A stretch of DNA of 64,000 nt from Candidatus Gastranaerophilales bacterium. GTDB taxonomy: Bacteria; Cyanobacteriota; Vampirovibrionia; Gastranaerophilales; Gastranaerophilaceae. This document shows, piece after piece, positions 1-64,000 of this stretch (positions are counted from its first letter, which is position 1; each line of letters starts with the position of its first letter). The position numbers and the translations under genes are program-made. The notes under the pieces were generated by a model. The model was not told the origin of the DNA. It worked only from the letters and a program-made list of their open reading frames with translations, and did no database searches. The stretch spans positions 1-64,000 of the forward strand of contig JAFYOU010000003.1 of the NCBI GenBank assembly GCA_017560095.1, written 5' to 3'.

Positions 1-37
1 TTAAAGTAAGCCGTTATTTTCTTCTTTTTTGGTTCTA

Positions 38-84
38 TTTTTTCTTCTTTTGATTGCGGCGTTTGAGCACAAAAGAAGAAAAAA
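38..84. terminator. long AT-rich inverted repeat
   Basis: A perfect 15-bp inverted repeat (arms 38-52 and 70-84) is separated by 17 bases. The arms are T-rich and A-rich, so the transcript from either strand would fold and end in U-rich sequence. It lies at the window edge; its partner gene to the left is not visible. Confidence 0.4.
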
Positions 85-89
85 TGAAC

Positions 90-140
90 AAAGCCTTTAG
101 GCTTTTATTGAAAAGAAAACGAACTGGAGCTCTAGCTCCA
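90..140 (-). terminator. two short hairpins behind the 169-573 gene
   Basis: Two small stem-loops follow the minus-strand gene that ends at 169. One has arms TGGAGC/GCTCCA (125-140). The other has arms AAAGCC/GGCTTT (90-105) and sits in T/A-rich sequence. They are plausible weak terminators; no long U-tract is present. Confidence 0.35.
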
Positions 141-168
141 AGTAATGTTTTGTATAAAATGATATATT

Positions 169-573
169 TTATTCCATATACTCAACATAACTCTCAGATT
201 TAGAACTTGCATTCTCATTATCTAACATGCAATATTGATACTGTTTTTTAAGATTATCTTTTTTAGATTTAATTGTGATTGTATAACAATTTCCATCTTT
301 TGTTGTTTCATATTTATATTCTAAATCTTTTTTAAGTTTAATTCCTTCAATTTTATCAGGATATTTGCCATTTTTTTGCCTATAATCTTCAACATATTTT
401 ATTATTGGCTCAGCCGGTTTTAGTTTTTTATCTGAATTTATAAAATCTAAATCAGCATTTGCAAATCCAACAAGTCCCAAAACTACACCAAACCCAATTA
501 AAAGCTGAATTAAAAATAATCCACCTAAAATCATTAAAAACCACTTGATAACGTTAGTAAGTCTTTCTTTCAT
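169..573 (-). CDS. hypothetical membrane-anchored protein
   Basis: This is a 134-residue protein with one N-terminal membrane segment (about residues 9-38) and a polar, lysine-rich outer domain. The domain contains a stretch of the form YRQKNGKYPD (around 64-73), which resembles the 'NGxYP' segment common in type II/IV pseudopilin globular domains. There is no prepilin cleavage motif at the N-terminus, so a pilin role is not supported. Two cysteines (around 95 and 114) could form a disulfide outside the membrane. It is transcribed alone from a near-consensus promoter just upstream and is followed by hairpins. I do not recognise the family. Confidence 0.6.
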   Translation of the reverse strand: MKERLTNVIKWFLMILGGLFLIQLLIGFGVVLGLVGFANADLDFINSDKKLKPAEPIIKYVEDYRQKNGKYPDKIEGIKLKKDLEYKYETTKDGNCYTITIKSKKDNLKKQYQYCMLDNENASSKSESYVEYME

Positions 574-604
574 AATATAACACCCATTCCTTATATCTAT
601 GTTT

Positions 605-632
605 ATTATACTAATTTTTTATTTTTTTTCAA
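605..632 (-). promoter_or_regulatory. sigma-70 type promoter for the 169-573 gene
   Basis: Read on the minus strand, TTGAAA (627-632) is followed after 16 bases by TATAAT (605-610), about 30 bases upstream of the start codon at 573. Both boxes are near-consensus. Confidence 0.6.
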
Positions 633-641
633 TTAGACTAA

Positions 642-1457
642 CTACAAACTTAAGTAGTATTCTTTTAAAATTTTTGTATCAATTTCGATGTTTGGACTTT
701 CACAAACTATTGCCCCTTTGATATCAAACTTTTTAAAAGCTTTCATCAAATCTTTATAATTAAAATCTGCTTCTTCAAAAATTAAATGCTTTTTTTCACC
801 TTTCGCACTATATTCAATTCCTGCAACATGACTATGGAAATTATTTAGTGCGATTTCACCAAGCTCGTTACCAAGATGTTCTAAAATATAGCAAAATTCG
901 TCATAGGTATTAAATTTTCCATCTTCCCTTGCATGAATGTGTGCAAAATCAATACAAGGCAACACTTGGCTAAATTCTTTTGATACTTCTATAATTTCAT
1001 TCAATGTTCCCCATTGACTTCTTTTGCCTGTTGTTTCAGGGCGAATCCAAATATTATTATTTTCTTCTTGCAAAATTTCAACAATTTGCCTGTGGGTTTC
1101 AATCATTTTTTTAGTAACTGTTGCACTATCTGCCCCCAAATAAAAAGCAGCATGATAAGTAATTGAATACGCACCTAAATCAGCGCCAGCTCGGGCAGTT
1201 TCCAATACTCTTCTAATACTTGCCTCTTGCTTATCAATTTCTTTTGCATTCAAATTGATATAATAAGGGCCATGATGAGTTATTAATTTATTATCACGAG
1301 CCAAAATTGCTTCACGCGTTTTATCGCTATAACGCACCCCATGAACAAACTCAACCTCAAGACCATCAAGTTTCATTTCATCAAGCTTTAAAAAAGCATT
1401 TGAATAATCTTTTGCGCAACTTGGAATTCCGGCTGTTAAAAAATGTAATTTATCCAT
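642..1457 (-). CDS. endonuclease IV-like AP endonuclease family protein (TIM barrel)
   Basis: The protein is related to AP endonuclease family 2 (Nfo, EndoIV), the zinc-dependent TIM-barrel enzymes that cut DNA at abasic sites. Metal-ligand landmarks appear in family order: HHGPYY, YHAAF, RPETTG, an aspartate and histidine in CIDFAHIH, a histidine in NNFHSH, and CESPN near the C-terminus. The usual DxH pair seems replaced by GEKKH. I start at the ATG at 1457 because GAGGG lies 6 bases before it; an in-frame ATG at 1469 precedes that Shine-Dalgarno and lacks one. The product is 271 residues, close to the family's usual 280-300. It is the last of a minus-strand run behind the formyltransferase gene. 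A sugar isomerase of the same fold is less likely because of the metal-ligand pattern. Confidence 0.8.
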   Translation of the reverse strand: MDKLHFLTAGIPSCAKDYSNAFLKLDEMKLDGLEVEFVHGVRYSDKTREAILARDNKLITHHGPYYINLNAKEIDKQEASIRRVLETARAGADLGAYSITYHAAFYLGADSATVTKKMIETHRQIVEILQEENNNIWIRPETTGKRSQWGTLNEIIEVSKEFSQVLPCIDFAHIHAREDGKFNTYDEFCYILEHLGNELGEIALNNFHSHVAGIEYSAKGEKKHLIFEEADFNYKDLMKAFKKFDIKGAIVCESPNIEIDTKILKEYYLSL

Positions 1458-1475
1458 ATTTTCCCTCATTTTATT

Positions 1476-2408
1476 TTAAGTTAAAATTTCACCCACTTTT
1501 GGCGAAAACATCAAATTAAACTCATTTGGACTAAACACTCCCCAAGTTCCCACTTGAAAAATTTCAAGTCCAATATATCCACCTTTTGCAGCAATTAAAA
1601 TATTTTCATTGTTGCAAAGTGCAATTTCACCAAATTTTAAATTATGTTCCTTTTTAATTGCTCTTGCTTTTATTATTTTTGTATTTACTCCTCTAAAAAA
1701 AGAGAAAGCGTTATAAAATGGATTGCAAGCCCTAATTAGTCTTTCAATTTCGAATACATCATTTTTCCATCTTATCTTAAAATTGCCACCAACTTTTGGA
1801 GCATCGGGATAAATTCCAATTTTATCTTGTGGAATAGGATTTAATTTTTCACCATTTTCTAACGAGGTTAAAAGTTTAATTAAAGCATCAGATAACATAA
1901 AATTGGTTCGATTAAACATTGTCCCCATCGTTTCGTTAGGCAATAAATCGAATTCTTCTTGATATACAATATCTCCTGTATCAAAAGTTTCCTCCATTAA
2001 ATGAAGAGTAATTCCTGATTTTTTTTCACCATTATTTACGACATGAAAATATGGCGCAGCACCTCTATAATTAGGCAACAAAGAAGGATGACAATTAATG
2101 TAGCCTAATTTCGTAGTTTTCAAAAATTCTGCAGACAATTTATAATTATAAGAACAAACAACTCCAACATCGGCATTTAACGTTCTTATTTTTTCAACAT
2201 ATTTTTCTTCATTGCAAGATTTTTCAAAATCTAAAAAATTCAAATTTCTAAATGAACAAATCTGTTTTAAAAATGGATATGTTTCATGATTTTTTTTTGG
2301 CGGTACAACTCCAACAATATTGAAACCTTTATCTATCAGATTAGGCAAACAAACTAATGCCATGTCAGGCATCCCAACAAAAATAATTTTTAATTTTTTA
2401 TTGTTCAT
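1476..2408 (-). CDS. methionyl-tRNA formyltransferase-family protein
   Basis: This 310-residue protein has the formyl-THF-dependent transferase fold. The catalytic Asn-His-Asp set is visible in INCHPS, followed by SLLPNYRGAAP, and in DTGD. The C-terminal part (about 215-300) resembles the Fmt C-terminal domain, including RACNPFYNAF. Length and order fit Fmt, which formylates initiator Met-tRNA. However, the N-terminal third is divergent and no peptide deformylase gene adjoins it, so a formyltransferase acting on another amine (for example an amino-sugar) is possible. Its ATG follows the trkH stop by one base, so translation is probably coupled. Confidence 0.75.
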   Translation of the reverse strand: MNNKKLKIIFVGMPDMALVCLPNLIDKGFNIVGVVPPKKNHETYPFLKQICSFRNLNFLDFEKSCNEEKYVEKIRTLNADVGVVCSYNYKLSAEFLKTTKLGYINCHPSLLPNYRGAAPYFHVVNNGEKKSGITLHLMEETFDTGDIVYQEEFDLLPNETMGTMFNRTNFMLSDALIKLLTSLENGEKLNPIPQDKIGIYPDAPKVGGNFKIRWKNDVFEIERLIRACNPFYNAFSFFRGVNTKIIKARAIKKEHNLKFGEIALCNNENILIAAKGGYIGLEIFQVGTWGVFSPNEFNLMFSPKVGEILT

Positions 2409-2409
2409 A

Positions 2410-3861
2410 CTAATTTTTCCACAAATCTTTATTTAAAATCGCTAAAAATGGAATAATTTCCAAACGCCCAATTAACATCAACAAAATCAATATCCATTTC
2501 GTTAACGGTTGAAGCATATTAAAGCTATCCATTGGCCCTATGACACCGAAAGCAGGGCCAATATTTCCAATTGCAGCAGCCGAAGAACCTATTGCAATTG
2601 TTGCATTATTTTCAATTAAAACAATCAAAAAGGCACCAAGTGCAAAAATTACAAGATAAAAAATTACAAAAGCAATCATCTGAGAAATAATATCTTGTCC
2701 AACAGAAGCTCCTTCAAGCTTAATCGGATAAACTCCTTGCGGATGAAGAATTTTATTTAATTCTCGTTTTAAATATTTTCCAATAAATATCCATCTAATT
2801 ATTTTAATGCCACCAGAAGTTGACGTAGCACAACCTCCTGTAAAAAATGCTAAAAACAAAATAACTTTACTTGTTGCATCCCAATTTATGTAATTATCTA
2901 TTGCAAAACCAGTAGTAGTCATTGTTGCAGTTATTTCAAAAAATGCATTCAATAATGCTTTTTTGATTTCATAATTTGAATTAATCAAAAGACTGAACGT
3001 AAGCATCAACCCTAAAATCAAAGTTATTCCAAAATACCCTTTAAATTCTTCGCTTTTAAAAATATGAGTTACTTTTTTATGATTTAAGCTACGGTAGATT
3101 AAAATATAATTTATTCCAGCTATAAACATAAAAATAAAAACACAAAGGGAAATATTTAAATCATGAAAATCAAAAATACTATTTTGCATATGAGAAAAAC
3201 CGCCCGTTGCAATTGTTGAAAGAGAAGTTATCGTAGCATCGAACAAATCTAAACCTAAAAATTTTAAAATAATTAATTCAATTATAGTTAGTGCAAAATA
3301 AATTCCCCAAAGCCAAGAGGCAGTGTATCTTATTCTAGGGGTTGGCTTATCTTCGGTTGGCGTTGGAGCCTCTGCAAAAAACATCTGACGACCAGCAACA
3401 GAAACTCGTGGCAATACTGCAATAAATAACACAACAATTCCCATGCCACCAAACCATTGAGTTAAAGAGCGAAAGAAAAACAATGTTTTTGGATAAATTG
3501 AATAATCATCCATAATAGAAGCACCTGTCGTTGTTACTCCACTCATTGCTTCAAAAGTTGCATTTGTATAATTCATTCCATAAAAAAGATATGGAATTGT
3601 ACAAATTATTGCAAATAAAACCCAGGCAAAAAAGACTGTTGTTAAAGACTCAGATTTTTTAATACTGTCTATCTCTTTTTGTTCTACCTTTTTAATTGAA
3701 AAAAGAAATCCAATTGCAAAAGCAATAATTTCTGTAATTAAAAAAGGTGTTATCGCATTATATTCTTTCAATATAATTGCACAAAGAATAGGAATTAAAA
3801 ATAAAATTCCAATATACTTTGCCATCATTCCCAAAATATTTAAAATTAAGTTATATCTCAT
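2410..3861 (-). CDS. trkH: TrkH-type potassium uptake channel subunit
   Basis: An integral membrane protein of 483 residues in the TrkH/TrkG/KtrB superfamily. It forms the ion path of a K+ uptake system gated by the TrkA protein encoded directly upstream. The four pore-loop selectivity signatures are recognisable: TTGAS (about 110), ATGGF (about 218), TTGFA (about 315) and NIGPA (about 430), with membrane helices around each. The gene overlaps the trkA stop by one base (TAATG), so subunit translation is coupled. The length matches bacterial TrkH. Confidence 0.95.
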   Translation of the reverse strand: MRYNLILNILGMMAKYIGILFLIPILCAIILKEYNAITPFLITEIIAFAIGFLFSIKKVEQKEIDSIKKSESLTTVFFAWVLFAIICTIPYLFYGMNYTNATFEAMSGVTTTGASIMDDYSIYPKTLFFFRSLTQWFGGMGIVVLFIAVLPRVSVAGRQMFFAEAPTPTEDKPTPRIRYTASWLWGIYFALTIIELIILKFLGLDLFDATITSLSTIATGGFSHMQNSIFDFHDLNISLCVFIFMFIAGINYILIYRSLNHKKVTHIFKSEEFKGYFGITLILGLMLTFSLLINSNYEIKKALLNAFFEITATMTTTGFAIDNYINWDATSKVILFLAFFTGGCATSTSGGIKIIRWIFIGKYLKRELNKILHPQGVYPIKLEGASVGQDIISQMIAFVIFYLVIFALGAFLIVLIENNATIAIGSSAAAIGNIGPAFGVIGPMDSFNMLQPLTKWILILLMLIGRLEIIPFLAILNKDLWKN

Positions 3862-5198
3862 TATTCAAAATATTCCTTAACTTTAACAACATCATCAGAT
3901 TTTGTAAAAATTAACAATTTATCGTTAGGTTCAATTGTTGTTGTTCCTTTTGGAATAATTACCTTTGAACCACGTCTTACAATTGCCATTACGCAAGATA
4001 TCGGCATTTTAATATCCATTAATTTTGTTGCAACAAATTCAGGTTTTAACTTAATTTCCAATATTTCACCCTGCCCACGTTCAACAGTTGCAATAACTCC
4101 AGCTCTTGAATCAATTATTCTGTTTTTAATTTCATTAACACAAGCTTCCGTTTGCGAAATTGCAACATCAACCCCAACTCTTTCAAACAAGCTTGCAGTT
4201 GACCCTTGAGTTACACGAGTGATAACTTTTTTTGCTCCCAACTGTTTAGATAATAATGAGCACAATAAGTTCTTTTCATCATTATTTGTAATTGCAACAA
4301 CTACATCAGACTTTCCTATTTCTTCTTCTTCCAATAACTCAAGACTTGTTCCTGATCCATTCAACACCAATGTTTTTTGAAGATTCAAAGAAAGACATTC
4401 TCCTCTTTCGTAATCTGATTCAATAACTTTTAAATTCAAGGTTGTTCTTTCTAATTGCTTTGCTAATTCAAACCCAACAGAACCTCCACCAATAATGGTT
4501 ATTTTTTTAACCATACCATTAGATTCAAATAACTCGCTTGCAGCTATGTCAAGCCCAATTGGCGTACCCATTAAAATTACTTTATCATTTAAAAAGAAAG
4601 TTGAAGCTCCATTTGGAATAAATAATTCTTCATTTCTAACAATTCCAACAACTAAAACTTCAGAGTTAAAATAGCAATCTTTAAGTTGTTTATTTAAAAG
4701 TTCAGAATCCTCTTTAATTCTATATTCAAATAAACGAGCTCTACCTTGTGCAAAATTTTCAACATCAACCGCATCAGGAACAGTAATTATTTTAAAAATT
4801 TCTTGCACTAAAAGCTTTTGAGGCCAAATAATTGAATCAATACATTGAACATAGCTTGATTTATATTCATCTTTCATAGAATTTAAAGATTCCATCGATT
4901 CTTTCTTTTGGACAAAACAAATTGTTTGAGCATCACTCACCTGACGAGCCATTAAGCAAGCTATTATATTTTGCTCATCATTATCTGATAGTGCGATAAA
5001 TGCTGTAGCCTTATCAACTTCAACATCTTTTAAAATTCTTATGCTTATAGCATCTGCACACATCGTTGCAATATCAAGACGAGATAAGCTTTCAAGTTTT
5101 TTTTGATCAGGGTCAATTACAACAACGTCATAATTTTCAAATAATTCCCCTGCAACAGCAGCTGCCATCTCATTTGCGCCATAAATTACAACTTTCAT
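3861..5198 (-). CDS. trkA: Trk system regulatory subunit TrkA
   Basis: This cytoplasmic gating subunit has 445 residues: two RCK-N (Rossmann) domains, each followed by an RCK-C domain. The second nucleotide site is canonical (IIGGGSVG, 235-242). The first glycine motif is degenerate (YGANEMA, 6-12), so NAD(H) binding there may be weakened. It pairs with TrkH immediately downstream. AGGAG lies 7 bases before the ATG. Ffh lies 10 bases upstream, so ffh-trkA-trkH and the next two genes look like one transcript. Confidence 0.95.
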   Translation of the reverse strand: MKVVIYGANEMAAAVAGELFENYDVVVIDPDQKKLESLSRLDIATMCADAISIRILKDVEVDKATAFIALSDNDEQNIIACLMARQVSDAQTICFVQKKESMESLNSMKDEYKSSYVQCIDSIIWPQKLLVQEIFKIITVPDAVDVENFAQGRARLFEYRIKEDSELLNKQLKDCYFNSEVLVVGIVRNEELFIPNGASTFFLNDKVILMGTPIGLDIAASELFESNGMVKKITIIGGGSVGFELAKQLERTTLNLKVIESDYERGECLSLNLQKTLVLNGSGTSLELLEEEEIGKSDVVVAITNNDEKNLLCSLLSKQLGAKKVITRVTQGSTASLFERVGVDVAISQTEACVNEIKNRIIDSRAGVIATVERGQGEILEIKLKPEFVATKLMDIKMPISCVMAIVRRGSKVIIPKGTTTIEPNDKLLIFTKSDDVVKVKEYFE

Positions 5199-5208
5199 AA
5201 ACTAACTC

Positions 5209-6558
5209 CTAAAAAGGAAATTTTGGCATTCCGAAAGGCATTTTTCCTTTTTTTGCGCCCTTCATAAAGCCTCCTAAGCCTTTCATCATTTTTCTCATTG
5301 TCTCAAACTGGGCTATAAATTGATTTAATTCATTTATATCCATGCCAGCGCCTGCAGCAATTCTTTTTTTTCTTGAGGCATTCAATAAATCAGGATTTTT
5401 ACGCTCAGCCGGAGTCATAGATTGAATAAATACTTCAATTTTTTTAAATTGCTTTTCACCTTCGTGTGAAATTGTATCAGCATCATTTTTAGATATTCCT
5501 AATGGAAGCATAGATAAAATACCACCAAAAGACCCTAGCGCTTTAATTTGCTTTTGAATTTTTAAAAAATCTTCAAAGCTAAATTGGTCTTTTAGCATTT
5601 TTTCTTCAAGAGCTTTTGCTTCTTGAACATCAATATTTTTTTGTGCACGCTCAACTAAAGAAACAATATCACCCATTCCCAAAATACGATTTGCCATTCT
5701 GTCAGGATGAAATTCTTCTAGCGGAGTTATATTTTCTCCAGTTGCAATTAATTTAATTGGTTTATTTGTAGACTGAACTATACTTAATGCACAACCGCCT
5801 TTAGTGTCGCCATCTAATTTTGTTAAAATAACGCCATCAATTCCTAATTGTTCATTAAAATTAAGTGCTACATCGATTGCACTTTGACCAATCATAGAAT
5901 CAACTACAAGAAGTTTTTCATTTATTTGAAAACTATGATTAATCAACATTAATTCAGCCATCATATCTGAATCGATTTGCAATCTTCCAGCCGTATCAAA
6001 GATTATGACTGTATCATTATTTTCTTTAGCATAATTCAATGATTCACGAGCAATTTTAACTACGTCTTTTTCATTTTCTATTGCAAAAAAGTCAATATTG
6101 TTATCATTAGCTAAAGTTTTTAATTGCAAAATTGCAGCAGGACGATAAATATCTAGTCCAACCAAAAGTGGTTTTTTACCTTCTTTTTTTAATTTAAGAG
6201 CAAGTTTAGCACTTGATGTAGTTTTACCAGAACCTTGCAAACCCAACATCATAATAATTGATGGATTGGTATCTAATTTTAAGGGCGCTTGTTTTTCACC
6301 CAAAAGCAAAGTTAGCTCATCATTTACAATTTTAATTAAGGTTTGAGAAGGATTTGTTGATTTAACAACGTCAGCTCCCTCTGCTTTATCTTTAATTGAT
6401 GAAATAAATGATTTAACAACATTCAATGAAACATCTGCAGCCAAAAGCGCTCTTCTAATTTCTCTAAGAGCATCTTGCATGTTTTCTTCAGTCAACTGAG
6501 CTTGGCCTCTGGTTTTTGCAATTATTTCTTGTAATTTTTCTGATAAACTTTCAAACAT
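5209..6558 (-). CDS. ffh: signal recognition particle protein Ffh
   Basis: This is the SRP54 homologue that binds signal peptides and SRP RNA and docks with FtsY for co-translational membrane targeting. Domains: N helical bundle (1-90), G domain with P-loop GLQGSGKT (106-113), DTAGR (188-192) and TKLDGD (246-251), and a methionine-rich M domain (about 320-449) ending in a Met/Lys/Phe-rich tail. Its 449 residues match the family. No SRP RNA gene was recognised in the window. Confidence 0.97.
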   Translation of the reverse strand: MFESLSEKLQEIIAKTRGQAQLTEENMQDALREIRRALLAADVSLNVVKSFISSIKDKAEGADVVKSTNPSQTLIKIVNDELTLLLGEKQAPLKLDTNPSIIMMLGLQGSGKTTSSAKLALKLKKEGKKPLLVGLDIYRPAAILQLKTLANDNNIDFFAIENEKDVVKIARESLNYAKENNDTVIIFDTAGRLQIDSDMMAELMLINHSFQINEKLLVVDSMIGQSAIDVALNFNEQLGIDGVILTKLDGDTKGGCALSIVQSTNKPIKLIATGENITPLEEFHPDRMANRILGMGDIVSLVERAQKNIDVQEAKALEEKMLKDQFSFEDFLKIQKQIKALGSFGGILSMLPLGISKNDADTISHEGEKQFKKIEVFIQSMTPAERKNPDLLNASRKKRIAAGAGMDINELNQFIAQFETMRKMMKGLGGFMKGAKKGKMPFGMPKFPF

Positions 6559-6587
6559 ACTTGTATTTTACTATAAAAGATATTTTT

Positions 6588-7964
6588 TTACACTTTATAA
6601 GCTTTTTTAGGTTTTTTATTCCAGTATTTATAAACAGGCAAACCCAACAATGTAATTGCAAGCCCAGGAACTGTATATACAGGCTTAAAAATAGTCAAAG
6701 ACACAATAATCACAGAAGCCAAAACAACAAATGTTATAGGAACCCAAGAAGGCACTTGGTACACATTTTCTTTTTTAGGATACATTTTTCTCATTTTGTA
6801 AATACCCCAAATAGTAATTGCATAAAAAATTACAGAAGAATAAATAACATAATCTAATAATTGCGCATAATTTCCCCACATAATCAAAATGCAAATCCAA
6901 AAACATTGAAGCCATAGCGAATTTTGTGGAACTTTTGTTTTTCTATCAATATAAGCAAGACTTCTGAATAAAATTTTATCTTTTGCCATTTTGTAATATA
7001 CACGAGAACCAGTTAAAATCATTCCATTAGCACAACCAAAAGCAGAAATCGCGATAACAACAGCAATTATTTTTAAAGCTTTTGCACCAAATATAGTTTT
7101 CATTAATTGAGCAACAACAATATCTTCAGGAGAAGTTTTAATCAAATCTAAAGGAAGGTTTGTTAAATAAATCATATTTAAAAGAAAATACAAAGATATT
7201 ACAAGCATTGTTCCAATAAACAATGCTTTTTTGATATTTTTTTCAGGTTTTTTTATTTCAGAAGTGATAAAAGTTACATTATTCCAAGTAATTGAAGCAA
7301 ATAACGCGCCAACTATGCTTGTTGAAATAATTTTTAAAGTATTAAAATTCCAGTCAATATGATTGTGCTCTAAACTAAAATTAGAAACAACTGTTTCCAT
7401 ATTAAAACCAAAGAAAATTCCTACTATGATAATTGCAATTATGGAAATCACTTTTGTCAAAGTAAAAATATTTTGAACAAAAACCCCTTCTTTAATTCCT
7501 CTTGAATTAATAAAAGTAATAATTAAAACAGAAAATATAGCAAAAAGCTGCTGAGCAGAGAAAGAATAATTACCAATTTCAATCAATTTAACACTTGAAG
7601 AAATAACGGGAAAAATCAACCCTAAAAATTTAGCCAAACCAATATTAACTGCTGCAAGCGTTCCTGTCTGAATAACCAAAAATAATGTCCAACCATATAT
7701 AAAAGCCAGTTTTTTGGAAAATATTTTTTTTAAATAAATATACTGTCCGCCTTCAGTTGGGATTGTTGAAGATAATTCACCATAACTTAACGCTCCAAGC
7801 ATGGTGATAAAACCCGCCAAAATCCAAATTAAAATCAATATAAAAGCCGAATTTGTATCCCTAGCAATATGAGAAGAAACTATAAAAATACCACTTCCAA
7901 TCATGGAGCCGGCCACAATTGAAATTGCATCTTTTAAATCCAGAGTTCTTTTAAGTTCGGACAT
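6588..7964 (-). CDS. APC-superfamily amino-acid permease
   Basis: A 458-residue inner-membrane transporter with about 12 hydrophobic helices. The first unwound helix carries the superfamily signature GSMIGSGIF (19-27), which holds the substrate in LeuT-fold carriers. It resembles the LAT/YfnA subgroup of amino-acid transporters or exchangers; the substrate cannot be told from sequence. It is co-oriented with ffh downstream, with a 29-base gap. Confidence 0.85.
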   Translation of the reverse strand: MSELKRTLDLKDAISIVAGSMIGSGIFIVSSHIARDTNSAFILILIWILAGFITMLGALSYGELSSTIPTEGGQYIYLKKIFSKKLAFIYGWTLFLVIQTGTLAAVNIGLAKFLGLIFPVISSSVKLIEIGNYSFSAQQLFAIFSVLIITFINSRGIKEGVFVQNIFTLTKVISIIAIIIVGIFFGFNMETVVSNFSLEHNHIDWNFNTLKIISTSIVGALFASITWNNVTFITSEIKKPEKNIKKALFIGTMLVISLYFLLNMIYLTNLPLDLIKTSPEDIVVAQLMKTIFGAKALKIIAVVIAISAFGCANGMILTGSRVYYKMAKDKILFRSLAYIDRKTKVPQNSLWLQCFWICILIMWGNYAQLLDYVIYSSVIFYAITIWGIYKMRKMYPKKENVYQVPSWVPITFVVLASVIIVSLTIFKPVYTVPGLAITLLGLPVYKYWNKKPKKAYKV

Positions 7965-8006
7965 AAAAAAATAATATCATGAAAAATTCAGATTCTTAAA
8001 AATAGA

Positions 8007-8270
8007 CTAATAGAATTTTACAAAAAAGGAATAATACAGCACCCCCAATAAAATTACTAAAACCTGTTCTTTATAATATCTTGGGGAAAAAAGAAAGAAT
8101 ATTGCAGCAGCACACAAAGCAAAAAATTCGACTTGAAAATAAACATAACCAGGAATAATCATACTTACTCTTGATTTCAATATAAAAGGTAGAAAAGTCA
8201 CACAAAAAAGGGCCAAAGCAACTAAAATGATTCCATTGATAAAATATTTTGTTTGATGTTTCCAATTCAT
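8007..8270 (-). CDS. small hypothetical membrane protein
   Basis: This 87-residue protein is almost entirely hydrophobic, with three probable membrane helices (about 10-32, 36-62 and 66-85). It begins 3 bases after the stop of the WYL regulator upstream, so it belongs to that operon. No family is recognised. Its place behind two ligand-responsive regulators makes it a possible small sensor or effector at the membrane, but that is only context. Confidence 0.6.
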   Translation of the reverse strand: MNWKHQTKYFINGIILVALALFCVTFLPFILKSRVSMIIPGYVYFQVEFFALCAAAIFFLFSPRYYKEQVLVILLGVLYYSFFVKFY

Positions 8271-8273
8271 ATC

Positions 8274-9134
8274 TTAAATATTATCCAAAAATTCATTAAT
8301 ATTAGCAAGAGATTTTTCAATCATGTTCTCAAATTCTATAACATCTTTTTTCGGAAAAACCACCTTGCATAAAATATCATATCTTAACAATCTTCTAAAA
8401 AGCATTTCTCTATCTTGTGAAAAATTGGCAACTACAAGCTTTTCTCTTGTAAAATCAATTATTCTTTCATCCTCTTTTAAAAGATATGATTTTGCCAATT
8501 TTCCATATAGTTCAAAAATAATTTCTTTTTTCTCATTTATTTCGAATTCTTTTTTTATATCATTTATTTTGACAATATTATCCATTAAAATTTCTTTAAA
8601 AGCACCGCTTTCATCAAAATATTTAAAATAAAGCTTATCTTTTCTCCACTCATAATCATGTGGAAGCACAATTAACTCTTCCATTTTTCTTGTGGTCACT
8701 ACAATATATTTTTTTAAATCTTTATATTTTTTAAAGGTTGAAATTTTTTCACCGTAACAATTATTTATTGAAATTAATCTGTAATTTTCATATTTTTCTT
8801 TTGCTATTTTTGCATCTTTATTATTTGTTAACAATAACACTCTATATATAGCTCTTTGAAATAATTTAAATTTCCATTCAGGCAACATAATATCAGCAAT
8901 CAGCAATAAATATGCAAAAAGACTTATTTCATATTTTGCAAACATTATTAAATTGTTGTATGTTAAAAGCTCATAAAAAGAATCTTTCTGCTCTATTTCA
9001 AAACCCGCCTTTTTAATCAAATTCAAATGTCTGTATAGCGTTGATTCTTTAATTGAAAAACGATTTAGCAAATCTTCTTTTGTACTTTTGTTTTGCAGAA
9101 GAAACTTTAATATATTTAGGCAATTTTTATTCAT
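8274..9134 (-). CDS. HTH-WYL transcriptional regulator (second of a pair)
   Basis: An N-terminal winged helix (about 1-60) is followed by a helical linker and a WYL-like fold. The WYL core is suggested around LIVLPHDYEWRKDKLYFKYF and MDNIVKI. WYL proteins sense ligands, often nucleotides or nucleic acids, and control transcription. I start at the ATG at 9134: GGAGG lies 8 bases before it, inside the end of the upstream gene. The two genes overlap by 8 bases, indicating translational coupling. A longer reading from 9149 is possible but lacks a ribosome site. Target genes are unknown. Confidence 0.7.
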   Translation of the reverse strand: MNKNCLNILKFLLQNKSTKEDLLNRFSIKESTLYRHLNLIKKAGFEIEQKDSFYELLTYNNLIMFAKYEISLFAYLLLIADIMLPEWKFKLFQRAIYRVLLLTNNKDAKIAKEKYENYRLISINNCYGEKISTFKKYKDLKKYIVVTTRKMEELIVLPHDYEWRKDKLYFKYFDESGAFKEILMDNIVKINDIKKEFEINEKKEIIFELYGKLAKSYLLKEDERIIDFTREKLVVANFSQDREMLFRRLLRYDILCKVVFPKKDVIEFENMIEKSLANINEFLDNI

Positions 9135-10038
9135 CAATTTTGCCTCCATACATTGCCTTTATAAGCAACAATTTTTCTTTTAAAAGATTTCTAATTCTTT
9201 CATCAGAAACATAATAAATTTTTGGACAAAACTGCAACAATCTTTGAATTATATAAAACTCATCGTCAATCGGCCTTTCAAGGGTGATTTTATCTTCTTC
9301 AATTCTAAGAACACTTTCTTTTTCATCAACAAACATTTTATCATACATGTTTTTATCAACCGTATAAACAAAAGTATTATGTATAACGTTTGTTTTATTG
9401 TTTTTTTTGATTACTTTTTTAACCATAAAAATTCTATCCACAGGCAAATGCAAAAAATGTTTTGTATTTTCCAATATCCCGTGTAGATATAACCTTTGAG
9501 ACCAATCACTTATTTTTAATCTATCCGCATTTATTTCTATCAATTTATTTCCGCCTTGAGGCAAAATATAATCAATCAAAATTAAATTTTTTTTCTCGCA
9601 ATGTTCTTCTAACTGCCTTACTAAATTCCAATTGATGGTTGAATAATACCCAAAATCAATTAATTTCAATTTTGTATCTTCATCTTCAACAAACTGAGAA
9701 ATTTTGTAAAACAAACGCATTGTTTTTCTGATTCTATCGTGATTTTTTTGTGCAATTAAAAGTTTTTTTAAATCAGAAATTACAAAAAGTTCTTCTTCGC
9801 TAAAACTAATATTTGTTTTTTCTCTTACAATAAAATATATCTTTTCTCGTTTATCATTAATTTTTGTTTTAATATCAAAGCCACTTTCAATAAGCTTATG
9901 AATATAATTTGTAATCAAAGTCGGAGTAATTTTAATATCCGAATTTTCAAAATTTTTAATTATAGTTTTTTTGGTTTGTTCTTTTTCGGTTATTAAATTT
10001 AATAAAAACAATATTTTAAATGCACTTAATGCTTTCAA
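9127..10038 (-). CDS. HTH-WYL transcriptional regulator (first of a pair)
   Basis: An N-terminal HTH (about 1-70) leads into a WYL domain. The clearest stretch is NLILIDYILPQGG, then EINADRLKISDWSQRLYL and LPVDRI, the usual DRI-type strand of the fold. The C-terminal region (about 200-300) is typical of WYL C-terminal extensions. The reading frame has no good ATG. GGAAGGGG lies 5 bases before an in-frame TTG at 10038, which I take as the start; an earlier TTG at 10053 precedes the ribosome site. It overlaps the second regulator by 8 bases. Two paralogous regulators in tandem may act as a heteromer. Confidence 0.75.
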   Translation of the reverse strand: MKALSAFKILFLLNLITEKEQTKKTIIKNFENSDIKITPTLITNYIHKLIESGFDIKTKINDKREKIYFIVREKTNISFSEEELFVISDLKKLLIAQKNHDRIRKTMRLFYKISQFVEDEDTKLKLIDFGYYSTINWNLVRQLEEHCEKKNLILIDYILPQGGNKLIEINADRLKISDWSQRLYLHGILENTKHFLHLPVDRIFMVKKVIKKNNKTNVIHNTFVYTVDKNMYDKMFVDEKESVLRIEEDKITLERPIDDEFYIIQRLLQFCPKIYYVSDERIRNLLKEKLLLIKAMYGGKIDE

Positions 10039-10075
10039 AATAACCCCTTCCAATACTCATTATAACAAATTTTTG

Positions 10076-10870
10076 CTAAAGAGAAAAACGCTTTTTATAT
10101 TGAGAAAGAGTCATTAAAGATGATTCTTCTATTTCTTTTTTTCTATTTTCTATAATCTCGCTATGAGATAAATTTAAATTTTTGTCTTTGAATGTAATTG
10201 CTGTTTTTGTTTTTAATTCACCCAATTCAATTTCGCTATACTTATTTTTAATTAAATCAGAATTAAAAGAAGCAATAACGCCAATTGTTTTATCATCTTT
10301 AATTGTTTTTCCAATTGCCAAACCAGTTTTATCTAATGCATTTAAAACGGGTTTTGAATGATTATATGTACAATAAATTGAATCTTTATGCATTAAAGAT
10401 GCAATTTTAAGAACAAAATCTTCACTCCATAAGACAGACTGCTTATGAGGCGCAAAACCATCATGAAAAATAATATCATATTTTTTATTAAGCTTTTGAA
10501 TAGAATTTCTAGCATCATCAATATAGAATTTAATAAAATCTTGATTTATTAAATTTCTTGCTATTATTTCGTTGATTTTTTCGTCATATTCAAATTCTAT
10601 AGATTTTTTTACTAATTCAAAATTAATTTCAAGACAATCAATTTCTTGAATATTGGCAAAATATTTTAAGGCGCATTTTGTATTGTAGCCAATACCATAA
10701 CAAATATCTAAAATTCTTACAGGTTTCTCTTGATAAATCAATGTCGGCTCAATAAATTTTTCAAATGCTTCTGTCTTGGCGCCATACTTTGAATGAAAAA
10801 CCTCATCTAAACTTTTATCGTATAAGCCAATTGAACCATCGTTTGTTGTAAACATTTCAATATTTTTCAT
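10076..10870 (-). CDS. mnmD: tRNA mnm5s2U34 methyltransferase, stand-alone MnmD type
   Basis: The protein resembles the methyltransferase half of bifunctional MnmC, which methylates the nm5 group of wobble uridine 34 using S-adenosylmethionine. SAM-binding motif I is seen as LDICYGIGYN (about 54-63). The family's FHDGFAP followed by LWSEDF (about 135-150) is clear. The oxidoreductase half of MnmC is absent, as in other stand-alone MnmD proteins. At 264 residues it is near the usual length. It is divergent from the plus-strand gene at 10937 with a short AT-rich spacer. Confidence 0.85.
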   Translation of the reverse strand: MKNIEMFTTNDGSIGLYDKSLDEVFHSKYGAKTEAFEKFIEPTLIYQEKPVRILDICYGIGYNTKCALKYFANIQEIDCLEINFELVKKSIEFEYDEKINEIIARNLINQDFIKFYIDDARNSIQKLNKKYDIIFHDGFAPHKQSVLWSEDFVLKIASLMHKDSIYCTYNHSKPVLNALDKTGLAIGKTIKDDKTIGVIASFNSDLIKNKYSEIELGELKTKTAITFKDKNLNLSHSEIIENRKKEIEESSLMTLSQYKKRFSL

Positions 10871-10936
10871 ACCAATAGTATACTAACAAAAATTATTTTT
10901 CAGTATCATAATATATGTATATAAAACGAGGATAAT

Positions 10937-11905
10937 ATGAATATACAAACAATTAATTTTTGCTCAAGGAAAAAAAATGGAAACAACCACACAAAATATT
11001 ATCCACCACAAATCCAAGCAGGATATCAACCAAGTAATGAAACAATGGTAGAAGAAGCTCAAATGGCAATTAATCAAGCTTCAAAAATAACAAAAAATTC
11101 AATTGCCATACAAGAAGAAGCAAAAAGGCATATAGCTGATTCTGAACAAATTCAACAAAGCACAGAAAGGATTCTTGCAGAAATTGTTGATACTATGGAA
11201 TATATGGATTTTTGCATAAGCGAGCGAATAAAAGAAAAAACTGGCAAATTTAGTGGCAAAATTAAACTTCGAGGCAAAATATATAATTTTCAAATTAATC
11301 CACAAAAAATAACCATCACCTTAAGAACAAATACTGGCACTGATGTATACGAAGTTGATACAAATGAAAGAAAATTAATTTATTGCGCAAAAGGAATCAA
11401 AAAACAGGGTATAACTACTACAATTGATGAAGAATACTATTTTAGCGCAGACGTTTTAAAAAAATATCAAGCAAAAATCTCATCAGGCAATATAAGTTTA
11501 ATAGACCAATGCTTTGAATACAAATTAAACAGATATGATGAACACTTTCTTTCACGCTACACATCTAAAATGTTAAAAACTGCAGATAAAACAACAGCAA
11601 AAGAGGTATTTGAATTTTATGGCAACGAAGAATTAAAACAATATTCAAAAAGCTCAAGCAAAAGCACTGCGGGCGAAATTACAAAAGAAGAAGAATATAG
11701 TTTTAGTTTTTCAGATAAGCATTTGAAATTATTCAAAAAAGATTTTAGAAAAAAAGCAGATTGTTGTAGTTCAAAATTGTGCGTAGAATATACTGGCGAA
11801 AATAACTTTTTTGCTCAAGCCAACTATAATTCAAGCACCACCCCTGAATATAGTGCAATTTGCTTTTATCAAAATGGCAACATAGAAGGAAGTTCGATAA
11901 TTTAA
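10937..11905 (+). CDS. hypothetical lineage-specific protein
   Basis: A 322-residue soluble protein with no signal peptide and no family I recognise. Residues 1-12 carry a short motif (INFCSRK) like those seen in other unknown proteins of this window. Residues 40-90 are a probable coiled coil rich in Gln/Glu/Ala. The rest is polar beta/alpha sequence with scattered cysteines, including a CCSSKLC cluster near 270. GAGG precedes the ATG by 9 bases. It converges on the NUMOD1 protein gene, with 5 bases between the two stops and no hairpin. Confidence 0.6.
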   Translation: MNIQTINFCSRKKNGNNHTKYYPPQIQAGYQPSNETMVEEAQMAINQASKITKNSIAIQEEAKRHIADSEQIQQSTERILAEIVDTMEYMDFCISERIKEKTGKFSGKIKLRGKIYNFQINPQKITITLRTNTGTDVYEVDTNERKLIYCAKGIKKQGITTTIDEEYYFSADVLKKYQAKISSGNISLIDQCFEYKLNRYDEHFLSRYTSKMLKTADKTTAKEVFEFYGNEELKQYSKSSSKSTAGEITKEEEYSFSFSDKHLKLFKKDFRKKADCCSSKLCVEYTGENNFFAQANYNSSTTPEYSAICFYQNGNIEGSSII

Positions 11906-11910
11906 TAAAA

Positions 11911-12831
11911 TTATAAATTATTACCAAAAACCATTTCTACACGCTTTGCAACTTTATTTAAATCTATTGCAAAATTATTATTTTCATCAAAAACAGCATT
12001 GTTTTTCTCATCAAATAAAACCATCTCGCTCAATCGAGCAAAAGCGTATTTACCTTGGGTCATTGCTTCATTGACTATCGATTGCCTTATAAGATATCTT
12101 TCGCACCCAATATCGTCTGCAGCAGCTTGTGAACAAGAATATATTTTTGTATTTCCATTCTTATCAATTCTGATTACAGGAAAATCGTGTTTTTTATACA
12201 AAAATTCTTTTCTTATCTTATTTATAACCGCAGTATCAATTATTGGATTTCCTTCTTCGTCTTTCAATAATTTACAATCAGCATCCCTTTTTTCAATATC
12301 AAAAGCCCTTCTAAAAATACAATCTTTATTAATACCTCTTGTACCCGTTAAACTCTGAGAAATAAAAGGTCTGCTCATCCCAGTCTTTTGTGATGCATCA
12401 GTAATATTTTCATATTTTATAACATTACCAGAAGAATCTATTGAATAAATTGGCTGATTGTAAACATCTCTAAATACCAAAAGTGTAGCCATAAGCTTTT
12501 CAGGATTAATTTCTCCACCCGTTTCAACTTGATCAGCATACACAAATGTTTTACCATTTGCCACATATTGCTTTCCTTCAAGAACGCGAGAAACAACGCA
12601 ATGTCCAAGATCATATTTATTTGCCGCAGAAGCAATATTGGAAAATGTTTCACAGTTTCCATCATAATCTATTGAATAAATCTTTCTAGAACAAAATGGC
12701 AAATTATAATTTGCAAGACAACCGATACCATTTAAATTTGCATTACTATGCATTTTTGGCTGATAATTTTTATTTATTTTAATATAACATTCCGAGTTAT
12801 TTCTAATTACTGGGTTAAAATTAATTTTCAT
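11911..12831 (-). CDS. three-repeat NUMOD1-like protein without a nuclease domain
   Basis: The 306-residue protein contains three copies of a roughly 54-residue unit, at about 50-103, 127-180 and 217-270. Each unit begins with a short strand of the type IYSID.SGN, continues with a helix-turn-helix-like stretch (ITDASQKTGMSRPFISQSL in the second) and ends with a G...F strand. This pattern matches NUMOD1, a DNA-binding module usually attached to HNH or GIY-YIG homing endonucleases. No HNH, GIY-YIG or other nuclease signature is visible, so this is probably a DNA-binding protein or domesticated remnant. The third repeat is the most diverged. The N-terminus (KINFNPVIRNN) carries the lineage motif. 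Confidence 0.65.
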   Translation of the reverse strand: MKINFNPVIRNNSECYIKINKNYQPKMHSNANLNGIGCLANYNLPFCSRKIYSIDYDGNCETFSNIASAANKYDLGHCVVSRVLEGKQYVANGKTFVYADQVETGGEINPEKLMATLLVFRDVYNQPIYSIDSSGNVIKYENITDASQKTGMSRPFISQSLTGTRGINKDCIFRRAFDIEKRDADCKLLKDEEGNPIIDTAVINKIRKEFLYKKHDFPVIRIDKNGNTKIYSCSQAAADDIGCERYLIRQSIVNEAMTQGKYAFARLSEMVLFDEKNNAVFDENNNFAIDLNKVAKRVEMVFGNNL

Positions 12832-12872
12832 AATCTTAAAAAACTTATAAAAATTAATTTTTGCTTTTTAAT

Positions 12873-13577
12873 TTATTTAGGTAATTTCAAATTATCTTCG
12901 AGTTCAAGAATAATCCCTTCACCTTTTTTGGCTTTATAATGAAGCCCTGGAGAAACAATTCCCGAAACCAAACCAACTCCACCACCAACAGAACCACCTA
13001 TAACAAGACCCGTAATAGTATTTCCCGCTGCAACACCAATTACAGAGCCCAAGCCTGCTCCAACTCCACCCACTGCTAATGTGTATGCTGCAATTTTACC
13101 TGCAGTTTCTTTTGCGCCTTCTTGAAGATATTTTTTCTTAGAAGCCAATTGTACACTAACGGGAATATTTTGACCATCAGGAAGCAAAATGTGAGTAAAT
13201 TCCATAAATACTTTTGCATTTCTTGAGAACCATTTTGGATTTTCTATGCAAGTAATTCTGGCAATTAAACTTGAATTGCAAGGAATTAATAAAGTTCCCT
13301 CTTGAGTTTTTAAATCATTGTCAAAAGAAAATTGAACATAATCGCCAACTTTATAATATTTTGAATTAAAATTTTGCGCAAAATTAACAACAATGTAATT
13401 TTCTTTTTGGATAATATTGCCACAAGATGTAACTTTAACAAGATTTATTTTTGAATTTTCAATTGCTTGCAAATGTTCAATATCGTTATCTAAATAATCA
13501 AATGCTGAAACAGAAAGCTGAACATTTGCAAAAAGAATTGTCGATAAAAGTGATATTGATAAAGCTTTTTTAAACAT
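12873..13577 (-). CDS. secreted glycine-zipper protein
   Basis: The start is placed at the ATG at 13577 because GAGGG lies just before it; this gives a standard signal peptide (Lys-Lys, hydrophobic core, Ala-x-Ala-like end near residue 25). The mature part is a beta-rich domain that includes a basic stretch and 'NPKW'. A strongly glycine-rich membrane-inserting segment follows (about 165-205) with repeated GxxxG spacing (VGGVGAGLGSVIG, VIGGSVGGGVG). Glycine zippers occur in outer-membrane lipoproteins and pore-like proteins. Here they suggest an envelope protein of a diderm cell. Exact function unknown. Confidence 0.7.
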   Translation of the reverse strand: MFKKALSISLLSTILFANVQLSVSAFDYLDNDIEHLQAIENSKINLVKVTSCGNIIQKENYIVVNFAQNFNSKYYKVGDYVQFSFDNDLKTQEGTLLIPCNSSLIARITCIENPKWFSRNAKVFMEFTHILLPDGQNIPVSVQLASKKKYLQEGAKETAGKIAAYTLAVGGVGAGLGSVIGVAAGNTITGLVIGGSVGGGVGLVSGIVSPGLHYKAKKGEGIILELEDNLKLPK

Positions 13578-13629
13578 AAACCCTCGCATATTCATTCTTA
13601 ATATTATGATAACAGATTTTTGAAATTTT

Positions 13630-15717
13630 TTAATCCCTATTTTGATTTACAAAATAAAATAATTTCACATTTTCTTTAAATTCTTTTAAATCTACGCTTT
13701 TTGTATAATCTAATTTTAAACTTTCTTTTTGAACCAAATAAGCTTGAGTAAAACAAGAACGCTCGATAGCATCTTCCAAATAAATTCCGCCTCCCGAAAC
13801 GCTTGAATAAGTATAGTAGCAATTATAATTTTTATTACTGTCAAAAATTATTTTATTGTCTTCCATATGATATTTTTTATCAATATCTTCAGGATTAAAA
13901 ACATTATCGTTTTGCACAGTACCTTCAAGCACAATTAAATCATAATTTTTAAGCTTCTTGTCAGTCAAAACACCAGGATTGATAAAATCTATATTATATC
14001 CTTTATATTCAAGTTTTTTTAAATATAAAATAGAGCTTATAAGAGTTTTTGAAATTGCAATATTTTTTTTATCGGAATATTTTTTTATGATTGTCTCATA
14101 AATACTTGGTGCAAGTTCAAGAACCGGAGCAACCTTACCTTCATAATAATTGTTCTCAAAAATTTCTAAATTAAAATTCGCTGCTTTCAAATTGGTATAA
14201 ATAGCCTTAAAATGCATTCTTTTATTGCTAATTGGAATTAAAAGCATATAAAACAAGCAAAATATAAAAAATATTGGCTTTAAAAAACTTCTTTTCTTAT
14301 AAACACCCACCAATATAATGGCACTCAAACAAACAAATGCCACAATAAAGCGAATAGAAAAAACCATATACGCAACAGCTCTTGCAAGAACAAGCATATT
14401 AATCAAAAAAGCAACTGCTAAAATACAAACCAATATAGTTTTTTTATTTCTATTAAAACAAGATTTAAAAATAGAAATACATACTGTCGGCAAAAATACC
14501 AAAAAACCCAAAATCCCAAATCCAACCGTTTGTTCGTCTGTAAAAATATTAACTATTTGTTGGGGAACGTTACAACCCATTTGCGGATTAACATGAATAA
14601 AATCAAAAAATACTCTTTTTAATTCAAAAATTGTAGGATTTAAATAAAAACCCCATTTAAAACCTGTAAAATCTAAACTTTGAAAAAGGAAATGAACTAA
14701 ATTGGCAATATAGCCCTCAAATCCACCCCAAAACATATGCCCCAAATAAGAAGCTCTATTGGAAAAAGGGTTATGAAAATGAATCAAATTCAAAAAATAG
14801 TTATAACTTGAAAAAATAAAAAAATTCAAAGGCAAAATAAGTGCAAACTTTTTAGTCTTATTTAATTGCTTATTTTTTTCTATATATATTTCATATAAAA
14901 TAATCAAAACAAAAAACGCCAAAACGGCAATTACGCCCGTACTTTTAGTTCCCATCGCAAGAGCAAGAGAAAGCGATGAAAAATATATTGAATTTTTAAT
15001 AAATAATGCAAACGCACAAGTCAATAAAGAACCAACCAATAAATCTGTTTGCAAACTTGGAATCTGAAGAATCACCGCACTAAATGATGAAAATAAAAAT
15101 ATTGCAAAAATTCTTTTACGCCAAGCAAACTTAAATTCTTCAAAAACACTCCACATGGAACAAAGAGCCAGTATATAAGCGCAAAAAGAAACTATTCCAT
15201 AACCATGGAAATTCTTTTTAAACAACAACAACCAAGAATACATTATCTCAGAATTAATTGGCATCACAAGCGCCCTTATATCATTTGTTTCAAAATGTTT
15301 TAAAGACCCCTGAGCTACAAATTCATAAGCCCTCAAAAAATGATATGTTTGACTATCTGGCTCAACTACAGGCATAACCAAAGCCAAAAATAATGAAACC
15401 AAAAGTAAAACAATAAAAGCAAACAATAGCACAACTAAGCTTTTATCAAGCAAAAATACATTCTTTAATCTTACAAAATCAAATTTAAATTTTAAGGGTA
15501 TAATATTTTTAAATTTAAAATAAGCAAAAGCAACTAAAAAATTTACTACAGAAAAAATAAAAACATTTAACTCTTTTATTGCACTAAATAAAGATAAAAT
15601 TTCCATATTCAAAACAACCAATGCAAAAAAAGCAATAAATATAATCAAAAAATTACCAAAAATTGAAGCTAAAAAATAGCTTGATAATAAGTTTAAAACA
15701 ATTGCCCCTATAAACAT
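13630..15717 (-). CDS. GT39/ArnT-like polytopic membrane glycosyltransferase
   Basis: A 695-residue protein with about 11-13 membrane helices and a soluble C-terminal region of roughly 190 residues. An acidic EPDSQTYH motif after the third helix matches the first-loop Asp region of GT-C enzymes (GT39/ArnT/PMT type), which move sugars from polyprenyl-phosphate carriers onto lipids or proteins outside the cytoplasmic membrane. The neighbours are a GT2 and a YhcH-like protein, so a role in surface glycan or lipid decoration is likely. The substrate is unknown. Confidence 0.65.
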   Translation of the reverse strand: MFIGAIVLNLLSSYFLASIFGNFLIIFIAFFALVVLNMEILSLFSAIKELNVFIFSVVNFLVAFAYFKFKNIIPLKFKFDFVRLKNVFLLDKSLVVLLFAFIVLLLVSLFLALVMPVVEPDSQTYHFLRAYEFVAQGSLKHFETNDIRALVMPINSEIMYSWLLLFKKNFHGYGIVSFCAYILALCSMWSVFEEFKFAWRKRIFAIFLFSSFSAVILQIPSLQTDLLVGSLLTCAFALFIKNSIYFSSLSLALAMGTKSTGVIAVLAFFVLIILYEIYIEKNKQLNKTKKFALILPLNFFIFSSYNYFLNLIHFHNPFSNRASYLGHMFWGGFEGYIANLVHFLFQSLDFTGFKWGFYLNPTIFELKRVFFDFIHVNPQMGCNVPQQIVNIFTDEQTVGFGILGFLVFLPTVCISIFKSCFNRNKKTILVCILAVAFLINMLVLARAVAYMVFSIRFIVAFVCLSAIILVGVYKKRSFLKPIFFIFCLFYMLLIPISNKRMHFKAIYTNLKAANFNLEIFENNYYEGKVAPVLELAPSIYETIIKKYSDKKNIAISKTLISSILYLKKLEYKGYNIDFINPGVLTDKKLKNYDLIVLEGTVQNDNVFNPEDIDKKYHMEDNKIIFDSNKNYNCYYTYSSVSGGGIYLEDAIERSCFTQAYLVQKESLKLDYTKSVDLKEFKENVKLFYFVNQNRD

Positions 15718-15732
15718 AAAATAATTTTACTC

Positions 15733-16188
15733 TTAAATTGCAATTTTAACTATTACTTTTTTAATTAGCATTGATTCATTTATAGCAAGCATTGGTGCAT
15801 GAACATCGTTATCAAAAAAAACAACAAAATCACCCTCTTGGACATTTACAAAATTAAAAGTATCGCCATTTAAAAATTCAACATCTTTTTGTTCATCATA
15901 AGCTTGTGTTATTTGGCTGAAATCTTCCAAAACCCCATAACCCATTTTTTCTTCACCAGATATTACATATTGAATATCAATATATTTTCTATGCACTTCC
16001 CATTTTTTCTCTTCAGGAGATTTTGTATTTAAACTTTGAATATTTGCATAAATTTCTTGACCTTGGATTTCATAACTACCATCTTCAATATTTTTCAAAT
16101 CGGTATTTTTTAAAAAATCAAAAGCTTTTTTAAATTTATCGCCAAAAACATAATATTGTTCACAATTTGATAATCTATCATAAATCAT
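15733..16188 (-). CDS. YhcH/YjgK/YiaL family protein
   Basis: A 151-residue cupin-like protein of the EbgC/YhcH (DUF386) family. The typical core is visible in EVHRKYIDIQYVISGEEKMGY and, later, EGDFVVFFDNDVHAP, where the histidines and glutamates form the metal site. Family members act on sialic acid or other sugar anomers, or bind sugars. AAGGA precedes the ATG. The gene overlaps the end of the GT2 gene by 11 bases, tying it to glycan metabolism. Confidence 0.8.
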   Translation of the reverse strand: MIYDRLSNCEQYYVFGDKFKKAFDFLKNTDLKNIEDGSYEIQGQEIYANIQSLNTKSPEEKKWEVHRKYIDIQYVISGEEKMGYGVLEDFSQITQAYDEQKDVEFLNGDTFNFVNVQEGDFVVFFDNDVHAPMLAINESMLIKKVIVKIAI

Positions 16189-16942
16189 TTTTGTTTCCTT
16201 TTTCTAAAATCATAATTTGCAAGATTAATTGTTCAATATATTTTTTTTGAGAAAAAACAAAACCACGTCTTCCATCAAACATTGCACCTTTTAAAATATA
16301 CCAAAACAAAAAAGTAAATAATGGTTTATAAAATATAGATGATGCAATTTTATCAACCTGCTTGAAAAGATTTTTGTCTTTTTCGATAATTTCCATCATT
16401 GCCTTTAAGATATCAGCTTCAATATACTTTAAAATATAAGCATTTTTAGAATTTTTATTTGGTTTAATTTTATGAATTTTTCCATTCGTTTTAATATCGA
16501 GCGAATAATCATTAACGAATTGAGCACATTCTTTTTTAAATAATCTCAAGCACTTTTTTTGTAAAGCTGATTTTATTTCTTTATTCAAATAAAAACTCTT
16601 TTGATAAAACGAAACACAATTCTTACCTTTTTTGGGATTTAAAATATACTTCTGTATTTCAAAAATTAATTTTTGCGGAATTATTTCATTTTCTTCTAAA
16701 ATAAAAATCCAATCATTTTGAGCTTCAGCAAGCGCCTGATTTTGTGCAATTGAAAAATCATTCTTATCAGCATAAATTATTTTTGTCTTATATTCTTTCG
16801 CTATTTCAATTGTATCATCTGAAGAGTGTTCATCTAAAATAATAATTTCATCAAAATCTTTAATGGATTCTAAAGTTTCGCATAATTTTTCTTCATTATT
16901 TTTTGTTTTTAAAATTGCTGATACTTTGATTTTTTCTTCCAT
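16178..16942 (-). CDS. GT2-family glycosyltransferase
   Basis: A 254-residue GT-A fold enzyme. The nucleotide-sugar region is ILKTKNNEEKLCETLESI at the N-terminus, then IILDEHSSDDT (around 35-45) and a DWIFILEENE segment in place of the usual DxD, as in WaaE/KdtX-like enzymes that transfer glucose in LPS cores. The C-terminal part has a hydrophobic, possibly membrane-associated segment (about 205-222). AGGAAC precedes the ATG, and the gene heads the glycan operon after the hairpin at 16962. Confidence 0.75.
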   Translation of the reverse strand: MEEKIKVSAILKTKNNEEKLCETLESIKDFDEIIILDEHSSDDTIEIAKEYKTKIIYADKNDFSIAQNQALAEAQNDWIFILEENEIIPQKLIFEIQKYILNPKKGKNCVSFYQKSFYLNKEIKSALQKKCLRLFKKECAQFVNDYSLDIKTNGKIHKIKPNKNSKNAYILKYIEADILKAMMEIIEKDKNLFKQVDKIASSIFYKPLFTFLFWYILKGAMFDGRRGFVFSQKKYIEQLILQIMILEKGNKNDL

Positions 16943-16961
16943 AAGTTCCTAAACCTAGTAA

Positions 16962-16985
16962 AAAGACGCAATTAAATGCGTCTTT
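16962..16985 (-). terminator. hairpin terminator after sepF and its repeat
   Basis: Arms AAAGACGCA and TGCGTCTTT (9 bp) enclose a 6-base AT loop; on the minus strand the second arm runs into a T-tract. It lies about 250 bases past sepF and just ahead of the GT2 gene, separating the two operons. Confidence 0.75.
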
Positions 16986-17044
16986 ATTAACTCTCTATTT
17001 CCGTAATCTAATATCCTTCACGGTGTTTATTTTTTGTTTTTGCG

Positions 17045-17228
17045 CTTACGCTTTTTTGCTCCTGAGGGACTGCGTCCCACGTCGCCTTCGTAGTGCTATG
17101 GCCTTGCTCATCGCAAGCCCTACGCACCGGCTTACGCTTTTTTGCTCCTGAGGGACTGCGTCCCACGTCGCCTTCGTAGTGCTATGGCCTTGCTCATCGC
17201 AAGCCCTACGCACCGGCTTACGCTTTTT
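17045..17228. repeat. tandem 86-bp GC-rich repeat behind sepF
   Basis: Two complete, identical 86-bp units (17045-17130 and 17131-17216) are followed by the first 12 bases of a third. They begin right after the sepF stop. The unit is much richer in GC than its surroundings. It contains small hairpins (GGGAC-TGC-GTCCC at 17066-17078 and CTTGC-TCATC-GCAAG). It holds no convincing gene. Confidence 0.9.
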
Positions 17229-17230
17229 AT

Positions 17231-17725
17231 CTATGCTTTAGTCCACATAGCATCAGTTGACAATTTTGAGTTCATAAACTCTTGAGAAATATTTATATTT
17301 GATGGAGTAAAGATGAATACGTTTTCACCAATTTTTCTTTGCGAACCGTCAAGAGCATGTGTACACCCACACAAGAAATCAACGATACGTTGAGATTGTT
17401 CTCTATCTAAAAGTTGGAGATTCAAGATAACAGTTTTTCTTTCTTTTAATGCTTCAACGATTGTAATTGATTCATTATAAGCTTTTGGTTCGATTACAAC
17501 AACTTCATGAGCACCAGCTTTTGCTTGAGGTAAAACTCTTAAATTTGCTCTGCTCTTTTTGATTGGTTGTTCAGCAAATGTTGGTTTTAATGCCGCATTC
17601 TCATCTGTTGGATATGCTGCTTCAAACCCACCTTCAAATTCGTCTTCGTATTGTTCTTCGCCCATTGGATTTAGGGAATCCGTCAATGCTCCGATAATTT
17701 CTTTAATTTTTTCTGAAAGTGCCAT
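17231..17725 (-). CDS. sepF: cell-division protein SepF
   Basis: SepF is the FtsZ membrane anchor and bundling protein of Gram-positives and Cyanobacteria (Cdv2/SepF). The protein has 164 residues: an N-terminal amphipathic membrane-binding helix (MALSEKIKEIIGAL), an acidic linker, and the conserved SepF domain (about 80-155) with RKTVILNLQLLD, the RIVDFLCG helix and IGENVFIFTP. Strong AAAGGAG lies before the ATG. It follows yggS by 19 bases, the usual Cyanobacteria/Gram-positive order. An unusual tandem repeat lies directly behind its stop. Confidence 0.93.
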   Translation of the reverse strand: MALSEKIKEIIGALTDSLNPMGEEQYEDEFEGGFEAAYPTDENAALKPTFAEQPIKKSRANLRVLPQAKAGAHEVVVIEPKAYNESITIVEALKERKTVILNLQLLDREQSQRIVDFLCGCTHALDGSQRKIGENVFIFTPSNINISQEFMNSKLSTDAMWTKA

Positions 17726-17744
17726 CTTTTCTCCTTTTATATTT

Positions 17745-18383
17745 TTAATTAAATAATATTCGTCCTAATCTAATCATTGTTGCGCCACATTCAAGAGCAA
17801 TCTTATAATCATGACTCATTCCCATTGAAAGTTCCTTTAACTGAAAATCGTCCGTTAATTTTCTCATTTCAAGGAAAAGTCTTTGAAGCTCACTTTTATC
17901 ATCAGTCAAAGGTGCGATATTCATTAATCCAACCAATTGAACAGATTTTAAATTTTTCACTTCTTTGATTAAATTTTCAAGTTGCGCCACAGGAATTCCA
18001 AACTTCTGAGACTCATTTGCATTATTTACTTGAACCAATACTTTCTGAACAATGCCTTTTTTGTTAGCCTCAAAATCAATACATTGTGCTATTTTCAAGC
18101 TATCAACCGAGTGAATGTACTCGAAATTTCCCACAACATGTTTGACTTTATTAGTTTGTAAATGTCCAATAAAATGATATATCGATTGTGTGCGCGTTGT
18201 ATCATCTATTTTATTGATTTTTTCAAGCGCATCCATTGCTCTGCTTTCAGCAAAATTTCTCAATCCCGCTTCAAAAGCTTCTATCATTTTTTTCTCATCG
18301 TAGTATTTAGTTACTGCAATGATCCTCGGGTTGTAACTTTCAATATCTTTTAAAATCAACTCCAATTGCTTTTTTACAGTCAT
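17745..18383 (-). CDS. yggS: YggS-family pyridoxal-phosphate homeostasis protein
   Basis: A single-domain PLP-binding TIM barrel of 212 residues. The lysine that holds PLP is in IIAVTKYY near residue 26. The conserved HFIGHLQTNK (about 69-78) and GMSHDY with the final IRLGRILF segment are present. The family buffers PLP and affects amino-acid pools without a known catalytic reaction. Co-transcribed with sepF. Confidence 0.93.
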   Translation of the reverse strand: MTVKKQLELILKDIESYNPRIIAVTKYYDEKKMIEAFEAGLRNFAESRAMDALEKINKIDDTTRTQSIYHFIGHLQTNKVKHVVGNFEYIHSVDSLKIAQCIDFEANKKGIVQKVLVQVNNANESQKFGIPVAQLENLIKEVKNLKSVQLVGLMNIAPLTDDKSELQRLFLEMRKLTDDFQLKELSMGMSHDYKIALECGATMIRLGRILFN

Positions 18384-18506
18384 TTAAAAGCCTTATTAAA
18401 ATACTCCCCATATCTTTTTTGTGGAATTTGCCCACATTTTTTATTTTAAAATATTTTCTAATAGTTGCAAATTATATATTTTATTGAGTTTTTCAGATTT
18501 TTAAAA

Positions 18507-18543
18507 CATGTTGAAATCATGTCGTGGCGCATGTTTTGGCATG
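18507..18543. repeat. four phased CATGTT/C repeats upstream of the dCMP deaminase gene
   Basis: CATGT(T/C) occurs four times, starting at 18507, 18518, 18530 and 18540, about one helical turn apart (11, 12 and 10 bases). It lies in the 252-base divergent region between yggS and the deaminase gene, about 70 bases upstream of the predicted -10 box. A bound protein would sit on one face of the helix. The rest of the gap is AT-rich with no RNA gene that I can recognise. Confidence 0.5.
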
Positions 18544-18607
18544 TTGCAATATCATTAATATTTCTTAACAAGATAAATTTTTATTTTAATTAAAGCATGC
18601 CTTTTGT

Positions 18608-18613
18608 TATACT
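18608..18613 (+). promoter_or_regulatory. probable -10 box for the deaminase operon
   Basis: TATACT lies 23 bases before the ATG at 18636, and GAGG lies 10 bases before the ATG. The -35 region is only weakly matched. Confidence 0.45.
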
Positions 18614-18635
18614 TAAATTACGAGGTATTTAATTT

Positions 18636-19115
18636 ATGCAAAACGAAACAATGAAACCAATCGAATGGAATGAATATTTTTTAGAAATTGCACGCACCGT
18701 TGCAAAACGTTCAAACTGCTTAAGAGCACAAGTTGGAGCAGTTATTGTCGGAGCAGATAAAAAAATTAAAGCAACAGGATACAATGGTGTACCTTCAAAA
18801 GTTACTTCTTGTATGGAATTAGGTTTTTGCTATCGCATGAAAAATAATATTCCATCAGGAACCAGATATGAAACTTGCAGAAGCATCCATGCAGAGCAAA
18901 ATGCAATCATTCAAGCAGGACAAGATAGATGTATGGGTTCATCTATGTATATATATGGTCATAATTTTATTTGTATTTTATGTAAAAGATTTATCGTACA
19001 ATCAGGAATTGAAACAATTTATCTCAAAAAAGATGAAAATTCCAATATCGAAGTCGTGACAGCCCAACAGTTAAGAGATGAATTAACAAATGACGCCTTA
19101 GTTGCACTAAAGTAG
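18636..19115 (+). CDS. comEB: deoxycytidylate deaminase (ComEB type)
   Basis: A 159-residue zinc-dependent dCMP/cytidine deaminase-fold protein, likely converting dCMP to dUMP for thymidylate synthesis. The catalytic HAE is at 85-87. The second zinc motif is ICILC (112-116), with isoleucine where most members have proline before the first cysteine. GYNGVPS near residue 48 is typical of dCMP deaminases. It opens a plus-strand run that goes on to a VWA protein and the Lpt genes. Confidence 0.87.
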   Translation: MQNETMKPIEWNEYFLEIARTVAKRSNCLRAQVGAVIVGADKKIKATGYNGVPSKVTSCMELGFCYRMKNNIPSGTRYETCRSIHAEQNAIIQAGQDRCMGSSMYIYGHNFICILCKRFIVQSGIETIYLKKDENSNIEVVTAQQLRDELTNDALVALK

Positions 19116-19152
19116 AATAAAAAAATAAAAAAGAAATACTAAAATAATACTT

Positions 19153-19917
19153 ATGAAAAATAAAATTTTATACACAATAGCACTTATTGCTTTTTTTACT
19201 TTACTTTTAGCCCAAAGAAGCGGTTGCGAGCCTAATTATTCTTATAAAATATACACTCCTAAAAACTATAGTGATATTTCAGAACAAATTAAAAACACAA
19301 AAGGCGAAGAACAGGTGCTTTTTATTGTAGATTTTTCAAACTCAATGAATGAATATATGGAGGGTATTCCTAAGCTTAATTTAGCAAGAAACACGTTGGC
19401 TGAAATTCTACCAAAAATTCCGCCTAATGTTAAAACCGGATTAAGAATATATGGTCATCGGGCTGGTTTCACATATTACCAAGGTTGCCAAGCTTCAAAT
19501 TTGATGGTTCCGTTAAATTATAACAACTATCGTGCAATTCTAGATAACCTATATGCAACACGTGCTGTTGGTTGGACTCCAATAACATATTCTCTAAAAC
19601 AAGCAATTAATAATGATTTTGCTAACACTAAAGAAAAAAAACATATAATTCTTCTAACCGATGGCGGAGAAAATTGCGATGAAAGCCCTTGCAGCTATGT
19701 TATTGAATTAATGAAAACAAGAGATGATATAACAATTGACGTTATAGCTTTTGATGTACATGATGTTGAAGCAAATAATCAATTAAAATGTACCGCCTTA
19801 ATGACAAGGGGCAAATTTTTAAAAGCAAATTCTCAAGAAGATCTATCAAAATCTTTATTTGAAACACTTGGCATTTCAAAAGATGTTAAAGGAAGCATTA
19901 AAATTCCAAATCAATAA
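19153..19917 (+). CDS. von Willebrand factor A domain protein, membrane-anchored or secreted
   Basis: An N-terminal hydrophobic segment (5-20) is a signal peptide or anchor; a cysteine at 25 could be lipidated, though the lipobox is poor. The VWA domain (about 52-240) has a complete MIDAS metal site: DFSNS (60-64), threonine in GWTP (142) and aspartate in LTDGG (170). Such domains bind protein partners through a divalent cation. Extra cysteines (110s, 175, 180) suggest disulfides in an extracytoplasmic domain. It lies between the deaminase and LptB; its partner is unknown. Confidence 0.8.
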   Translation: MKNKILYTIALIAFFTLLLAQRSGCEPNYSYKIYTPKNYSDISEQIKNTKGEEQVLFIVDFSNSMNEYMEGIPKLNLARNTLAEILPKIPPNVKTGLRIYGHRAGFTYYQGCQASNLMVPLNYNNYRAILDNLYATRAVGWTPITYSLKQAINNDFANTKEKKHIILLTDGGENCDESPCSYVIELMKTRDDITIDVIAFDVHDVEANNQLKCTALMTRGKFLKANSQEDLSKSLFETLGISKDVKGSIKIPNQ

Positions 19918-19942
19918 TCTTTCGAATTTCGCTCTTTTATAC

Positions 19943-19948
19943 TATAAT
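19943..19948 (+). promoter_or_regulatory. probable -10 box ahead of lptB
   Basis: TATAAT lies 23 bases before the lptB ATG, between it and the VWA gene. The purine-rich GAGAGAGA serves as the ribosome site. The -35 match is weak. Confidence 0.45.
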
Positions 19949-19970
19949 TTTAATTAAGAGAGAGAAAAAT

Positions 19971-20711
19971 ATGAGAATTATAGCTAAAAATCTTGTTAAA
20001 ATATATGGCGATAGATCAGTCGTAAATGACGTATCATTTGATATTAACAAAGGAGAGGTTGTTGGTCTTTTAGGACCAAATGGAGCCGGAAAAACAACAA
20101 CATTTTATATGGTTGTTGGTCTTGTTAGAGCCAATAAAGGCCAAGTTTTATTAGAAGAAGATAATGGGAACATAATTGATGTCACAAATCTTCCAATGAA
20201 CGAAAGAGCTAAACTTGGAATAGGATATCTTCCTCAAGAAACTTCTATTTTTAGGAAGCTAAATGTTGAAGATAATCTAAAACTTGTTTTAGAAATGAAC
20301 GACAAATTAAATGAACAAGAAAAAAAAGATTTATTAGAAAGCTTATTAACTGAATTTGGCGTTGCAAAATTAAGAACAGCGCCTTCAGTAGCACTTTCTG
20401 GTGGCGAAAGAAGAAGGGTGGAAATCGCAAGAGCATTAGCCGCAACTCCTTCATTTATTTTGCTTGATGAACCATTCACAGGAATTGACCCAATTGCAAT
20501 CGGTGAAATTAAAGATAATATTCATAAACTCGCAAAAGAAAAAAATATAGGTATTTTAATTACTGACCACAACCCAAAAGCGACATTATCAATTACAGAT
20601 AGAGCAAATGTTATTTTTGATGGTCGCATTAAAATTTCAGGAAAAAGCACAGATGTTGCAGTTGATCCAGTGGCAAAAGAATTTTATTTAGGAAAAGATT
20701 TCACATTATAA
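19971..20711 (+). CDS. lptB: LPS export ABC transporter ATPase LptB
   Basis: This ATPase drives LPS extraction from the inner membrane with the LptF/LptG permeases. It has 246 residues with Walker A GPNGAGKTT (about 35-43), the Q-loop in YLPQE, signature LSGGERRR and Walker B LLDEPF with the GIDP D-loop typical of LptB rather than of generic ABC ATPases. The gene overlaps the permease gene by one base. Its presence indicates a diderm envelope with LPS-like glycolipid. Confidence 0.93.
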   Translation: MRIIAKNLVKIYGDRSVVNDVSFDINKGEVVGLLGPNGAGKTTTFYMVVGLVRANKGQVLLEEDNGNIIDVTNLPMNERAKLGIGYLPQETSIFRKLNVEDNLKLVLEMNDKLNEQEKKDLLESLLTEFGVAKLRTAPSVALSGGERRRVEIARALAATPSFILLDEPFTGIDPIAIGEIKDNIHKLAKEKNIGILITDHNPKATLSITDRANVIFDGRIKISGKSTDVAVDPVAKEFYLGKDFTL

Positions 20712-21862
20712 TGCAAAACGTTATTTCTAAAATAAAAAATTTTAAAATCCCCAAAATAAATCCAAAAATAACTTTGTTGGATAAGTTCATTTTATCACAA
20801 GTTTTGGGTGCAACCATCGTTTGTTTAATTCTTTTTATCATTGTTTGGATTGCGCCAGAAACTTTATTTAAAATTATTAAAAAAATTTTAAGAGATACAT
20901 ATACTCCATTATATGGATTAAAAGTTCTGGTTTTAGAAATTCCAAAAGTTTTAGCAAAAGCAATTCCTGTTGGAATTTTACTAGGATCAATTTTTACTTT
21001 TGATAGATTATCTAAAAATTCAGAACTTTCAATTTTAAGGGGAATAGGACTTTCATTCAATAGAATTATGGCACCCGTTATAGCCTTAGGAATAGTTTTA
21101 TCATTCTTTTGTTATTTAGTAAACGACAAACTAGTGCCCAGCGCAAGCGCCAAACTAGGAGAGTCCAAAGGTGGGGGAAGTCATTTTGTCTATATTGTTG
21201 AAAACCCAGATAAATCTCCAAAACAAAATATAATTGTTTCCAACTTCAATCCAACAGAAATTTTTAATATAACCGTTATGAATTTCTCTCACGAAAAATA
21301 TACTGACGCCACTATGTTTAAAAGTATAATCTTTGCTCCAATCGCACACAAAACCAATAACGCATGGATTCTAGAAAATGCGCTAATTTATGAGATTGAT
21401 GATGATGGAATATATAAAAAAGTATTACATCAAGAAAAATATCCAATTTTAACTGAAAAAAATCAAGCTCAAGAAGTTTTTGATTTAATGCTAAACAACA
21501 CAAGAAAAGAAAGAGTTTTCACAAATAGCCAAATTAAAAATTACGCAAAACTCTTAAAAAGAGCTAACTTTTCAGATGAATATCGCTATTTCAGAGCCAA
21601 ATTATATCAAAGATATTTACATCCTCTAACCTGCATTTTATTTGCAATAATAGGTTGCATGCTTGGTTTTGCGCCACCTCGCTCTCAAAGACTTGTTGGC
21701 TTTACAATTGCCGTTGGTATGACTTTTGGATATTATATAACGCTTCCATTTTTTGATTTATTAGCGCAAAAAGCTATATTACCACCATTTTTAGCTGCAA
21801 GTTTCCCAATTGCATTATTTATAGTTTCAATATTTATCATTAAGAAAGCAAAGGATTTATAA
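20711..21862 (+). CDS. LptF/LptG-family permease
   Basis: The 383-residue protein of the YjgP/YjgQ family is the membrane part of the LPS extractor. There are three helices near the N-terminus (about 20-125), a periplasmic beta-jellyroll-like region (about 130-285) and three C-terminal helices (about 295-380) with the conserved GF.PPRS loop. Only one permease gene is present here; the partner may be elsewhere or the complex may be a homodimer, as proposed for some cyanobacterial relatives. It overlaps lptB upstream and the next gene downstream by one base each. Confidence 0.88.
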   Translation: MQNVISKIKNFKIPKINPKITLLDKFILSQVLGATIVCLILFIIVWIAPETLFKIIKKILRDTYTPLYGLKVLVLEIPKVLAKAIPVGILLGSIFTFDRLSKNSELSILRGIGLSFNRIMAPVIALGIVLSFFCYLVNDKLVPSASAKLGESKGGGSHFVYIVENPDKSPKQNIIVSNFNPTEIFNITVMNFSHEKYTDATMFKSIIFAPIAHKTNNAWILENALIYEIDDDGIYKKVLHQEKYPILTEKNQAQEVFDLMLNNTRKERVFTNSQIKNYAKLLKRANFSDEYRYFRAKLYQRYLHPLTCILFAIIGCMLGFAPPRSQRLVGFTIAVGMTFGYYITLPFFDLLAQKAILPPFLAASFPIALFIVSIFIIKKAKDL

Positions 21863-22665
21863 TGAAAAAAATAATTCTTTTACTAGTTTTGTCATTAATA
21901 TTAAGCTTTTGTCCAACATTAGCAAAAGATAAATTCGAAGTAATAAACGACACAGCTGGAATTTACATTTTTAAAATCAACACAAAAAAATATGGCAAAA
22001 AAATAAAACCTTATATGACCAAAAAACTTACAACGCCACAAGTTGTATATGATGACAATTGTTTCGATTTTGTTGTTAACGGCGGTTTTTTTGATGTTAA
22101 AAATGGAAAAAGTGTTTCTTATGTAACTATTGATAATGAACTTGTAGCTGATGTCGAAGATAATATTAAATTAATGAAACATTTAAAATCTCAAAAAAGA
22201 TACGAGCAAGTTTTATCAAGAGCAGAATTAAGAATTTTAGAAAATAAAAGACATAAATTAAAATTCGATATAGCACTCCACAATGACCCAATCAAAAAAG
22301 GGTATAAAATTAAACACGCACTTCAAGCAGGACCAATGCTTTTACCTACAATCGATTTAGTTCAAGAGGGGTTTGTAATTAAAGAAAACGATATAGTAAA
22401 ATCTCAAAGTGTAGATATTTTAAAAAGAAGGGAAAGAACCGCAATTGGCTTAAAAGGCAAATATCTGTATGTTGTTTTATTCACAAAAGATCACAAAGTT
22501 GATGCTTACGAAATGAAAAAATATATGGAAAAAACACTAAAAGTTAAAAAATCTATGGCATTAGATGGCGGTTTATCAACTGCAGTTAATTATAAAAATA
22601 TTTCAATTGGTTCGCTCGGCAAATACCAAAGAAAAGTTAAATCATTTCTTGTAGTAGAAAGGTAA
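21862..22665 (+). CDS. phosphodiester glycosidase-family (NAGPA-like) exported protein
   Basis: A signal peptide (about 1-21) precedes a domain of the phosphodiester glycosidase/NAGPA family (DUF2233). Family landmarks: VVNGGFFD (about 71-78), LQAGPML (about 154-160), RRERTAIG (about 190-197) and ALDGGLSTA (about 232-240). Members hydrolyse sugar phosphodiesters in exopolysaccharides or cell-wall polymers. The gene overlaps the LptF/G-like gene by one base, so it probably trims an envelope glycolipid or glycan. Confidence 0.82.
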   Translation: MKKIILLLVLSLILSFCPTLAKDKFEVINDTAGIYIFKINTKKYGKKIKPYMTKKLTTPQVVYDDNCFDFVVNGGFFDVKNGKSVSYVTIDNELVADVEDNIKLMKHLKSQKRYEQVLSRAELRILENKRHKLKFDIALHNDPIKKGYKIKHALQAGPMLLPTIDLVQEGFVIKENDIVKSQSVDILKRRERTAIGLKGKYLYVVLFTKDHKVDAYEMKKYMEKTLKVKKSMALDGGLSTAVNYKNISIGSLGKYQRKVKSFLVVER

Positions 22666-22668
22666 ATA

Positions 22669-23127
22669 ATGAAATTAGGCAACATTGATTTTTGTAAAAT
22701 TAAAAAAATTACTTTAATTGAAGTGGTAGTTTTAGCTATTTTATTTACTGCTATTGGGATATATTATTCTCCTCATTTTATGTATAAAAAAGAAGAAAGG
22801 CTTGCTGCAAAAATTAAATCAGATAACGCAATTTTCACAGCAAGAGTTATTGAAGAATTTGCAAAAAATGAAAACGCAAAAGCTTCAGATGTTGCAAAAA
22901 AAGTAACCGATAATTTAAATAAAATTGCAAAAAATCCATACAATAAAAAAATGCCAGCATATACTTTCGAAAAAGACTGTCTTGGATGCAATAGCGTTAC
23001 TTATGATGATAACACTCAAATGATTACTTTAACTACGCTAAATAACAAAAACGAATTAATTTTAAGAACAGTTATCAAACCACCATCTTTTGTTGTTTAT
23101 TCAAAATTCGATGATGAAAAACGTTAA
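22669..23127 (+). CDS. type IV pilin-like protein with non-canonical leader
   Basis: A 152-residue protein whose residues 14-35 resemble a prepilin N-terminus: ITLIEVVVLAILFTAIGIYY, with the pilin Glu at position +5. The residue before the usual cut site is lysine rather than glycine, so processing by prepilin peptidase is doubtful. The rest is a lysine-rich globular domain with a CLGC motif near 104-107. It ends the lpt-containing plus-strand run. Its stop overlaps the stop of the convergent XRE gene by 4 bases. Confidence 0.6.
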   Translation: MKLGNIDFCKIKKITLIEVVVLAILFTAIGIYYSPHFMYKKEERLAAKIKSDNAIFTARVIEEFAKNENAKASDVAKKVTDNLNKIAKNPYNKKMPAYTFEKDCLGCNSVTYDDNTQMITLTTLNNKNELILRTVIKPPSFVVYSKFDDEKR

Positions 23128-23450
23128 TCTTTAATAATGGCTTTTAAAACTTTATAAGCTATTTTTAATTTTTCTTCGTTATTTTCAAGAGATTTAATAT
23201 CTTGAATTAACTCTTTCATCATTTCTTTTGAATTTTTTAGATATTCAACATAAAAAAGTTCGTCTGGACTAATTTTTAAAACTTCAAGAATTTTATCCAT
23301 TGTTTGAGAAGTTAAAAAATTATTTCCACATTCAATCCCAGACAAAGTACGCTGAGAAATATTCAGAAGTTCAGCCAATTTTTCTTGCGATAAACCCCTT
23401 AAAATTCTATATTGTTTTATTTTTCTACCTAATAGCTTTTTTATTTCCAT
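23124..23450 (-). CDS. XRE-family HTH regulator
   Basis: This 108-residue protein has a Cro/CI helix-turn-helix at 10-64 (KIKQYRILRGLSQEKLAELL, then ISQRTLSGIE). A helical tail (66-108) is probably used for dimerisation. No Shine-Dalgarno is visible; TATAAAG lies about 6 bases before the ATG, so the message may be leaderless or the start weak. A small palindrome directly upstream could be its own operator. Confidence 0.85.
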   Translation of the reverse strand: MEIKKLLGRKIKQYRILRGLSQEKLAELLNISQRTLSGIECGNNFLTSQTMDKILEVLKISPDELFYVEYLKNSKEMMKELIQDIKSLENNEEKLKIAYKVLKAIIKD

Positions 23451-23452
23451 AA

Positions 23453-23466
23453 TTACTTTATAGTAA
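23453..23466. promoter_or_regulatory. palindrome abutting the XRE gene start
   Basis: TTACT-TTAT-AGTAA is a 5-bp inverted repeat 2 bases upstream of the start codon. It overlaps the likely -10 region and would suit autorepression. Short and AT-rich, so it could be chance. Confidence 0.3.
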
Positions 23467-23694
23467 AGGGTTTTATTTGTTTTTATAACGAGATTAAATA
23501 AGTAAATTAAATTAAATAAGAGGTTTTATATCTTGTTTGTTAAGAATTATGAATTAAATTTGTAGCGTAATATCGCGTTTTTTAAAAATTTAGCAATTTA
23601 ATTTCGTAACTTTGCGCAAATTTTATTTTAAATAATTTTTTATAAATACATATCAACTAGTTGGATAACGGTATAAGTTTATAAGGAGTTAAAC

Positions 23695-24210
23695 ATGTTA
23701 AATACATCATTAGCAACAATGGGCGCTGAATCTGCAATTAAGACAAATAATGCTATTACAGGCAAAATTGTTGAAACAAACAACAAAAGAAATGAATCTA
23801 TTTCAAGATACAAAAACACTTGCAAGGGAATGCAAAAGGATACTTTTGTAACTTCTGTTGGAGCTGGCGCAACTATTGCAACAACAGCAGCAGTTGCAAA
23901 TTCAAAAAAAGCTCAAAAAGTTTTATCTCAATCATTTAAGCCAATCAAAAAAGCATTTTGTGATTCTAAGTTTGGAAAAGAAGTAATTAATACCTGCAAA
24001 GGATTAGCAGATGAAGCAAAACCTTTAATTGAATCTGGTGCAAAGTGGGTTAAAAATCTACCAAAACCAGCTAAAGCAATTTTAGGAATTGGTACAGCTG
24101 TTACTGCTATTGCTTCAGGAATTGTTCATGCTCAAACTCGTAAAAAAGATGAACAAATTATTAGAGAATATACTAAAAAAGAAGCAATGATTCAACAGCA
24201 ATTTAAATAA
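23695..24210 (+). CDS. hypothetical lineage-specific membrane-associated protein
   Basis: A 171-residue Ala/Lys/Thr-rich protein with two moderately hydrophobic segments (about 52-70, and 125-140 in AILGIGTAVTAIASGI). They are separated by a basic region containing two 'FCDSKFGKEV/CKGLADEAKP'-like helices. No signal peptide and no recognised family. AAGGAG lies 7 bases before the ATG. A strong hairpin follows, so it is a single-gene unit. Confidence 0.6.
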   Translation: MLNTSLATMGAESAIKTNNAITGKIVETNNKRNESISRYKNTCKGMQKDTFVTSVGAGATIATTAAVANSKKAQKVLSQSFKPIKKAFCDSKFGKEVINTCKGLADEAKPLIESGAKWVKNLPKPAKAILGIGTAVTAIASGIVHAQTRKKDEQIIREYTKKEAMIQQQFK

Positions 24211-24224
24211 GTGTTTATTAAAAC

Positions 24225-24255
24225 AAAAACCCCGAAGTTTAATTTCGGGGTTTTT
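24225..24255. terminator. bidirectional terminator
   Basis: Arms AAAAACCCCGAA and TTCGGGGTTTTT (12 bp) enclose a 7-base loop, with T-tracts in both directions. It lies between the convergent genes ending at 24210 and 24264. Confidence 0.92.
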
Positions 24256-24263
24256 AATATTTA

Positions 24264-26213
24264 TTAGTTTTCTTTTTCTTTTAAGATTTGTGCCCATTTA
24301 TTTAAATCTCGAATAATTGGTTGCGCTTCTCGCCTTGCTTGAAATTCTGTTTTTGTACGATCAACAATATCTTGCTCCATTCGAGCTTCGACTGCCATTG
24401 CAAGAACTTCTGGCATGTTTAGCGCCCAACCGTCATTTTCCAAATCTCTATAGTAAGCTGCTTCAAAGTTTGGATTCATTCTTAATGTCCAATTATCACC
24501 GCCTGATGTTCCTGGGGTGTTAAATAATCTATCAATACCCAAAACATCCATGAATGTAAATTGTTCATTTTTAGCGCCTGATTTTAATAAATCAGCAACT
24601 TTTGCTTTCCAAAAATCTTTAGGGTTTGTTGCCACTTTTTGCTCTATATCAGCTCTTTTATTGCCTTCTACAGGATGCAATGATTGCGCTAAATATTGAG
24701 GATTCCAGCAGTATTCCCAGTTTTTATATTCGCCAGATTCAATAATTTGTTTTCCTGGTTTGTCATCATGGCAACCAATGTATGCTGTTCCAGCTCTATT
24801 TACATCAGAGCTTTTTGTCCATTTCATACCTGAAATTCCTGGTAAATGAAGTTGCCCTCTAAATATTTTTTGAAATGCCCCAGATTCATCCCAACCTAAG
24901 TCTTCCCAAATAACATCTTGAGGATTGACACCCATTTCTCGCATAGTCGGAAGAACGATTCTGGTTAAAATCTTTTCATAATTATGATTTCTATCTAGAC
25001 CAATATTGCACATTCTGCCAGCATGGAGTCTATTTTTGTCTGGAATTTCAACGCCATTTTGTCTGATTTTATGAACAGTGCTTTCTCTGTAAATATATGG
25101 ATTAACTAAGCCAATAGCATGGTCAATTCTAACACCTTGAGCTCCTGTCATGCCATTAACCAATTTTGCTTTTAAGAATTTACCTGCTGGGCCTAGTGTG
25201 CCATCGTCATTAAATAATTTATTAGGGTCTAAAACAGCCATACCCCAAAGTTGAGGAGAATTCATTGGCCCACCATCTGGACAGCCAATTTTCCAGCCAT
25301 CTAAAAATACATCTTTAAATACAACTTCGTCTAGCGAGCTTGTGCCCACTTCGATATCGCCAATATAAGTAAAATCACCTCTTTTGTTTGCATCAATTTT
25401 AGCTTGTTTGCCAACTAAGAATTGAGCAAATTTATATTGTTCAATAAAATCTGCGTTGTCTTTTTTAATTCCTTCAAAACGTGAAATAGCAAATCTATCG
25501 CCACGTTTAACATCTTGGATTAAGTTTTGATCTTCTTGAGGCCAATATGGATAAAAATCAGTATTATGTTTTTTGGAAATTACATTTAATACAGAATAAT
25601 ATTCAATCCAATCAGCTGAACGTGTTTTAAAAGCTTCAAATTCATCATTTAATCGAAGAGCTTTTTGATCTCTTTGAGCTAATTTTTCTTTAAAATTAGA
25701 ATATGCAACACTTATAAGTTCAGATTTGTTTTCATTAGCTTTTTTAAAGTCGATTCTTGCATAATTTTGCCCGTTTGTTTTGGTTTTTTTGCTAGCTTTT
25801 TCTATATCTTCTTGGCTTAAAATTCCAGCAAAATCGTCTGTTGTTAACATTTGTTCATTGATAAATAATGGATTTTTTTCAAACACAGAAGAAGTATAAG
25901 GAGAGGTATCTCCTTTATTCAATTTGCCATTTGGGCCTAATTGAATTTGATTAAATCCATGAATTTTTGCAAACTCAACAACTCTATCTGCTTCAAATGG
26001 AGAGCCTATTTGTGTGTCATTTCCTTCTGGATTTGCAGGAAAACTTGGCCCATGCAAAATCAAAGCACGGTTTTGAATTCCTAAATAATCAAGCCCTTTT
26101 TCGATAGCTTGAGTGTATTGTTTTTCTTCATTACCCTTTTTAGGTGCACGAGTAAAGGCAACATTTCGACCCATGTTACCACTGGTGATCCTAACAACTT
26201 TTTCTAATCTCAT
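24264..26213 (-). CDS. malQ: 4-alpha-glucanotransferase, GH77 (copy 1)
   Basis: GH77 enzymes disproportionate alpha-1,4-glucans in glycogen and maltodextrin metabolism. The catalytic set is visible: nucleophile Asp364 in VRIDHAIGL, acid/base Glu437 in VIWEDLG and the His482-Asp483 pair in GCHDD, where standard MalQ has THDN. At 649 residues it is longer than typical MalQ (about 500). The extra length lies in residues 110-270 and around 375-410. The N-terminus (VAFTRAPK) carries a motif shared with its paralogue next door. Identity of the two copies looks moderate, so they are an old duplication. Confidence 0.85.
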   Translation of the reverse strand: MRLEKVVRITSGNMGRNVAFTRAPKKGNEEKQYTQAIEKGLDYLGIQNRALILHGPSFPANPEGNDTQIGSPFEADRVVEFAKIHGFNQIQLGPNGKLNKGDTSPYTSSVFEKNPLFINEQMLTTDDFAGILSQEDIEKASKKTKTNGQNYARIDFKKANENKSELISVAYSNFKEKLAQRDQKALRLNDEFEAFKTRSADWIEYYSVLNVISKKHNTDFYPYWPQEDQNLIQDVKRGDRFAISRFEGIKKDNADFIEQYKFAQFLVGKQAKIDANKRGDFTYIGDIEVGTSSLDEVVFKDVFLDGWKIGCPDGGPMNSPQLWGMAVLDPNKLFNDDGTLGPAGKFLKAKLVNGMTGAQGVRIDHAIGLVNPYIYRESTVHKIRQNGVEIPDKNRLHAGRMCNIGLDRNHNYEKILTRIVLPTMREMGVNPQDVIWEDLGWDESGAFQKIFRGQLHLPGISGMKWTKSSDVNRAGTAYIGCHDDKPGKQIIESGEYKNWEYCWNPQYLAQSLHPVEGNKRADIEQKVATNPKDFWKAKVADLLKSGAKNEQFTFMDVLGIDRLFNTPGTSGGDNWTLRMNPNFEAAYYRDLENDGWALNMPEVLAMAVEARMEQDIVDRTKTEFQARREAQPIIRDLNKWAQILKEKEN

Positions 26214-26301
26214 AAGTCTCTTTTACCACAAACAATCTTAAATAGCTACTAATATACAAAATTAACTTTTAATTTACTTAATAATTACTAAACTAATGCT
26301 T

Positions 26302-28323
26302 TTACTCTTTTTCTTTAAGAACGCCAGCCCATTTATTTAACTCAGCAATAAGCTCTTCGTTTTCTTTAAGGCTTCCTTCCCTAGTAGCTTTCGCACGCAA
26401 TGATTCAGCTACTATTTCAGGAATATTAATTGCCCAACTATCATCTTTTTGAAGCTCACTATAATAATTTTCTTTATAATTTGGAGACAACCTTAAAGTC
26501 CAATTTTGAGCGCCACTTGTTCCTGGAATATTATATCTTTTAGAAATTCCAAATAAATCCATAAAAGATAATTGTATATTTTTTGGCCCTTGAGTAAATA
26601 TATCAACAAGTTTAGCTTTCCAAAGCTTTCTTGGATTAGATATAATTTCTTTTCTATATTGTTCTCTTTTTTTCACTGTTTCATTATCTGAACCAGGATA
26701 GATTCTCTCAGCCAAATATTCCGGATCCCAAGCGCTTTCAGTGGCATCCAATTTTATTTCTTCGCCATTTTTCTTGGCTTCGTTTCTTTTTTCTTCTAAC
26801 ACTTGTATTTTATCTAAAACTTCATTCTCAATGTAACTTCTTGTTGTATCATCATCATGACAACTCATAAGAGCAGTCTTATCACCAAGTTCATCACCCT
26901 TCACCCATTTTGTAGTTGCAAGACCAGATAAACCGAGCTCATCTGCAAATACTTCTGTAAATCTACCAGTTTCATCGCATCCGATGTCTTCCCAAACAAC
27001 ATTTTCAATACTAATTCCAGCTTTTTTTAATGCAGGAATTATAATCTCAGGGATTACTCTTTCAAAATTCTTTCCACCTTCAATACCTTCAAATGGTTCT
27101 TCTTTTGATTTGTATGCAACACGCGTTGATTCTAGTGCTTTTTGATCGACATGTTTTTCACCATTTATATCAACATATTTAACAGTATTAGGATTATAAA
27201 TCCAAGGATTTATTAAGCCTATTGTATGATCTATTCTTATACTTTTAGCACCGGCTAAACCGTTTAAAAGTTTTGCCTCTAAAAACTCACCTGAAGCACC
27301 CAGTGTTCCATCTTCGTTAAATAATTTTTTAGGATCTAAAAGTTTAATACCCCAGAACTGCTGTTCATTATACAACCCACCATCCGGTGCACCAAGACAA
27401 TATCCTTCCAAAAATACATCTCCAAATACAAGTTCATCTAATTTACTCGCACCAACTTCAATGTCACCTATACATAAGAAATCACCTTTTGCTTTTGCAT
27501 CAATTTCTGCCTGTTTTGCCGCAATAAACTGAGTAAATTTATAAAGAGCAATGGCATCTTGATTTTCTTCTTGCATTTGCTTGAATCTTGCAGTTGCGCT
27601 TGCAACACCATTTTTAACATCCCTAATTAAAATTACATCATCTTGATTTTTCCAATTTGGATAATAATCTGTTTCATTATCATTTGCTATAACATTTAAA
27701 ACAGCATAATAATCAATCCAAGATTTATTTTTTTCAAGAAATTTATTGAAATCATCCTTTAGGACTTTGGCTTTAGGGTCATTTGCTTGAAGTTTTTTAT
27801 TGTAGTTTTCAAATGCTTTTTCCAATAATTTTTCATTGCATCTGCGAGCTCTTGTATTGTGTAAAGCTCTTGTATCTAATCTGGAAGTACTAAAAAATGT
27901 TCTGGGGGCTACGGAATTAATTTCTTTTTGAGTAAGAATATTTGCAAATTCTTCACCAACTAACATTTGCGGATTTATCAATAAAGGATTTTTTTCAAAA
28001 ACAGATGATACATATGGCGATCTATCACTTTTATCCAGTTTTCCATTTGGACCAAATTGCATTCCGTTAATGCCATGTAGCGCTAGATCTTGAAATATAT
28101 ATGAATTTCCATAAGGAGTACCGATTCCAAAATCTCTTCCTTCTATATCAGCAGGAATGCTTGGAGCATGCATTCCTATAACAAAATTTTCAATCCCCAG
28201 TTGACGCAAACCTGATTGAATCGTATGACTATATTGTCTTTCTTCATCTTTTCTGATAGCACGAGCAAAAGCAACTTGGCTTCTTGCAATTTCTCCCATT
28301 CCAGCAACACTGGTTAATCTCAT
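26302..28323 (-). CDS. malQ: 4-alpha-glucanotransferase, GH77 (copy 2)
   Basis: This is a paralogue of the following gene with the same layout: Asp365 in IRIDHTIGL, Glu445 in VVWEDIG and His489-Asp490 in SCHDDD. Its 673 residues include an extra helical insert near 500-525 that is rich in Lys/Glu. The N-terminus reads VAFARAIRKDEERQY, parallel to VAFTRAPKKGNEEKQY in copy 1. GGGA lies before the ATG. The gap to copy 1 is 88 bases without a clear terminator, so both may be on one transcript. Different substrate chain lengths for the two enzymes are possible but not shown by sequence. Confidence 0.85.
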   Translation of the reverse strand: MRLTSVAGMGEIARSQVAFARAIRKDEERQYSHTIQSGLRQLGIENFVIGMHAPSIPADIEGRDFGIGTPYGNSYIFQDLALHGINGMQFGPNGKLDKSDRSPYVSSVFEKNPLLINPQMLVGEEFANILTQKEINSVAPRTFFSTSRLDTRALHNTRARRCNEKLLEKAFENYNKKLQANDPKAKVLKDDFNKFLEKNKSWIDYYAVLNVIANDNETDYYPNWKNQDDVILIRDVKNGVASATARFKQMQEENQDAIALYKFTQFIAAKQAEIDAKAKGDFLCIGDIEVGASKLDELVFGDVFLEGYCLGAPDGGLYNEQQFWGIKLLDPKKLFNEDGTLGASGEFLEAKLLNGLAGAKSIRIDHTIGLINPWIYNPNTVKYVDINGEKHVDQKALESTRVAYKSKEEPFEGIEGGKNFERVIPEIIIPALKKAGISIENVVWEDIGCDETGRFTEVFADELGLSGLATTKWVKGDELGDKTALMSCHDDDTTRSYIENEVLDKIQVLEEKRNEAKKNGEEIKLDATESAWDPEYLAERIYPGSDNETVKKREQYRKEIISNPRKLWKAKLVDIFTQGPKNIQLSFMDLFGISKRYNIPGTSGAQNWTLRLSPNYKENYYSELQKDDSWAINIPEIVAESLRAKATREGSLKENEELIAELNKWAGVLKEKE

Positions 28324-28390
28324 GACGGTCCCTTTTTAAACTATTTTTCATATAAAACATGAAAAAATTTTTTTTTGCTAGAATATTTTT

Positions 28391-29182
28391 ATGAAAAATA
28401 GTTTTAATAAAATTGGAATAATATACAATCGCGACATTCCAGATTCATGCAATTTAGCTAAAAAATTACAAGAAAAATTATCAAATTCAATATCATTTTG
28501 CGTAAATGAAATGAACAAAAATATCAATTTAGCAATTGTAATTGGTGGCGATGGTACTTTTTTAAAAGCTTCAAGATTTTATGCACCATATTCAATTCCA
28601 ATTTTAGGATTCAACGTTGGAAGATTAGGCTATCTTGCACAAGCTCGGCCCGAAGAAATAAATGATGTTATTGAAAAATTAAAAAATAACGATTTCATAA
28701 TAGAAAACCGTCTAATGCTAAAAGCAAATAAAAAAACTGCTCTAAATGACGTTGTTATAAAAGGTGTTAATTGCGCAAGAAGTTCTACAATGGAACTTTA
28801 TATCAATGATAAAAAATTATGCTCTTATATAGCTGATGGCTTAATTATTTCTACTCCAACAGGTTCAACTGCTTATTCACTGTCAGCAGGAGGGCCTGTT
28901 GTATCGCCTGATATTGATTGTTTTTTAATTATACCAATTTGCCCGCATACGCTTAATATGCGTCCAATCGTTATTCCAAGCAATGAAAAAATAACAATCA
29001 AAAATAAAAATGAAAAATTAAATGTTTCATTTGATGGACAAGTTGATATAATTGTTGAAAATGAAATAACAATTGAGAAAAATGATTATTTTGCCAAGCT
29101 TTTGGTTTTAAATCAAAATAAAGATAAATTTTATGATATCTTAAAAGAAAAACTACACTGGTCATTATCGCCAAGAAAATAA
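28391..29182 (+). CDS. nadK: NAD kinase
   Basis: The enzyme phosphorylates NAD to NADP. It has 263 residues with the GGDGTFLKA motif (about 54-62), NVGRLGYLA (about 77-85) and the NAD-site stretch TPTGSTAYSLSAGGP (about 156-170), followed by the C-terminal beta region. The family usually has GHLGFL; here arginine replaces histidine. It is followed by recN with 2 bases between, a common nadK-recN pairing in bacteria. Confidence 0.95.
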   Translation: MKNSFNKIGIIYNRDIPDSCNLAKKLQEKLSNSISFCVNEMNKNINLAIVIGGDGTFLKASRFYAPYSIPILGFNVGRLGYLAQARPEEINDVIEKLKNNDFIIENRLMLKANKKTALNDVVIKGVNCARSSTMELYINDKKLCSYIADGLIISTPTGSTAYSLSAGGPVVSPDIDCFLIIPICPHTLNMRPIVIPSNEKITIKNKNEKLNVSFDGQVDIIVENEITIEKNDYFAKLLVLNQNKDKFYDILKEKLHWSLSPRK

Positions 29183-29184
29183 TT

Positions 29185-30780
29185 ATGTTAAAATCGCTCA
29201 CAATTAAAAATTTTATACTTTTAAAAGAAGCTACTTTGAATTTTACCAAAGGTTTCAATGTGCTTTGCGGTGAAACTGGTGCCGGAAAAAGTATTATTAT
29301 TAAAGCCCTTGATAGCGTTTTAGGTGCAAAAATAAATAAAGAAGTTATTTTAAATAAAGATTTACCATGCTACATCGAGGCAACTTTTGAAAATAATGGC
29401 GTTGAAACTATAATTTCTCGAGAAATTTCGTCTCAATCTAAATTTAGATTAAATGGAATACTATCATCAGCAGATGAAATTAAAGAATTAAGAGAATCTT
29501 TAGTTGACATCCATTCTCAACACCAAACATATTCATACATTCAACCCAAAAATCATATTTATTTATTAGATAATTATATTATTAAAAAATCTCCCGAATT
29601 TTTTGAATTATTAAAAAGTTACAAAGAAAATTACCTTGAATTTAAAGAAATTGAAAAAAAATTAAACGCCTTAAGAGAAAATCTTGAAAACAATGAAAGA
29701 GAAATTGATTTTCTTCAATTTCAATTAAAAGAGTTGGATGATGCCGCAATTCAAGAAAACGAAGAAGAGGAATTAAAAGAAGAGCTTAATATTTTATCCA
29801 ATACTCAAGAATTAAAAGAAGGCTCATATTCAAGCTATTATGCTTTATATGGAGATAACCAAAGTATTGTCGAGGCATTAGGCAAAATTAAATACACAAT
29901 TTCGTCATTAGCAGAATTAGATAAAAATTTAATCGAAGCAAACACTGCTCTTTGTGATGCTTTTGAAAATTTAAAAGAAACAGCAAATTATTTAAGAGAT
30001 TATTCATCAGGACTTGAATTAAATCCAATGAGATTGGATGAATTAAATGAAAGAATTTCTTTAATTCAAAAATTAAAACGCAAATATGGTACAAATCTAG
30101 ATGAAGAAAGAGATAATATTGCATCAAAACTTGAACTTTTGACTCGTTCAGACAACAATATAGAAATCTTGGAAGAAAATTATAATTTATTATTGTCAAC
30201 TTTAGAAATGCTATCTGAAAGCATTAGTGAATATAGAAAACGTTTTTCAAATGAATTATCAACTTTAATTGTTAAAAAATTAAAAAATTTAGAATTAAAA
30301 GAAGCTAAATTTGAAATTGCGATTAAAGAAGTTTCAAAAAATGAACTTGGAATAGATAACGTTGAATTTATGATTTCAACCAACAAAAATCAAGGCTTAG
30401 CGCCATTATCCCGTGTAGCTTCGGGTGGTGAAATTTCAAGAGTTATGCTTGCTCTTAAAACAATTTTTGCACTAATTGATAAAGTACAAACGGTAGTTTT
30501 TGATGAAATAGATACGGGCATTTCGGGAATCACATCAAGTTCTGTAGCTAATTCAATATTAGAACTCGCATCCATGTCACAAATTATATGCATTACCCAT
30601 CAGCCAATAATTTGTGCCAAAGCAGACAATTTTATTTGGATTACAAAAACGCACGATAATGATACAAACATAAAAATTGAAATTTTAGATGATTTAAAGC
30701 GTCTTGAAGCTTTAGCCCAATTGGCTTCGGGCGAAATAACTCAAGAAACAATTGATTTTGCAAAAACGTTAGTTAAATAA
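29185..30780 (+). CDS. recN: DNA repair protein RecN
   Basis: An SMC-like ATPase involved in double-strand break repair. Walker A is GETGAGKS (29-36). The family's DIHSQHQ follows at about 112. Long coiled coils run through about 150-370. The ABC signature ASGGEISR and Walker B VVFDEIDTGISG are near the C-terminus. The 531 residues are near the usual length of 550. Co-transcribed with nadK; it ends before a strong hairpin. Confidence 0.95.
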   Translation: MLKSLTIKNFILLKEATLNFTKGFNVLCGETGAGKSIIIKALDSVLGAKINKEVILNKDLPCYIEATFENNGVETIISREISSQSKFRLNGILSSADEIKELRESLVDIHSQHQTYSYIQPKNHIYLLDNYIIKKSPEFFELLKSYKENYLEFKEIEKKLNALRENLENNEREIDFLQFQLKELDDAAIQENEEEELKEELNILSNTQELKEGSYSSYYALYGDNQSIVEALGKIKYTISSLAELDKNLIEANTALCDAFENLKETANYLRDYSSGLELNPMRLDELNERISLIQKLKRKYGTNLDEERDNIASKLELLTRSDNNIEILEENYNLLLSTLEMLSESISEYRKRFSNELSTLIVKKLKNLELKEAKFEIAIKEVSKNELGIDNVEFMISTNKNQGLAPLSRVASGGEISRVMLALKTIFALIDKVQTVVFDEIDTGISGITSSSVANSILELASMSQIICITHQPIICAKADNFIWITKTHDNDTNIKIEILDDLKRLEALAQLASGEITQETIDFAKTLVK

Positions 30781-30870
30781 TTATTTATTAGCAACTTTAC
30801 ATGGGGTACGGTTTCAAACAGAGGTCGCGCGCTATCTCGCGCCCGCCCTTGTTTTTACACACCTTGGCTC

Positions 30871-30919
30871 GAATTTAAAAAATCTCAAAAAATCGTCATT
30901 TTTTGGATTTTTTAAATTC
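30871..30919. terminator. long bidirectional hairpin between recN and the Nudix gene
   Basis: Outer arms GAATTTAAAAAATC and GATTTTTTAAATTC (14 bp) and inner arms AAAAAAT/ATTTTTT (7 bp) surround a CGTC loop, with a small internal bulge. It lies 4 bases past the stop of the minus-strand gene. The 90 bases between recN and this hairpin hold a GC-rich patch (about 30805-30850) with no gene. Confidence 0.85.
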
Positions 30920-30922
30920 TCA

Positions 30923-31609
30923 TTACGAGAAGAAATGTCCACGTTTAGAATTTAGCGTAATATTATCAAATGAATATAACGCTGCAGGACGTTTTGAAAC
31001 AGATTTAGTATATTCATTTGTTTCAACCAAAATATTCGAAGATAACATTTTCTTTCTAAAGTTGCGTTTATCTAAATCTTTTTTAAGAATCAATTCGTAC
31101 GATTTTTGCAATTCTGTTAATGTGAACTTCTTGGGCAACAACTGAAACGCTATTGGACATAATTCCAATCTTTCACGAGTTCTTTTCAATGAATATTCAA
31201 TAATTTCTTTATGGTCAAATGCCAATGGAGGCAAGTTTTCAACCTCATGCCATTGAATATCAGATACGCCTTCTGTACCTTTAACATCAAGCTTGATATC
31301 TTCCGCTCTTAGCAAAGCAAAATACGCACAAGTAATTACACGAGCATTTGGGTAACGTAATGGGTCACCAAACGTGTAAAGTTGTTCTAAATAAATGTTT
31401 GATACAGTTGTTTTTTCTTTTAAAACACGTAAAGCAGCATCATCAATATTTTCAGACAAGCGAATGAAACCACCAGGAATTGACCATTTCCCTCTAAATG
31501 GTTCTTTATCACGCTTAATCAACAACACTTTCAATCTGTTATCATGAATTGTTAAAATAACAACGTCTACTGTAACCTCATGGGTTTTTGTTTCTGCAAA
31601 AGTTCTCAT
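30923..31609 (-). CDS. NrtR-like Nudix-winged-helix regulator
   Basis: An N-terminal Nudix domain (about 8-145) is followed by a winged-helix domain (about 150-225), the layout of NrtR, a repressor of NAD biosynthesis genes that senses ADP-ribose. The Nudix box is degenerate: Gly47, Glu53, Arg61 and Glu65 remain, but the Glu after Arg is Val62, the next Glu is Lys66 and the final Gly is Thr68. Hydrolysis is therefore unlikely and ligand sensing more likely. I start at 31609 (MRTFAETK), where homology begins. A longer reading to 31672 adds 21 hydrophobic residues not expected in the family. nadK is 1.7 kb away. Targets are not shown. Confidence 0.75.
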   Translation of the reverse strand: MRTFAETKTHEVTVDVVILTIHDNRLKVLLIKRDKEPFRGKWSIPGGFIRLSENIDDAALRVLKEKTTVSNIYLEQLYTFGDPLRYPNARVITCAYFALLRAEDIKLDVKGTEGVSDIQWHEVENLPPLAFDHKEIIEYSLKRTRERLELCPIAFQLLPKKFTLTELQKSYELILKKDLDKRNFRKKMLSSNILVETNEYTKSVSKRPAALYSFDNITLNSKRGHFFS

Positions 31610-31688
31610 AGGTCTATAATATAATAAAATTCGATTAATGGCAAGAAGTACACTTATTATTTCAAAACACACAAAAATAATATAAAAA

Positions 31689-32036
31689 TTACTTATTTTT
31701 ATTGGCTAAAATATTTTGGATTGCTTCATTTAGTTCTTTTTGCATTTCTTCTTGTCGTGCTCTAATTTTTAAAATTCCATCATGCAGGGGTTTGTTTGGG
31801 TCTCCTTGAGGATTAATATTTGTGCCAATCAAGCTATTTTTAATTATTTGGATATCATCTTCAGCGTTTTGTATAATTGATAAAACCTGCTCAATTTCAG
31901 AATCACTGCATCCTTTTTCATATAGTTTTACGGCAATAGTTAATTTCAAATTATCTCTTTTTTCTTGCATAATTTCAGTTTTACTTTTTTCTTCAACTAA
32001 ACCGAATTTTTTTGCAACCTTTGAAAAAATATTCAT
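31689..32036 (-). CDS. hypothetical coiled-coil protein
   Basis: A 115-residue, mostly helical protein with lysine/glutamate-rich ends and a possible coiled coil near 85-112. There is no signal peptide or membrane segment. The middle (about 45-65) has an acidic helix (DSEIEQVLSIIQNAEDD). It begins one base after the radical SAM gene ends, with GAGG 8 bases before its ATG. It is the distal gene of that operon. Family not recognised. Confidence 0.55.
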   Translation of the reverse strand: MNIFSKVAKKFGLVEEKSKTEIMQEKRDNLKLTIAVKLYEKGCSDSEIEQVLSIIQNAEDDIQIIKNSLIGTNINPQGDPNKPLHDGILKIRARQEEMQKELNEAIQNILANKNK

Positions 32037-32037
32037 T

Positions 32038-33861
32038 TTATGCCTCTTTAAAATCTACATTATAATTAGATACCCAATCAACACCATATTTATCAACATA
32101 TAAGAACAACCACTCTCTAAATCTTAAAAACATCCAAAGAGGGTTTTTATAATGTTGAAAACACCTTACTTTACACTCATTCAAAATCTCTCTTAACTCT
32201 TGCTTTGTCATACCAACACAATCGAAATCTAAACTTGGTGAAAATTCATCTTGAACCTCATACATTTTTGTAATTCCATATTTTTCGGGCTCTTGTGCTA
32301 ATTTTGCATGTTTACCCATAGTGAATACACTTCTTCCATAAGAATTAATAATTTTATGATGTTCGCATAACATATCTATTGTCATTTTTGCATCTTCCTT
32401 TGTTTCCAAAGGGTATCCAAAAAATATAAAAGCAAAATTCCAAATATTATTTTTATTAGAATTTTCTAAAATCTCAAAACGCTTATCTAAATCAATTCCT
32501 TTATTAATTGATTCCATAATTTTTTTAGAACCAGATTCCAATCCCCATAAAATCATTTTTAATCCGGCCTTAGAAGCAACTTCAAAAACTTCATTATTGA
32601 ACGCGGTTTCTAATCTTGCATCGCAAAAGAATGATGAATTTATTTTTTCTTCAACAAGCCTTTTGGATAAATCTTTTAAATACGAAGGAGGAACCGACTC
32701 ATCAATAAATTCGTAATGCGTAATTCCATATCTTTCTTTCAATTCATTCATTTGGGAAATTACTTTATCTATTGATTTTACATTAAATTCCATTCCAAAA
32801 TCTTGATCACAAAAAGTACATTTTCCCCAATAACAACCTCTTGAAGTTTGATAAGGAATAACAATTTTAGGAGCAAAATAAATCTTTAAATTATAACCAT
32901 CAAGACTAAGGTTTTCAATATCATTTTGCTTTGCAGGACACATTTTTCGCGTCTCAAAAACCTTATTATTCTTGAAATAAAGCAAATTAGGAACTTTTTC
33001 TATTGGAATTTCGCCATTCACAAATTTTGCAACCTCAACAATTGGGCCTTCACCTTCTTCAATTGAAATTGAATCGCAAAACTTTGAAAATTCAGGTTTC
33101 CGTAAAAGCTCATCTTTAACCCTTCCAAAGAAATTTCCACCAATATTTACATGGGCTTTTGTATATTTTTTTAATAAAAATCCCAATGTAAGTCCTGCAA
33201 TAATTTGACTTGAAGAATTAAGCGAAATTGCAACAAAATCATAGTTCTCGTCTTTAACTTTTAAAACATAATCTTTCAAAAAATCCCAAAACATATTGCT
33301 TTTTTTATCAAAAACAAAATGCTCAATTGATTTTAAATTTAATTTTAAAAACGGATTATGAGAACTGTCAAAAGCAATATTTGTTGGCGCCCAAGCGGCA
33401 GAAATAATTTTTAATGCATTATCAATAACGCTCATTGCACCGATTAAATTTTTAGGCTCATAAAAATTGTCTTCAGATCTTATTGCATCAACCGCTTGAG
33501 AAATTGAAGCTACAATTTTTTTATCAAAATCAACATTTTTAGAAACAATTTCTTTAATTTTACCAAATTTATATATATCACATTGTTCTTCTAATGTATA
33601 ACCAAGCCCTTTTTGTTTTTTCTCATATATTTTTCTTAATTGATTAAAAAGTTCAACATATTCTTTTTTTATTTTTTCGCAAGCAAAATTCAAATATTTT
33701 TTATCCAATATTTTGTTATAAAATTCAATGTTTAAATCAACACAAAAAGCATTATAGCCTTTATTTTTAAGCTGTCCCATCAATGAAGCCATAGCAAAAT
33801 GAGGAGCAATCGGAGTCCATTGCGGAGGAAAAATTAAAAGCATCTTTTTATCTTTTGGCAT
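32038..33861 (-). CDS. B12-binding-type radical SAM protein
   Basis: A 607-residue protein with an N-terminal cobalamin-binding-like region (about 1-320, including NIGGNFFGRV and a long insertion) and a radical SAM core. The cluster cysteines are Cys343, Cys348 and Cys351 (RGCYWGKCTFC), a C-x4-C-x2-C spacing instead of the classical C-x3-C-x2-C. Such enzymes often methylate or rearrange unactivated carbons in cofactors, lipids or peptides. No precursor peptide or other tailoring enzyme adjoins it; only the 115-residue unknown follows. Substrate unknown. Confidence 0.8.
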   Translation of the reverse strand: MPKDKKMLLIFPPQWTPIAPHFAMASLMGQLKNKGYNAFCVDLNIEFYNKILDKKYLNFACEKIKKEYVELFNQLRKIYEKKQKGLGYTLEEQCDIYKFGKIKEIVSKNVDFDKKIVASISQAVDAIRSEDNFYEPKNLIGAMSVIDNALKIISAAWAPTNIAFDSSHNPFLKLNLKSIEHFVFDKKSNMFWDFLKDYVLKVKDENYDFVAISLNSSSQIIAGLTLGFLLKKYTKAHVNIGGNFFGRVKDELLRKPEFSKFCDSISIEEGEGPIVEVAKFVNGEIPIEKVPNLLYFKNNKVFETRKMCPAKQNDIENLSLDGYNLKIYFAPKIVIPYQTSRGCYWGKCTFCDQDFGMEFNVKSIDKVISQMNELKERYGITHYEFIDESVPPSYLKDLSKRLVEEKINSSFFCDARLETAFNNEVFEVASKAGLKMILWGLESGSKKIMESINKGIDLDKRFEILENSNKNNIWNFAFIFFGYPLETKEDAKMTIDMLCEHHKIINSYGRSVFTMGKHAKLAQEPEKYGITKMYEVQDEFSPSLDFDCVGMTKQELREILNECKVRCFQHYKNPLWMFLRFREWLFLYVDKYGVDWVSNYNVDFKEA

Positions 33862-33998
33862 AAATACCTGATTTTACTAATTCAGCTACCTATAAATTAC
33901 CATAAAAATAAGATAATGTAAATTTTTGTAACGTAAAAGCAATTTTTCATAGTATATAAACTTTATATAAATAAGAAATAAATTATACAGGAGCTCTC

Positions 33999-34991
33999 AT
34001 GTCTTTAGCATTAGCGCAAACCAACAATTTTTCACGAGAAGAATATAAATCAGATAATTCGTATATTGCTGCTATTTTAAACGAACATGGTATTAACAAA
34101 CAAACAGCAATAAATGAAAAAGCGGGTGAAGCAACTTTTGTTGATTACGCTGGAGCTTTAAATGACAAACTAACAAATGCACTCTTAAATGGTGGTTTCG
34201 GTGAAACTGACGGTCTAGATGAAAGTGAACTTGCAATCAGAGAGAATATCGCCAACATTTATCGCCAAAAAGGAAGCAGTGCAATAAATACTAATGACCT
34301 AATCAAAATGATTAAAAGCATGGGTTATACAGTGTCATCATCATATATTTCTACATCATATATCGTTGACAACAAAAACGATGGTCATTATGATACAGAC
34401 ATTCATAATGGAGCAATTAATGTTTTAACAATCACTGATGCAGAAGGAAACGACATTGTTATTGCAGATGCTAACGGAAACGCAGCAATTGAAATTGAAG
34501 AATTGTTTATTGATGAAATTATTACCGGAGCAATTTCAACAATTGAAAATATGGAATTTAAAGAATATAGTTCAGTTTCAAAAAGCGCATTCGATTCCGC
34601 TCGCGACGCCATGGCATTTGATGTGTCTTTTGTAGTTGAAAACGAAGATTCTTCAGATATTTGGTTAGAACATCAACTGGCAAGAGCTGAAAAAGAAGAA
34701 GAAAAACAACAAATTCTTAAAGAGCAACAAGAAAAAATTGAAAAAGCAAAAAAAGAAAAGAAAATCAAAGACGCAGAAATTGAAAAACAAGAAGCACAAG
34801 CACTGCTTGAAGCAAAACAAGAAGCAGAAAAAGCATATAACAAAGAAATGAAAAAATTCAAAGAAAACTATTTTGAAGAATTAAAAAACAATGAAGAATA
34901 TGCTGATTATTCAGATAAAGAATTGGAACAACTAGCTCTTGAAGAAGCAGCGCAATATTGCAAGAAAAAATTGGGATACAAATTGGCTTAA
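33999..34991 (+). CDS. hypothetical protein with EF-hand-like loop and C-terminal coiled coil
   Basis: A 330-residue acidic protein of no recognised family. Residues about 152-163 (DANGNAAIEIEE) fit an EF-hand calcium loop with D, N, N and final E at positions 1, 3, 5 and 12. A second acidic DNKNDGHYDTD stretch lies near 123. Residues 225-300 are a continuous charged coiled coil (Glu/Lys/Gln/Ala). There is no signal peptide. CAGGAG lies 6 bases before the ATG. It is a single-gene unit ending in a strong terminator. Confidence 0.6.
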   Translation: MSLALAQTNNFSREEYKSDNSYIAAILNEHGINKQTAINEKAGEATFVDYAGALNDKLTNALLNGGFGETDGLDESELAIRENIANIYRQKGSSAINTNDLIKMIKSMGYTVSSSYISTSYIVDNKNDGHYDTDIHNGAINVLTITDAEGNDIVIADANGNAAIEIEELFIDEIITGAISTIENMEFKEYSSVSKSAFDSARDAMAFDVSFVVENEDSSDIWLEHQLARAEKEEEKQQILKEQQEKIEKAKKEKKIKDAEIEKQEAQALLEAKQEAEKAYNKEMKKFKENYFEELKNNEEYADYSDKELEQLALEEAAQYCKKKLGYKLA

Positions 34992-35011
34992 ATTCTAAAA
35001 ACAAAATAAAC

Positions 35012-35036
35012 AAAAAGCCCTTAAGGGGCTTTTTTT
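35012..35036. terminator. bidirectional terminator overlapping the YgjP-like gene stop
   Basis: Arms AAAAAGCCC and GGGCTTTTT enclose a 5-base loop, with a T-tract on the plus side. The stop codon of the minus-strand peptidase gene lies inside the loop at 35021-35023. Confidence 0.9.
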
Positions 35037-35695
35037 AATGTTTTTCTTAAATATTTATAATTTGGACAATATTTTTCAACTTCAGTCCAAAAAATTTCGC
35101 TATGATTTTTAATTTTTGTATGAACTAATTCATGAATTAAAACATAATCAATGCAATCAAAATCATAATTCATTAAATTGATATTTAAATTAATATTATT
35201 TTGATACGAACAGCTTCCAAAGCGAGTTTTCTGATTACGAAGTGCAACTTTGCCATAATTAAATCCATATTTTTTAGCCAAAAATTCAAGTCTAGATGGC
35301 AAATAATTTTTTGCTTCAATTTTTATTGCCTTAAAGTATGCTTCCTTTAAAGGTTTTTGAATTTTTGACGAAGCAAAATCTTCATCAACTGGATAATAAA
35401 AATAAACAACGCTGTTTTTAATTACTGTTCCTAATTTATTTGATTCAATAATTTTTAAAGTATCAAACTTTGTTTTTAAATTTGGCTTTAAAATTTTATC
35501 TTCAATTTTAAAAGCTTTAATTTTATCAAAATTTTTCATCAAAAAATCTCGAGCAAATTTATAAGGACATAAAATTGGCATTGTAACCAAAATTTGCCCT
35601 TCCTTTTTTAAACTTACTTTTATATTTTTTGAAAAAGGATGCTTTTTATATTTAACTTCAAAATTCTCTATTGTTTCTACTTTTTCTTTACTCAT
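35021..35695 (-). CDS. YgjP-like M48-type metallopeptidase domain protein
   Basis: A 224-residue member of the YgjP/DUF45 family. The zinc-protease motif is HELVH (188-192), with a third ligand probably His198 in KNHSE. The family signature KTRFGSCS (about 156-163) lies before it. The biological substrate is unknown. The gene start overlaps the end of the R3H ATPase gene by 8 bases. Confidence 0.85.
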   Translation of the reverse strand: MSKEKVETIENFEVKYKKHPFSKNIKVSLKKEGQILVTMPILCPYKFARDFLMKNFDKIKAFKIEDKILKPNLKTKFDTLKIIESNKLGTVIKNSVVYFYYPVDEDFASSKIQKPLKEAYFKAIKIEAKNYLPSRLEFLAKKYGFNYGKVALRNQKTRFGSCSYQNNINLNINLMNYDFDCIDYVLIHELVHTKIKNHSEIFWTEVEKYCPNYKYLRKTLKKAP

Positions 35696-37286
35696 CTTTA
35701 AAAATTTTTAGATGTCTATTTGCGCCTTCACCAACACTAATCGATTTAAAACCATATGCTTCAACAAGCTCATGTTGAAGCTTTCTTGTTTGTTGGTCTT
35801 GTGGTTGAAGCTCAATTACTTCTGCGCCTTCTCCCAATTTTGCAATAGCAGCATTTGTTTCATCAAGTGCTAATTCGGTTGAATCTTTATAATTTGTTAA
35901 TTTTTGAATTTCTTGATTTTCTTGAGTTAAATTAAGTGCTTCTTTCAGAACTCTTTGAATTTGACTCATTGAATTAGTTCTAACAAAGAAAACAGGTAAC
36001 CTATATTCATTTGCGGTTGAAAGAATTTTTGTTCCGCCTTTTGCAAAATTTTTATGCGCAATTACAAAATCAGCCTCTTCAACATTTCGAACAATTGTTG
36101 CATCAATATCGAGTCTTTCAATTAACTTGTCAACAATCGAGCGAGAAACTGCATAAATGTATATCTTTTTGTGCTTTTTATTTTCTTTAATATAAGCTTG
36201 ACGATTAAAATTAAAACTCAAAGACGATTTATCTGCTTGCTTAACTTCAATCTTTTTTTCAAGCTTTTCAACTTCAGCCAAAATATTCGTTTCAGGCTTT
36301 TTGTTATAATTTCCATCAACTTTTCTAATTTCAGGCTGAATTGGCCAACTTCTTAAAATGTAATCAACTGCAGTTGCACTATCTTTGTAAATTGCAAGAG
36401 TGTTTCTATCAATGATTTCAATAACTATATCAAAAGTAGGTTGTTTTTGACGCTCTAAAACTGTTTTTTGACAGCCCCTATGTTTTGCTTCGTCATCACC
36501 CAATGTAACAGTATCAACTCCGCCAATTAAATCTGATAAAGTTGGGTTTTTGATTAAGTTATCTAACGTATTACCGTGTGCTGTTGCAATAAGCATTACG
36601 CCACGCTCAGCTATAGTTCTAGCTGCTTGTGCTTCTAATTCAGTACCAATTTCATCAACTACAATAACTTCAGGTGTATGGTTTTCAACCGCTTCAATCA
36701 TGATATCTTTTTGAAATTCTGGTTGAGAAACTTGCATTCTTCTTGCTTTGCCGATTGCAGGATGCGCAACATCGCCATCACCCGCAATTTCATTTGATGT
36801 ATCAACTACAACAACACGCTTACTTAATTCATCCGCCATTAAGCGAGTAATTTCTCTTAATTTTGTAGTTTTACCAACGCCAGGGCGACCCAAAAATAAT
36901 ATTGATTTATTTTGAACAACAAAATCACGAATACATTCGATTGTTCCAGTTATAACTCTACCTATACGACAAGTTAAACCAACGATTTTACCTTGACGAT
37001 TTCTTATAGCGCTTATTCTATGCAAAGTCCCAGCAATGCCTGAGCGATTATCATGGGTAAATTCAGGCAATTGTCGAGTAATAAAATCTAAATCTTCTCT
37101 TGTAATATTATCATTTCCAAGGGTTAAAATTTTTCCATTTCCAAGGCGAATTTCAGGAATTCTTCCAATATCCAAAACAATCTCAATAGCATCATCAAGT
37201 AAGCCTTCTTTGATGTTTGCTTTAATCCTTACAGGCAGGATTTCTATTAACTTTTCAATGTCTGTATGAAATTGTACTTCGCTCAT
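35688..37286 (-). CDS. AAA ATPase with C-terminal R3H domain (Ycf45-like)
   Basis: A 532-residue protein with the P-loop GRPGVGKTT (133-141), Walker B-like VIVVDEIGTE and an ATAHG sensor-type motif. This part resembles SpoIIIAA/Ycf45 secretion-type ATPases. An R3H-like nucleic-acid-binding segment occupies about 505-532. Ycf45 proteins of this layout are typical of Cyanobacteria and plastids, which supports the lineage assignment. Function is unknown, possibly RNA- or ssDNA-related. AAGGA precedes the ATG. It pairs with the peptidase gene downstream. Confidence 0.85.
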   Translation of the reverse strand: MSEVQFHTDIEKLIEILPVRIKANIKEGLLDDAIEIVLDIGRIPEIRLGNGKILTLGNDNITREDLDFITRQLPEFTHDNRSGIAGTLHRISAIRNRQGKIVGLTCRIGRVITGTIECIRDFVVQNKSILFLGRPGVGKTTKLREITRLMADELSKRVVVVDTSNEIAGDGDVAHPAIGKARRMQVSQPEFQKDIMIEAVENHTPEVIVVDEIGTELEAQAARTIAERGVMLIATAHGNTLDNLIKNPTLSDLIGGVDTVTLGDDEAKHRGCQKTVLERQKQPTFDIVIEIIDRNTLAIYKDSATAVDYILRSWPIQPEIRKVDGNYNKKPETNILAEVEKLEKKIEVKQADKSSLSFNFNRQAYIKENKKHKKIYIYAVSRSIVDKLIERLDIDATIVRNVEEADFVIAHKNFAKGGTKILSTANEYRLPVFFVRTNSMSQIQRVLKEALNLTQENQEIQKLTNYKDSTELALDETNAAIAKLGEGAEVIELQPQDQQTRKLQHELVEAYGFKSISVGEGANRHLKIFKDE

Positions 37287-37423
37287 TTCCTTGACGCCTT
37301 TTTAATCCTTTTTCTAATAATATAATGCCCATTTTAATACTTCAATCAACAATTTTCAACTTTGTTGCAATAGTTTGAAATAATGTATTTATGACACTTG
37401 TGACCAAAAAGCAATTATGAATC

Positions 37424-37451
37424 TTGAGGCGTTTTATAGATATGGTATAAT
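37424..37451 (+). promoter_or_regulatory. strong sigma-70 type promoter for the 60-residue gene
   Basis: TTGAGG (37424-37429) is followed after 16 bases by a consensus TATAAT (37446-37451). The start codon is 33 bases further on, preceded by AGGAGG. Confidence 0.75.
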
Positions 37452-37483
37452 ATAAGTGTAAGTGTGTGCAATAGGAGGTTAAA

Positions 37484-37666
37484 ATGATTAAACCTATTAA
37501 AGCAATAGCAGGAAGGACAATGATGTCTAATCCTATCGCACTTAATCCTCAAATAGCGTATAAAAATCAAATGAATTATACGCAAAAAGGAGAAAAATTG
37601 AACATTAATTGTAATGAAATGCGTTCAGTTACAAGATGTGGTCAAAAATTAGACATCATGGCTTAA
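37484..37666 (+). CDS. small hypothetical protein, 60 residues
   Basis: This is a basic peptide with two cysteines (43 and 53), three Asn-rich stretches and no membrane segment. Its gene has its own near-consensus promoter, a full AGGAGG 6 bases before the ATG and a strong terminator 15 bases after the stop. Together these indicate a real, well-expressed short gene. It resembles no family that I recognise. It sits between the divergent R3H ATPase gene and the U32 peptidase gene. Confidence 0.65.
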   Translation: MIKPIKAIAGRTMMSNPIALNPQIAYKNQMNYTQKGEKLNINCNEMRSVTRCGQKLDIMA

Positions 37667-37680
37667 GCTAAAATTATACT

Positions 37681-37706
37681 AAAGTCGAGTTAACGCTCGA
37701 CTTTTT
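37681..37706 (+). terminator. intrinsic terminator of the 60-residue gene
   Basis: Arms AAAGTCGAG and CTCGACTTT (9 bp) enclose a TTAACG loop and run into TTTTT. Confidence 0.93.
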
Positions 37707-37729
37707 AATTTAAATGATATAATTCAATT

Positions 37730-39514
37730 ATGGAAAAACTAGAACTTTTAGCCCCTGCTCAAAATTATGAAACTGCAATATCTGCAATCAATTGCGGAGC
37801 TGATGCTGTTTATATCGGTGCACCAAGATTTGGTGCAAGAGTTAATGCTAAAAATTCTATTGATGATATAAAACGTGTTTGTGATTATGCGCATTTATTT
37901 AACGTTAAAGTTTATGTGACACTGAATACTATTTTAAATGATGAAGAATTAATTGAATGTGAAAAATTAATTTGGAAATTATATGAAATTCAAGTTGACG
38001 CTATTATTATTCAAGATTTTGGAATTTTACAATTATCACTTGAAGGAAAATTACCCCCAATAGCGCTTCATGCCAGTACACAATGTGATATCAGAGATAT
38101 TGAAAAAGTACAATTTTTTGAAGAAATTGGCTTAAAAAGGGTAATTTTAGCTCGCGAACTTCCATTAACCCAAATAGAAAAAATAAGGAAAAATACAAAT
38201 ATTCAACTTGAACATTTTATCCATGGTGCGCTTTGTGTAAGCTATAGCGGTCAATGCTATATGTCAGCCTTTATTGGAGGAAGAAGCGCTAATCGAGGCG
38301 AATGCGCTCAAGCTTGCAGAAAAAAATATACGCTAGTTGATAAAAATGGTAAAACTATTCTAAAAAATCAATATTTGCTATCTTTAAAAGATAATAATCT
38401 ATCTAATCATCTTGATAAATTAATTAAAGCTGGGGTTATGAGCTTTAAAATCGAAGGAAGATTAAAAGATGAAAATTATGTTAAAAATACTATTCTTTTT
38501 TACCATAACAAATTAAAAAATTATCCTCGTCAAAGTTTTGGCAACATTATTTCTGATTTTACACCAGATCCTTCTAAGACCTTTAATCGTGGATTTTGCG
38601 ATGATTATTTATTTAATAAAAAAGATAATATTTATAATTTTATAACTCCTAAATCAATGGGCGAATATTTGGGCAATGTTATAAGCGCAAATGATAAATG
38701 TTTTGTTATCAAAACAAAAACCGAAATTTCTGCTCAGGATGGACTTTGTTTCACAATAGGAAACGAACTTGTTGGATGCTTAGCTAATAGCGCAGAAAAA
38801 ACAAAAGATGGAGTTAAGATTTATCCGAATAAAAAATTAAATCTTCAAAAAGGAATTGAAGTTTATAGAAATTCAGATATCCAATTCAACAAAACCCTTG
38901 AAAATAGCAGAACCACAAGAAAATTAAACGTTAATTTTGTTATTTACAATAATAAAATTGAAATTTTTGATGATTTCAATAATAAAATTTCAATTAATTA
39001 TGAAGCAAATGAAATTGCAAATAATCAAGAAAATATGAAACAGAATTTTATTAAAGCATTATCAAAGACAACGGATACTCCATATTTAGTTGAAAATATT
39101 GAATTTAAACTTAAAGAGTTTCCATTTTTACCAGTTTCAAAAATTAACGAATTAAGAAGAGAAATTTTAGAAAAATTGAGCGAAAAAATCTTATCTAAAT
39201 ATAGAACCAAAAAGCAAAAACCAATTGATATTGCCAAATTTCCACAAAACGAAGGTGACTACAAATTAAATGTTCATAATTCAAAAGCGCGCATGTTTTA
39301 TGAAATTTGCGATTGCAAGATCAAGCATAATTCTTTTGAAAGCGAAAGACCTGGAAATTGTGAACTTATGAGAAGCAAACATTGTCTAAAAAGAGCATCT
39401 TTGGGTTGCGAAAACCACGAAGAATTATTTTTAGTTGATGAAAAAGGAATAAAATATCCGCTTAAATTTGATTGCAAAAATTGCGAAATGATTATTTTAA
39501 CGCCAAATAATTAA
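37730..39514 (+). CDS. U32-family peptidase-like protein
   Basis: A 594-residue member of the U32 family, annotated as collagenase-like proteases. Related proteins are needed for 23S rRNA C2501 hydroxylation (RlhA) and other Fe-S-dependent hydroxylations. The core (1-260) has GADAVYIGAP near the N-terminus, HASTQCD and the conserved cysteine region CVSYSGQCYMS ... GECAQACR (about 168-195). A C-terminal extension (about 300-594) holds further cysteines in two pairs that could complete an Fe-S site. The true reaction of this copy is unknown. Confidence 0.85.
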   Translation: MEKLELLAPAQNYETAISAINCGADAVYIGAPRFGARVNAKNSIDDIKRVCDYAHLFNVKVYVTLNTILNDEELIECEKLIWKLYEIQVDAIIIQDFGILQLSLEGKLPPIALHASTQCDIRDIEKVQFFEEIGLKRVILARELPLTQIEKIRKNTNIQLEHFIHGALCVSYSGQCYMSAFIGGRSANRGECAQACRKKYTLVDKNGKTILKNQYLLSLKDNNLSNHLDKLIKAGVMSFKIEGRLKDENYVKNTILFYHNKLKNYPRQSFGNIISDFTPDPSKTFNRGFCDDYLFNKKDNIYNFITPKSMGEYLGNVISANDKCFVIKTKTEISAQDGLCFTIGNELVGCLANSAEKTKDGVKIYPNKKLNLQKGIEVYRNSDIQFNKTLENSRTTRKLNVNFVIYNNKIEIFDDFNNKISINYEANEIANNQENMKQNFIKALSKTTDTPYLVENIEFKLKEFPFLPVSKINELRREILEKLSEKILSKYRTKKQKPIDIAKFPQNEGDYKLNVHNSKARMFYEICDCKIKHNSFESERPGNCELMRSKHCLKRASLGCENHEELFLVDEKGIKYPLKFDCKNCEMIILTPNN

Positions 39515-39532
39515 AATAAAAACAGAAAAAGA

Positions 39533-39562
39533 TTCCAAGACAAAACTTGGAACCTTTTTTTT
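39533..39562. terminator. terminator between convergent genes
   Basis: Arms TTCCAAG and CTTGGAA (7 bp) with a 6-base loop are followed by CC and eight T on the plus strand. It follows the U32 gene. Confidence 0.75.
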
Positions 39563-39582
39563 GGATAAATCTTCTTATAATC

Positions 39583-39945
39583 TTAAGAACTAAAAGACAT
39601 TAAAGCTTTTACTGAACGAGCTGTATCTTGAACTTCTTTTTCTGAATGCATATTGATTGTATCGTCAAGAATTTTAATAGCTTCTTGTTTATCTTTTAGA
39701 GCTAAAAGTTCATTAATAGCACACATTGCAACACGAGCAGACAAATCATTAATACCTTTGCCTTTGTTAACAATCATAAGTTCAAGTGCGCTATGAGTAT
39801 TTTTGCGAATTAAAGCTTTGCTTGTTAATTCTCTAATTTCATCAATTGGGCAATTTGTTCCAAGTTCATTTAAAACTTGAATTGATTCTTCATCTTTGTG
39901 TTTGCCTAGTGCTTCAATAATGTTTCTAACTCTTCTACTATTCAT
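39583..39945 (-). CDS. HEAT-repeat-like helical protein
   Basis: A 120-residue all-helical protein with a pattern of paired helices (RNIIEALGKHKDEESIQVL, then IRELTSKALI and similar) resembling two to three HEAT repeats, which usually bind proteins. I start at the ATG at 39945, with AAGGAG 6 bases before it. This start overlaps the end of the upstream gene by 8 bases, so translation is coupled. An in-frame ATG at 39966 has no ribosome site. Partner likely the 157-residue protein encoded just upstream. Confidence 0.6.
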   Translation of the reverse strand: MNSRRVRNIIEALGKHKDEESIQVLNELGTNCPIDEIRELTSKALIRKNTHSALELMIVNKGKGINDLSARVAMCAINELLALKDKQEAIKILDDTINMHSEKEVQDTARSVKALMSFSS

Positions 39946-40411
39946 TACTAACTCCTTGTAATTCATTAGCTAATAGTGATTTTAACTCACTAACCGGTTG
40001 ATTTTGTAATCTTGATACATTATATTTGAATACATCAAATTCAACTTTGGTGTTTCCGATTTCTTTTAATTTATGACCAAAAGCAATTGTATTATCTTTT
40101 AATCTATTACCAAATGCAATTGCATTTGTTTTGAATGATGAAAACTTGTTAATTGTTCCAACCCATGCAGAAGCCAAAAGCTTGCCTGTGTTTTGTAGTC
40201 TTTCTTTTAGAGATGGAGACATTGCTTTATCAGCTTTTTCTGTCTTTTCAAAAACATCCATCTGAATCATGTTACCCTTAAATGTAATTCCAAATGGGTT
40301 TGTTTGTGCTTTGTGTTCTGCTTTTTGAGCTTTATCAGCCTTATTTGTTCTTAAAGCTTTAAATTTGTTAAAAGCTTCGATGCTTGATCTTAGGGGGGAA
40401 ATCTTTTGCAT
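39938..40411 (-). CDS. hypothetical lineage-specific protein with internal 12-residue repeat
   Basis: A 157-residue protein with a basic N-terminus rich in Lys/Ala and the motif NPFGITFKGN (38-47), a clear example of the N-terminal motif seen in several unknowns here. Near residue 105 a 12-residue stretch is repeated back to back (NAIAFGNRLKD and NTIAFGHKLKE), which would form amphipathic turns. No signal peptide; family not recognised. Co-transcribed with the HEAT-like gene. Confidence 0.55.
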   Translation of the reverse strand: MQKISPLRSSIEAFNKFKALRTNKADKAQKAEHKAQTNPFGITFKGNMIQMDVFEKTEKADKAMSPSLKERLQNTGKLLASAWVGTINKFSSFKTNAIAFGNRLKDNTIAFGHKLKEIGNTKVEFDVFKYNVSRLQNQPVSELKSLLANELQGVSNE

Positions 40412-40508
40412 ATTTCTTGCCTTTCTTACTTATTTCTTATAATACGACTTATCCTTGTGACAAAGATATCATAAGTAATAGTTTAAAAAATCAATCTTTT
40501 GATGGAAA

Positions 40509-41015
40509 TTAAAATTTTATTACACCTGAAAGTTGGATAATATTGGAATTATAAATTATTATCCAAGAATTTTTTTCTTTTAATTTATAAATATTTGCTT
40601 CATTCCATTCAACATTATCTGGATTTAAGCCATTCATATATTTTCTATACTCTTTTTCTTTTTCACGTGCATATTTTTTAGCACTCATTTTTTTTACTTT
40701 TTCTTGTTTTGGATTAATTGTTTCATATATTTCCATTGATATAACAGGAACTTTTGCCTTCAATTTGCCTGCTTGATAAAGCAACAAAAAATCAAGATAT
40801 TTATCAGGCTTTACAGCGTAAAAACCGCGCTTCAAACCAAAACCTTTATCATTTACTATATCTTCTTCAAGTATCATAATAGGCGCACCATCTTGATTTG
40901 AAGTATATTTGTCTATTAGTTTTGTTTCTTCTTTTTCCCCACTAACATATACTTCTTTTGGAACATATTGATTTTTAAAATATTCATAAGCAATTAAATT
41001 ATTATCAATTAACAT
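40509..41015 (-). CDS. hypothetical soluble protein
   Basis: A 168-residue protein with no signal peptide or membrane segment. The middle (about 55-90) is beta-rich (MILEEDIV, GFYAVKPDKYLDFLLLY). It is followed by a charged helix rich in Lys/Glu (100-130) and a hydrophobic beta end. Family not recognised. It is divergent from the tRNA-Arg gene and separated from the downstream minus-strand genes by about 100 bases. Confidence 0.5.
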   Translation of the reverse strand: MLIDNNLIAYEYFKNQYVPKEVYVSGEKEETKLIDKYTSNQDGAPIMILEEDIVNDKGFGLKRGFYAVKPDKYLDFLLLYQAGKLKAKVPVISMEIYETINPKQEKVKKMSAKKYAREKEKEYRKYMNGLNPDNVEWNEANIYKLKEKNSWIIIYNSNIIQLSGVIKF

Positions 41016-41060
41016 AGTAATATTTTAATTAATTTTTTGATATTTGCAAAATTTAGTGGG

Positions 41061-41089
41061 TTGATATTTGTTTTTTAGCATTGTAATAT
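41061..41089 (+). promoter_or_regulatory. promoter of the tRNA-Arg gene
   Basis: TTGATA (41061-41066) and TAATAT (41084-41089) are 17 bases apart, 21 bases before the mature tRNA 5' end. Confidence 0.6.
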
Positions 41090-41110
41090 TGTTTTACAGT
41101 TAAATATCTT

Positions 41111-41187
41111 GTGCCTGTAGCTCAGCTGGATAGAGTGTTTGGCTACGAACCAAAAGGTCGGGGGTTCGAATCCCTCCAGGCACGCCA
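41111..41187 (+). tRNA. tRNA-Arg (anticodon ACG)
   Basis: The full cloverleaf can be drawn. Acceptor GTGCCTG pairs with CAGGCAC. The D-arm is GCTC...GAGT. Anticodon stem TTTGG/CCAAA encloses the loop CTACGAA (ACG). The T-arm is GGGGG TTCGAAT CCCTC, followed by discriminator G and an encoded CCA (41185-41187). A34 is normally edited to inosine to read CGN codons. The 3' end of this gene is the start point of the repeat array and accessory island that follow. Confidence 0.97.
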
Positions 41188-41189
41188 TT

Positions 41190-41217
41190 AAAAGGAACTT
41201 AATTATGAGTTCCTTTT
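41190..41217 (+). terminator. terminator of tRNA-Arg
   Basis: Arms AAAAGGAACT and AGTTCCTTTT (10 bp) with an 8-base loop start 3 bases after the CCA end. Confidence 0.9.
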
Positions 41218-41292
41218 ATTATGCCTGTTCGGGATGCGACCTCAAGGGTCGCCCTCTCAGAAAAAGACATTCAGTCTTTTTCTTCGGCAGAG

Positions 41293-41334
41293 TCTCCAGG
41301 CACGCCATTAAAGAGAGTCATTAAGACTCTCTTT
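41293..41334 (+). repeat. tRNA-Arg 3'-end copy A with hairpin
   Basis: TCTCCAGGCACGCCA (41293-41307) repeats the 3' end of tRNA-Arg through CCA. It is followed by the hairpin AAAGAGAGTC-ATTAA-GACTCTCTTT (41310-41334). The hairpin has the same position as the tRNA terminator but a different sequence. Confidence 0.9.
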
Positions 41335-41465
41335 CTTATTGTCATATTCGCAAGCGGTACGGTATTCGCAATCGTCACCTGCTCATCGCAGCTGGCTTCT
41401 TGCTTCACACACCTAATGCCTTCATCTGCATTCGCCAAGCCAAGTCTGGCTAGGCTCATTTGATT

Positions 41466-41512
41466 CGGGTTCTCCAGGCACGCCATTAAAGAGAGTCATT
41501 AAGACTCTCTTT
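41466..41512 (+). repeat. tRNA-Arg 3'-end copy B with hairpin
   Basis: CGGGTTCTCCAGGCACGCCA (41466-41485) is a copy of the tRNA 3' end with part of the T-loop missing. The hairpin at 41488-41512 is identical to copy A. The flank continues into the 21-bp direct repeat at 41529. Confidence 0.9.
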
Positions 41513-41528
41513 AATTTATTAATCGCAG

Positions 41529-41549
41529 TCCAGTATTCGCACAAGCCCA
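41529..41549. repeat. 21-bp direct repeat, left copy
   Basis: The 21 bases beginning TCCAGTATTCGC are identical to 46669-46689. The two copies are 5140 bp apart and bracket the island genes. Confidence 0.9.
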
Positions 41550-41638
41550 CCAAGCTCTTCGCTTGCCGTGCATGTGCTCAACATCCTTTTGCCACTCGCT
41601 TTGCTCAGCAAGTCCGTCGGACTACGCTTCGCTTTGCT

Positions 41639-41685
41639 CGGGTTCTCCAGGCACGCCATTAAAGAGAGTCATTAAGACTCTCTTT
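41639..41685 (+). repeat. tRNA-Arg 3'-end copy C with hairpin
   Basis: CGGGTTCTCCAGGCACGCCA (41639-41658) plus the hairpin at 41661-41685 are identical to copy B, and about 20 further bases also match. Copies B and C are 173 bases apart. Confidence 0.9.
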
Positions 41686-41799
41686 AATTTATTAATCGCA
41701 GTCCAGTGTAGTTAGACGAGTAGTACGGTTTTGTCAGTTTGACTATTTTATTTTCTAAAACTCGCTCGTTATAGGGATTTTAGCGGTCGGAAGTGCAAC

Positions 41800-41940
41800 T
41801 ATACCAAAAAACCGATTTACTCATATTTACTCATTATTTACTCACACCGGTTGGCTACTTTCCAATAATAGCAAGAAAATTTTTAAAGCGGTTTTTTTGG
41901 TATAGAACGCTTTTTTTGGTAAGGTATGGTTTTTTGGGTA
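41800..41940. repeat. inverted repeat and ACCAAAAAA-type direct repeats
   Basis: CTATACCAAAAAACCG (41800-41815) recurs inverted at 41889-41905 with one extra T. Three direct copies of T6-7GGTA or T6GGGTA end at about 41903, 41921 and 41940, roughly 19 bases apart. Between the inverted arms, 'ATTTACTCA' occurs three times. It looks like a cluster of protein-binding sites at the left end of the island. The 250 bases from 41700 to 41950 hold no gene. Confidence 0.6.
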
Positions 41941-41950
41941 AAGTTAAAAT

Positions 41951-42163
41951 TTATTGTTTTTCATTATCAATAAAAAATGCGTTTAATAAATCTGTGTTAT
42001 CTCTTAAACTTTTAATTACAGGTGCAAGGTTATAACATTCTTCTATTTCAGGTTGTTTGCTAACAAAATAATCTACTATAACCGTTATGTTATAGATATT
42101 CTCTGCCCATTTGCTAATCTGTTTAAATTCTTTATTTGTAATATTGTATCCTGCTTCTTCCAT
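41951..42163 (-). CDS. small hypothetical island protein
   Basis: A 70-residue acidic helical protein, start chosen at 42163 because AGGAGG lies 4 bases before that ATG; an upstream in-frame ATG at 42190 has no ribosome site. No family recognised. It follows the restriction-modification gene by 84 bases on the same strand and may be expressed with it. Confidence 0.6.
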   Translation of the reverse strand: MEEAGYNITNKEFKQISKWAENIYNITVIVDYFVSKQPEIEECYNLAPVIKSLRDNTDLLNAFFIDNEKQ

Positions 42164-42247
42164 AATCCCTCCTAACATCAGGAAACACAATACATGAAAG
42201 AAGTCAGAAAAGCGAAAAAGTAGAAAAAGTTTTACAAAAGGACATAT

Positions 42248-45200
42248 TTATTTTAAATATTTATCTAAAATAGTTTGTTTTTTAGCAGGGATTTCATCTA
42301 TTTCCTTTTGTAATTCCTCTATTTGTTTTTCGTATACTTCTATTTTTTTTATAAATTGGTCTTGAATATCAAGATTTGGAACTGATATCAATTTATTATG
42401 TATTGTTTTTCTATTTACGCCTCCAGGACCAAGACCGATATTTAATTCATTTAAATTTAAAGATTTCAATAAATAAAAAGCATATTTTAACCTTATTTTC
42501 TCTTTATTAATGACAACATAAAATGTAGTATCAATTGGCGTACAATTATTTTTTATATAATGAATCTTACCAACAGAACCTTTTCTTCCAACTATAATGC
42601 TAGGTCCTTTTAGTAAATATTCGTCATGTAACCCAACAACTCCACTAGACCCTACTACGGGGAACATGCCTTCATTACGTTCTCGTTCAGGTAATGCAAT
42701 TCCATATTCCAATTTTAAATATTTACTTAATTTTATCTGTTTATTATCATCTATGTCTTTATTAAATAATGTTTGTATTTCTTTATTTATAGAGTTGATT
42801 TTATCTGTTTTATCAATGTATGAATATTCAATATCTGTAATTTCTTTATACATATCTTCAAGTATTTTTGAGTTTTGTATATCAGGTACTCTAAAATTTT
42901 TGACAGATATGGGTTTTATCGTTGGATAATCAGATATATTTGATTTTAAATTTGACATTTTAAAAGAATTAAATATCTCGTACAAATATTTTCTTATATA
43001 CTTATTTTTATGATAAATTCCTATTAAATGATTCGTTATATACGAATCTGTTTGTAAAAAGCCAATATTATTGGTATCAATTGAACGTCCACTTATCGGA
43101 AAAACTATTGTATCTTTTGGCATCATAATTAAATTATGATTATCTATAGCAAGTTTATTAACAAAACTATCTGCATCTGGAATTATATAGAATTTCTCAT
43201 CAATAGAATTTAAATTACCTGCTCTAATAAAAGGGATATCACCATTTTCAAAATATTCTTTACCTTGAGGTGCATTATTCCCTTTTTGGATATATATGTC
43301 TTTAATATTTTTTAGCTTAATAAGAGGATACCTTGTTTCAATTTTTATTTTTTTTTTACTTTGCAAACTTATGTTTGCGTTAAATTCTATTGAATTATAA
43401 TCAAATAAAGAATTTAAATTACTAAAGAAAATGTTGTTTTTTAAACATTTTTCCATATTGCATAGATCGGTATCGGATATTTTTTCTGTAAAATTTTTAT
43501 ATATATAGTAATTTATTTTTGTATTATCAAATAAATCATTAGGATTATATAACTTTGAATTAATAGTGCTTCTATTAGTATATGTATCCAATTCTTTAAT
43601 GATTTTATCAGATAATTCTTTTAAACCTTCGTCTCCTTTCCTTTTGGAAAATTTATATCCTAAAAAATTTGCAATTTCATCCTTATTCTTTCCTGCGTGG
43701 ACTATAATTGTCTTTACATCTTCATTTAATAAATAATTGTATAATTTCTTAAGTTCGGTTTTTACCAAGCTACTCAGGTCAATATTGTCTTTCCCTGTAG
43801 ATATATCATTAATAAGATTCTTTAATTTTTCTATTTCCTTTGAATTTGTTTTCTTTTCTATGGAACTTTCTATATTGGTAATAATGTCATCAAGGTACTC
43901 TTCATACAAATCAGATTGCTTAAATTTGTCAGTTAAATTTCCTGTAAACATAGATATATAATCTTTAAAATCAAGATCATTATAGTTTTCTTTTAAATAT
44001 TGAGAAATAATTTTAGACTTGTTATTAAAATTAATATCTTCAGGATTCTTTTTGAATTTAGAAATTATATTTTTTATACGTTCAATATCGTTTAGTTTAC
44101 GCTTTTCCATAAATAAAACAACAGTATTTGTGCCTGTTGCCATAAAAGCCCCTGAACCAAGTTCTACAATTCCTTTTATCTTAAAATTTTCCAAAATTAA
44201 TTCTCTTGTTTTTTGGTGAATTCCAGGATTGGTTAAAAATGTATTAGATATAACAATAGCTGCATATCCGCCTTCTTTTACCAATTGTTTTGTCCTTTCC
44301 ATAAATAAACATTCTATGTCATCGGAATTTGTACCAAGATCTTTGAATAATGAAAAATTTTTCTCTCCATAAGGTTCTTCATTTGTCTTCTTTAGAGTTT
44401 CTTTAAAGTCTTGTACAGAATATGGCGGATTTGCAATTACGCAATCGAAAACTGGATTATCCTTATTATATTTGTCTACTTGGTTATTATCTTGATATAA
44501 TATAGTATTTTGAAAAATTTCACTGTCAAAACTATCTAAACCATTTCCTGTAATAATGTTTGCATCACCATCACCATTAAGGAAACACGCAATTTTAGAG
44601 GTTTTTGTTAATCGATAGTCTTTTTCAATTCCATATACAAATTCTTCTGCCCACTTATACTGATTATCTGCCCATTTCTTTAAATTTTGTACTTGTAAAT
44701 TTGTTTTCATATCCTTTTGAGAATATTTACTTAATATAGGTTCTATCCTGTGCATATATTCGGTTATGAAATGCCCTGCACCACAAGCATAATCAATCAT
44801 ATATGGTAAAAACTTGTCATCATTATTGTCAATTTTATTATTGATAATATTTTCAAAAGGAATAGAATTAACTATAAAATTTGCAATAGGTATAGGTGTA
44901 AAGAATTGTCCTTCTGTTTGTTTAATACCTATATTTAATAATCTTTCAAAGAAATCACCCAAGAACTGTTGCTTGTCAGTATATTTTATTCTGACTTTTT
45001 CAAATAATTTTACTACTGCTTTAAGTATTAAAGAGTTTTGTTTAAATGTCTCCATATTAAATACTTCGATAAAAGCAAACTCATTATTTTTAATAAAACG
45101 TAGTTCATTAAATTCTCGTATCAGTTCTTGACATAAATCCTTGTTTTCTGCAGATAGCTTTTCTATGTTTTCAATAAATTTATCCTTAGAATAATCTGTA

Positions 45201-46120
45201 ACATCAATTCTTAAGTACTTTTCAATGCCTTCTTTATATAAATTTGAAAGTCTGCCTAAGACATCATAACTAGTATCTTCTTTTTTCCATTGAAATTGTA
45301 TTTTATACTCATTATCAGAATATAATTTATCTTCATCTACAATTTTACAGAGAAATAAATTAAACAGCTTATTGTATGCATTAGTTAAATCAGAAACAGC
45401 AAATTTTCTTAATATTCTAGCAAAACCATTATATAATTTCTTATCTTCAGACAACGACTTTAATTGATCCTTTGTTATGCCAATAGAATTAGCACCATAT
45501 AAATAGTCGAAAATGCCAGAGTTTGTATATTCTTTATTCCATTTATTAAAAATATCTTTTTTGTCAGACCCTTCAAAATCAGAAGTATCTATAATACAAT
45601 AATTTGATTCTATTTTCCCATTGAATAGCCTTGATGAATATAAACAAATTGCTTTTACGGCTCTATCGTTTGTAAAATATGTAAATAATTGTCCCCCATT
45701 GTCATTTAATTTTTTATATTCCTCTTCGTATGCATTACCATATTGTTTGCATTCAATCATATAAAAAGGAAGCCCTTCTTTTGTAATTAAAATGTCAAGA
45801 TATTGACCTTTTTCTTTTCCGCCACTTGGATAATCCTTTTCTATAATAATTTCTTTAGGAGAATATCCTTTTGTGATTAATCTATCTATACATTCCAAAA
45901 CTACAAATGTCTCTTTTTGGTGAAGATTTTGTGTAGTTGCTCTTCCGTATTTAATATCATCACCATAATTGATAATAGATTTTGTAATATCATCTTCATT
46001 TAATTTTAATGTTATTTCGTAATTATTAAAATTTGCATAAGTTTTACTATATATTAAGTCAGACTCGCCATCCTTTAATGTAAAACCAATAGCTTCTAAA
46101 AAGTTTTTAATGTTATCCAT
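42248..46120 (-). CDS. single-chain restriction-modification enzyme (nuclease-methylase-specificity fusion, type IIG/I-like)
   Basis: This 1290-residue protein combines all three restriction-modification activities. An HsdR-like N-terminal nuclease of the PD-(D/E)xK type has Asp109 and Glu123-x-Lys125 (ECK), with Gln144 further on. A gamma-type N6-adenine methylase follows with GQFFTP (404-409), motif I as DYACGAGHF (443-451, Ala-Gly for the usual Ser-Gly) and motif IV NPPY (564-567). A helical connector follows, then two HsdS-like target-recognition domains (about 930-1100 and 1120-1265) separated and ended by helical conserved regions. It would methylate and cut one asymmetric or bipartite site. 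No separate methylase or specificity gene is present. AAAGGATGG lies before the ATG. Confidence 0.88.
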   Translation of the reverse strand: MDNIKNFLEAIGFTLKDGESDLIYSKTYANFNNYEITLKLNEDDITKSIINYGDDIKYGRATTQNLHQKETFVVLECIDRLITKGYSPKEIIIEKDYPSGGKEKGQYLDILITKEGLPFYMIECKQYGNAYEEEYKKLNDNGGQLFTYFTNDRAVKAICLYSSRLFNGKIESNYCIIDTSDFEGSDKKDIFNKWNKEYTNSGIFDYLYGANSIGITKDQLKSLSEDKKLYNGFARILRKFAVSDLTNAYNKLFNLFLCKIVDEDKLYSDNEYKIQFQWKKEDTSYDVLGRLSNLYKEGIEKYLRIDVTDYSKDKFIENIEKLSAENKDLCQELIREFNELRFIKNNEFAFIEVFNMETFKQNSLILKAVVKLFEKVRIKYTDKQQFLGDFFERLLNIGIKQTEGQFFTPIPIANFIVNSIPFENIINNKIDNNDDKFLPYMIDYACGAGHFITEYMHRIEPILSKYSQKDMKTNLQVQNLKKWADNQYKWAEEFVYGIEKDYRLTKTSKIACFLNGDGDANIITGNGLDSFDSEIFQNTILYQDNNQVDKYNKDNPVFDCVIANPPYSVQDFKETLKKTNEEPYGEKNFSLFKDLGTNSDDIECLFMERTKQLVKEGGYAAIVISNTFLTNPGIHQKTRELILENFKIKGIVELGSGAFMATGTNTVVLFMEKRKLNDIERIKNIISKFKKNPEDINFNNKSKIISQYLKENYNDLDFKDYISMFTGNLTDKFKQSDLYEEYLDDIITNIESSIEKKTNSKEIEKLKNLINDISTGKDNIDLSSLVKTELKKLYNYLLNEDVKTIIVHAGKNKDEIANFLGYKFSKRKGDEGLKELSDKIIKELDTYTNRSTINSKLYNPNDLFDNTKINYYIYKNFTEKISDTDLCNMEKCLKNNIFFSNLNSLFDYNSIEFNANISLQSKKKIKIETRYPLIKLKNIKDIYIQKGNNAPQGKEYFENGDIPFIRAGNLNSIDEKFYIIPDADSFVNKLAIDNHNLIMMPKDTIVFPISGRSIDTNNIGFLQTDSYITNHLIGIYHKNKYIRKYLYEIFNSFKMSNLKSNISDYPTIKPISVKNFRVPDIQNSKILEDMYKEITDIEYSYIDKTDKINSINKEIQTLFNKDIDDNKQIKLSKYLKLEYGIALPERERNEGMFPVVGSSGVVGLHDEYLLKGPSIIVGRKGSVGKIHYIKNNCTPIDTTFYVVINKEKIRLKYAFYLLKSLNLNELNIGLGPGGVNRKTIHNKLISVPNLDIQDQFIKKIEVYEKQIEELQKEIDEIPAKKQTILDKYLK

Positions 46121-46240
46121 TATCTACCATCCTTTAAATTTTAATGAAGTTAGCAAATCTTTTTATATGCATACTGACTACACCACATTGTAATTGTAAA
46201 GAAATGTTAAGAAAAATTCATCATCTATTTTTATGATTAT

Positions 46241-46429
46241 TTAAAAGCCTCTTTTTCTTTCTTTTTCAGGAGGTTTCTTTGCATCTCTTGGTATTAACCA
46301 ATATTGTCCGTATTTAAACGCTCTTTCTATTCTGCCTTCAGCACAATATATTTGTACTCGCCTTTTTGATATGCCCCATTCCTCAGCACATTCTCTTACA
46401 GTTTTTAAATAATCAGGTATATTTTTCAT
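46241..46429 (-). CDS. excisionase/MerR-type HTH protein
   Basis: A 62-residue protein with a winged-helix core: ECAEEWGISKRRVQIYCAEG, then a wing ending in YWLIPRDAKKP. This small HTH type is common in integrative elements and near restriction genes in gut bacteria. I start at the ATG at 46429. An in-frame extension to 46615 runs through boundary sequence and is not protein-like. It lies 120 bases ahead of the restriction-modification gene and could control it or act in excision. Confidence 0.75.
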   Translation of the reverse strand: MKNIPDYLKTVRECAEEWGISKRRVQIYCAEGRIERAFKYGQYWLIPRDAKKPPEKERKRGF

Positions 46430-46668
46430 AATTCGTATAATTATTTTATAAATTTTGGCTAAAAAATGCAAAATTTTAAGGCTCAACTTTACCAAAAAGT
46501 GCAAACTATTTGTCAAAAATTTTTGAGTACGCAGAAAATCAAAACCGCGAACAGGTAAAAGCCTGTCGGGGACTTGATAATCAGATTTTTGGGTTCGGAT
46601 TCCACTATCCACCATATAAAAGAGTCATACTAACTGTTCTTATTAGTCAAACTGCAAGGAATTTTTCA
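46430..46668. other. island right boundary: decayed tRNA-end-like module, no gene
   Basis: The 364-base gap from 46430 to 46793 has no convincing gene. On the plus strand GGGTTCGGATTCC (46591-46603) and CCACCA (46609-46614) resemble a T-arm and CCA end. They are followed by ATAAAAGAGTCAT..., similar to the hairpin after copies A-C but no longer self-complementary, and then by the 21-bp repeat. The order is the same as at 41466-41549, suggesting a degenerate copy of the left boundary. A complete tRNA cannot be folded here. Confidence 0.4.
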
Positions 46669-46689
46669 TCCAGTATTCGCACAAGCCCA
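46669..46689. repeat. 21-bp direct repeat, right copy
   Basis: Identical to 41529-41549. Marks the probable right end of the island, about 105 bases from the end of the next chromosomal gene. Confidence 0.9.
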
Positions 46690-46793
46690 AAAACAATAAA
46701 TTCTCAGTAAGGCAGCTATGTTATTTCTTTTAAATAAATACAAAATAGAAAATTCAGGAAATTTAAACGATTTTGGTTTTAAAAATAACAAAA

Positions 46794-47225
46794 CTACTTA
46801 GTTCTGTTTAAAAAAGCTTTTAGTGCATCTTGTTTATTATTTGGGGTTGATAAATCAAATGCTTCAAAATATTCTTCATCATCTGGATTAACAAAAGCAC
46901 TTCCATAAAATTTTTTAACAAACATCAAAATTAAATACAAGATAATTGAACAAAAAGCAACTCCGAGCATTGCTCTTAAGAAATATGAAAATACTTTTTT
47001 GCCTTCTTTTTGCGTATCAGGAACCACTTCTTTTTTAAGCGCTTGAGTATTAATTGGTTCAATATCTAAATCATCCACTTTAACATCTTGCAAAACAAAA
47101 TTCATTTGCTCAGCAGTAATGTTTTTAAGTGCTGCGGTATTTACATCTGTATGTGCCCAAGAAGATAATCCCAAGAAACATATAGTACAAATGATAAACG
47201 CTATTTTATGAAGTCTTTTTAGCAC
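46794..47225 (-). CDS. secreted/membrane protein with one internal helix, possibly FliO-like
   Basis: A GTG start at 47225 is supported by AAGGAG 5 bases before it, inside the end of the RNase E/G gene (20-base overlap). The 143-residue product has a signal peptide (about 1-24), an extracytoplasmic acidic part, one membrane helix (about 84-107) and a short cytoplasmic tail. This layout is that of FliO, a poorly conserved flagellar export accessory protein, and flagellar genes lie upstream on the same strand. Sequence evidence for FliO is weak. Confidence 0.55.
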   Translation of the reverse strand: MLKRLHKIAFIICTICFLGLSSWAHTDVNTAALKNITAEQMNFVLQDVKVDDLDIEPINTQALKKEVVPDTQKEGKKVFSYFLRAMLGVAFCSIILYLILMFVKKFYGSAFVNPDDEEYFEAFDLSTPNNKQDALKAFLNRTK

Positions 47226-48975
47226 TTATTCTCCTTGTTCTTTTTTTAGGTTTTTCTTCCGTAGAAATTTGCTCCTCTACTGCTTGTTCAACCGGAGCTT
47301 CAACATCTTCTTTTTTCTTAGTTTTTTTAGCTTTTCGAGAAAGTTTTTTAACGGGCTTGTCTTCTTTATCTTGCAACTTCTCATCCTGAGAATCCGTTGT
47401 TTCAATTTTTTCTTCTTTTACAACTTCTTCTTTTCTTTCCTCGATAGCCTCAATAGCACCATCTATTACAACATCTTTGATTAAATCATCAATCAACTCA
47501 TTAACTTTAGCTTTAGTTAATTCTTGGGTTTCTTTTTCTATTGGTTGGTTTAATTCAAAATTATTTTCTTGAATTGATTCTTGATTTTGCTCTTGAGCAA
47601 ATTCTTTATTCTGATGACGATTTTTATTCTTATCTCGTCTATTATTTTTATCAAATTTATGATTTTTATTATTTTGATTTGGAGCTTGTTCCGTTGAATT
47701 AAAATTAGAACCGAATGGGCCTTTTATTTTATTTAATTTAGCTCTATTTTCACCTACACTTGTTGAAGTTGCAAATTTAAGGTCATCTATAATGAAACCT
47801 TGACCATTGCATTTATCACATTTTTTAGTGAAAATTTCAGATAAACTTTGACCTTGACGATGTCTTGTTAATTCAACAAGCCCTAAATCAGATAATTGGC
47901 CAATTTGAGGCTTAGCTTTATCTTTTTCTAAAACAAGCTCAAAATGCTCTAATAATGCTAATTTATCCATGCGAGAAGCCATATCGATAAAATCAACAAT
48001 CACCATTCCGCCAATATTTCTTAATTTTAATTGACGAGCAATTTCATCAGCTGCTTGAATATTAGTTTTTAAAATAGTTTCAGCTTGATTTGATGAAGAT
48101 GTAAATTTACCAGAGTTAACATCAACAACGGTCAAAGCTTCTGTTTGTTGGATAAATAAATATCCGCCCAATGGAAGATTAACTCTTGTATTTAGTGCTT
48201 TTTCAATTTCTTTGTTAACCCCTGTTGAAACCAACAATGGGTCATTTCCTTTATGCATTGAAACCCTAACTTGCATATTCCAGTGTTGAAGAAGCTGAGT
48301 AGTTCTATGAAGCGCAAACGCAGTATCTACAATAATTTCTTCAACCTCACTATCACATGCTTCTCTAATAACTCGATATAGCAAATCTTGATCTCTATAT
48401 AATAAAGTTGGAGGATTGGCGCTATCTGCAGCGTTTACAATTGAATTCCATTTTTCTAATAAAATTTCTAAATCTTCTTGAATTTCAGCATCCGATTGAC
48501 CTTCTGCTTCTGTTCTCACAATTACACCAACACCAACAGGTTTTAATAAGCTAACAATTGATTTTAATCTAGCTCTTTCTTTTTGAGAAGTAATTTTTTT
48601 AGAAACGTTTACCCCTTTTTCATCTGGAAGCAATACCAAAAATCTTCCAGGCAAAGATAAAGCAGTTGTAACTCTTGGGCCTTTGTGTCCAGTTGGCTCT
48701 TTAACAACTTGAACAATTAATTTTTGATTTGGTTTAACTTTTTCTTTTAAGGTGCCTTTTCCAGCAATATCGTCAGTATGAATAAAGCCCATTTTATCTG
48801 GCATACCTACATCAACAAAAGCTGCTTCAATAGATGGCAGTACATTATCTACACGAGACAAATATACATCACCTAATAAAACATCGCCTTTTGAAACAAA
48901 AAATTCGCAAACTTTATTATCTTCTAAAACTGCTGCGATATTATCTTTTTCAGAAATGATAATTTTCTTTGTCAT
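47206..48975 (-). CDS. rne: ribonuclease E/G
   Basis: The endoribonuclease starts mRNA decay and processes rRNA and tRNA. It has 589 residues: an S1 RNA-binding domain (about 36-120), the catalytic core with VVDVNSGKF and the FIDMASR acidic site, and the zinc-link cysteines CDKCNGQG near 390. The C-terminal tail (about 420-589) is low-complexity, first Asn/Lys/Gln-rich, then acidic, and ends in a basic KKRTRRISAKK patch. This resembles cyanobacterial RNase E, whose tail binds partners such as PNPase. AAGGA precedes the ATG. Confidence 0.92.
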   Translation of the reverse strand: MTKKIIISEKDNIAAVLEDNKVCEFFVSKGDVLLGDVYLSRVDNVLPSIEAAFVDVGMPDKMGFIHTDDIAGKGTLKEKVKPNQKLIVQVVKEPTGHKGPRVTTALSLPGRFLVLLPDEKGVNVSKKITSQKERARLKSIVSLLKPVGVGVIVRTEAEGQSDAEIQEDLEILLEKWNSIVNAADSANPPTLLYRDQDLLYRVIREACDSEVEEIIVDTAFALHRTTQLLQHWNMQVRVSMHKGNDPLLVSTGVNKEIEKALNTRVNLPLGGYLFIQQTEALTVVDVNSGKFTSSSNQAETILKTNIQAADEIARQLKLRNIGGMVIVDFIDMASRMDKLALLEHFELVLEKDKAKPQIGQLSDLGLVELTRHRQGQSLSEIFTKKCDKCNGQGFIIDDLKFATSTSVGENRAKLNKIKGPFGSNFNSTEQAPNQNNKNHKFDKNNRRDKNKNRHQNKEFAQEQNQESIQENNFELNQPIEKETQELTKAKVNELIDDLIKDVVIDGAIEAIEERKEEVVKEEKIETTDSQDEKLQDKEDKPVKKLSRKAKKTKKKEDVEAPVEQAVEEQISTEEKPKKRTRRISAKKTS

Positions 48976-48994
48976 AGTAAAATCCTTTTTAAAC

Positions 48995-49684
48995 TTAAAT
49001 AACTCTCAAGTCGGTATCGAAAAATTTTACCCTTTTTATTTTGAAAATATTACTTTCACCAAACATTGTTTTGAGAAATTCGTCCGCACGAAGCGAAGGG
49101 GTTTTCTCGTCTTGTCCTGTCTTTAAAATAAAGCTTAGAACACTATCATCCTTAATTTCAAATGATTTTAGGGAATTTCGATAATTAACTGTTTTTTCTA
49201 TACCTTTTTTAGTTTTCTTCGTGATTAAAATTTCATCCGAAGACAAACACTTTTCTATAATATATCTTATTTTTTCAATATTGTAAACATGATTTTTTTC
49301 AAAATCACAAATTGCTTCATATTGTGCCCATTGAATATAATTTTCTAAAGATTTTGGTTCATTAGTATTTTCATCAATTTCAATTAATTCAACAACACTA
49401 ACTCCATTTGGAGAATACTTTTCAAATTCATCAACAAAATTAGGAACCAAAGGTTCATATGTTTGAAAATTAACAAGCTCACAATCTGATTCTAAGAATA
49501 TAGGTAAAGCAGGGGAATATGAAACTTTTGGCATTGGATTGAAACCTTGCGACAAAACAAGCTTTAACTCCATTCTTCTGAAAACCTTTAAAATAAGATT
49601 TTGCCAATCAAGGTGGGAAATAAAGCGTAATTCCTTATTTTTTGTTATTTTTATTCTATGCTTGTAAATTTTCTCTTGTTGCAT
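48995..49684 (-). CDS. DUF2344/TIGR03936-family protein
   Basis: A 229-residue protein of the family usually coded next to, or fused with, a B12-type radical SAM protein and RNase E/G. The N-terminal signature is RFISHLDWQNL, followed by SQGFNPMPKVSYSPALP (about 50-66). Its radical SAM partner (TIGR03960) is not adjacent here, but the RNase E/G gene follows by 19 bases. Function not established; a link to tRNA or rRNA modification has been suggested by context. The start overlaps the small upstream gene by 29 bases. Confidence 0.82.
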   Translation of the reverse strand: MQQEKIYKHRIKITKNKELRFISHLDWQNLILKVFRRMELKLVLSQGFNPMPKVSYSPALPIFLESDCELVNFQTYEPLVPNFVDEFEKYSPNGVSVVELIEIDENTNEPKSLENYIQWAQYEAICDFEKNHVYNIEKIRYIIEKCLSSDEILITKKTKKGIEKTVNYRNSLKSFEIKDDSVLSFILKTGQDEKTPSLRADEFLKTMFGESNIFKIKRVKFFDTDLRVI

Positions 49685-49880
49685 TATTTATTTTTTTAAT
49701 ATTTGCCAATTCTTGATTTTGCGATGACGACAAATCGCATTTACATATAATATGACTTTGTAGCTCGTTCAAATAACTAATTTCATCAATAGTCGATTCT
49801 AATTGTTCACGTCTTATTTCTTTCGTTAAACGTGATAAAACTTTTGAATTTATGAATTCATCTTGAAAAAAAGATTTCAT
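49656..49880 (-). CDS. small hypothetical helical protein
   Basis: A 74-residue acidic helical protein with two close cysteines (CKC near 47-49). It lies between flhA and the DUF2344 gene, overlapping the latter by 29 bases. No ribosome site of note and no family recognised. The position suggests it belongs to the flagellar-rne transcript. Confidence 0.45.
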   Translation of the reverse strand: MKSFFQDEFINSKVLSRLTKEIRREQLESTIDEISYLNELQSHIICKCDLSSSQNQELANIKKINNATRENLQA

Positions 49881-49958
49881 AAATAAAGTTTAACAGACTT
49901 ATAATAATTTTGTTTGAAAATTAAAGTTTTGTAATAAATTTTTCAAAAAACATTACAA

Positions 49959-52040
49959 TTAATAGCCATCACCAATTGTATCAATTGCTTCAACTCTGAT
50001 ATCAGTTATAAGCTCAGAATAAGATATAACTACAATTGTTGGAATATGACGTTCTAACATTTGATATAACGGCAATCTTATTCTTGGAGAACAAAGAATA
50101 ACGGGTTGAACGCCAACCGCACTTTGAGCTCGCATCAAAGTAGTTGCCGTTGTTTCGATTAACTCTTGAACCTGCATAGGATTTAATAAGAACATTGTAC
50201 CAAGTTCTGTTCTTTGACAAGAATCATCAAGAATCTTTTCCCACTCAGAAGATAATGTAAGAGCATATAAAACCTTATCTTTATTTGAATTAGATAAACA
50301 TATCTGCCTACCCAAAGCAGCTCTTAAACGTTCCGATAAGATATCCGGTTCTTTTGAAAAACGAGCATAATCGCAAAGTCTTTCAAAAATGAAAATTACA
50401 TCTTTAATAGAAACTTTTTCTCTAATTAAATTAACAAAAATCTTTCTTAAATCTGACGTTGAAATAATCGTTGGAACAAGGTCATTAACTAATGTTGGGT
50501 CTTGAGATTTAACAAGCTCCATTAATTTTAAAACATCAGTTTTAGTCATAACTTCATCAACATATTTTCTAACGCATTCTTGCAGATGAGTTACAATAAC
50601 ATCAACGGCATCAACTGCTTGAATTTTATCATTTTTACCAATGTGCTGAGGATTAAGCCAATAAGCTTGAGATTGGAAAGTCGGTTCAATTGAAACAATA
50701 GCATTATCAGGCAATTTTTTACCCAAAGCTTCATACTGATCCGCAATAACCATTAATTTTCCAGGGTAAACTGTTCCCGTTGCAACAGGATTCCCACGAA
50801 TAGAAATTAAATATTCATTATCTCCAATTGCAGAAGAATCCATAATTCTAATATTTGGAATAATATAACCTAAATCATCGGTTACTCTTTGACGAAGTGC
50901 TGCAATTTTAGCCAATAATTGCCCATCTTGCTCAGGGTCTGCAATAACCAATAAGCCTGCGCCAACTTGCAAAGACAAAACATCAACCCCAAGACGTTCA
51001 TACATTTTATTAGGATTAACTAAATCTTGCATATTTTGCTTAACCGCATCCAATTGGCCAAGTTGTTGTTGCACATCTTGATTTACCAACACAGATAAAC
51101 CACCTAAAATTAAAATTGTAGAAAATAACAAAAATGGAAGCCAAGGCAATCCTGTGATTCCAGAAGTTACCGCAATTAAAAGCAAAAAACCTGCAGCCAA
51201 AAATAAACTTGTTGGTTTTGATAAAACTTGAACAGCCAAATCTGAACCCAAAGCAACACCACCACCCGTTGCGCGAGTCATTACAATACCAGATGAAATA
51301 GCCATTAAAAGCGATGGAACTTGAGAAGCTAAACCATCACCAATAGTTAAAATAGTATATTTAGAAACCGCATCTCCTGGTTGCATGCCATTCATTAAAA
51401 TACCAATAATTAAACCGCCGATAATATTAATTAAAGTAATAATGATACCTGCAATAGTATCACCTTTTACGAATTTCATTGCACCATCCATAGAACCATA
51501 TAAGCTTGATTCCCTTTGAAGATCTTCACGACGCTTAACTGCTTCTTCAGGTGAAATTAAACCAGCGTTAAAATCAGCATCAATTGTCATTTGTTTACCA
51601 GGCATCGCATCAAGCGCAAAACGAGCAGATACTTCAGCAATACGCTCAGCACCTTTAGTAATTACCATAAATTGAACAATGGTGATAATTAAGAAAATTA
51701 CACCACCAACAACCATATTACCACCAGTAACAAACTGTCCAAACGCTTCTACAACTTCACCAGCATCACCCTTAGCCAAGATTAAACGAGTTGAAGCAAT
51801 TGAAAGTACAAGCCTAAAAACAGTACCAATCAAAAGAATTGAAGGGAAAGCTGCCAATTCAAGGGGCTTATTAACATATAAAGATATCATTAATAAAACA
51901 ATACCTAATGTAATATTGAAACTTATCGAAAAATTTACAACCCAACTTGGCATTTCTAATAGCAAAATTAAAATTGCCACAATAACAAAACCGGCTAATG
52001 CAATTTCCGATATTGGATTACTTGGCTTTGGAGCGTTCAT
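49959..52040 (-). CDS. flhA: flagellar export apparatus protein FlhA
   Basis: FlhA is the large export-gate subunit of the flagellar type III system. The 693-residue protein has eight N-terminal membrane helices (about 14-310). The FHIPEP-type cytoplasmic loop has the family's RVAEVSARFALDAMPGKQM consensus in the form ERIAEVSARFALDAMPGKQM (about 132-151), followed by DADFNAG. A cytoplasmic domain of about 360 residues binds substrates and chaperones. It overlaps the fliH stop by one base. There is no fliI between them. Confidence 0.96.
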   Translation of the reverse strand: MNAPKPSNPISEIALAGFVIVAILILLLEMPSWVVNFSISFNITLGIVLLMISLYVNKPLELAAFPSILLIGTVFRLVLSIASTRLILAKGDAGEVVEAFGQFVTGGNMVVGGVIFLIITIVQFMVITKGAERIAEVSARFALDAMPGKQMTIDADFNAGLISPEEAVKRREDLQRESSLYGSMDGAMKFVKGDTIAGIIITLINIIGGLIIGILMNGMQPGDAVSKYTILTIGDGLASQVPSLLMAISSGIVMTRATGGGVALGSDLAVQVLSKPTSLFLAAGFLLLIAVTSGITGLPWLPFLLFSTILILGGLSVLVNQDVQQQLGQLDAVKQNMQDLVNPNKMYERLGVDVLSLQVGAGLLVIADPEQDGQLLAKIAALRQRVTDDLGYIIPNIRIMDSSAIGDNEYLISIRGNPVATGTVYPGKLMVIADQYEALGKKLPDNAIVSIEPTFQSQAYWLNPQHIGKNDKIQAVDAVDVIVTHLQECVRKYVDEVMTKTDVLKLMELVKSQDPTLVNDLVPTIISTSDLRKIFVNLIREKVSIKDVIFIFERLCDYARFSKEPDILSERLRAALGRQICLSNSNKDKVLYALTLSSEWEKILDDSCQRTELGTMFLLNPMQVQELIETTATTLMRAQSAVGVQPVILCSPRIRLPLYQMLERHIPTIVVISYSELITDIRVEAIDTIGDGY

Positions 52041-52843
52041 TACAACCCTCCTTTATAAATTCCAAAAGCATTTTGCAAAACAGCCAATTGCGTTTTAAAA
52101 TTAGCATCAATTACGCCATTATTTGCCAAAACCGCGCAACTTCCTTTTTCGATTGTTTCATCAGGAGTTACAATTATTCTTACATTTAATTTTTTATCTT
52201 CTAGAATTTCAGGCAAAGATGCATTAGCAAATTCAACATCATCAGGATTTACTTTAACTTCAAGCCTTTGAGCATCAGAATTAATATTATCAAGAACTTC
52301 TGAGAATATATTTTTTAATACATCATCGCTCATTTCTGTTTCTTTTTTAATGATTCTTTTTGCAATTGCAAACGCAATTTCCATAATATGAGGATAAAAT
52401 TCATCATACATAGCATCCTTCATATTAAAGAATTCAACTAGCTTTGATTTCATCTCCTCGAGTTGCTGTTGAGCTTCTGAAAAACCATTTTTGTATCCTT
52501 CACGAGCTGCAAGCTCTTTAATTGTATGCGCCTCTTGTTGCGCACGAGATACTAATGATCTTTCATCAATTCTGCGATAACCTCTTCTTCTATCTCCCCT
52601 TCTTCTTTCCGCGCGTTCTTTAAATTCAATTGCAGAAATATCTATCTTTTCAAAACTTTCATCCTCGGAAACATTTTGCTCAGGCAATTTAACAGGAAGA
52701 ATATTTTCTTTATTTTCGTTAGTATTTTTAGTGTTTTCTACATCTAAAATTACATCTTCTTTTTTAATTACACTACCTTTTTTTACAGGTTGCAAAGAAG
52801 ATGAACTTTTTTTATTTGGAATATTTTTTTTTCTAATAATCAT
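52040..52843 (-). CDS. fliH: flagellar assembly protein FliH
   Basis: A 267-residue FliH/SctL-family protein that links the export ATPase to the C-ring and gate. The N-terminal 80 residues are low-complexity with a very basic run (ERAERRRGDRRRGYRR, about 76-91). A coiled coil follows (about 100-140). The conserved C-terminal domain has the usual IAFAIAKRIIKKE and a VRIIVTPDETIEKGSC segment. It overlaps fliG by 4 bases and flhA by one. Its ATPase partner FliI is not coded in this window. Confidence 0.87.
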   Translation of the reverse strand: MIIRKKNIPNKKSSSSLQPVKKGSVIKKEDVILDVENTKNTNENKENILPVKLPEQNVSEDESFEKIDISAIEFKERAERRRGDRRRGYRRIDERSLVSRAQQEAHTIKELAAREGYKNGFSEAQQQLEEMKSKLVEFFNMKDAMYDEFYPHIMEIAFAIAKRIIKKETEMSDDVLKNIFSEVLDNINSDAQRLEVKVNPDDVEFANASLPEILEDKKLNVRIIVTPDETIEKGSCAVLANNGVIDANFKTQLAVLQNAFGIYKGGL

Positions 52844-53793
52844 GAAGCGTGTTCTTCTAAATATTTAGAGACTATATCTGCAATATGTGCAGGAATTTTC
52901 TTTTTATTTTTCGTATAACAGCTATTTACGAAATCCTTTATTGCTGGCCTTTCTTTATTTATGATAGTCAAAATTCTTTCTCTAGACGAATTTTTAACAA
53001 TTTTACACATTTTTTTAAATGCTTTATCATAACTTATTACAATTGCTTCAGGTAATGCGCTCTTCATTTCTTCAAAACAACGTATTGTCGTAGAAGTATC
53101 AAGCTTTTCTTCTAAATCAGGCATTTTTAAATATTTCATCAAAACATCACGTTCTGGTTTATCAAATTTTTGAAGAATATTTTTGATTTTTTCCGTTGGA
53201 AAGCCTTTCATCAAAACAGCCAAAGATGCCAACTTAATTACCTTTGAATCACTCATCGAAGCAATATCGATAGCCGTTTCTTCTTCAATTTGTTCCATTG
53301 CCATAGAATCAATATTTGATTGCGAAAGGGCATTATCAGCAACTTGCTGAGTTAAAATACCTCTCTCTTTTAAATCTTCCATAGCTTTTGTAAAACACTT
53401 TTTAACCTGTGCTTCAACCAATGAAATTAATTGATCTTGAGGTAAATCATTCTCTACAGCTTTTTTGGCAATATCAAACACAGTAAAAGCAACTTTTTGC
53501 AAAATTGCTTCACGATATTGCATATCAACTCCAGCTCTTATAATATCAATGGATTTATGAAAAATCCATTCACCTATAAATTGCGTAATCAAGCTCGCTT
53601 GAGATGCATTCAATTTAGAATTTTCTTCATTTAAAAGCGCATCCCCTGCCATTTTACAAAAACGAAAAATAAGTTCAATAACAAAATCTTTATCGGGTTT
53701 TTGAATGTCAGAAGGCACAACTTGACTAGCTTGAGATGATAAATCTTTAGCAAAAGCGTCACAATTAAAATTTTTCAAATCAGATTCAGCCAT
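52840..53793 (-). CDS. fliG: flagellar motor switch protein FliG
   Basis: The C-ring protein that converts stator action into torque. It has 317 residues, near the usual 330. It has an N-terminal domain for FliF binding, a middle domain around LKMPDLEEKLDTS and a C-terminal domain with charged helices (ERILTIINKERPAIKDFV). Compared with typical FliG it is diverged at the N-terminus; the 'EHPQ' motif is not obvious. Identification rests partly on position between fliF and fliH. Confidence 0.75.
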   Translation of the reverse strand: MAESDLKNFNCDAFAKDLSSQASQVVPSDIQKPDKDFVIELIFRFCKMAGDALLNEENSKLNASQASLITQFIGEWIFHKSIDIIRAGVDMQYREAILQKVAFTVFDIAKKAVENDLPQDQLISLVEAQVKKCFTKAMEDLKERGILTQQVADNALSQSNIDSMAMEQIEEETAIDIASMSDSKVIKLASLAVLMKGFPTEKIKNILQKFDKPERDVLMKYLKMPDLEEKLDTSTTIRCFEEMKSALPEAIVISYDKAFKKMCKIVKNSSRERILTIINKERPAIKDFVNSCYTKNKKKIPAHIADIVSKYLEEHAS

Positions 53794-53815
53794 TCTTCCC
53801 CTTTATTCCCCGTTT

Positions 53816-55558
53816 TTATGTGCTTTCAATCCAATTTTTAATTTTTTCAATTGCTTCATTCTCATCCATTGAATTAAAATCAGACTCCAATTCATCAATA
53901 GCATCAATCAAATCACTTCTTGGTGCAGATGTTTTAGCGCTTGCCATTGATTTTGCCTGTTCTAGCGCTAATGCATATTGATTTTTTTGTTCAATTAAAT
54001 TTTGAGCCATTTTTTCTTGTTGAGCAATTAAAGTATTGGCCTGAGCAGAAACATCTTTTAATTGTTGCTCTTGAGTTGCCGCAATTTGTCTTAAATATTC
54101 AAGTTCTTCTTCTTGTTTTTGGGCTTCTTTTTTAACCTTTTTACCAATATGACTTAAACCAAAAATCAAACCTACTAAAAGTATAGCCCCAACAACCCAC
54201 CAAGGATTTCCTGATTCTTCAGGTTTTGGTAGTTCATTTTCTTTATCCGGAGCTAAAATCAAACTATTAGATTCAACAAATGCAATCGAAACATTGTCAG
54301 GATTAACCTTTGGACTTGCAGCATGTGCAATTAAAGTTTTTAATTCATATAAGCTCATATTTGTTGGAATTGCATTTTCATCAATTGAAACTGCAATTGA
54401 AATTTTTTCAATAATTCCAGCAGACATATATTCATTTACTTGTGTTTTAGAAACTCCATATTGAGTTTCAACGGCACTTCTTGAATATTGCCTATCTTGA
54501 GAAGACGAGCCAGTTTGAACAGATGATTTAATTCCATTTGGAACATATACGCTAACAGGAGCCATACCAGATGTTGTAGCATTATTGTTATTATCGCCCA
54601 AATTTTCTTTAAAATGTTGCTCTGAAACTGATGTTTTTTGATTTGGGTCATATAAAATACTTGTTTTTTCAACTGGCGATTGAGTTAAAAATGTTGAAAC
54701 AGTTGCAATATAGTTGCCTTTACCAATTAATTTATCTAATTGAGCACTAACTTTAGATTGCATGTATTTATCATTTTCTTCAATTTTAGCTATAGCATCG
54801 TCAGAAGCCCCAATAATTGAATTATAGACGGTTCCATTTGTATCCGTTATTGAAATATTATCCGCTTGAAGCCCATGAACAGCGCCCAACAAAAGATTAG
54901 AAATTGCTTTGATTTTCATATTATCCAATCTTTCACCGGATGGCATTGTTATTTGAACAGTTGCTGTTATTGGCTTTTGATTTTGAGCAAAGAAAGTTTG
55001 TTCCGGAATTGAAATAAACACTTGGGCATTTTCAATTGGTGGAATTTTTCTAATTAATCTAGCTAATTCTCCATTAATTGCTCTTATTAATCTAATTTTC
55101 TTGTCATCTTTTGTTGATGTAAAATCACCTTTATCAAAAATCTCAAGCCCTGTATGTTCATCCAACATACCGCTTTTAACGATAGCTAAAAGCGCTCTAT
55201 CTACTTGACCTTTTGTAATTTTGTCTTGCTTTGACAATAAAAGAGTAATCTTTGAGCCAGTACTTGCTTTTTTAGTTTTAATGCCACTTCTAGCTAATAA
55301 CGCTTGAACTTCTAAAGCTTTTCCAATACTTTCCGTTGTAAACAATTCAATATCTTGTTCTATCGTTTGACTATCACTATTGTTAAATTCTTCAAGAACA
55401 GCTTCATTTGCACCAGAAACTACATTTTTATTTGAATTAACTTTAATACCTATTCCAATCAAAGAAATAGTAAACACCACAGTCACTATCAATAAAGCAA
55501 TGATAGTGAAAAATAAAGGTTTATTTTCAGTTATTTGTTTTAGGTCAAATTTTTCCAT
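53816..55558 (-). CDS. fliF: flagellar MS-ring protein FliF
   Basis: A 580-residue membrane ring protein. There are helices at about 14-38 and 452-470. Between them lie the YscJ/FliF ring-building motif region (EVQALLARSGIKTKKA and ALLAIVKSGMLDEHTGLEIFD) and the PPIENAQVFISIPEQTFF segment. The cytoplasmic tail (475-580) is a Gln-rich coiled coil ending in an acidic FliG-binding helix with a final KNWIEST. Confidence 0.95.
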   Translation of the reverse strand: MEKFDLKQITENKPLFFTIIALLIVTVVFTISLIGIGIKVNSNKNVVSGANEAVLEEFNNSDSQTIEQDIELFTTESIGKALEVQALLARSGIKTKKASTGSKITLLLSKQDKITKGQVDRALLAIVKSGMLDEHTGLEIFDKGDFTSTKDDKKIRLIRAINGELARLIRKIPPIENAQVFISIPEQTFFAQNQKPITATVQITMPSGERLDNMKIKAISNLLLGAVHGLQADNISITDTNGTVYNSIIGASDDAIAKIEENDKYMQSKVSAQLDKLIGKGNYIATVSTFLTQSPVEKTSILYDPNQKTSVSEQHFKENLGDNNNNATTSGMAPVSVYVPNGIKSSVQTGSSSQDRQYSRSAVETQYGVSKTQVNEYMSAGIIEKISIAVSIDENAIPTNMSLYELKTLIAHAASPKVNPDNVSIAFVESNSLILAPDKENELPKPEESGNPWWVVGAILLVGLIFGLSHIGKKVKKEAQKQEEELEYLRQIAATQEQQLKDVSAQANTLIAQQEKMAQNLIEQKNQYALALEQAKSMASAKTSAPRSDLIDAIDELESDFNSMDENEAIEKIKNWIEST

Positions 55559-55613
55559 ATTGCGTGATGTTCTATACTTCCAATTATACTATCATAATCA
55601 GCTAAAATTAAAG

Positions 55614-55937
55614 TTAAATCTGAATCTGCATGATTTTTTCATACGTTTGTAGGATTTTTCCTGTAACCGTAGTCGCAGCTTGAACAGTTAATTCGCTTTG
55701 AGCAATAGCTGACATAACTTCATGAATATCTGCTTTGCCTTGCATTGCAGCTGCTGCTACTTGCTCAGGTTTATTTGTAATTTCATTCATTTGACTAATC
55801 ATTTCACCAAATGTATCTTTAAAGCTTTTAATATTTGTATCATTTGAATTTATTGAAATATTTCCATTTAAGCGCATCGTGGGCATTTCATTAATACCGT
55901 GCATTTCAAAAAAATTCATTTTGTTAATCTTATTCAT
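55614..55937 (-). CDS. fliE: flagellar hook-basal body protein FliE
   Basis: A 107-residue rod adaptor between the MS ring and the rod. The family signature lies in the second half: DIHEVMSAIAQSELTVQAA, then a VTGKILQTYEKIMQI end. AAGGA lies 8 bases before the ATG. It is between the transglycosylase and fliF genes, as is common for fliE-fliF. Confidence 0.93.
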   Translation of the reverse strand: MNKINKMNFFEMHGINEMPTMRLNGNISINSNDTNIKSFKDTFGEMISQMNEITNKPEQVAAAAMQGKADIHEVMSAIAQSELTVQAATTVTGKILQTYEKIMQIQI

Positions 55938-55948
55938 ATCTTATTTCC

Positions 55949-56617
55949 TTATAGGTAATTTGATAGTATTGCTTTTACGTAATTTTGAGTTTCTTTATAT
56001 GGTGGAACCCCATTATATTTATCAACTGCCCCAGGGCCAGCATTATAAGCCGCTAACGCCAAAATTGTATTTCCATTATATTTTTCAAGCATTTGTTTTA
56101 AGTATTTTACTCCACCATCAATATTTTCTTGAGGATTAAAAGCATTTTTAACTCCTAGAGATTTAGCAGTGGAAGGCATTAACTGCATTAAACCTTGTGC
56201 ACCTGCAGAGGAAACTGCATTCGGGTTAAATGCTGATTCTTGCTTAATCAAAGCGTTGATAAGGCGTTCTTCTACTCCATATTTTTCGCTTGCATTTTTT
56301 ACATAACCCAAAATTGCTTCTTTAGAATTCGGCATTGACTTTGATGGCACTTCAATTTTAGTTAATGAACCAAAAGGCAAAGGGGTTATTTTTTTTTCGT
56401 TTATATTTGAGGGTAAATCAAGTTCAAATACACTTGAACTTTTATTTTCTTGCTTAGATTCCGCTAAAATTTGCTGGAATGCTGATACTTCTTTATTTTG
56501 AGAAACATCAGCTTTTGGATAAATTGAATTAATATAATTATCTAGCTCACTAACTCTGCTAAAAGCAGCAGCTTGAGAAGAAGAATTTATATAATTTTGT
56601 ATTTGCGGACTAAACAT
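55949..56617 (-). CDS. lytic transglycosylase (SLT domain), flagellar-associated
   Basis: A 222-residue protein whose C-terminal half (about 105-222) is a goose-type/SLT1 transglycosylase. Catalytic Glu127 lies in IKQESAFNP, followed by [14 protein letters not shown] and [13 protein letters not shown]. The first 100 residues are low-complexity linker and there is no signal peptide. Being the first gene before fliE, it probably cuts peptidoglycan for rod passage and may leave through the flagellar export gate, as FlgJ does. The gene begins the flagellar operon; the 150 bases before it have no hairpin after the 56770 terminator. Confidence 0.88.
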
Positions 56618-56769
56618 AATTTACCCTAAATCCCCTTTGATTTAAGAAACGACTCTTAAAAATCAAAATTAAACCGAATTTTTAAAAATCATTTAAATGC
56701 ATTAGTTAAAACCACGCATTTTAGGGAAGCTAACGACCAAATTATATTTAATAATTTTTTATAAAAAGT

Positions 56770-56793
56770 AAAGCTGGTTTTAAACCAGCTTTT
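56770..56793 (-). terminator. terminator between the gpsA operon and the flagellar operon
   Basis: Arms AAAGCTGG and CCAGCTTT (extendable to 11 bp) form a tight hairpin 3 bases past the stop at 56796. It separates gpsA and the 141-residue gene from the flagellar block. Confidence 0.85.
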
Positions 56794-56795
56794 AT

Positions 56796-57221
56796 CTATT
56801 TTACAACTATTTCAAATTCATCTCCGCCAGAATGTTTTAAGCGGACATTTTTCTTACCGTAAATTGTTATTAAAGATTTAATTTCACCATTTTTAAATTC
56901 CTTAAATTCATTTCTTGAACTTGTTGGATAAACATAAAAATTATGAAAAGTTCTGATATCATCATTCAAAAGTAAAATTTTTTTAACCCCAAATAATGAA
57001 TTTTTAATTTTATATTTTTTTTCTTTATCAAATTTTGAAATCAAAATTACTTGATAATCTGGAAACAACTCTTGCACTTCTTCAGCAGACAACGTAACTG
57101 AACTTTCATAAAATTTTAAGGTATCAGGATTATATGAAAATTCACGTTCACCTATATTAAATTCGTATGCAAATGAATTTAAACCAAGCATTAAAGATAA
57201 AACTAGAAACACTTTTTTCAT
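56796..57221 (-). CDS. secreted hypothetical protein
   Basis: A 141-residue protein with a clean signal peptide (about 1-18, ending SFA). The mature part is a small, beta-rich, charged domain with no cysteines. It overlaps the gpsA stop by one base (TAATG) and ends the gpsA operon. Family not recognised. Confidence 0.65.
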   Translation of the reverse strand: MKKVFLVLSLMLGLNSFAYEFNIGEREFSYNPDTLKFYESSVTLSAEEVQELFPDYQVILISKFDKEKKYKIKNSLFGVKKILLLNDDIRTFHNFYVYPTSSRNEFKEFKNGEIKSLITIYGKKNVRLKHSGGDEFEIVVK

Positions 57222-58213
57222 TAGTCTTCTTCCTTTAATTTTCTATTCATTAATTTAGCCATAATTTCTTTTGGAGTGATATCTGTATAAACCGCTTCAT
57301 AAATAGCATTTGATACAGGAACATCTATTTCTAATTTAGAAGCCAATTCGCATAACGCTTTTGATGTTTTAACACCTTCAGCAACAGAACCCAATTCAGC
57401 TAAAATATCATCAATTTTTTTACCTTTTGCAATCATTGAGCCAACTGTAAAATTCCTTGAATATGGGCTTGATGCTGTTGCAATTAAATCACCCATGCCA
57501 GATAAACCATATAATGTCTGAGGTTTAGCACCTAATGCAATTGCAACTCTAGCCATTTCAGCCATTCCACGAGTTAAAAGTGAACCTCTTAGGTTATCTC
57601 CAAGTCCCATAGTATGAGCAAATCCCGAAGCAATCGCAATAACATTTTTCAAACTTCCACCAAGTTCAACCCCTATTAAATCATCACTTGCATATAATCT
57701 AAATAAAGATGACACATTAAGAGCTTTTTGGACTTTTTTAGCTATTTCTATATTAGTTGAAGCAATTGTAGCTAGTGTTGGCTTTCCTTCAATAATTTCA
57801 CGAGCCAACGTAGGCCCAGATAAAACAGCAAAATTAATATCAGGCAAAACTTCTAAAATTACTTCAGACATTCTTTTTAAAGATGGAAGTTCGATACCTT
57901 TTGATAAATTAACCAAAATTTGATTATCTTTTAAACCAACTTTTTTCAATTGTTCGCAAACTGGACGAATACCAGAAGTTGCAACAACCATCAAAATAAT
58001 TTCAGCCCCTTCAATAGCTAAAGATAAATCAGATGTTATTTCAACTTTTTTATCTAATTGAATTTCAAGAGGATGCTCAATTCTTTTTTCATTTTTAAGC
58101 ATTGGAGTAATATCAGATTCACGACCCCAAACGCAAATTTCATCAAAGTTATTATTTAATAATTTTGCTATAGTTAAACCCCAACACCCTGGCCCTAGTA
58201 CTGTTAATTTCAT
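57221..58213 (-). CDS. gpsA: glycerol-3-phosphate dehydrogenase [NAD(P)+]
   Basis: The enzyme makes sn-glycerol-3-phosphate for phospholipid synthesis. The N-terminal nucleotide site is GPGCWGLTIAKLL. The GPTLA(R)E motif lies near 135. The catalytic lysine is in GGSLKNVIAIA, and RGMAEM follows. At 330 residues it has the normal length. It begins one base before the end of the CDF-CorC gene. Confidence 0.95.
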   Translation of the reverse strand: MKLTVLGPGCWGLTIAKLLNNNFDEICVWGRESDITPMLKNEKRIEHPLEIQLDKKVEITSDLSLAIEGAEIILMVVATSGIRPVCEQLKKVGLKDNQILVNLSKGIELPSLKRMSEVILEVLPDINFAVLSGPTLAREIIEGKPTLATIASTNIEIAKKVQKALNVSSLFRLYASDDLIGVELGGSLKNVIAIASGFAHTMGLGDNLRGSLLTRGMAEMARVAIALGAKPQTLYGLSGMGDLIATASSPYSRNFTVGSMIAKGKKIDDILAELGSVAEGVKTSKALCELASKLEIDVPVSNAIYEAVYTDITPKEIMAKLMNRKLKEED

Positions 58214-60079
58214 TTATTCTTCCTCTTGATTGTCAATTTTTGCCATTTCTTTATCTTGAAATGGTGTATCCTTTTCCATTTTAACTCTTGTAATTTTAAT
58301 ATTATCAAGTTCTAAAATTGTGTATTTTATATTTTTATCTTCAACAACATCGTTTAATTCAGGTTCTCTTCCCAACAAACCAAATACATATCCACCAATT
58401 GTTTGGAAATCTTCATTTGGAATATCTTGGTCAAATCTTTCATTAAAATCATCAATACTTGCTTTAGCTGCAACGCTTAAAGTATTATCGTCAATTTTAA
58501 CTATTTCAGGTGTTTCTACTTTATCAAATTCATCGTATATTTCACCTGTAATTTCCTCAATAATATCTTCAATAGTAACAATACCAACTATTCCACCATG
58601 CTCATCCATTACTGCTGCAATTTGATTTTTAGATGAAGTTAAATCTGATAATAAATCCGAAATAAATTTATTTTCAGGAACTATTGTTATATCTCTCACT
58701 ATTGATTTAATTGAGAAATTTTCATCTACATTATTATTCTTAATAACTTTTAAGACATCTTTTGCATTAATTACACCTAAAATATTATCAACATTATCTT
58801 CATATAAAGGCAATCTTGTGTGACCTGAATTAATGATAATGTCTGCTATTTCATAAATTGAACTATTTGCATCTGCAAAAACAATTTCTGTTCTTGGAAC
58901 CATTACTTCTTTAACAACAGTATTTGCAAAAGAATAAAAATTTGAAAGCATATTTGCTTCATGTGAATCAATTGCTTCAATTTTTTGACCTTCTACAATT
59001 AACTTATCAAATTTTTCTTCCCAATTATCTTCTTCATCATGTGCTTGCAATTCAATTGTTACATCATTTACGTTTTTGATATATTTTCTAATTTTTCGCT
59101 CTAACATTTGAGCAATATCATCAGCATCCTTCATTTGAGTTTCAGGGTCGACTTCAATATTCATATTAATTACAACACCAGTTGAACCAAGGTCAATTGT
59201 TTTCAATTCAACAACTTGAGTAATTCCGTGGATTGTAGAAGCTACATTCCTAATTATTTCTTCAACTCGAGGTTCTGCTGATTGAACAGTTAAAGAATTA
59301 ACATTATTTTTAAGCAAGAAAAATGCTAAATATAAAAGAATGCAACCAATTATAATAGATGCTATAGCATCAGGGATATGTGCTAAAGCTATTGGCATAA
59401 CAAATTTGGATAAAGTTAGTGCAACAAGAGCAATTAACACCCCTAAAAACGCAGCTGTATCTTCATACCAAACAAATTTTGTTGTTGGAGATTGGATGTT
59501 TTTAATATGTTTTAAAGAAACAAAAAATCTTTTTAGTGGATTTTTTTCTTTAACCTGTGCTTCATCTAAAACTGCGACAACTGCACTGTTTACTGCCCAC
59601 GCTTCAAAACACATACTAATTAAAAGGGCAATTGCGATATAGTTATAATTTTTAAGCATTTCATCCATTCCATGTGGATTAAAGAATTTTTCTCCACCAT
59701 GGAAAATTGCAACACCAGAACCTAAAAGCATTAATAAAGAAGCTAACATTGTCCAAATATTCGCCTCTAATCCATAACCAAAAGGATGTGCACTATCCGC
59801 AGGGCGCGCACCTCTTTTAACTCCAATCCATAAACAAATGCTATTAAATGAATCAACGCCAGAGTGAATTGCTTCAGCTAACATTGCAGAGCTTCGAGAA
59901 ACAAAAAAGCAAATTAGTTTAACTAATGCTATCCCGATATTAGCTAAAAACGCTCTAATAATTGCTTTATGTTTTAAATTATTTTCTTTATCTTTATTTT
60001 CGTTTATCGCTTCAACGATATTTTGATTATCCGTAATATCAATGCCTTGTTGGGTTATACCCTGCTCAGAAGATGACAT
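58214..60079 (-). CDS. fusion of a cation-diffusion-facilitator transporter with CBS pair and CorC/HlyC domain
   Basis: I start at 60079 because GGGAG lies 4 bases before that ATG; an in-frame ATG at 60100 precedes the ribosome site. In the 621-residue product, residues about 39-265 form a CDF (SLC30-like) domain with metal ligands in HSGVD (His72, Asp76) and EDTAA (about 206-210), similar to the ZnT9 subgroup, followed by a CDF C-terminal domain (to about 345). A CBS pair (about 391-505; HTRLPLYED, MDEHGGIVGIVT) and a CorC_HlyC transporter-associated domain (about 520-605) come next. Usually CBS-CorC follows a DUF21 membrane domain; here a CDF replaces it. Probably a cation transporter regulated by nucleotides through the CBS pair. 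Confidence 0.85.
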   Translation of the reverse strand: MSSSEQGITQQGIDITDNQNIVEAINENKDKENNLKHKAIIRAFLANIGIALVKLICFFVSRSSAMLAEAIHSGVDSFNSICLWIGVKRGARPADSAHPFGYGLEANIWTMLASLLMLLGSGVAIFHGGEKFFNPHGMDEMLKNYNYIAIALLISMCFEAWAVNSAVVAVLDEAQVKEKNPLKRFFVSLKHIKNIQSPTTKFVWYEDTAAFLGVLIALVALTLSKFVMPIALAHIPDAIASIIIGCILLYLAFFLLKNNVNSLTVQSAEPRVEEIIRNVASTIHGITQVVELKTIDLGSTGVVINMNIEVDPETQMKDADDIAQMLERKIRKYIKNVNDVTIELQAHDEEDNWEEKFDKLIVEGQKIEAIDSHEANMLSNFYSFANTVVKEVMVPRTEIVFADANSSIYEIADIIINSGHTRLPLYEDNVDNILGVINAKDVLKVIKNNNVDENFSIKSIVRDITIVPENKFISDLLSDLTSSKNQIAAVMDEHGGIVGIVTIEDIIEEITGEIYDEFDKVETPEIVKIDDNTLSVAAKASIDDFNERFDQDIPNEDFQTIGGYVFGLLGREPELNDVVEDKNIKYTILELDNIKITRVKMEKDTPFQDKEMAKIDNQEEE

Positions 60080-60149
60080 ATTACTCCCTATTATATTCAT
60101 AATTAATATCTTATATGATACTCACAAAAAGCGTTTTTTGCAATAAAAA

Positions 60150-61493
60150 TTAATACGTTTGATCACAAATTTTATCCCTAAAATGTTTATCTAAAAATTC
60201 ATAAGCATTGTCAAAGCCATTTTCTTTACCATCTATAAAAATTGCACCAATTAATGCTTCAAACATATCAGCCGGTCTTTTATTGGCTTGAGTCTCATTT
60301 CTATTAATAGCATAATCTGGAAGTTTCATTTCTTTAGCCAAGGAAACCAGATTTTCATTTCTAGTAAAATAATGTCTTTTAGGACAAATTTCCCTTCTAG
60401 TAGCATTTGGAAGATTATTTTGCAAAATTTCATGAACACAAAATCCCAAAACAGCATCGCCAACATATTCTAACGTTTCGTAAGTATCGCAATGAGCTAG
60501 TGTCGAGCCATCTTCCATTTCTCCATATAAAAATGCTTTGTGCAAAAGTGAAATATCACTAAATTCTAAACCCCACTTTTGGCAAAAATCTTTTAGTTCT
60601 TCGACTCTTTGCCCTGTTGGTTTTTTATAATTTATATATGTTAAATCTTCGCCCGCTTCATCAAAATTAATTTCACCTGATTCAATTTTTTCAATTGCGT
60701 CAGCTATACAACCCTCTCTAAGCCCATGGCCACACTTGCCACCACGTGCCTCTGATAAAACCAAATCTTTAAAATGAACCTTATAATGCCATTGCTCATT
60801 ATAAAATCTTGTTTCTTGGTATAAGTCTTTCCAAGAATATCCCTTTTGCTCAACAATATTGGCCAATTTTTCAAAAGGACTTTCTTCTAAAATCAGACCT
60901 TCTGGATAAATCCCTTTGCCAATTTTTTCATTTAAAAAATCAAAAGCAACCTTAAAGCCATCTTCATTTTCATAAATTATTGCACCCAAAAAAGCATTCA
61001 AACAATCCGCTTGAGCACTTTGAGTTAAACTCTTATTTTCTGATTGCGGAAGTAGATTTTGCGGAATAAAATTATTTATTATTCTTGATTTATTTTTACG
61101 TTTAATAAAATCAGCTACTATATCTGTCAATTCGCCTTCGTCTTTAATTGGATAATCTTTATGCAAAAGACATCTAGAATAAAGCTCAAAAAACTTACTT
61201 CCTGTTTTTGAATATTTTAAATATGTACCCTCTTTTTCCAATGGAGGAGTTAAAACAAAATCAAGCGTTTGAGGCTGAATTGGAAGAGAATTTTCTTTAA
61301 TTACATCTTGCAATAAAGCTTCTTTTTGTTGCATTTGTCTATTTGCACCAAAAAGAATTTGATTTTTTAGCGCCAAAGAAGCATTTAAACTAAGCAAGTT
61401 TATCTGCGCATAACTTCTTTGCTCTTTATTTTTGCTTTTTAAAAGAGCTAAATTACAATTATTAAAATTTATCTGATTTATTGTTAAGTTCAT
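60150..61493 (-). CDS. tandem RNase III protein: dead RNase III domain, dsRBD-like segment, active RNase III domain
   Basis: The 447-residue protein has three parts. Residues about 85-192 align with an RNase III domain: LKYSKTGSKF stands where LEFLGDAVL belongs, then YPIKDEGELTDIVADFI and ADCLNAFLGAI. Lys93, Thr97 and Asn166 replace three of the four catalytic acids. Residues about 204-274 resemble a divergent dsRNA-binding domain, ending GHGLREGCIADAIEKI. Residues 312-443 form a complete RNase III domain with Glu342 and Asp346 (YETLEYVGDAV) and Asp409 and Glu412 (PADMFEAL). Ordinary bacterial RNase III is about 230 residues with the dsRBD last. The first 60 residues carry the lineage motif (QINFN, ILFGANRQ). 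Whether this is the cell's only RNase III cannot be seen. Confidence 0.8.
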   Translation of the reverse strand: MNLTINQINFNNCNLALLKSKNKEQRSYAQINLLSLNASLALKNQILFGANRQMQQKEALLQDVIKENSLPIQPQTLDFVLTPPLEKEGTYLKYSKTGSKFFELYSRCLLHKDYPIKDEGELTDIVADFIKRKNKSRIINNFIPQNLLPQSENKSLTQSAQADCLNAFLGAIIYENEDGFKVAFDFLNEKIGKGIYPEGLILEESPFEKLANIVEQKGYSWKDLYQETRFYNEQWHYKVHFKDLVLSEARGGKCGHGLREGCIADAIEKIESGEINFDEAGEDLTYINYKKPTGQRVEELKDFCQKWGLEFSDISLLHKAFLYGEMEDGSTLAHCDTYETLEYVGDAVLGFCVHEILQNNLPNATRREICPKRHYFTRNENLVSLAKEMKLPDYAINRNETQANKRPADMFEALIGAIFIDGKENGFDNAYEFLDKHFRDKICDQTY

Positions 61494-61538
61494 TGTTACG
61501 CTTCATTAATACAAAACATGCAAAAAATTATTTTTGCT

Positions 61539-63056
61539 TTAAAAACTTCTCATTTGAAGAGCTTGTGCTATATGAGATAGCTCAATTTTTTCTTTTTCAT
61601 CTAAATCTGCAATAGTTCTTGAAATTTTCAAAATTCTATCGTACGCTCTAGCCGATAAATTAAATTGACTAATGGCATTTTTTAAAAATTGTTTAGTCGC
61701 ATCATCTATTGCACAATATTTTTTTATTAATTTTGTTGTTAATTCGCTATTTGTTAAAATGTCATCATTTTTATATCTTTCAAATTGAATTTTTCTTGCT
61801 TTTATTACTCTTTGCCTAATAACAGCAGAACTTTCAGCTTCGATATTATTTGACAAAAGTTCATCTTCATTTAATCTTTGAACTTTTAATTGAATATCGA
61901 TTCTATCCAATAATGGACCAGAAAGTCGGGATTTATAGCGATTAATCATTGCTTCAGAACAAGTGCATCTTTTTTTGTTGTCTCCTAAAAATCCACAAGG
62001 ACAAGGATTCATTGCTCCAACTAAAATAAAATTTGCAGGATATTGAACACTTATTTGGGCACGAGAAATAGTTACAACATTATCTTCAATAGGTTGTCTT
62101 AAAACTTCTAAAGTAGTACGTGGAAATTCAACCATTTCATCCAAAAAGAGAACACCTCTGTGCGCCAAAGTAATTTCCCCAGGTTTAGGATTAGAACCTC
62201 CGCCAATTATTCCAACCGCAGAAGCGCTATGATGAGGGGAGCGAAACGGTCGAGTGGTAATTAGTGGATTTTTTCTATCTAACAATCCAGAAATTGAATA
62301 AATTTTAGTTAGCTCAATTGCTTCTTTTGCTGTTAATGGCGGCAAAATTGACATAAATGCTTTAGATAACATTGTCTTCCCAGAACCGGGTGAACCCGAC
62401 ATTAAAACATTATGTGCACCAGCTGCAGCAATTTCCAATGCTCGCTTTGCAACAGCCTGTCCTTTAACATGAAAAAAATCAACCGCAAAATCTTGCTCTT
62501 GAGAAATAAAATCTTCGATATTTTGCTTTAATTTTTTAAGCTCACAATTGCCATTTAAATATTCAACAATTTGAGATAAATTATCAGCCCCGAGAGTTTC
62601 GATATTTTCGATAAAGCTTGCTTCTTCTAGATTGGCTGAAGGCAAAATTACTTTTTTAAAGCCCAACTCTTCCAATCCACAAACTATAGGCAAAATTCCA
62701 TTAACTGCACGAATTGAACCATCTAAAGATAACTCACCCAAAAATGCAATCTTATCAGAATTAAATTCTTTGATTACTCCTTCTTTGAGCAAAATCCCAA
62801 TTGCCATAGCAAGATCATAACTTGAACCTTCTTTTTTAAGATCAGCCGGCGCAAGATTAATTACAACTTTTGTTGAAGGAAAACTATAGCCGGAATTTTT
62901 AATTGCTAATCTTAATCTTTCTTTTGCTTCCGATATTGCAGTATCGCCAAGCCCAATAATGGAAACCTGAGGAATAGAATTAATTGTATCCACTTCAATA
63001 TTTATTTCATAAACATTTAAACCGATGATAGTAGCACTTTTTGTGGTGACAACCAT
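61539..63056 (-). CDS. comM: YifB/ComM-family Mg-chelatase-like ATPase
   Basis: A 505-residue AAA+ protein. ComM is a branch-migration helicase used in natural transformation and recombination. Domains: N-terminal Lon-like ChlI fold (1-165, with LGELSLDGSIRAVNG), Walker A GSPGSGKT (221-228), Walker B LFLDEM followed by LRQPIED, a cysteine cluster CPCGFLGDNKKRCTC typical of the family, and the C-terminal Mg-chelatase helical domain. It overlaps the TPR gene stop by one base. Confidence 0.95.
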   Translation of the reverse strand: MVVTTKSATIIGLNVYEINIEVDTINSIPQVSIIGLGDTAISEAKERLRLAIKNSGYSFPSTKVVINLAPADLKKEGSSYDLAMAIGILLKEGVIKEFNSDKIAFLGELSLDGSIRAVNGILPIVCGLEELGFKKVILPSANLEEASFIENIETLGADNLSQIVEYLNGNCELKKLKQNIEDFISQEQDFAVDFFHVKGQAVAKRALEIAAAGAHNVLMSGSPGSGKTMLSKAFMSILPPLTAKEAIELTKIYSISGLLDRKNPLITTRPFRSPHHSASAVGIIGGGSNPKPGEITLAHRGVLFLDEMVEFPRTTLEVLRQPIEDNVVTISRAQISVQYPANFILVGAMNPCPCGFLGDNKKRCTCSEAMINRYKSRLSGPLLDRIDIQLKVQRLNEDELLSNNIEAESSAVIRQRVIKARKIQFERYKNDDILTNSELTTKLIKKYCAIDDATKQFLKNAISQFNLSARAYDRILKISRTIADLDEKEKIELSHIAQALQMRSF

Positions 63057-64000
63057 TATATTTCCTCGCTTGATATATCAGGAATTAATCTCAATAATTT
63101 AGTATTTGCTATTTCAAAATTTGGATTTAAATTTAAAGAGGTTTTATAAAACTGCATAGCTTCTTTTCTTTTATCTAAAGCTTGACTATATAACCCGCAA
63201 AGATAATAGTAATAATAATTTTTTTCCAAAGTAAATGAAGCATTATAAATTAAATTTTTAGCCAATTTGTAATTTTTATTTTTCAAATGAAGCTCAATCA
63301 ATTCCCCTAAAGCCTGTTCATACATTGGATTAATTGACAAAGAACGTTTTAAAAATTCTTCTTTCAAAACAGAATTCTTTTGAGCAATACTAATTGCGCT
63401 ATTATAATATGCCATATAATTATTTTTTGGCATTTTATCAAGCATCATTTCAAGTTTTTTAATCTCTTTTGGCTTCTGCGCATGTTGTCTTTGAGCAGTA
63501 GCAAGTTTAATTATCGATTCATAATTTTTTTTATCTTGCTTGTATGCTTTTTTATACATTTTTACTGCATTTTTATAATCACCATGAAGATACCTAATAT
63601 CTCCTAAGCCAATTATTGTATCAAAATTATTTTTTTCTATCTTATAAGAATTAACAAAATAAACATTTGCTCGCTCAACATTACCTAAAGCCAATTCACT
63701 TTTAGCATAGAGTGACATTATCTTGTCATTTTTTTTATCAAAATTTAATATATTAGAACAATCTTTTTTGGTTTTTTCGAAGTTTCCCTCGTAATATATT
63801 TTATTAGATAAATAATATTTCTTAACTTGACTATTTCCTTCCAACGAAGCTAAAACAGTTTGTTTTTGAATTTCTAGTTTTGGCTTAAGCACCAACAATA
63901 ATTTTACTTTTTCAAGTTTCTCAATCGCCTTTTTTGCTTCTTTAAATTTTTGAGCTTTCATTAAGGCCTCGATTTTAAACATTTGATAGCTTAAGTTGTT
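63056..64000 (-). CDS. TPR-repeat protein, 5' end outside the window
   Basis: At least 314 residues of tandem tetratricopeptide repeats, with 34-residue units such as ALGNVERANVYFVNSYKIE, then GDYKNAVKMYKKAYKQDKKN and later KRKEAMQFYKTSLNLNPNF. The frame stays open to the window edge, and the codons before the first ATG (63982) still look like a TPR helix (NLSYQMFKIEALMK), so the true start lies beyond 64000. TPR proteins act as scaffolds. It precedes comM with overlapping stop and start codons. Confidence 0.8.
   Translation of the reverse strand, partial: NNLSYQMFKIEALMKAQKFKEAKKAIEKLEKVKLLLVLKPKLEIQKQTVLASLEGNSQVKKYYLSNKIYYEGNFEKTKKDCSNILNFDKKNDKIMSLYAKSELALGNVERANVYFVNSYKIEKNNFDTIIGLGDIRYLHGDYKNAVKMYKKAYKQDKKNYESIIKLATAQRQHAQKPKEIKKLEMMLDKMPKNNYMAYYNSAISIAQKNSVLKEEFLKRSLSINPMYEQALGELIELHLKNKNYKLAKNLIYNASFTLEKNYYYYYLCGLYSQALDKRKEAMQFYKTSLNLNPNFEIANTKLLRLIPDISSEEI

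Follow-up and report, generated by a model that had tools for sequence, protein, structure and literature searches.

The window, that is, the whole stretch of 64,000 nucleotides analysed, belongs to a genome (G000) of 2.07 Mb with a completeness of 98.7% and a contamination of 7.07%. On its minus strand, an open frame shared with relatives (60150..61493) starts with ATG and encodes a protein of 447 amino acids that contains tandem RNase III domains. The gene lies 45 bases downstream of a comM-like Mg-chelatase gene (61539..63056, minus strand), and 49 bases past its end starts a minus-strand gene for a CDF transporter fused to CBS/CorC domains (58214..60100; assigned with Pfam). This CDF-CBS/CorC fusion gene is present in 27 of the 29 genus genomes analysed.

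Several other genes of the window deserve mention. The adjoining genes at 24264-26213 and 26302-28323 both encode 4-alpha-glucanotransferases (GH77) with N-terminal extensions. The 1290-aa protein encoded at 42248-46120 contains N6-methylase, Eco57I-type and type I specificity domains (Pfam) and, by these domains, would be a single-chain restriction-modification enzyme. A NUMOD-like domain, as in homing endonucleases, is found in the 306-aa protein encoded at 11911-12831, and the gene run at 49959-55937 presumably corresponds to flagellar export/motor genes, which it resembles (FlhA, FliF, FliG, FliH and FliE). The only Rfam match in the window is tRNA.

Domains and catalytic residues of the tandem protein

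The protein begins with an N-terminal tail (residues 1-55, 61329..61493, minus strand, as for all features below), which carries the motif KNQILF and is modelled with low confidence. The tail is followed by a catalytically dead RNase III domain (RIIIDa, residues 74-195, 60909..61274), a dsRBD-fold domain (residues 203-274, 60672..60887) and a complete RNase III domain (RIIIDb, residues 296-441, 60171..60608), after which the chain ends. RIIIDb is recognized by Pfam and TIGR02191. RIIIDa is also detected with TIGR02191 (E 1.5e-5), profile comparison agrees, and 8 of 9 copies of this domain score above the best of 1000 decoys; the sequence-only reading of two RNase III domains in one chain is thus borne out. 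The TIGR02191 score is 98.7 bits, and the cut-off is 166.25.

When RIIIDa is aligned on RIIIDb, the E. coli residues E41, D45, D114 and E117 correspond to Ser95, Ser99, Asp163 and Asn166, so that three of the four acids are gone. Ser95 and Ser99 occupy the places of the first two catalytic acids, with the dimer glycine Gly98 between them (61197..61211), and the kept Asp163 and the changed Asn166 span 60996..61007. The earlier description of a dead first domain that retains Asp163 agrees with this alignment, as does its Asn166; Lys93 and Thr97, which it had named as the other changed positions, give way to Ser95 and Ser99, two residues later. In RIIIDb, the same E. coli residues correspond to Glu342 and Asp346 (first catalytic motif, 60456..60470) and to Asp409 and Glu412 (second catalytic motif, 60258..60269), and the four acids are all present, as had been read. 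With the residue correction, the half-dead tandem RNase III noticed at 60150..61493 is confirmed.

The middle domain was assigned by profile comparison, decoys and a dsRBD model, and its placement between the RNase III domains rather than at the C-terminus, also part of the earlier reading, is supported by the model. The best matches of this model are mitoribosome chains, which we take to be mL44. Helix 2 of a dsRBD follows the rule KKxAK. RNA binding by the middle domain is unsure because, by eye, the usual lysine pair of helix 2 is absent. RIIIDb resembles mitoribosomal mL44 (RNase III-like plus dsRBD) in matching PF22935; this match of 20.9 bits, however, lies below the curated cut-off of 27. 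PF22935 also matches RIIIDa of a 444-aa relative in genome G311.

The full-length AlphaFold2 model, built from a 3-row alignment, has a pLDDT of 76, and residues 1-45 of the tail are under 50. The model superposes on Drosha and Dicer over both RNase III domains (298 residues, rmsd 6.3-6.5); by query length, none of its Foldseek TM-scores exceeds 0.43. When RIIIDa and the dsRBD were modelled without RIIIDb, the mean pLDDT was 55.5, and RIIIDa was mostly under 50.

The protein is probably a single-chain RNase III pseudo-dimer that cuts one strand of dsRNA, although the three-sequence basis of the model, its rmsd and TM-scores, the poor fragment model and the missing lysine pair count against this reading. 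The dead RIIIDa would keep the dimer interface and pair within the chain with RIIIDb; RIIIDb would cut, and the dsRBD together with both halves would grip the dsRNA. With one active site per molecule, the enzyme would therefore nick a single strand. Alternatively, two chains may pair RIIIDb with RIIIDb (and RIIIDa with RIIIDa), which would create two sites and ordinary double cuts, with RIIIDa as a scaffold. This arrangement is unlikely, since the full-length model sets both domains of one chain as in Dicer and Drosha and since the dimer glycine is kept in RIIIDa.

Distribution of the family and its active-site pattern

Family members were sought with the query P0002 in 286 genomes of the order and by alignment in all 29 genus genomes; the order-wide results hold among the matches listed. 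The same architecture, for which related genomes had been proposed as a check, is found in 3 of the 29 genus genomes (G000, G229 and G311), which carry seven multi-domain genes. The window genome contributes one and G229 three. G311 has three adjoining genes for proteins of 888, 466 and 444 aa. In two 888-aa proteins, one each in G229 and G311, the RIIIDa-dsRBD-RIIIDb unit occurs twice, that is, there are four RNase III domains. The relative L003, which is the same assembly as G229 (P0002 match 100%), is Candidatus Gastranaerophilales RGIG1837 from goat cecum. Its gene is 66% identical to the window gene and keeps the open frame and the same place; directly before it lies a second tandem gene of 462 aa from the first ATG (476 aa from TTG), whose product is 32% identical to the window protein.

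In the seven proteins, all nine RIIIDa domains have lost three or more of the four acids, and both internal RIIIDb domains of the 888-aa proteins have lost three; the complete set is found in each of the seven terminal RIIIDb domains. As far as the sequences tell, this retention at the terminal position, together with the loss in the other domains, points to kept catalysis. Stand-alone dead RNase III domains with the same tail are encoded in G311 (298 aa), G196 (215 aa) and G314 (215 aa). These genes would suit a regulator acting through RNA binding or as a partner of ordinary RNase III, with catalysis minor or lost in practice, and the acid pattern of the terminal domain argues against this role, which we regard as improbable. 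All 22 domains of the tandem, fusion and stand-alone set retain the signature dimer glycine, as do 50 of 50 rnc domains. The fusion is a 488-aa protein of G238 (L071:6430-7896), in which a complete RNase III domain comes first and a dead one second, followed by a C-terminal part. This part looked like a dsRBD by eye, which hhalign did not support (probability 0.1 against the rnc dsRBD and 7.0 against the middle domain).

By the CDF protein, the genomes nearest to the window genome are G229 (93% identity), G311 (88%), G196 (85%) and G314 (84%). As these four are the bearers of tailed genes, the protein identities suggest that the bearers form one clade. Outside the genus, a match reaching the N-terminal half was found neither in 145 other genomes nor, at a threshold of 1e-24 that could miss very diverged copies, in a search of 382 genomes of the class. 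In a sample of 59 genomes of the phylum, 43 of the 44 loci checked were frames with one RNase III domain, and the remaining frame (L155) has a second RNase III stretch of only 7.0 bits. An exact-seed scan of 84,980 species, a method that misses distant relatives, returned one relative, L003.

A separate normal rnc, another point raised earlier, is present in the window genome, and an ordinary rnc-like frame occurs in all 29 genus genomes. The coexistence of the tandem gene with ordinary rnc suggests an accessory, specialised enzyme.

A side observation concerns the residue equivalent to E. coli Asp114. It is Cys in all 50 distinct ordinary rnc domains of the taxonomic family (for example, L078:4262-4990) and in 12 of 12 rnc retrieved from the order's other families. 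In the rest of the phylum, the frames caught by motif have Ser, Asn or Asp there. The terminal RIIIDb domains have Asp at this position.

The tail pattern matched at 14 places in 9 of the 29 genomes, compared with 4 for a control pattern, and 7 of the matches are in RNase III genes. A looser N-terminal motif occurred 18 times in 10,240 N-terminal residues and 11 times in 34,369 residues elsewhere, a motif chosen after the family had been seen and a count swollen by the family. A general export signal was considered for the tail and dropped, and the other 7 of the 14 pattern matches did not look like N-terminal tails.

History of the locus and evolutionary constraint

In 2 of the 27 CDF loci (G196 and G314), the CDF gene comes directly after comM and the gap could not hold a further gene, so that these loci represent the empty site. 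The same site is occupied by tandem gene(s) in the window and in L003. At the remaining CDF loci, comM is not within the roughly 1.5 kb of flank examined. The clusters of larger tandem genes in G311 and G229 sit elsewhere. In trees of Gastranaerophilales sequences, all RIIIDa domains form one clade (100/99) and all RIIIDb domains another (99/96), which fits one fusion followed by duplication of the unit, to be read with caution for the long branches present. Support for a clade of RIIIDa with the stand-alone dead domains is only 84/72, and a tree that unites RIIIDa with RIIIDb in a single clade is not rejected (p-AU 0.257).

In comparison with L003, omega is 0.20 for the tandem gene (RIIIDa 0.26, middle domain 0.15, RIIIDb 0.14, tail 0.31) and 0.05 for comM, the CDF gene and gpsA. 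All parts of the tandem gene are constrained, yet the gene evolves faster than its neighbours. The gene could also be a functionless duplicate in decay or an artefact of assembly, in favour of which speak the four- to fivefold faster evolution, the restriction to few genomes and the 7% contamination in the assembly. This explanation is extremely improbable, because a second assembly has the open frame at the corresponding site with 66% identity, omega is well under 1 in every part, and seven related genes share the pattern of dead and complete domains. The fast evolution and the clade-limited duplication suggest a changing RNA target.

Ordinary RNase III serves Cas9 systems, as listed in Table 1 of PMC5303251, and the tandem protein could be a processing enzyme in guide-RNA defence, either for CRISPR with Cas9 or for prokaryotic Argonaute. 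This is very improbable: the Cas9 model matches 3 of the 29 genus genomes (G021, G238 and G299), none of which carries the tandem gene, and the Piwi model gives one match, in G021, below the cut-off. PADLOC assigned no family to the window protein or the 888-aa protein of G311 and gave one weak match for the 888-aa protein of G229 (35 residues, E 0.0043); that match aside, no established defence family was matched, and the guide-RNA reading was rejected.

A phage origin was likewise rejected; PHROG 28637 matches RIIIDb alone, and the matches of 7 phage records are confined to query residues 291-447. Of the 17 records returned by a plasmid search, not one spans 80% of the query; 4 Azospirillum matches begin at query residue 207 and the other 13 at 295 or later.

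Relation to known RNase III enzymes

The core of Dicer and Drosha is similar to the tandem protein in having two RNase III domains in one chain, and the model of the window protein superposes across both; in Dicer and Drosha, these domains form an intramolecular dimer (PMC10328071). The tandem protein differs in being bacterial, in having one dead domain and a dsRBD fold between the domains, and in having no PAZ or helicase domain (Pfam, none at E up to 10); relatives with four RNase III domains also exist. The term "Dicer-like", used in the sequence-only reading, fails as a statement of membership, given the lack of helicase and PAZ, the single complete site and the non-terminal dsRBD. That known tandem RNase III proteins are eukaryotic is in line with PMC5303251, which gives Dicer no ortholog in bacteria or archaea.

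A precedent for the proposed mechanism is offered by the trypanosome editosome, where KREN1-3 pair with KREPB6-8, a catalytic RNase III domain with a non-catalytic one; the window protein has both domain types, and their pairing is seen in the model. According to PMC9508840, competent and incompetent RNase III proteins pair as editing endonucleases thought to cut one strand, and two earlier studies of E. coli RNase III heterodimers are cited there; PMC5770545 states that the glycine of the dead domain is needed for association. Unlike here, the partners in the editosome are separate chains with zinc fingers; the window protein is one chain with a dsRBD fold and no zinc finger domains in the Pfam scan.

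Bacterial RNase III is sorted into two kinds, the homodimeric RIIID-dsRBD enzymes and the single-domain Mini-III, in PMC10989914. RIIIDb matches the first kind (rnc, TIGR02191), and RIIIDa with the middle domain repeats the rnc domain order; unlike rnc, the window protein is below the TIGR02191 cut-off, has a second RNase III domain and lacks a C-terminal dsRBD. With Mini-III it shares an RNase III domain without a C-terminal dsRBD, and it differs in having two RNase III domains and a dsRBD fold. In the literature searched, which was partial and included few subscription papers, tandem RNase III domains were not found in any bacterial protein. The individual domains are all familiar; what that literature does not have is their arrangement, the rule of one complete site per chain and the chains with four domains.

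Taken together, the balance tips slightly towards the view that this clade evolved, apart from eukaryotes, a single-chain, strand-selective dsRNA nickase with a built-in dead partner, and multiplied it to four-domain, one-site chains and dead stand-alone partners. If true, a strand-selective dsRNA nickase would be a useful reagent. The tandem protein, small and soluble, allows experiments on how an active RNase III domain is guided by a dead one. The half-dead tandem is a third bacterial RNase III layout and a natural example of the way in which fusions of RNase III domains may come about.
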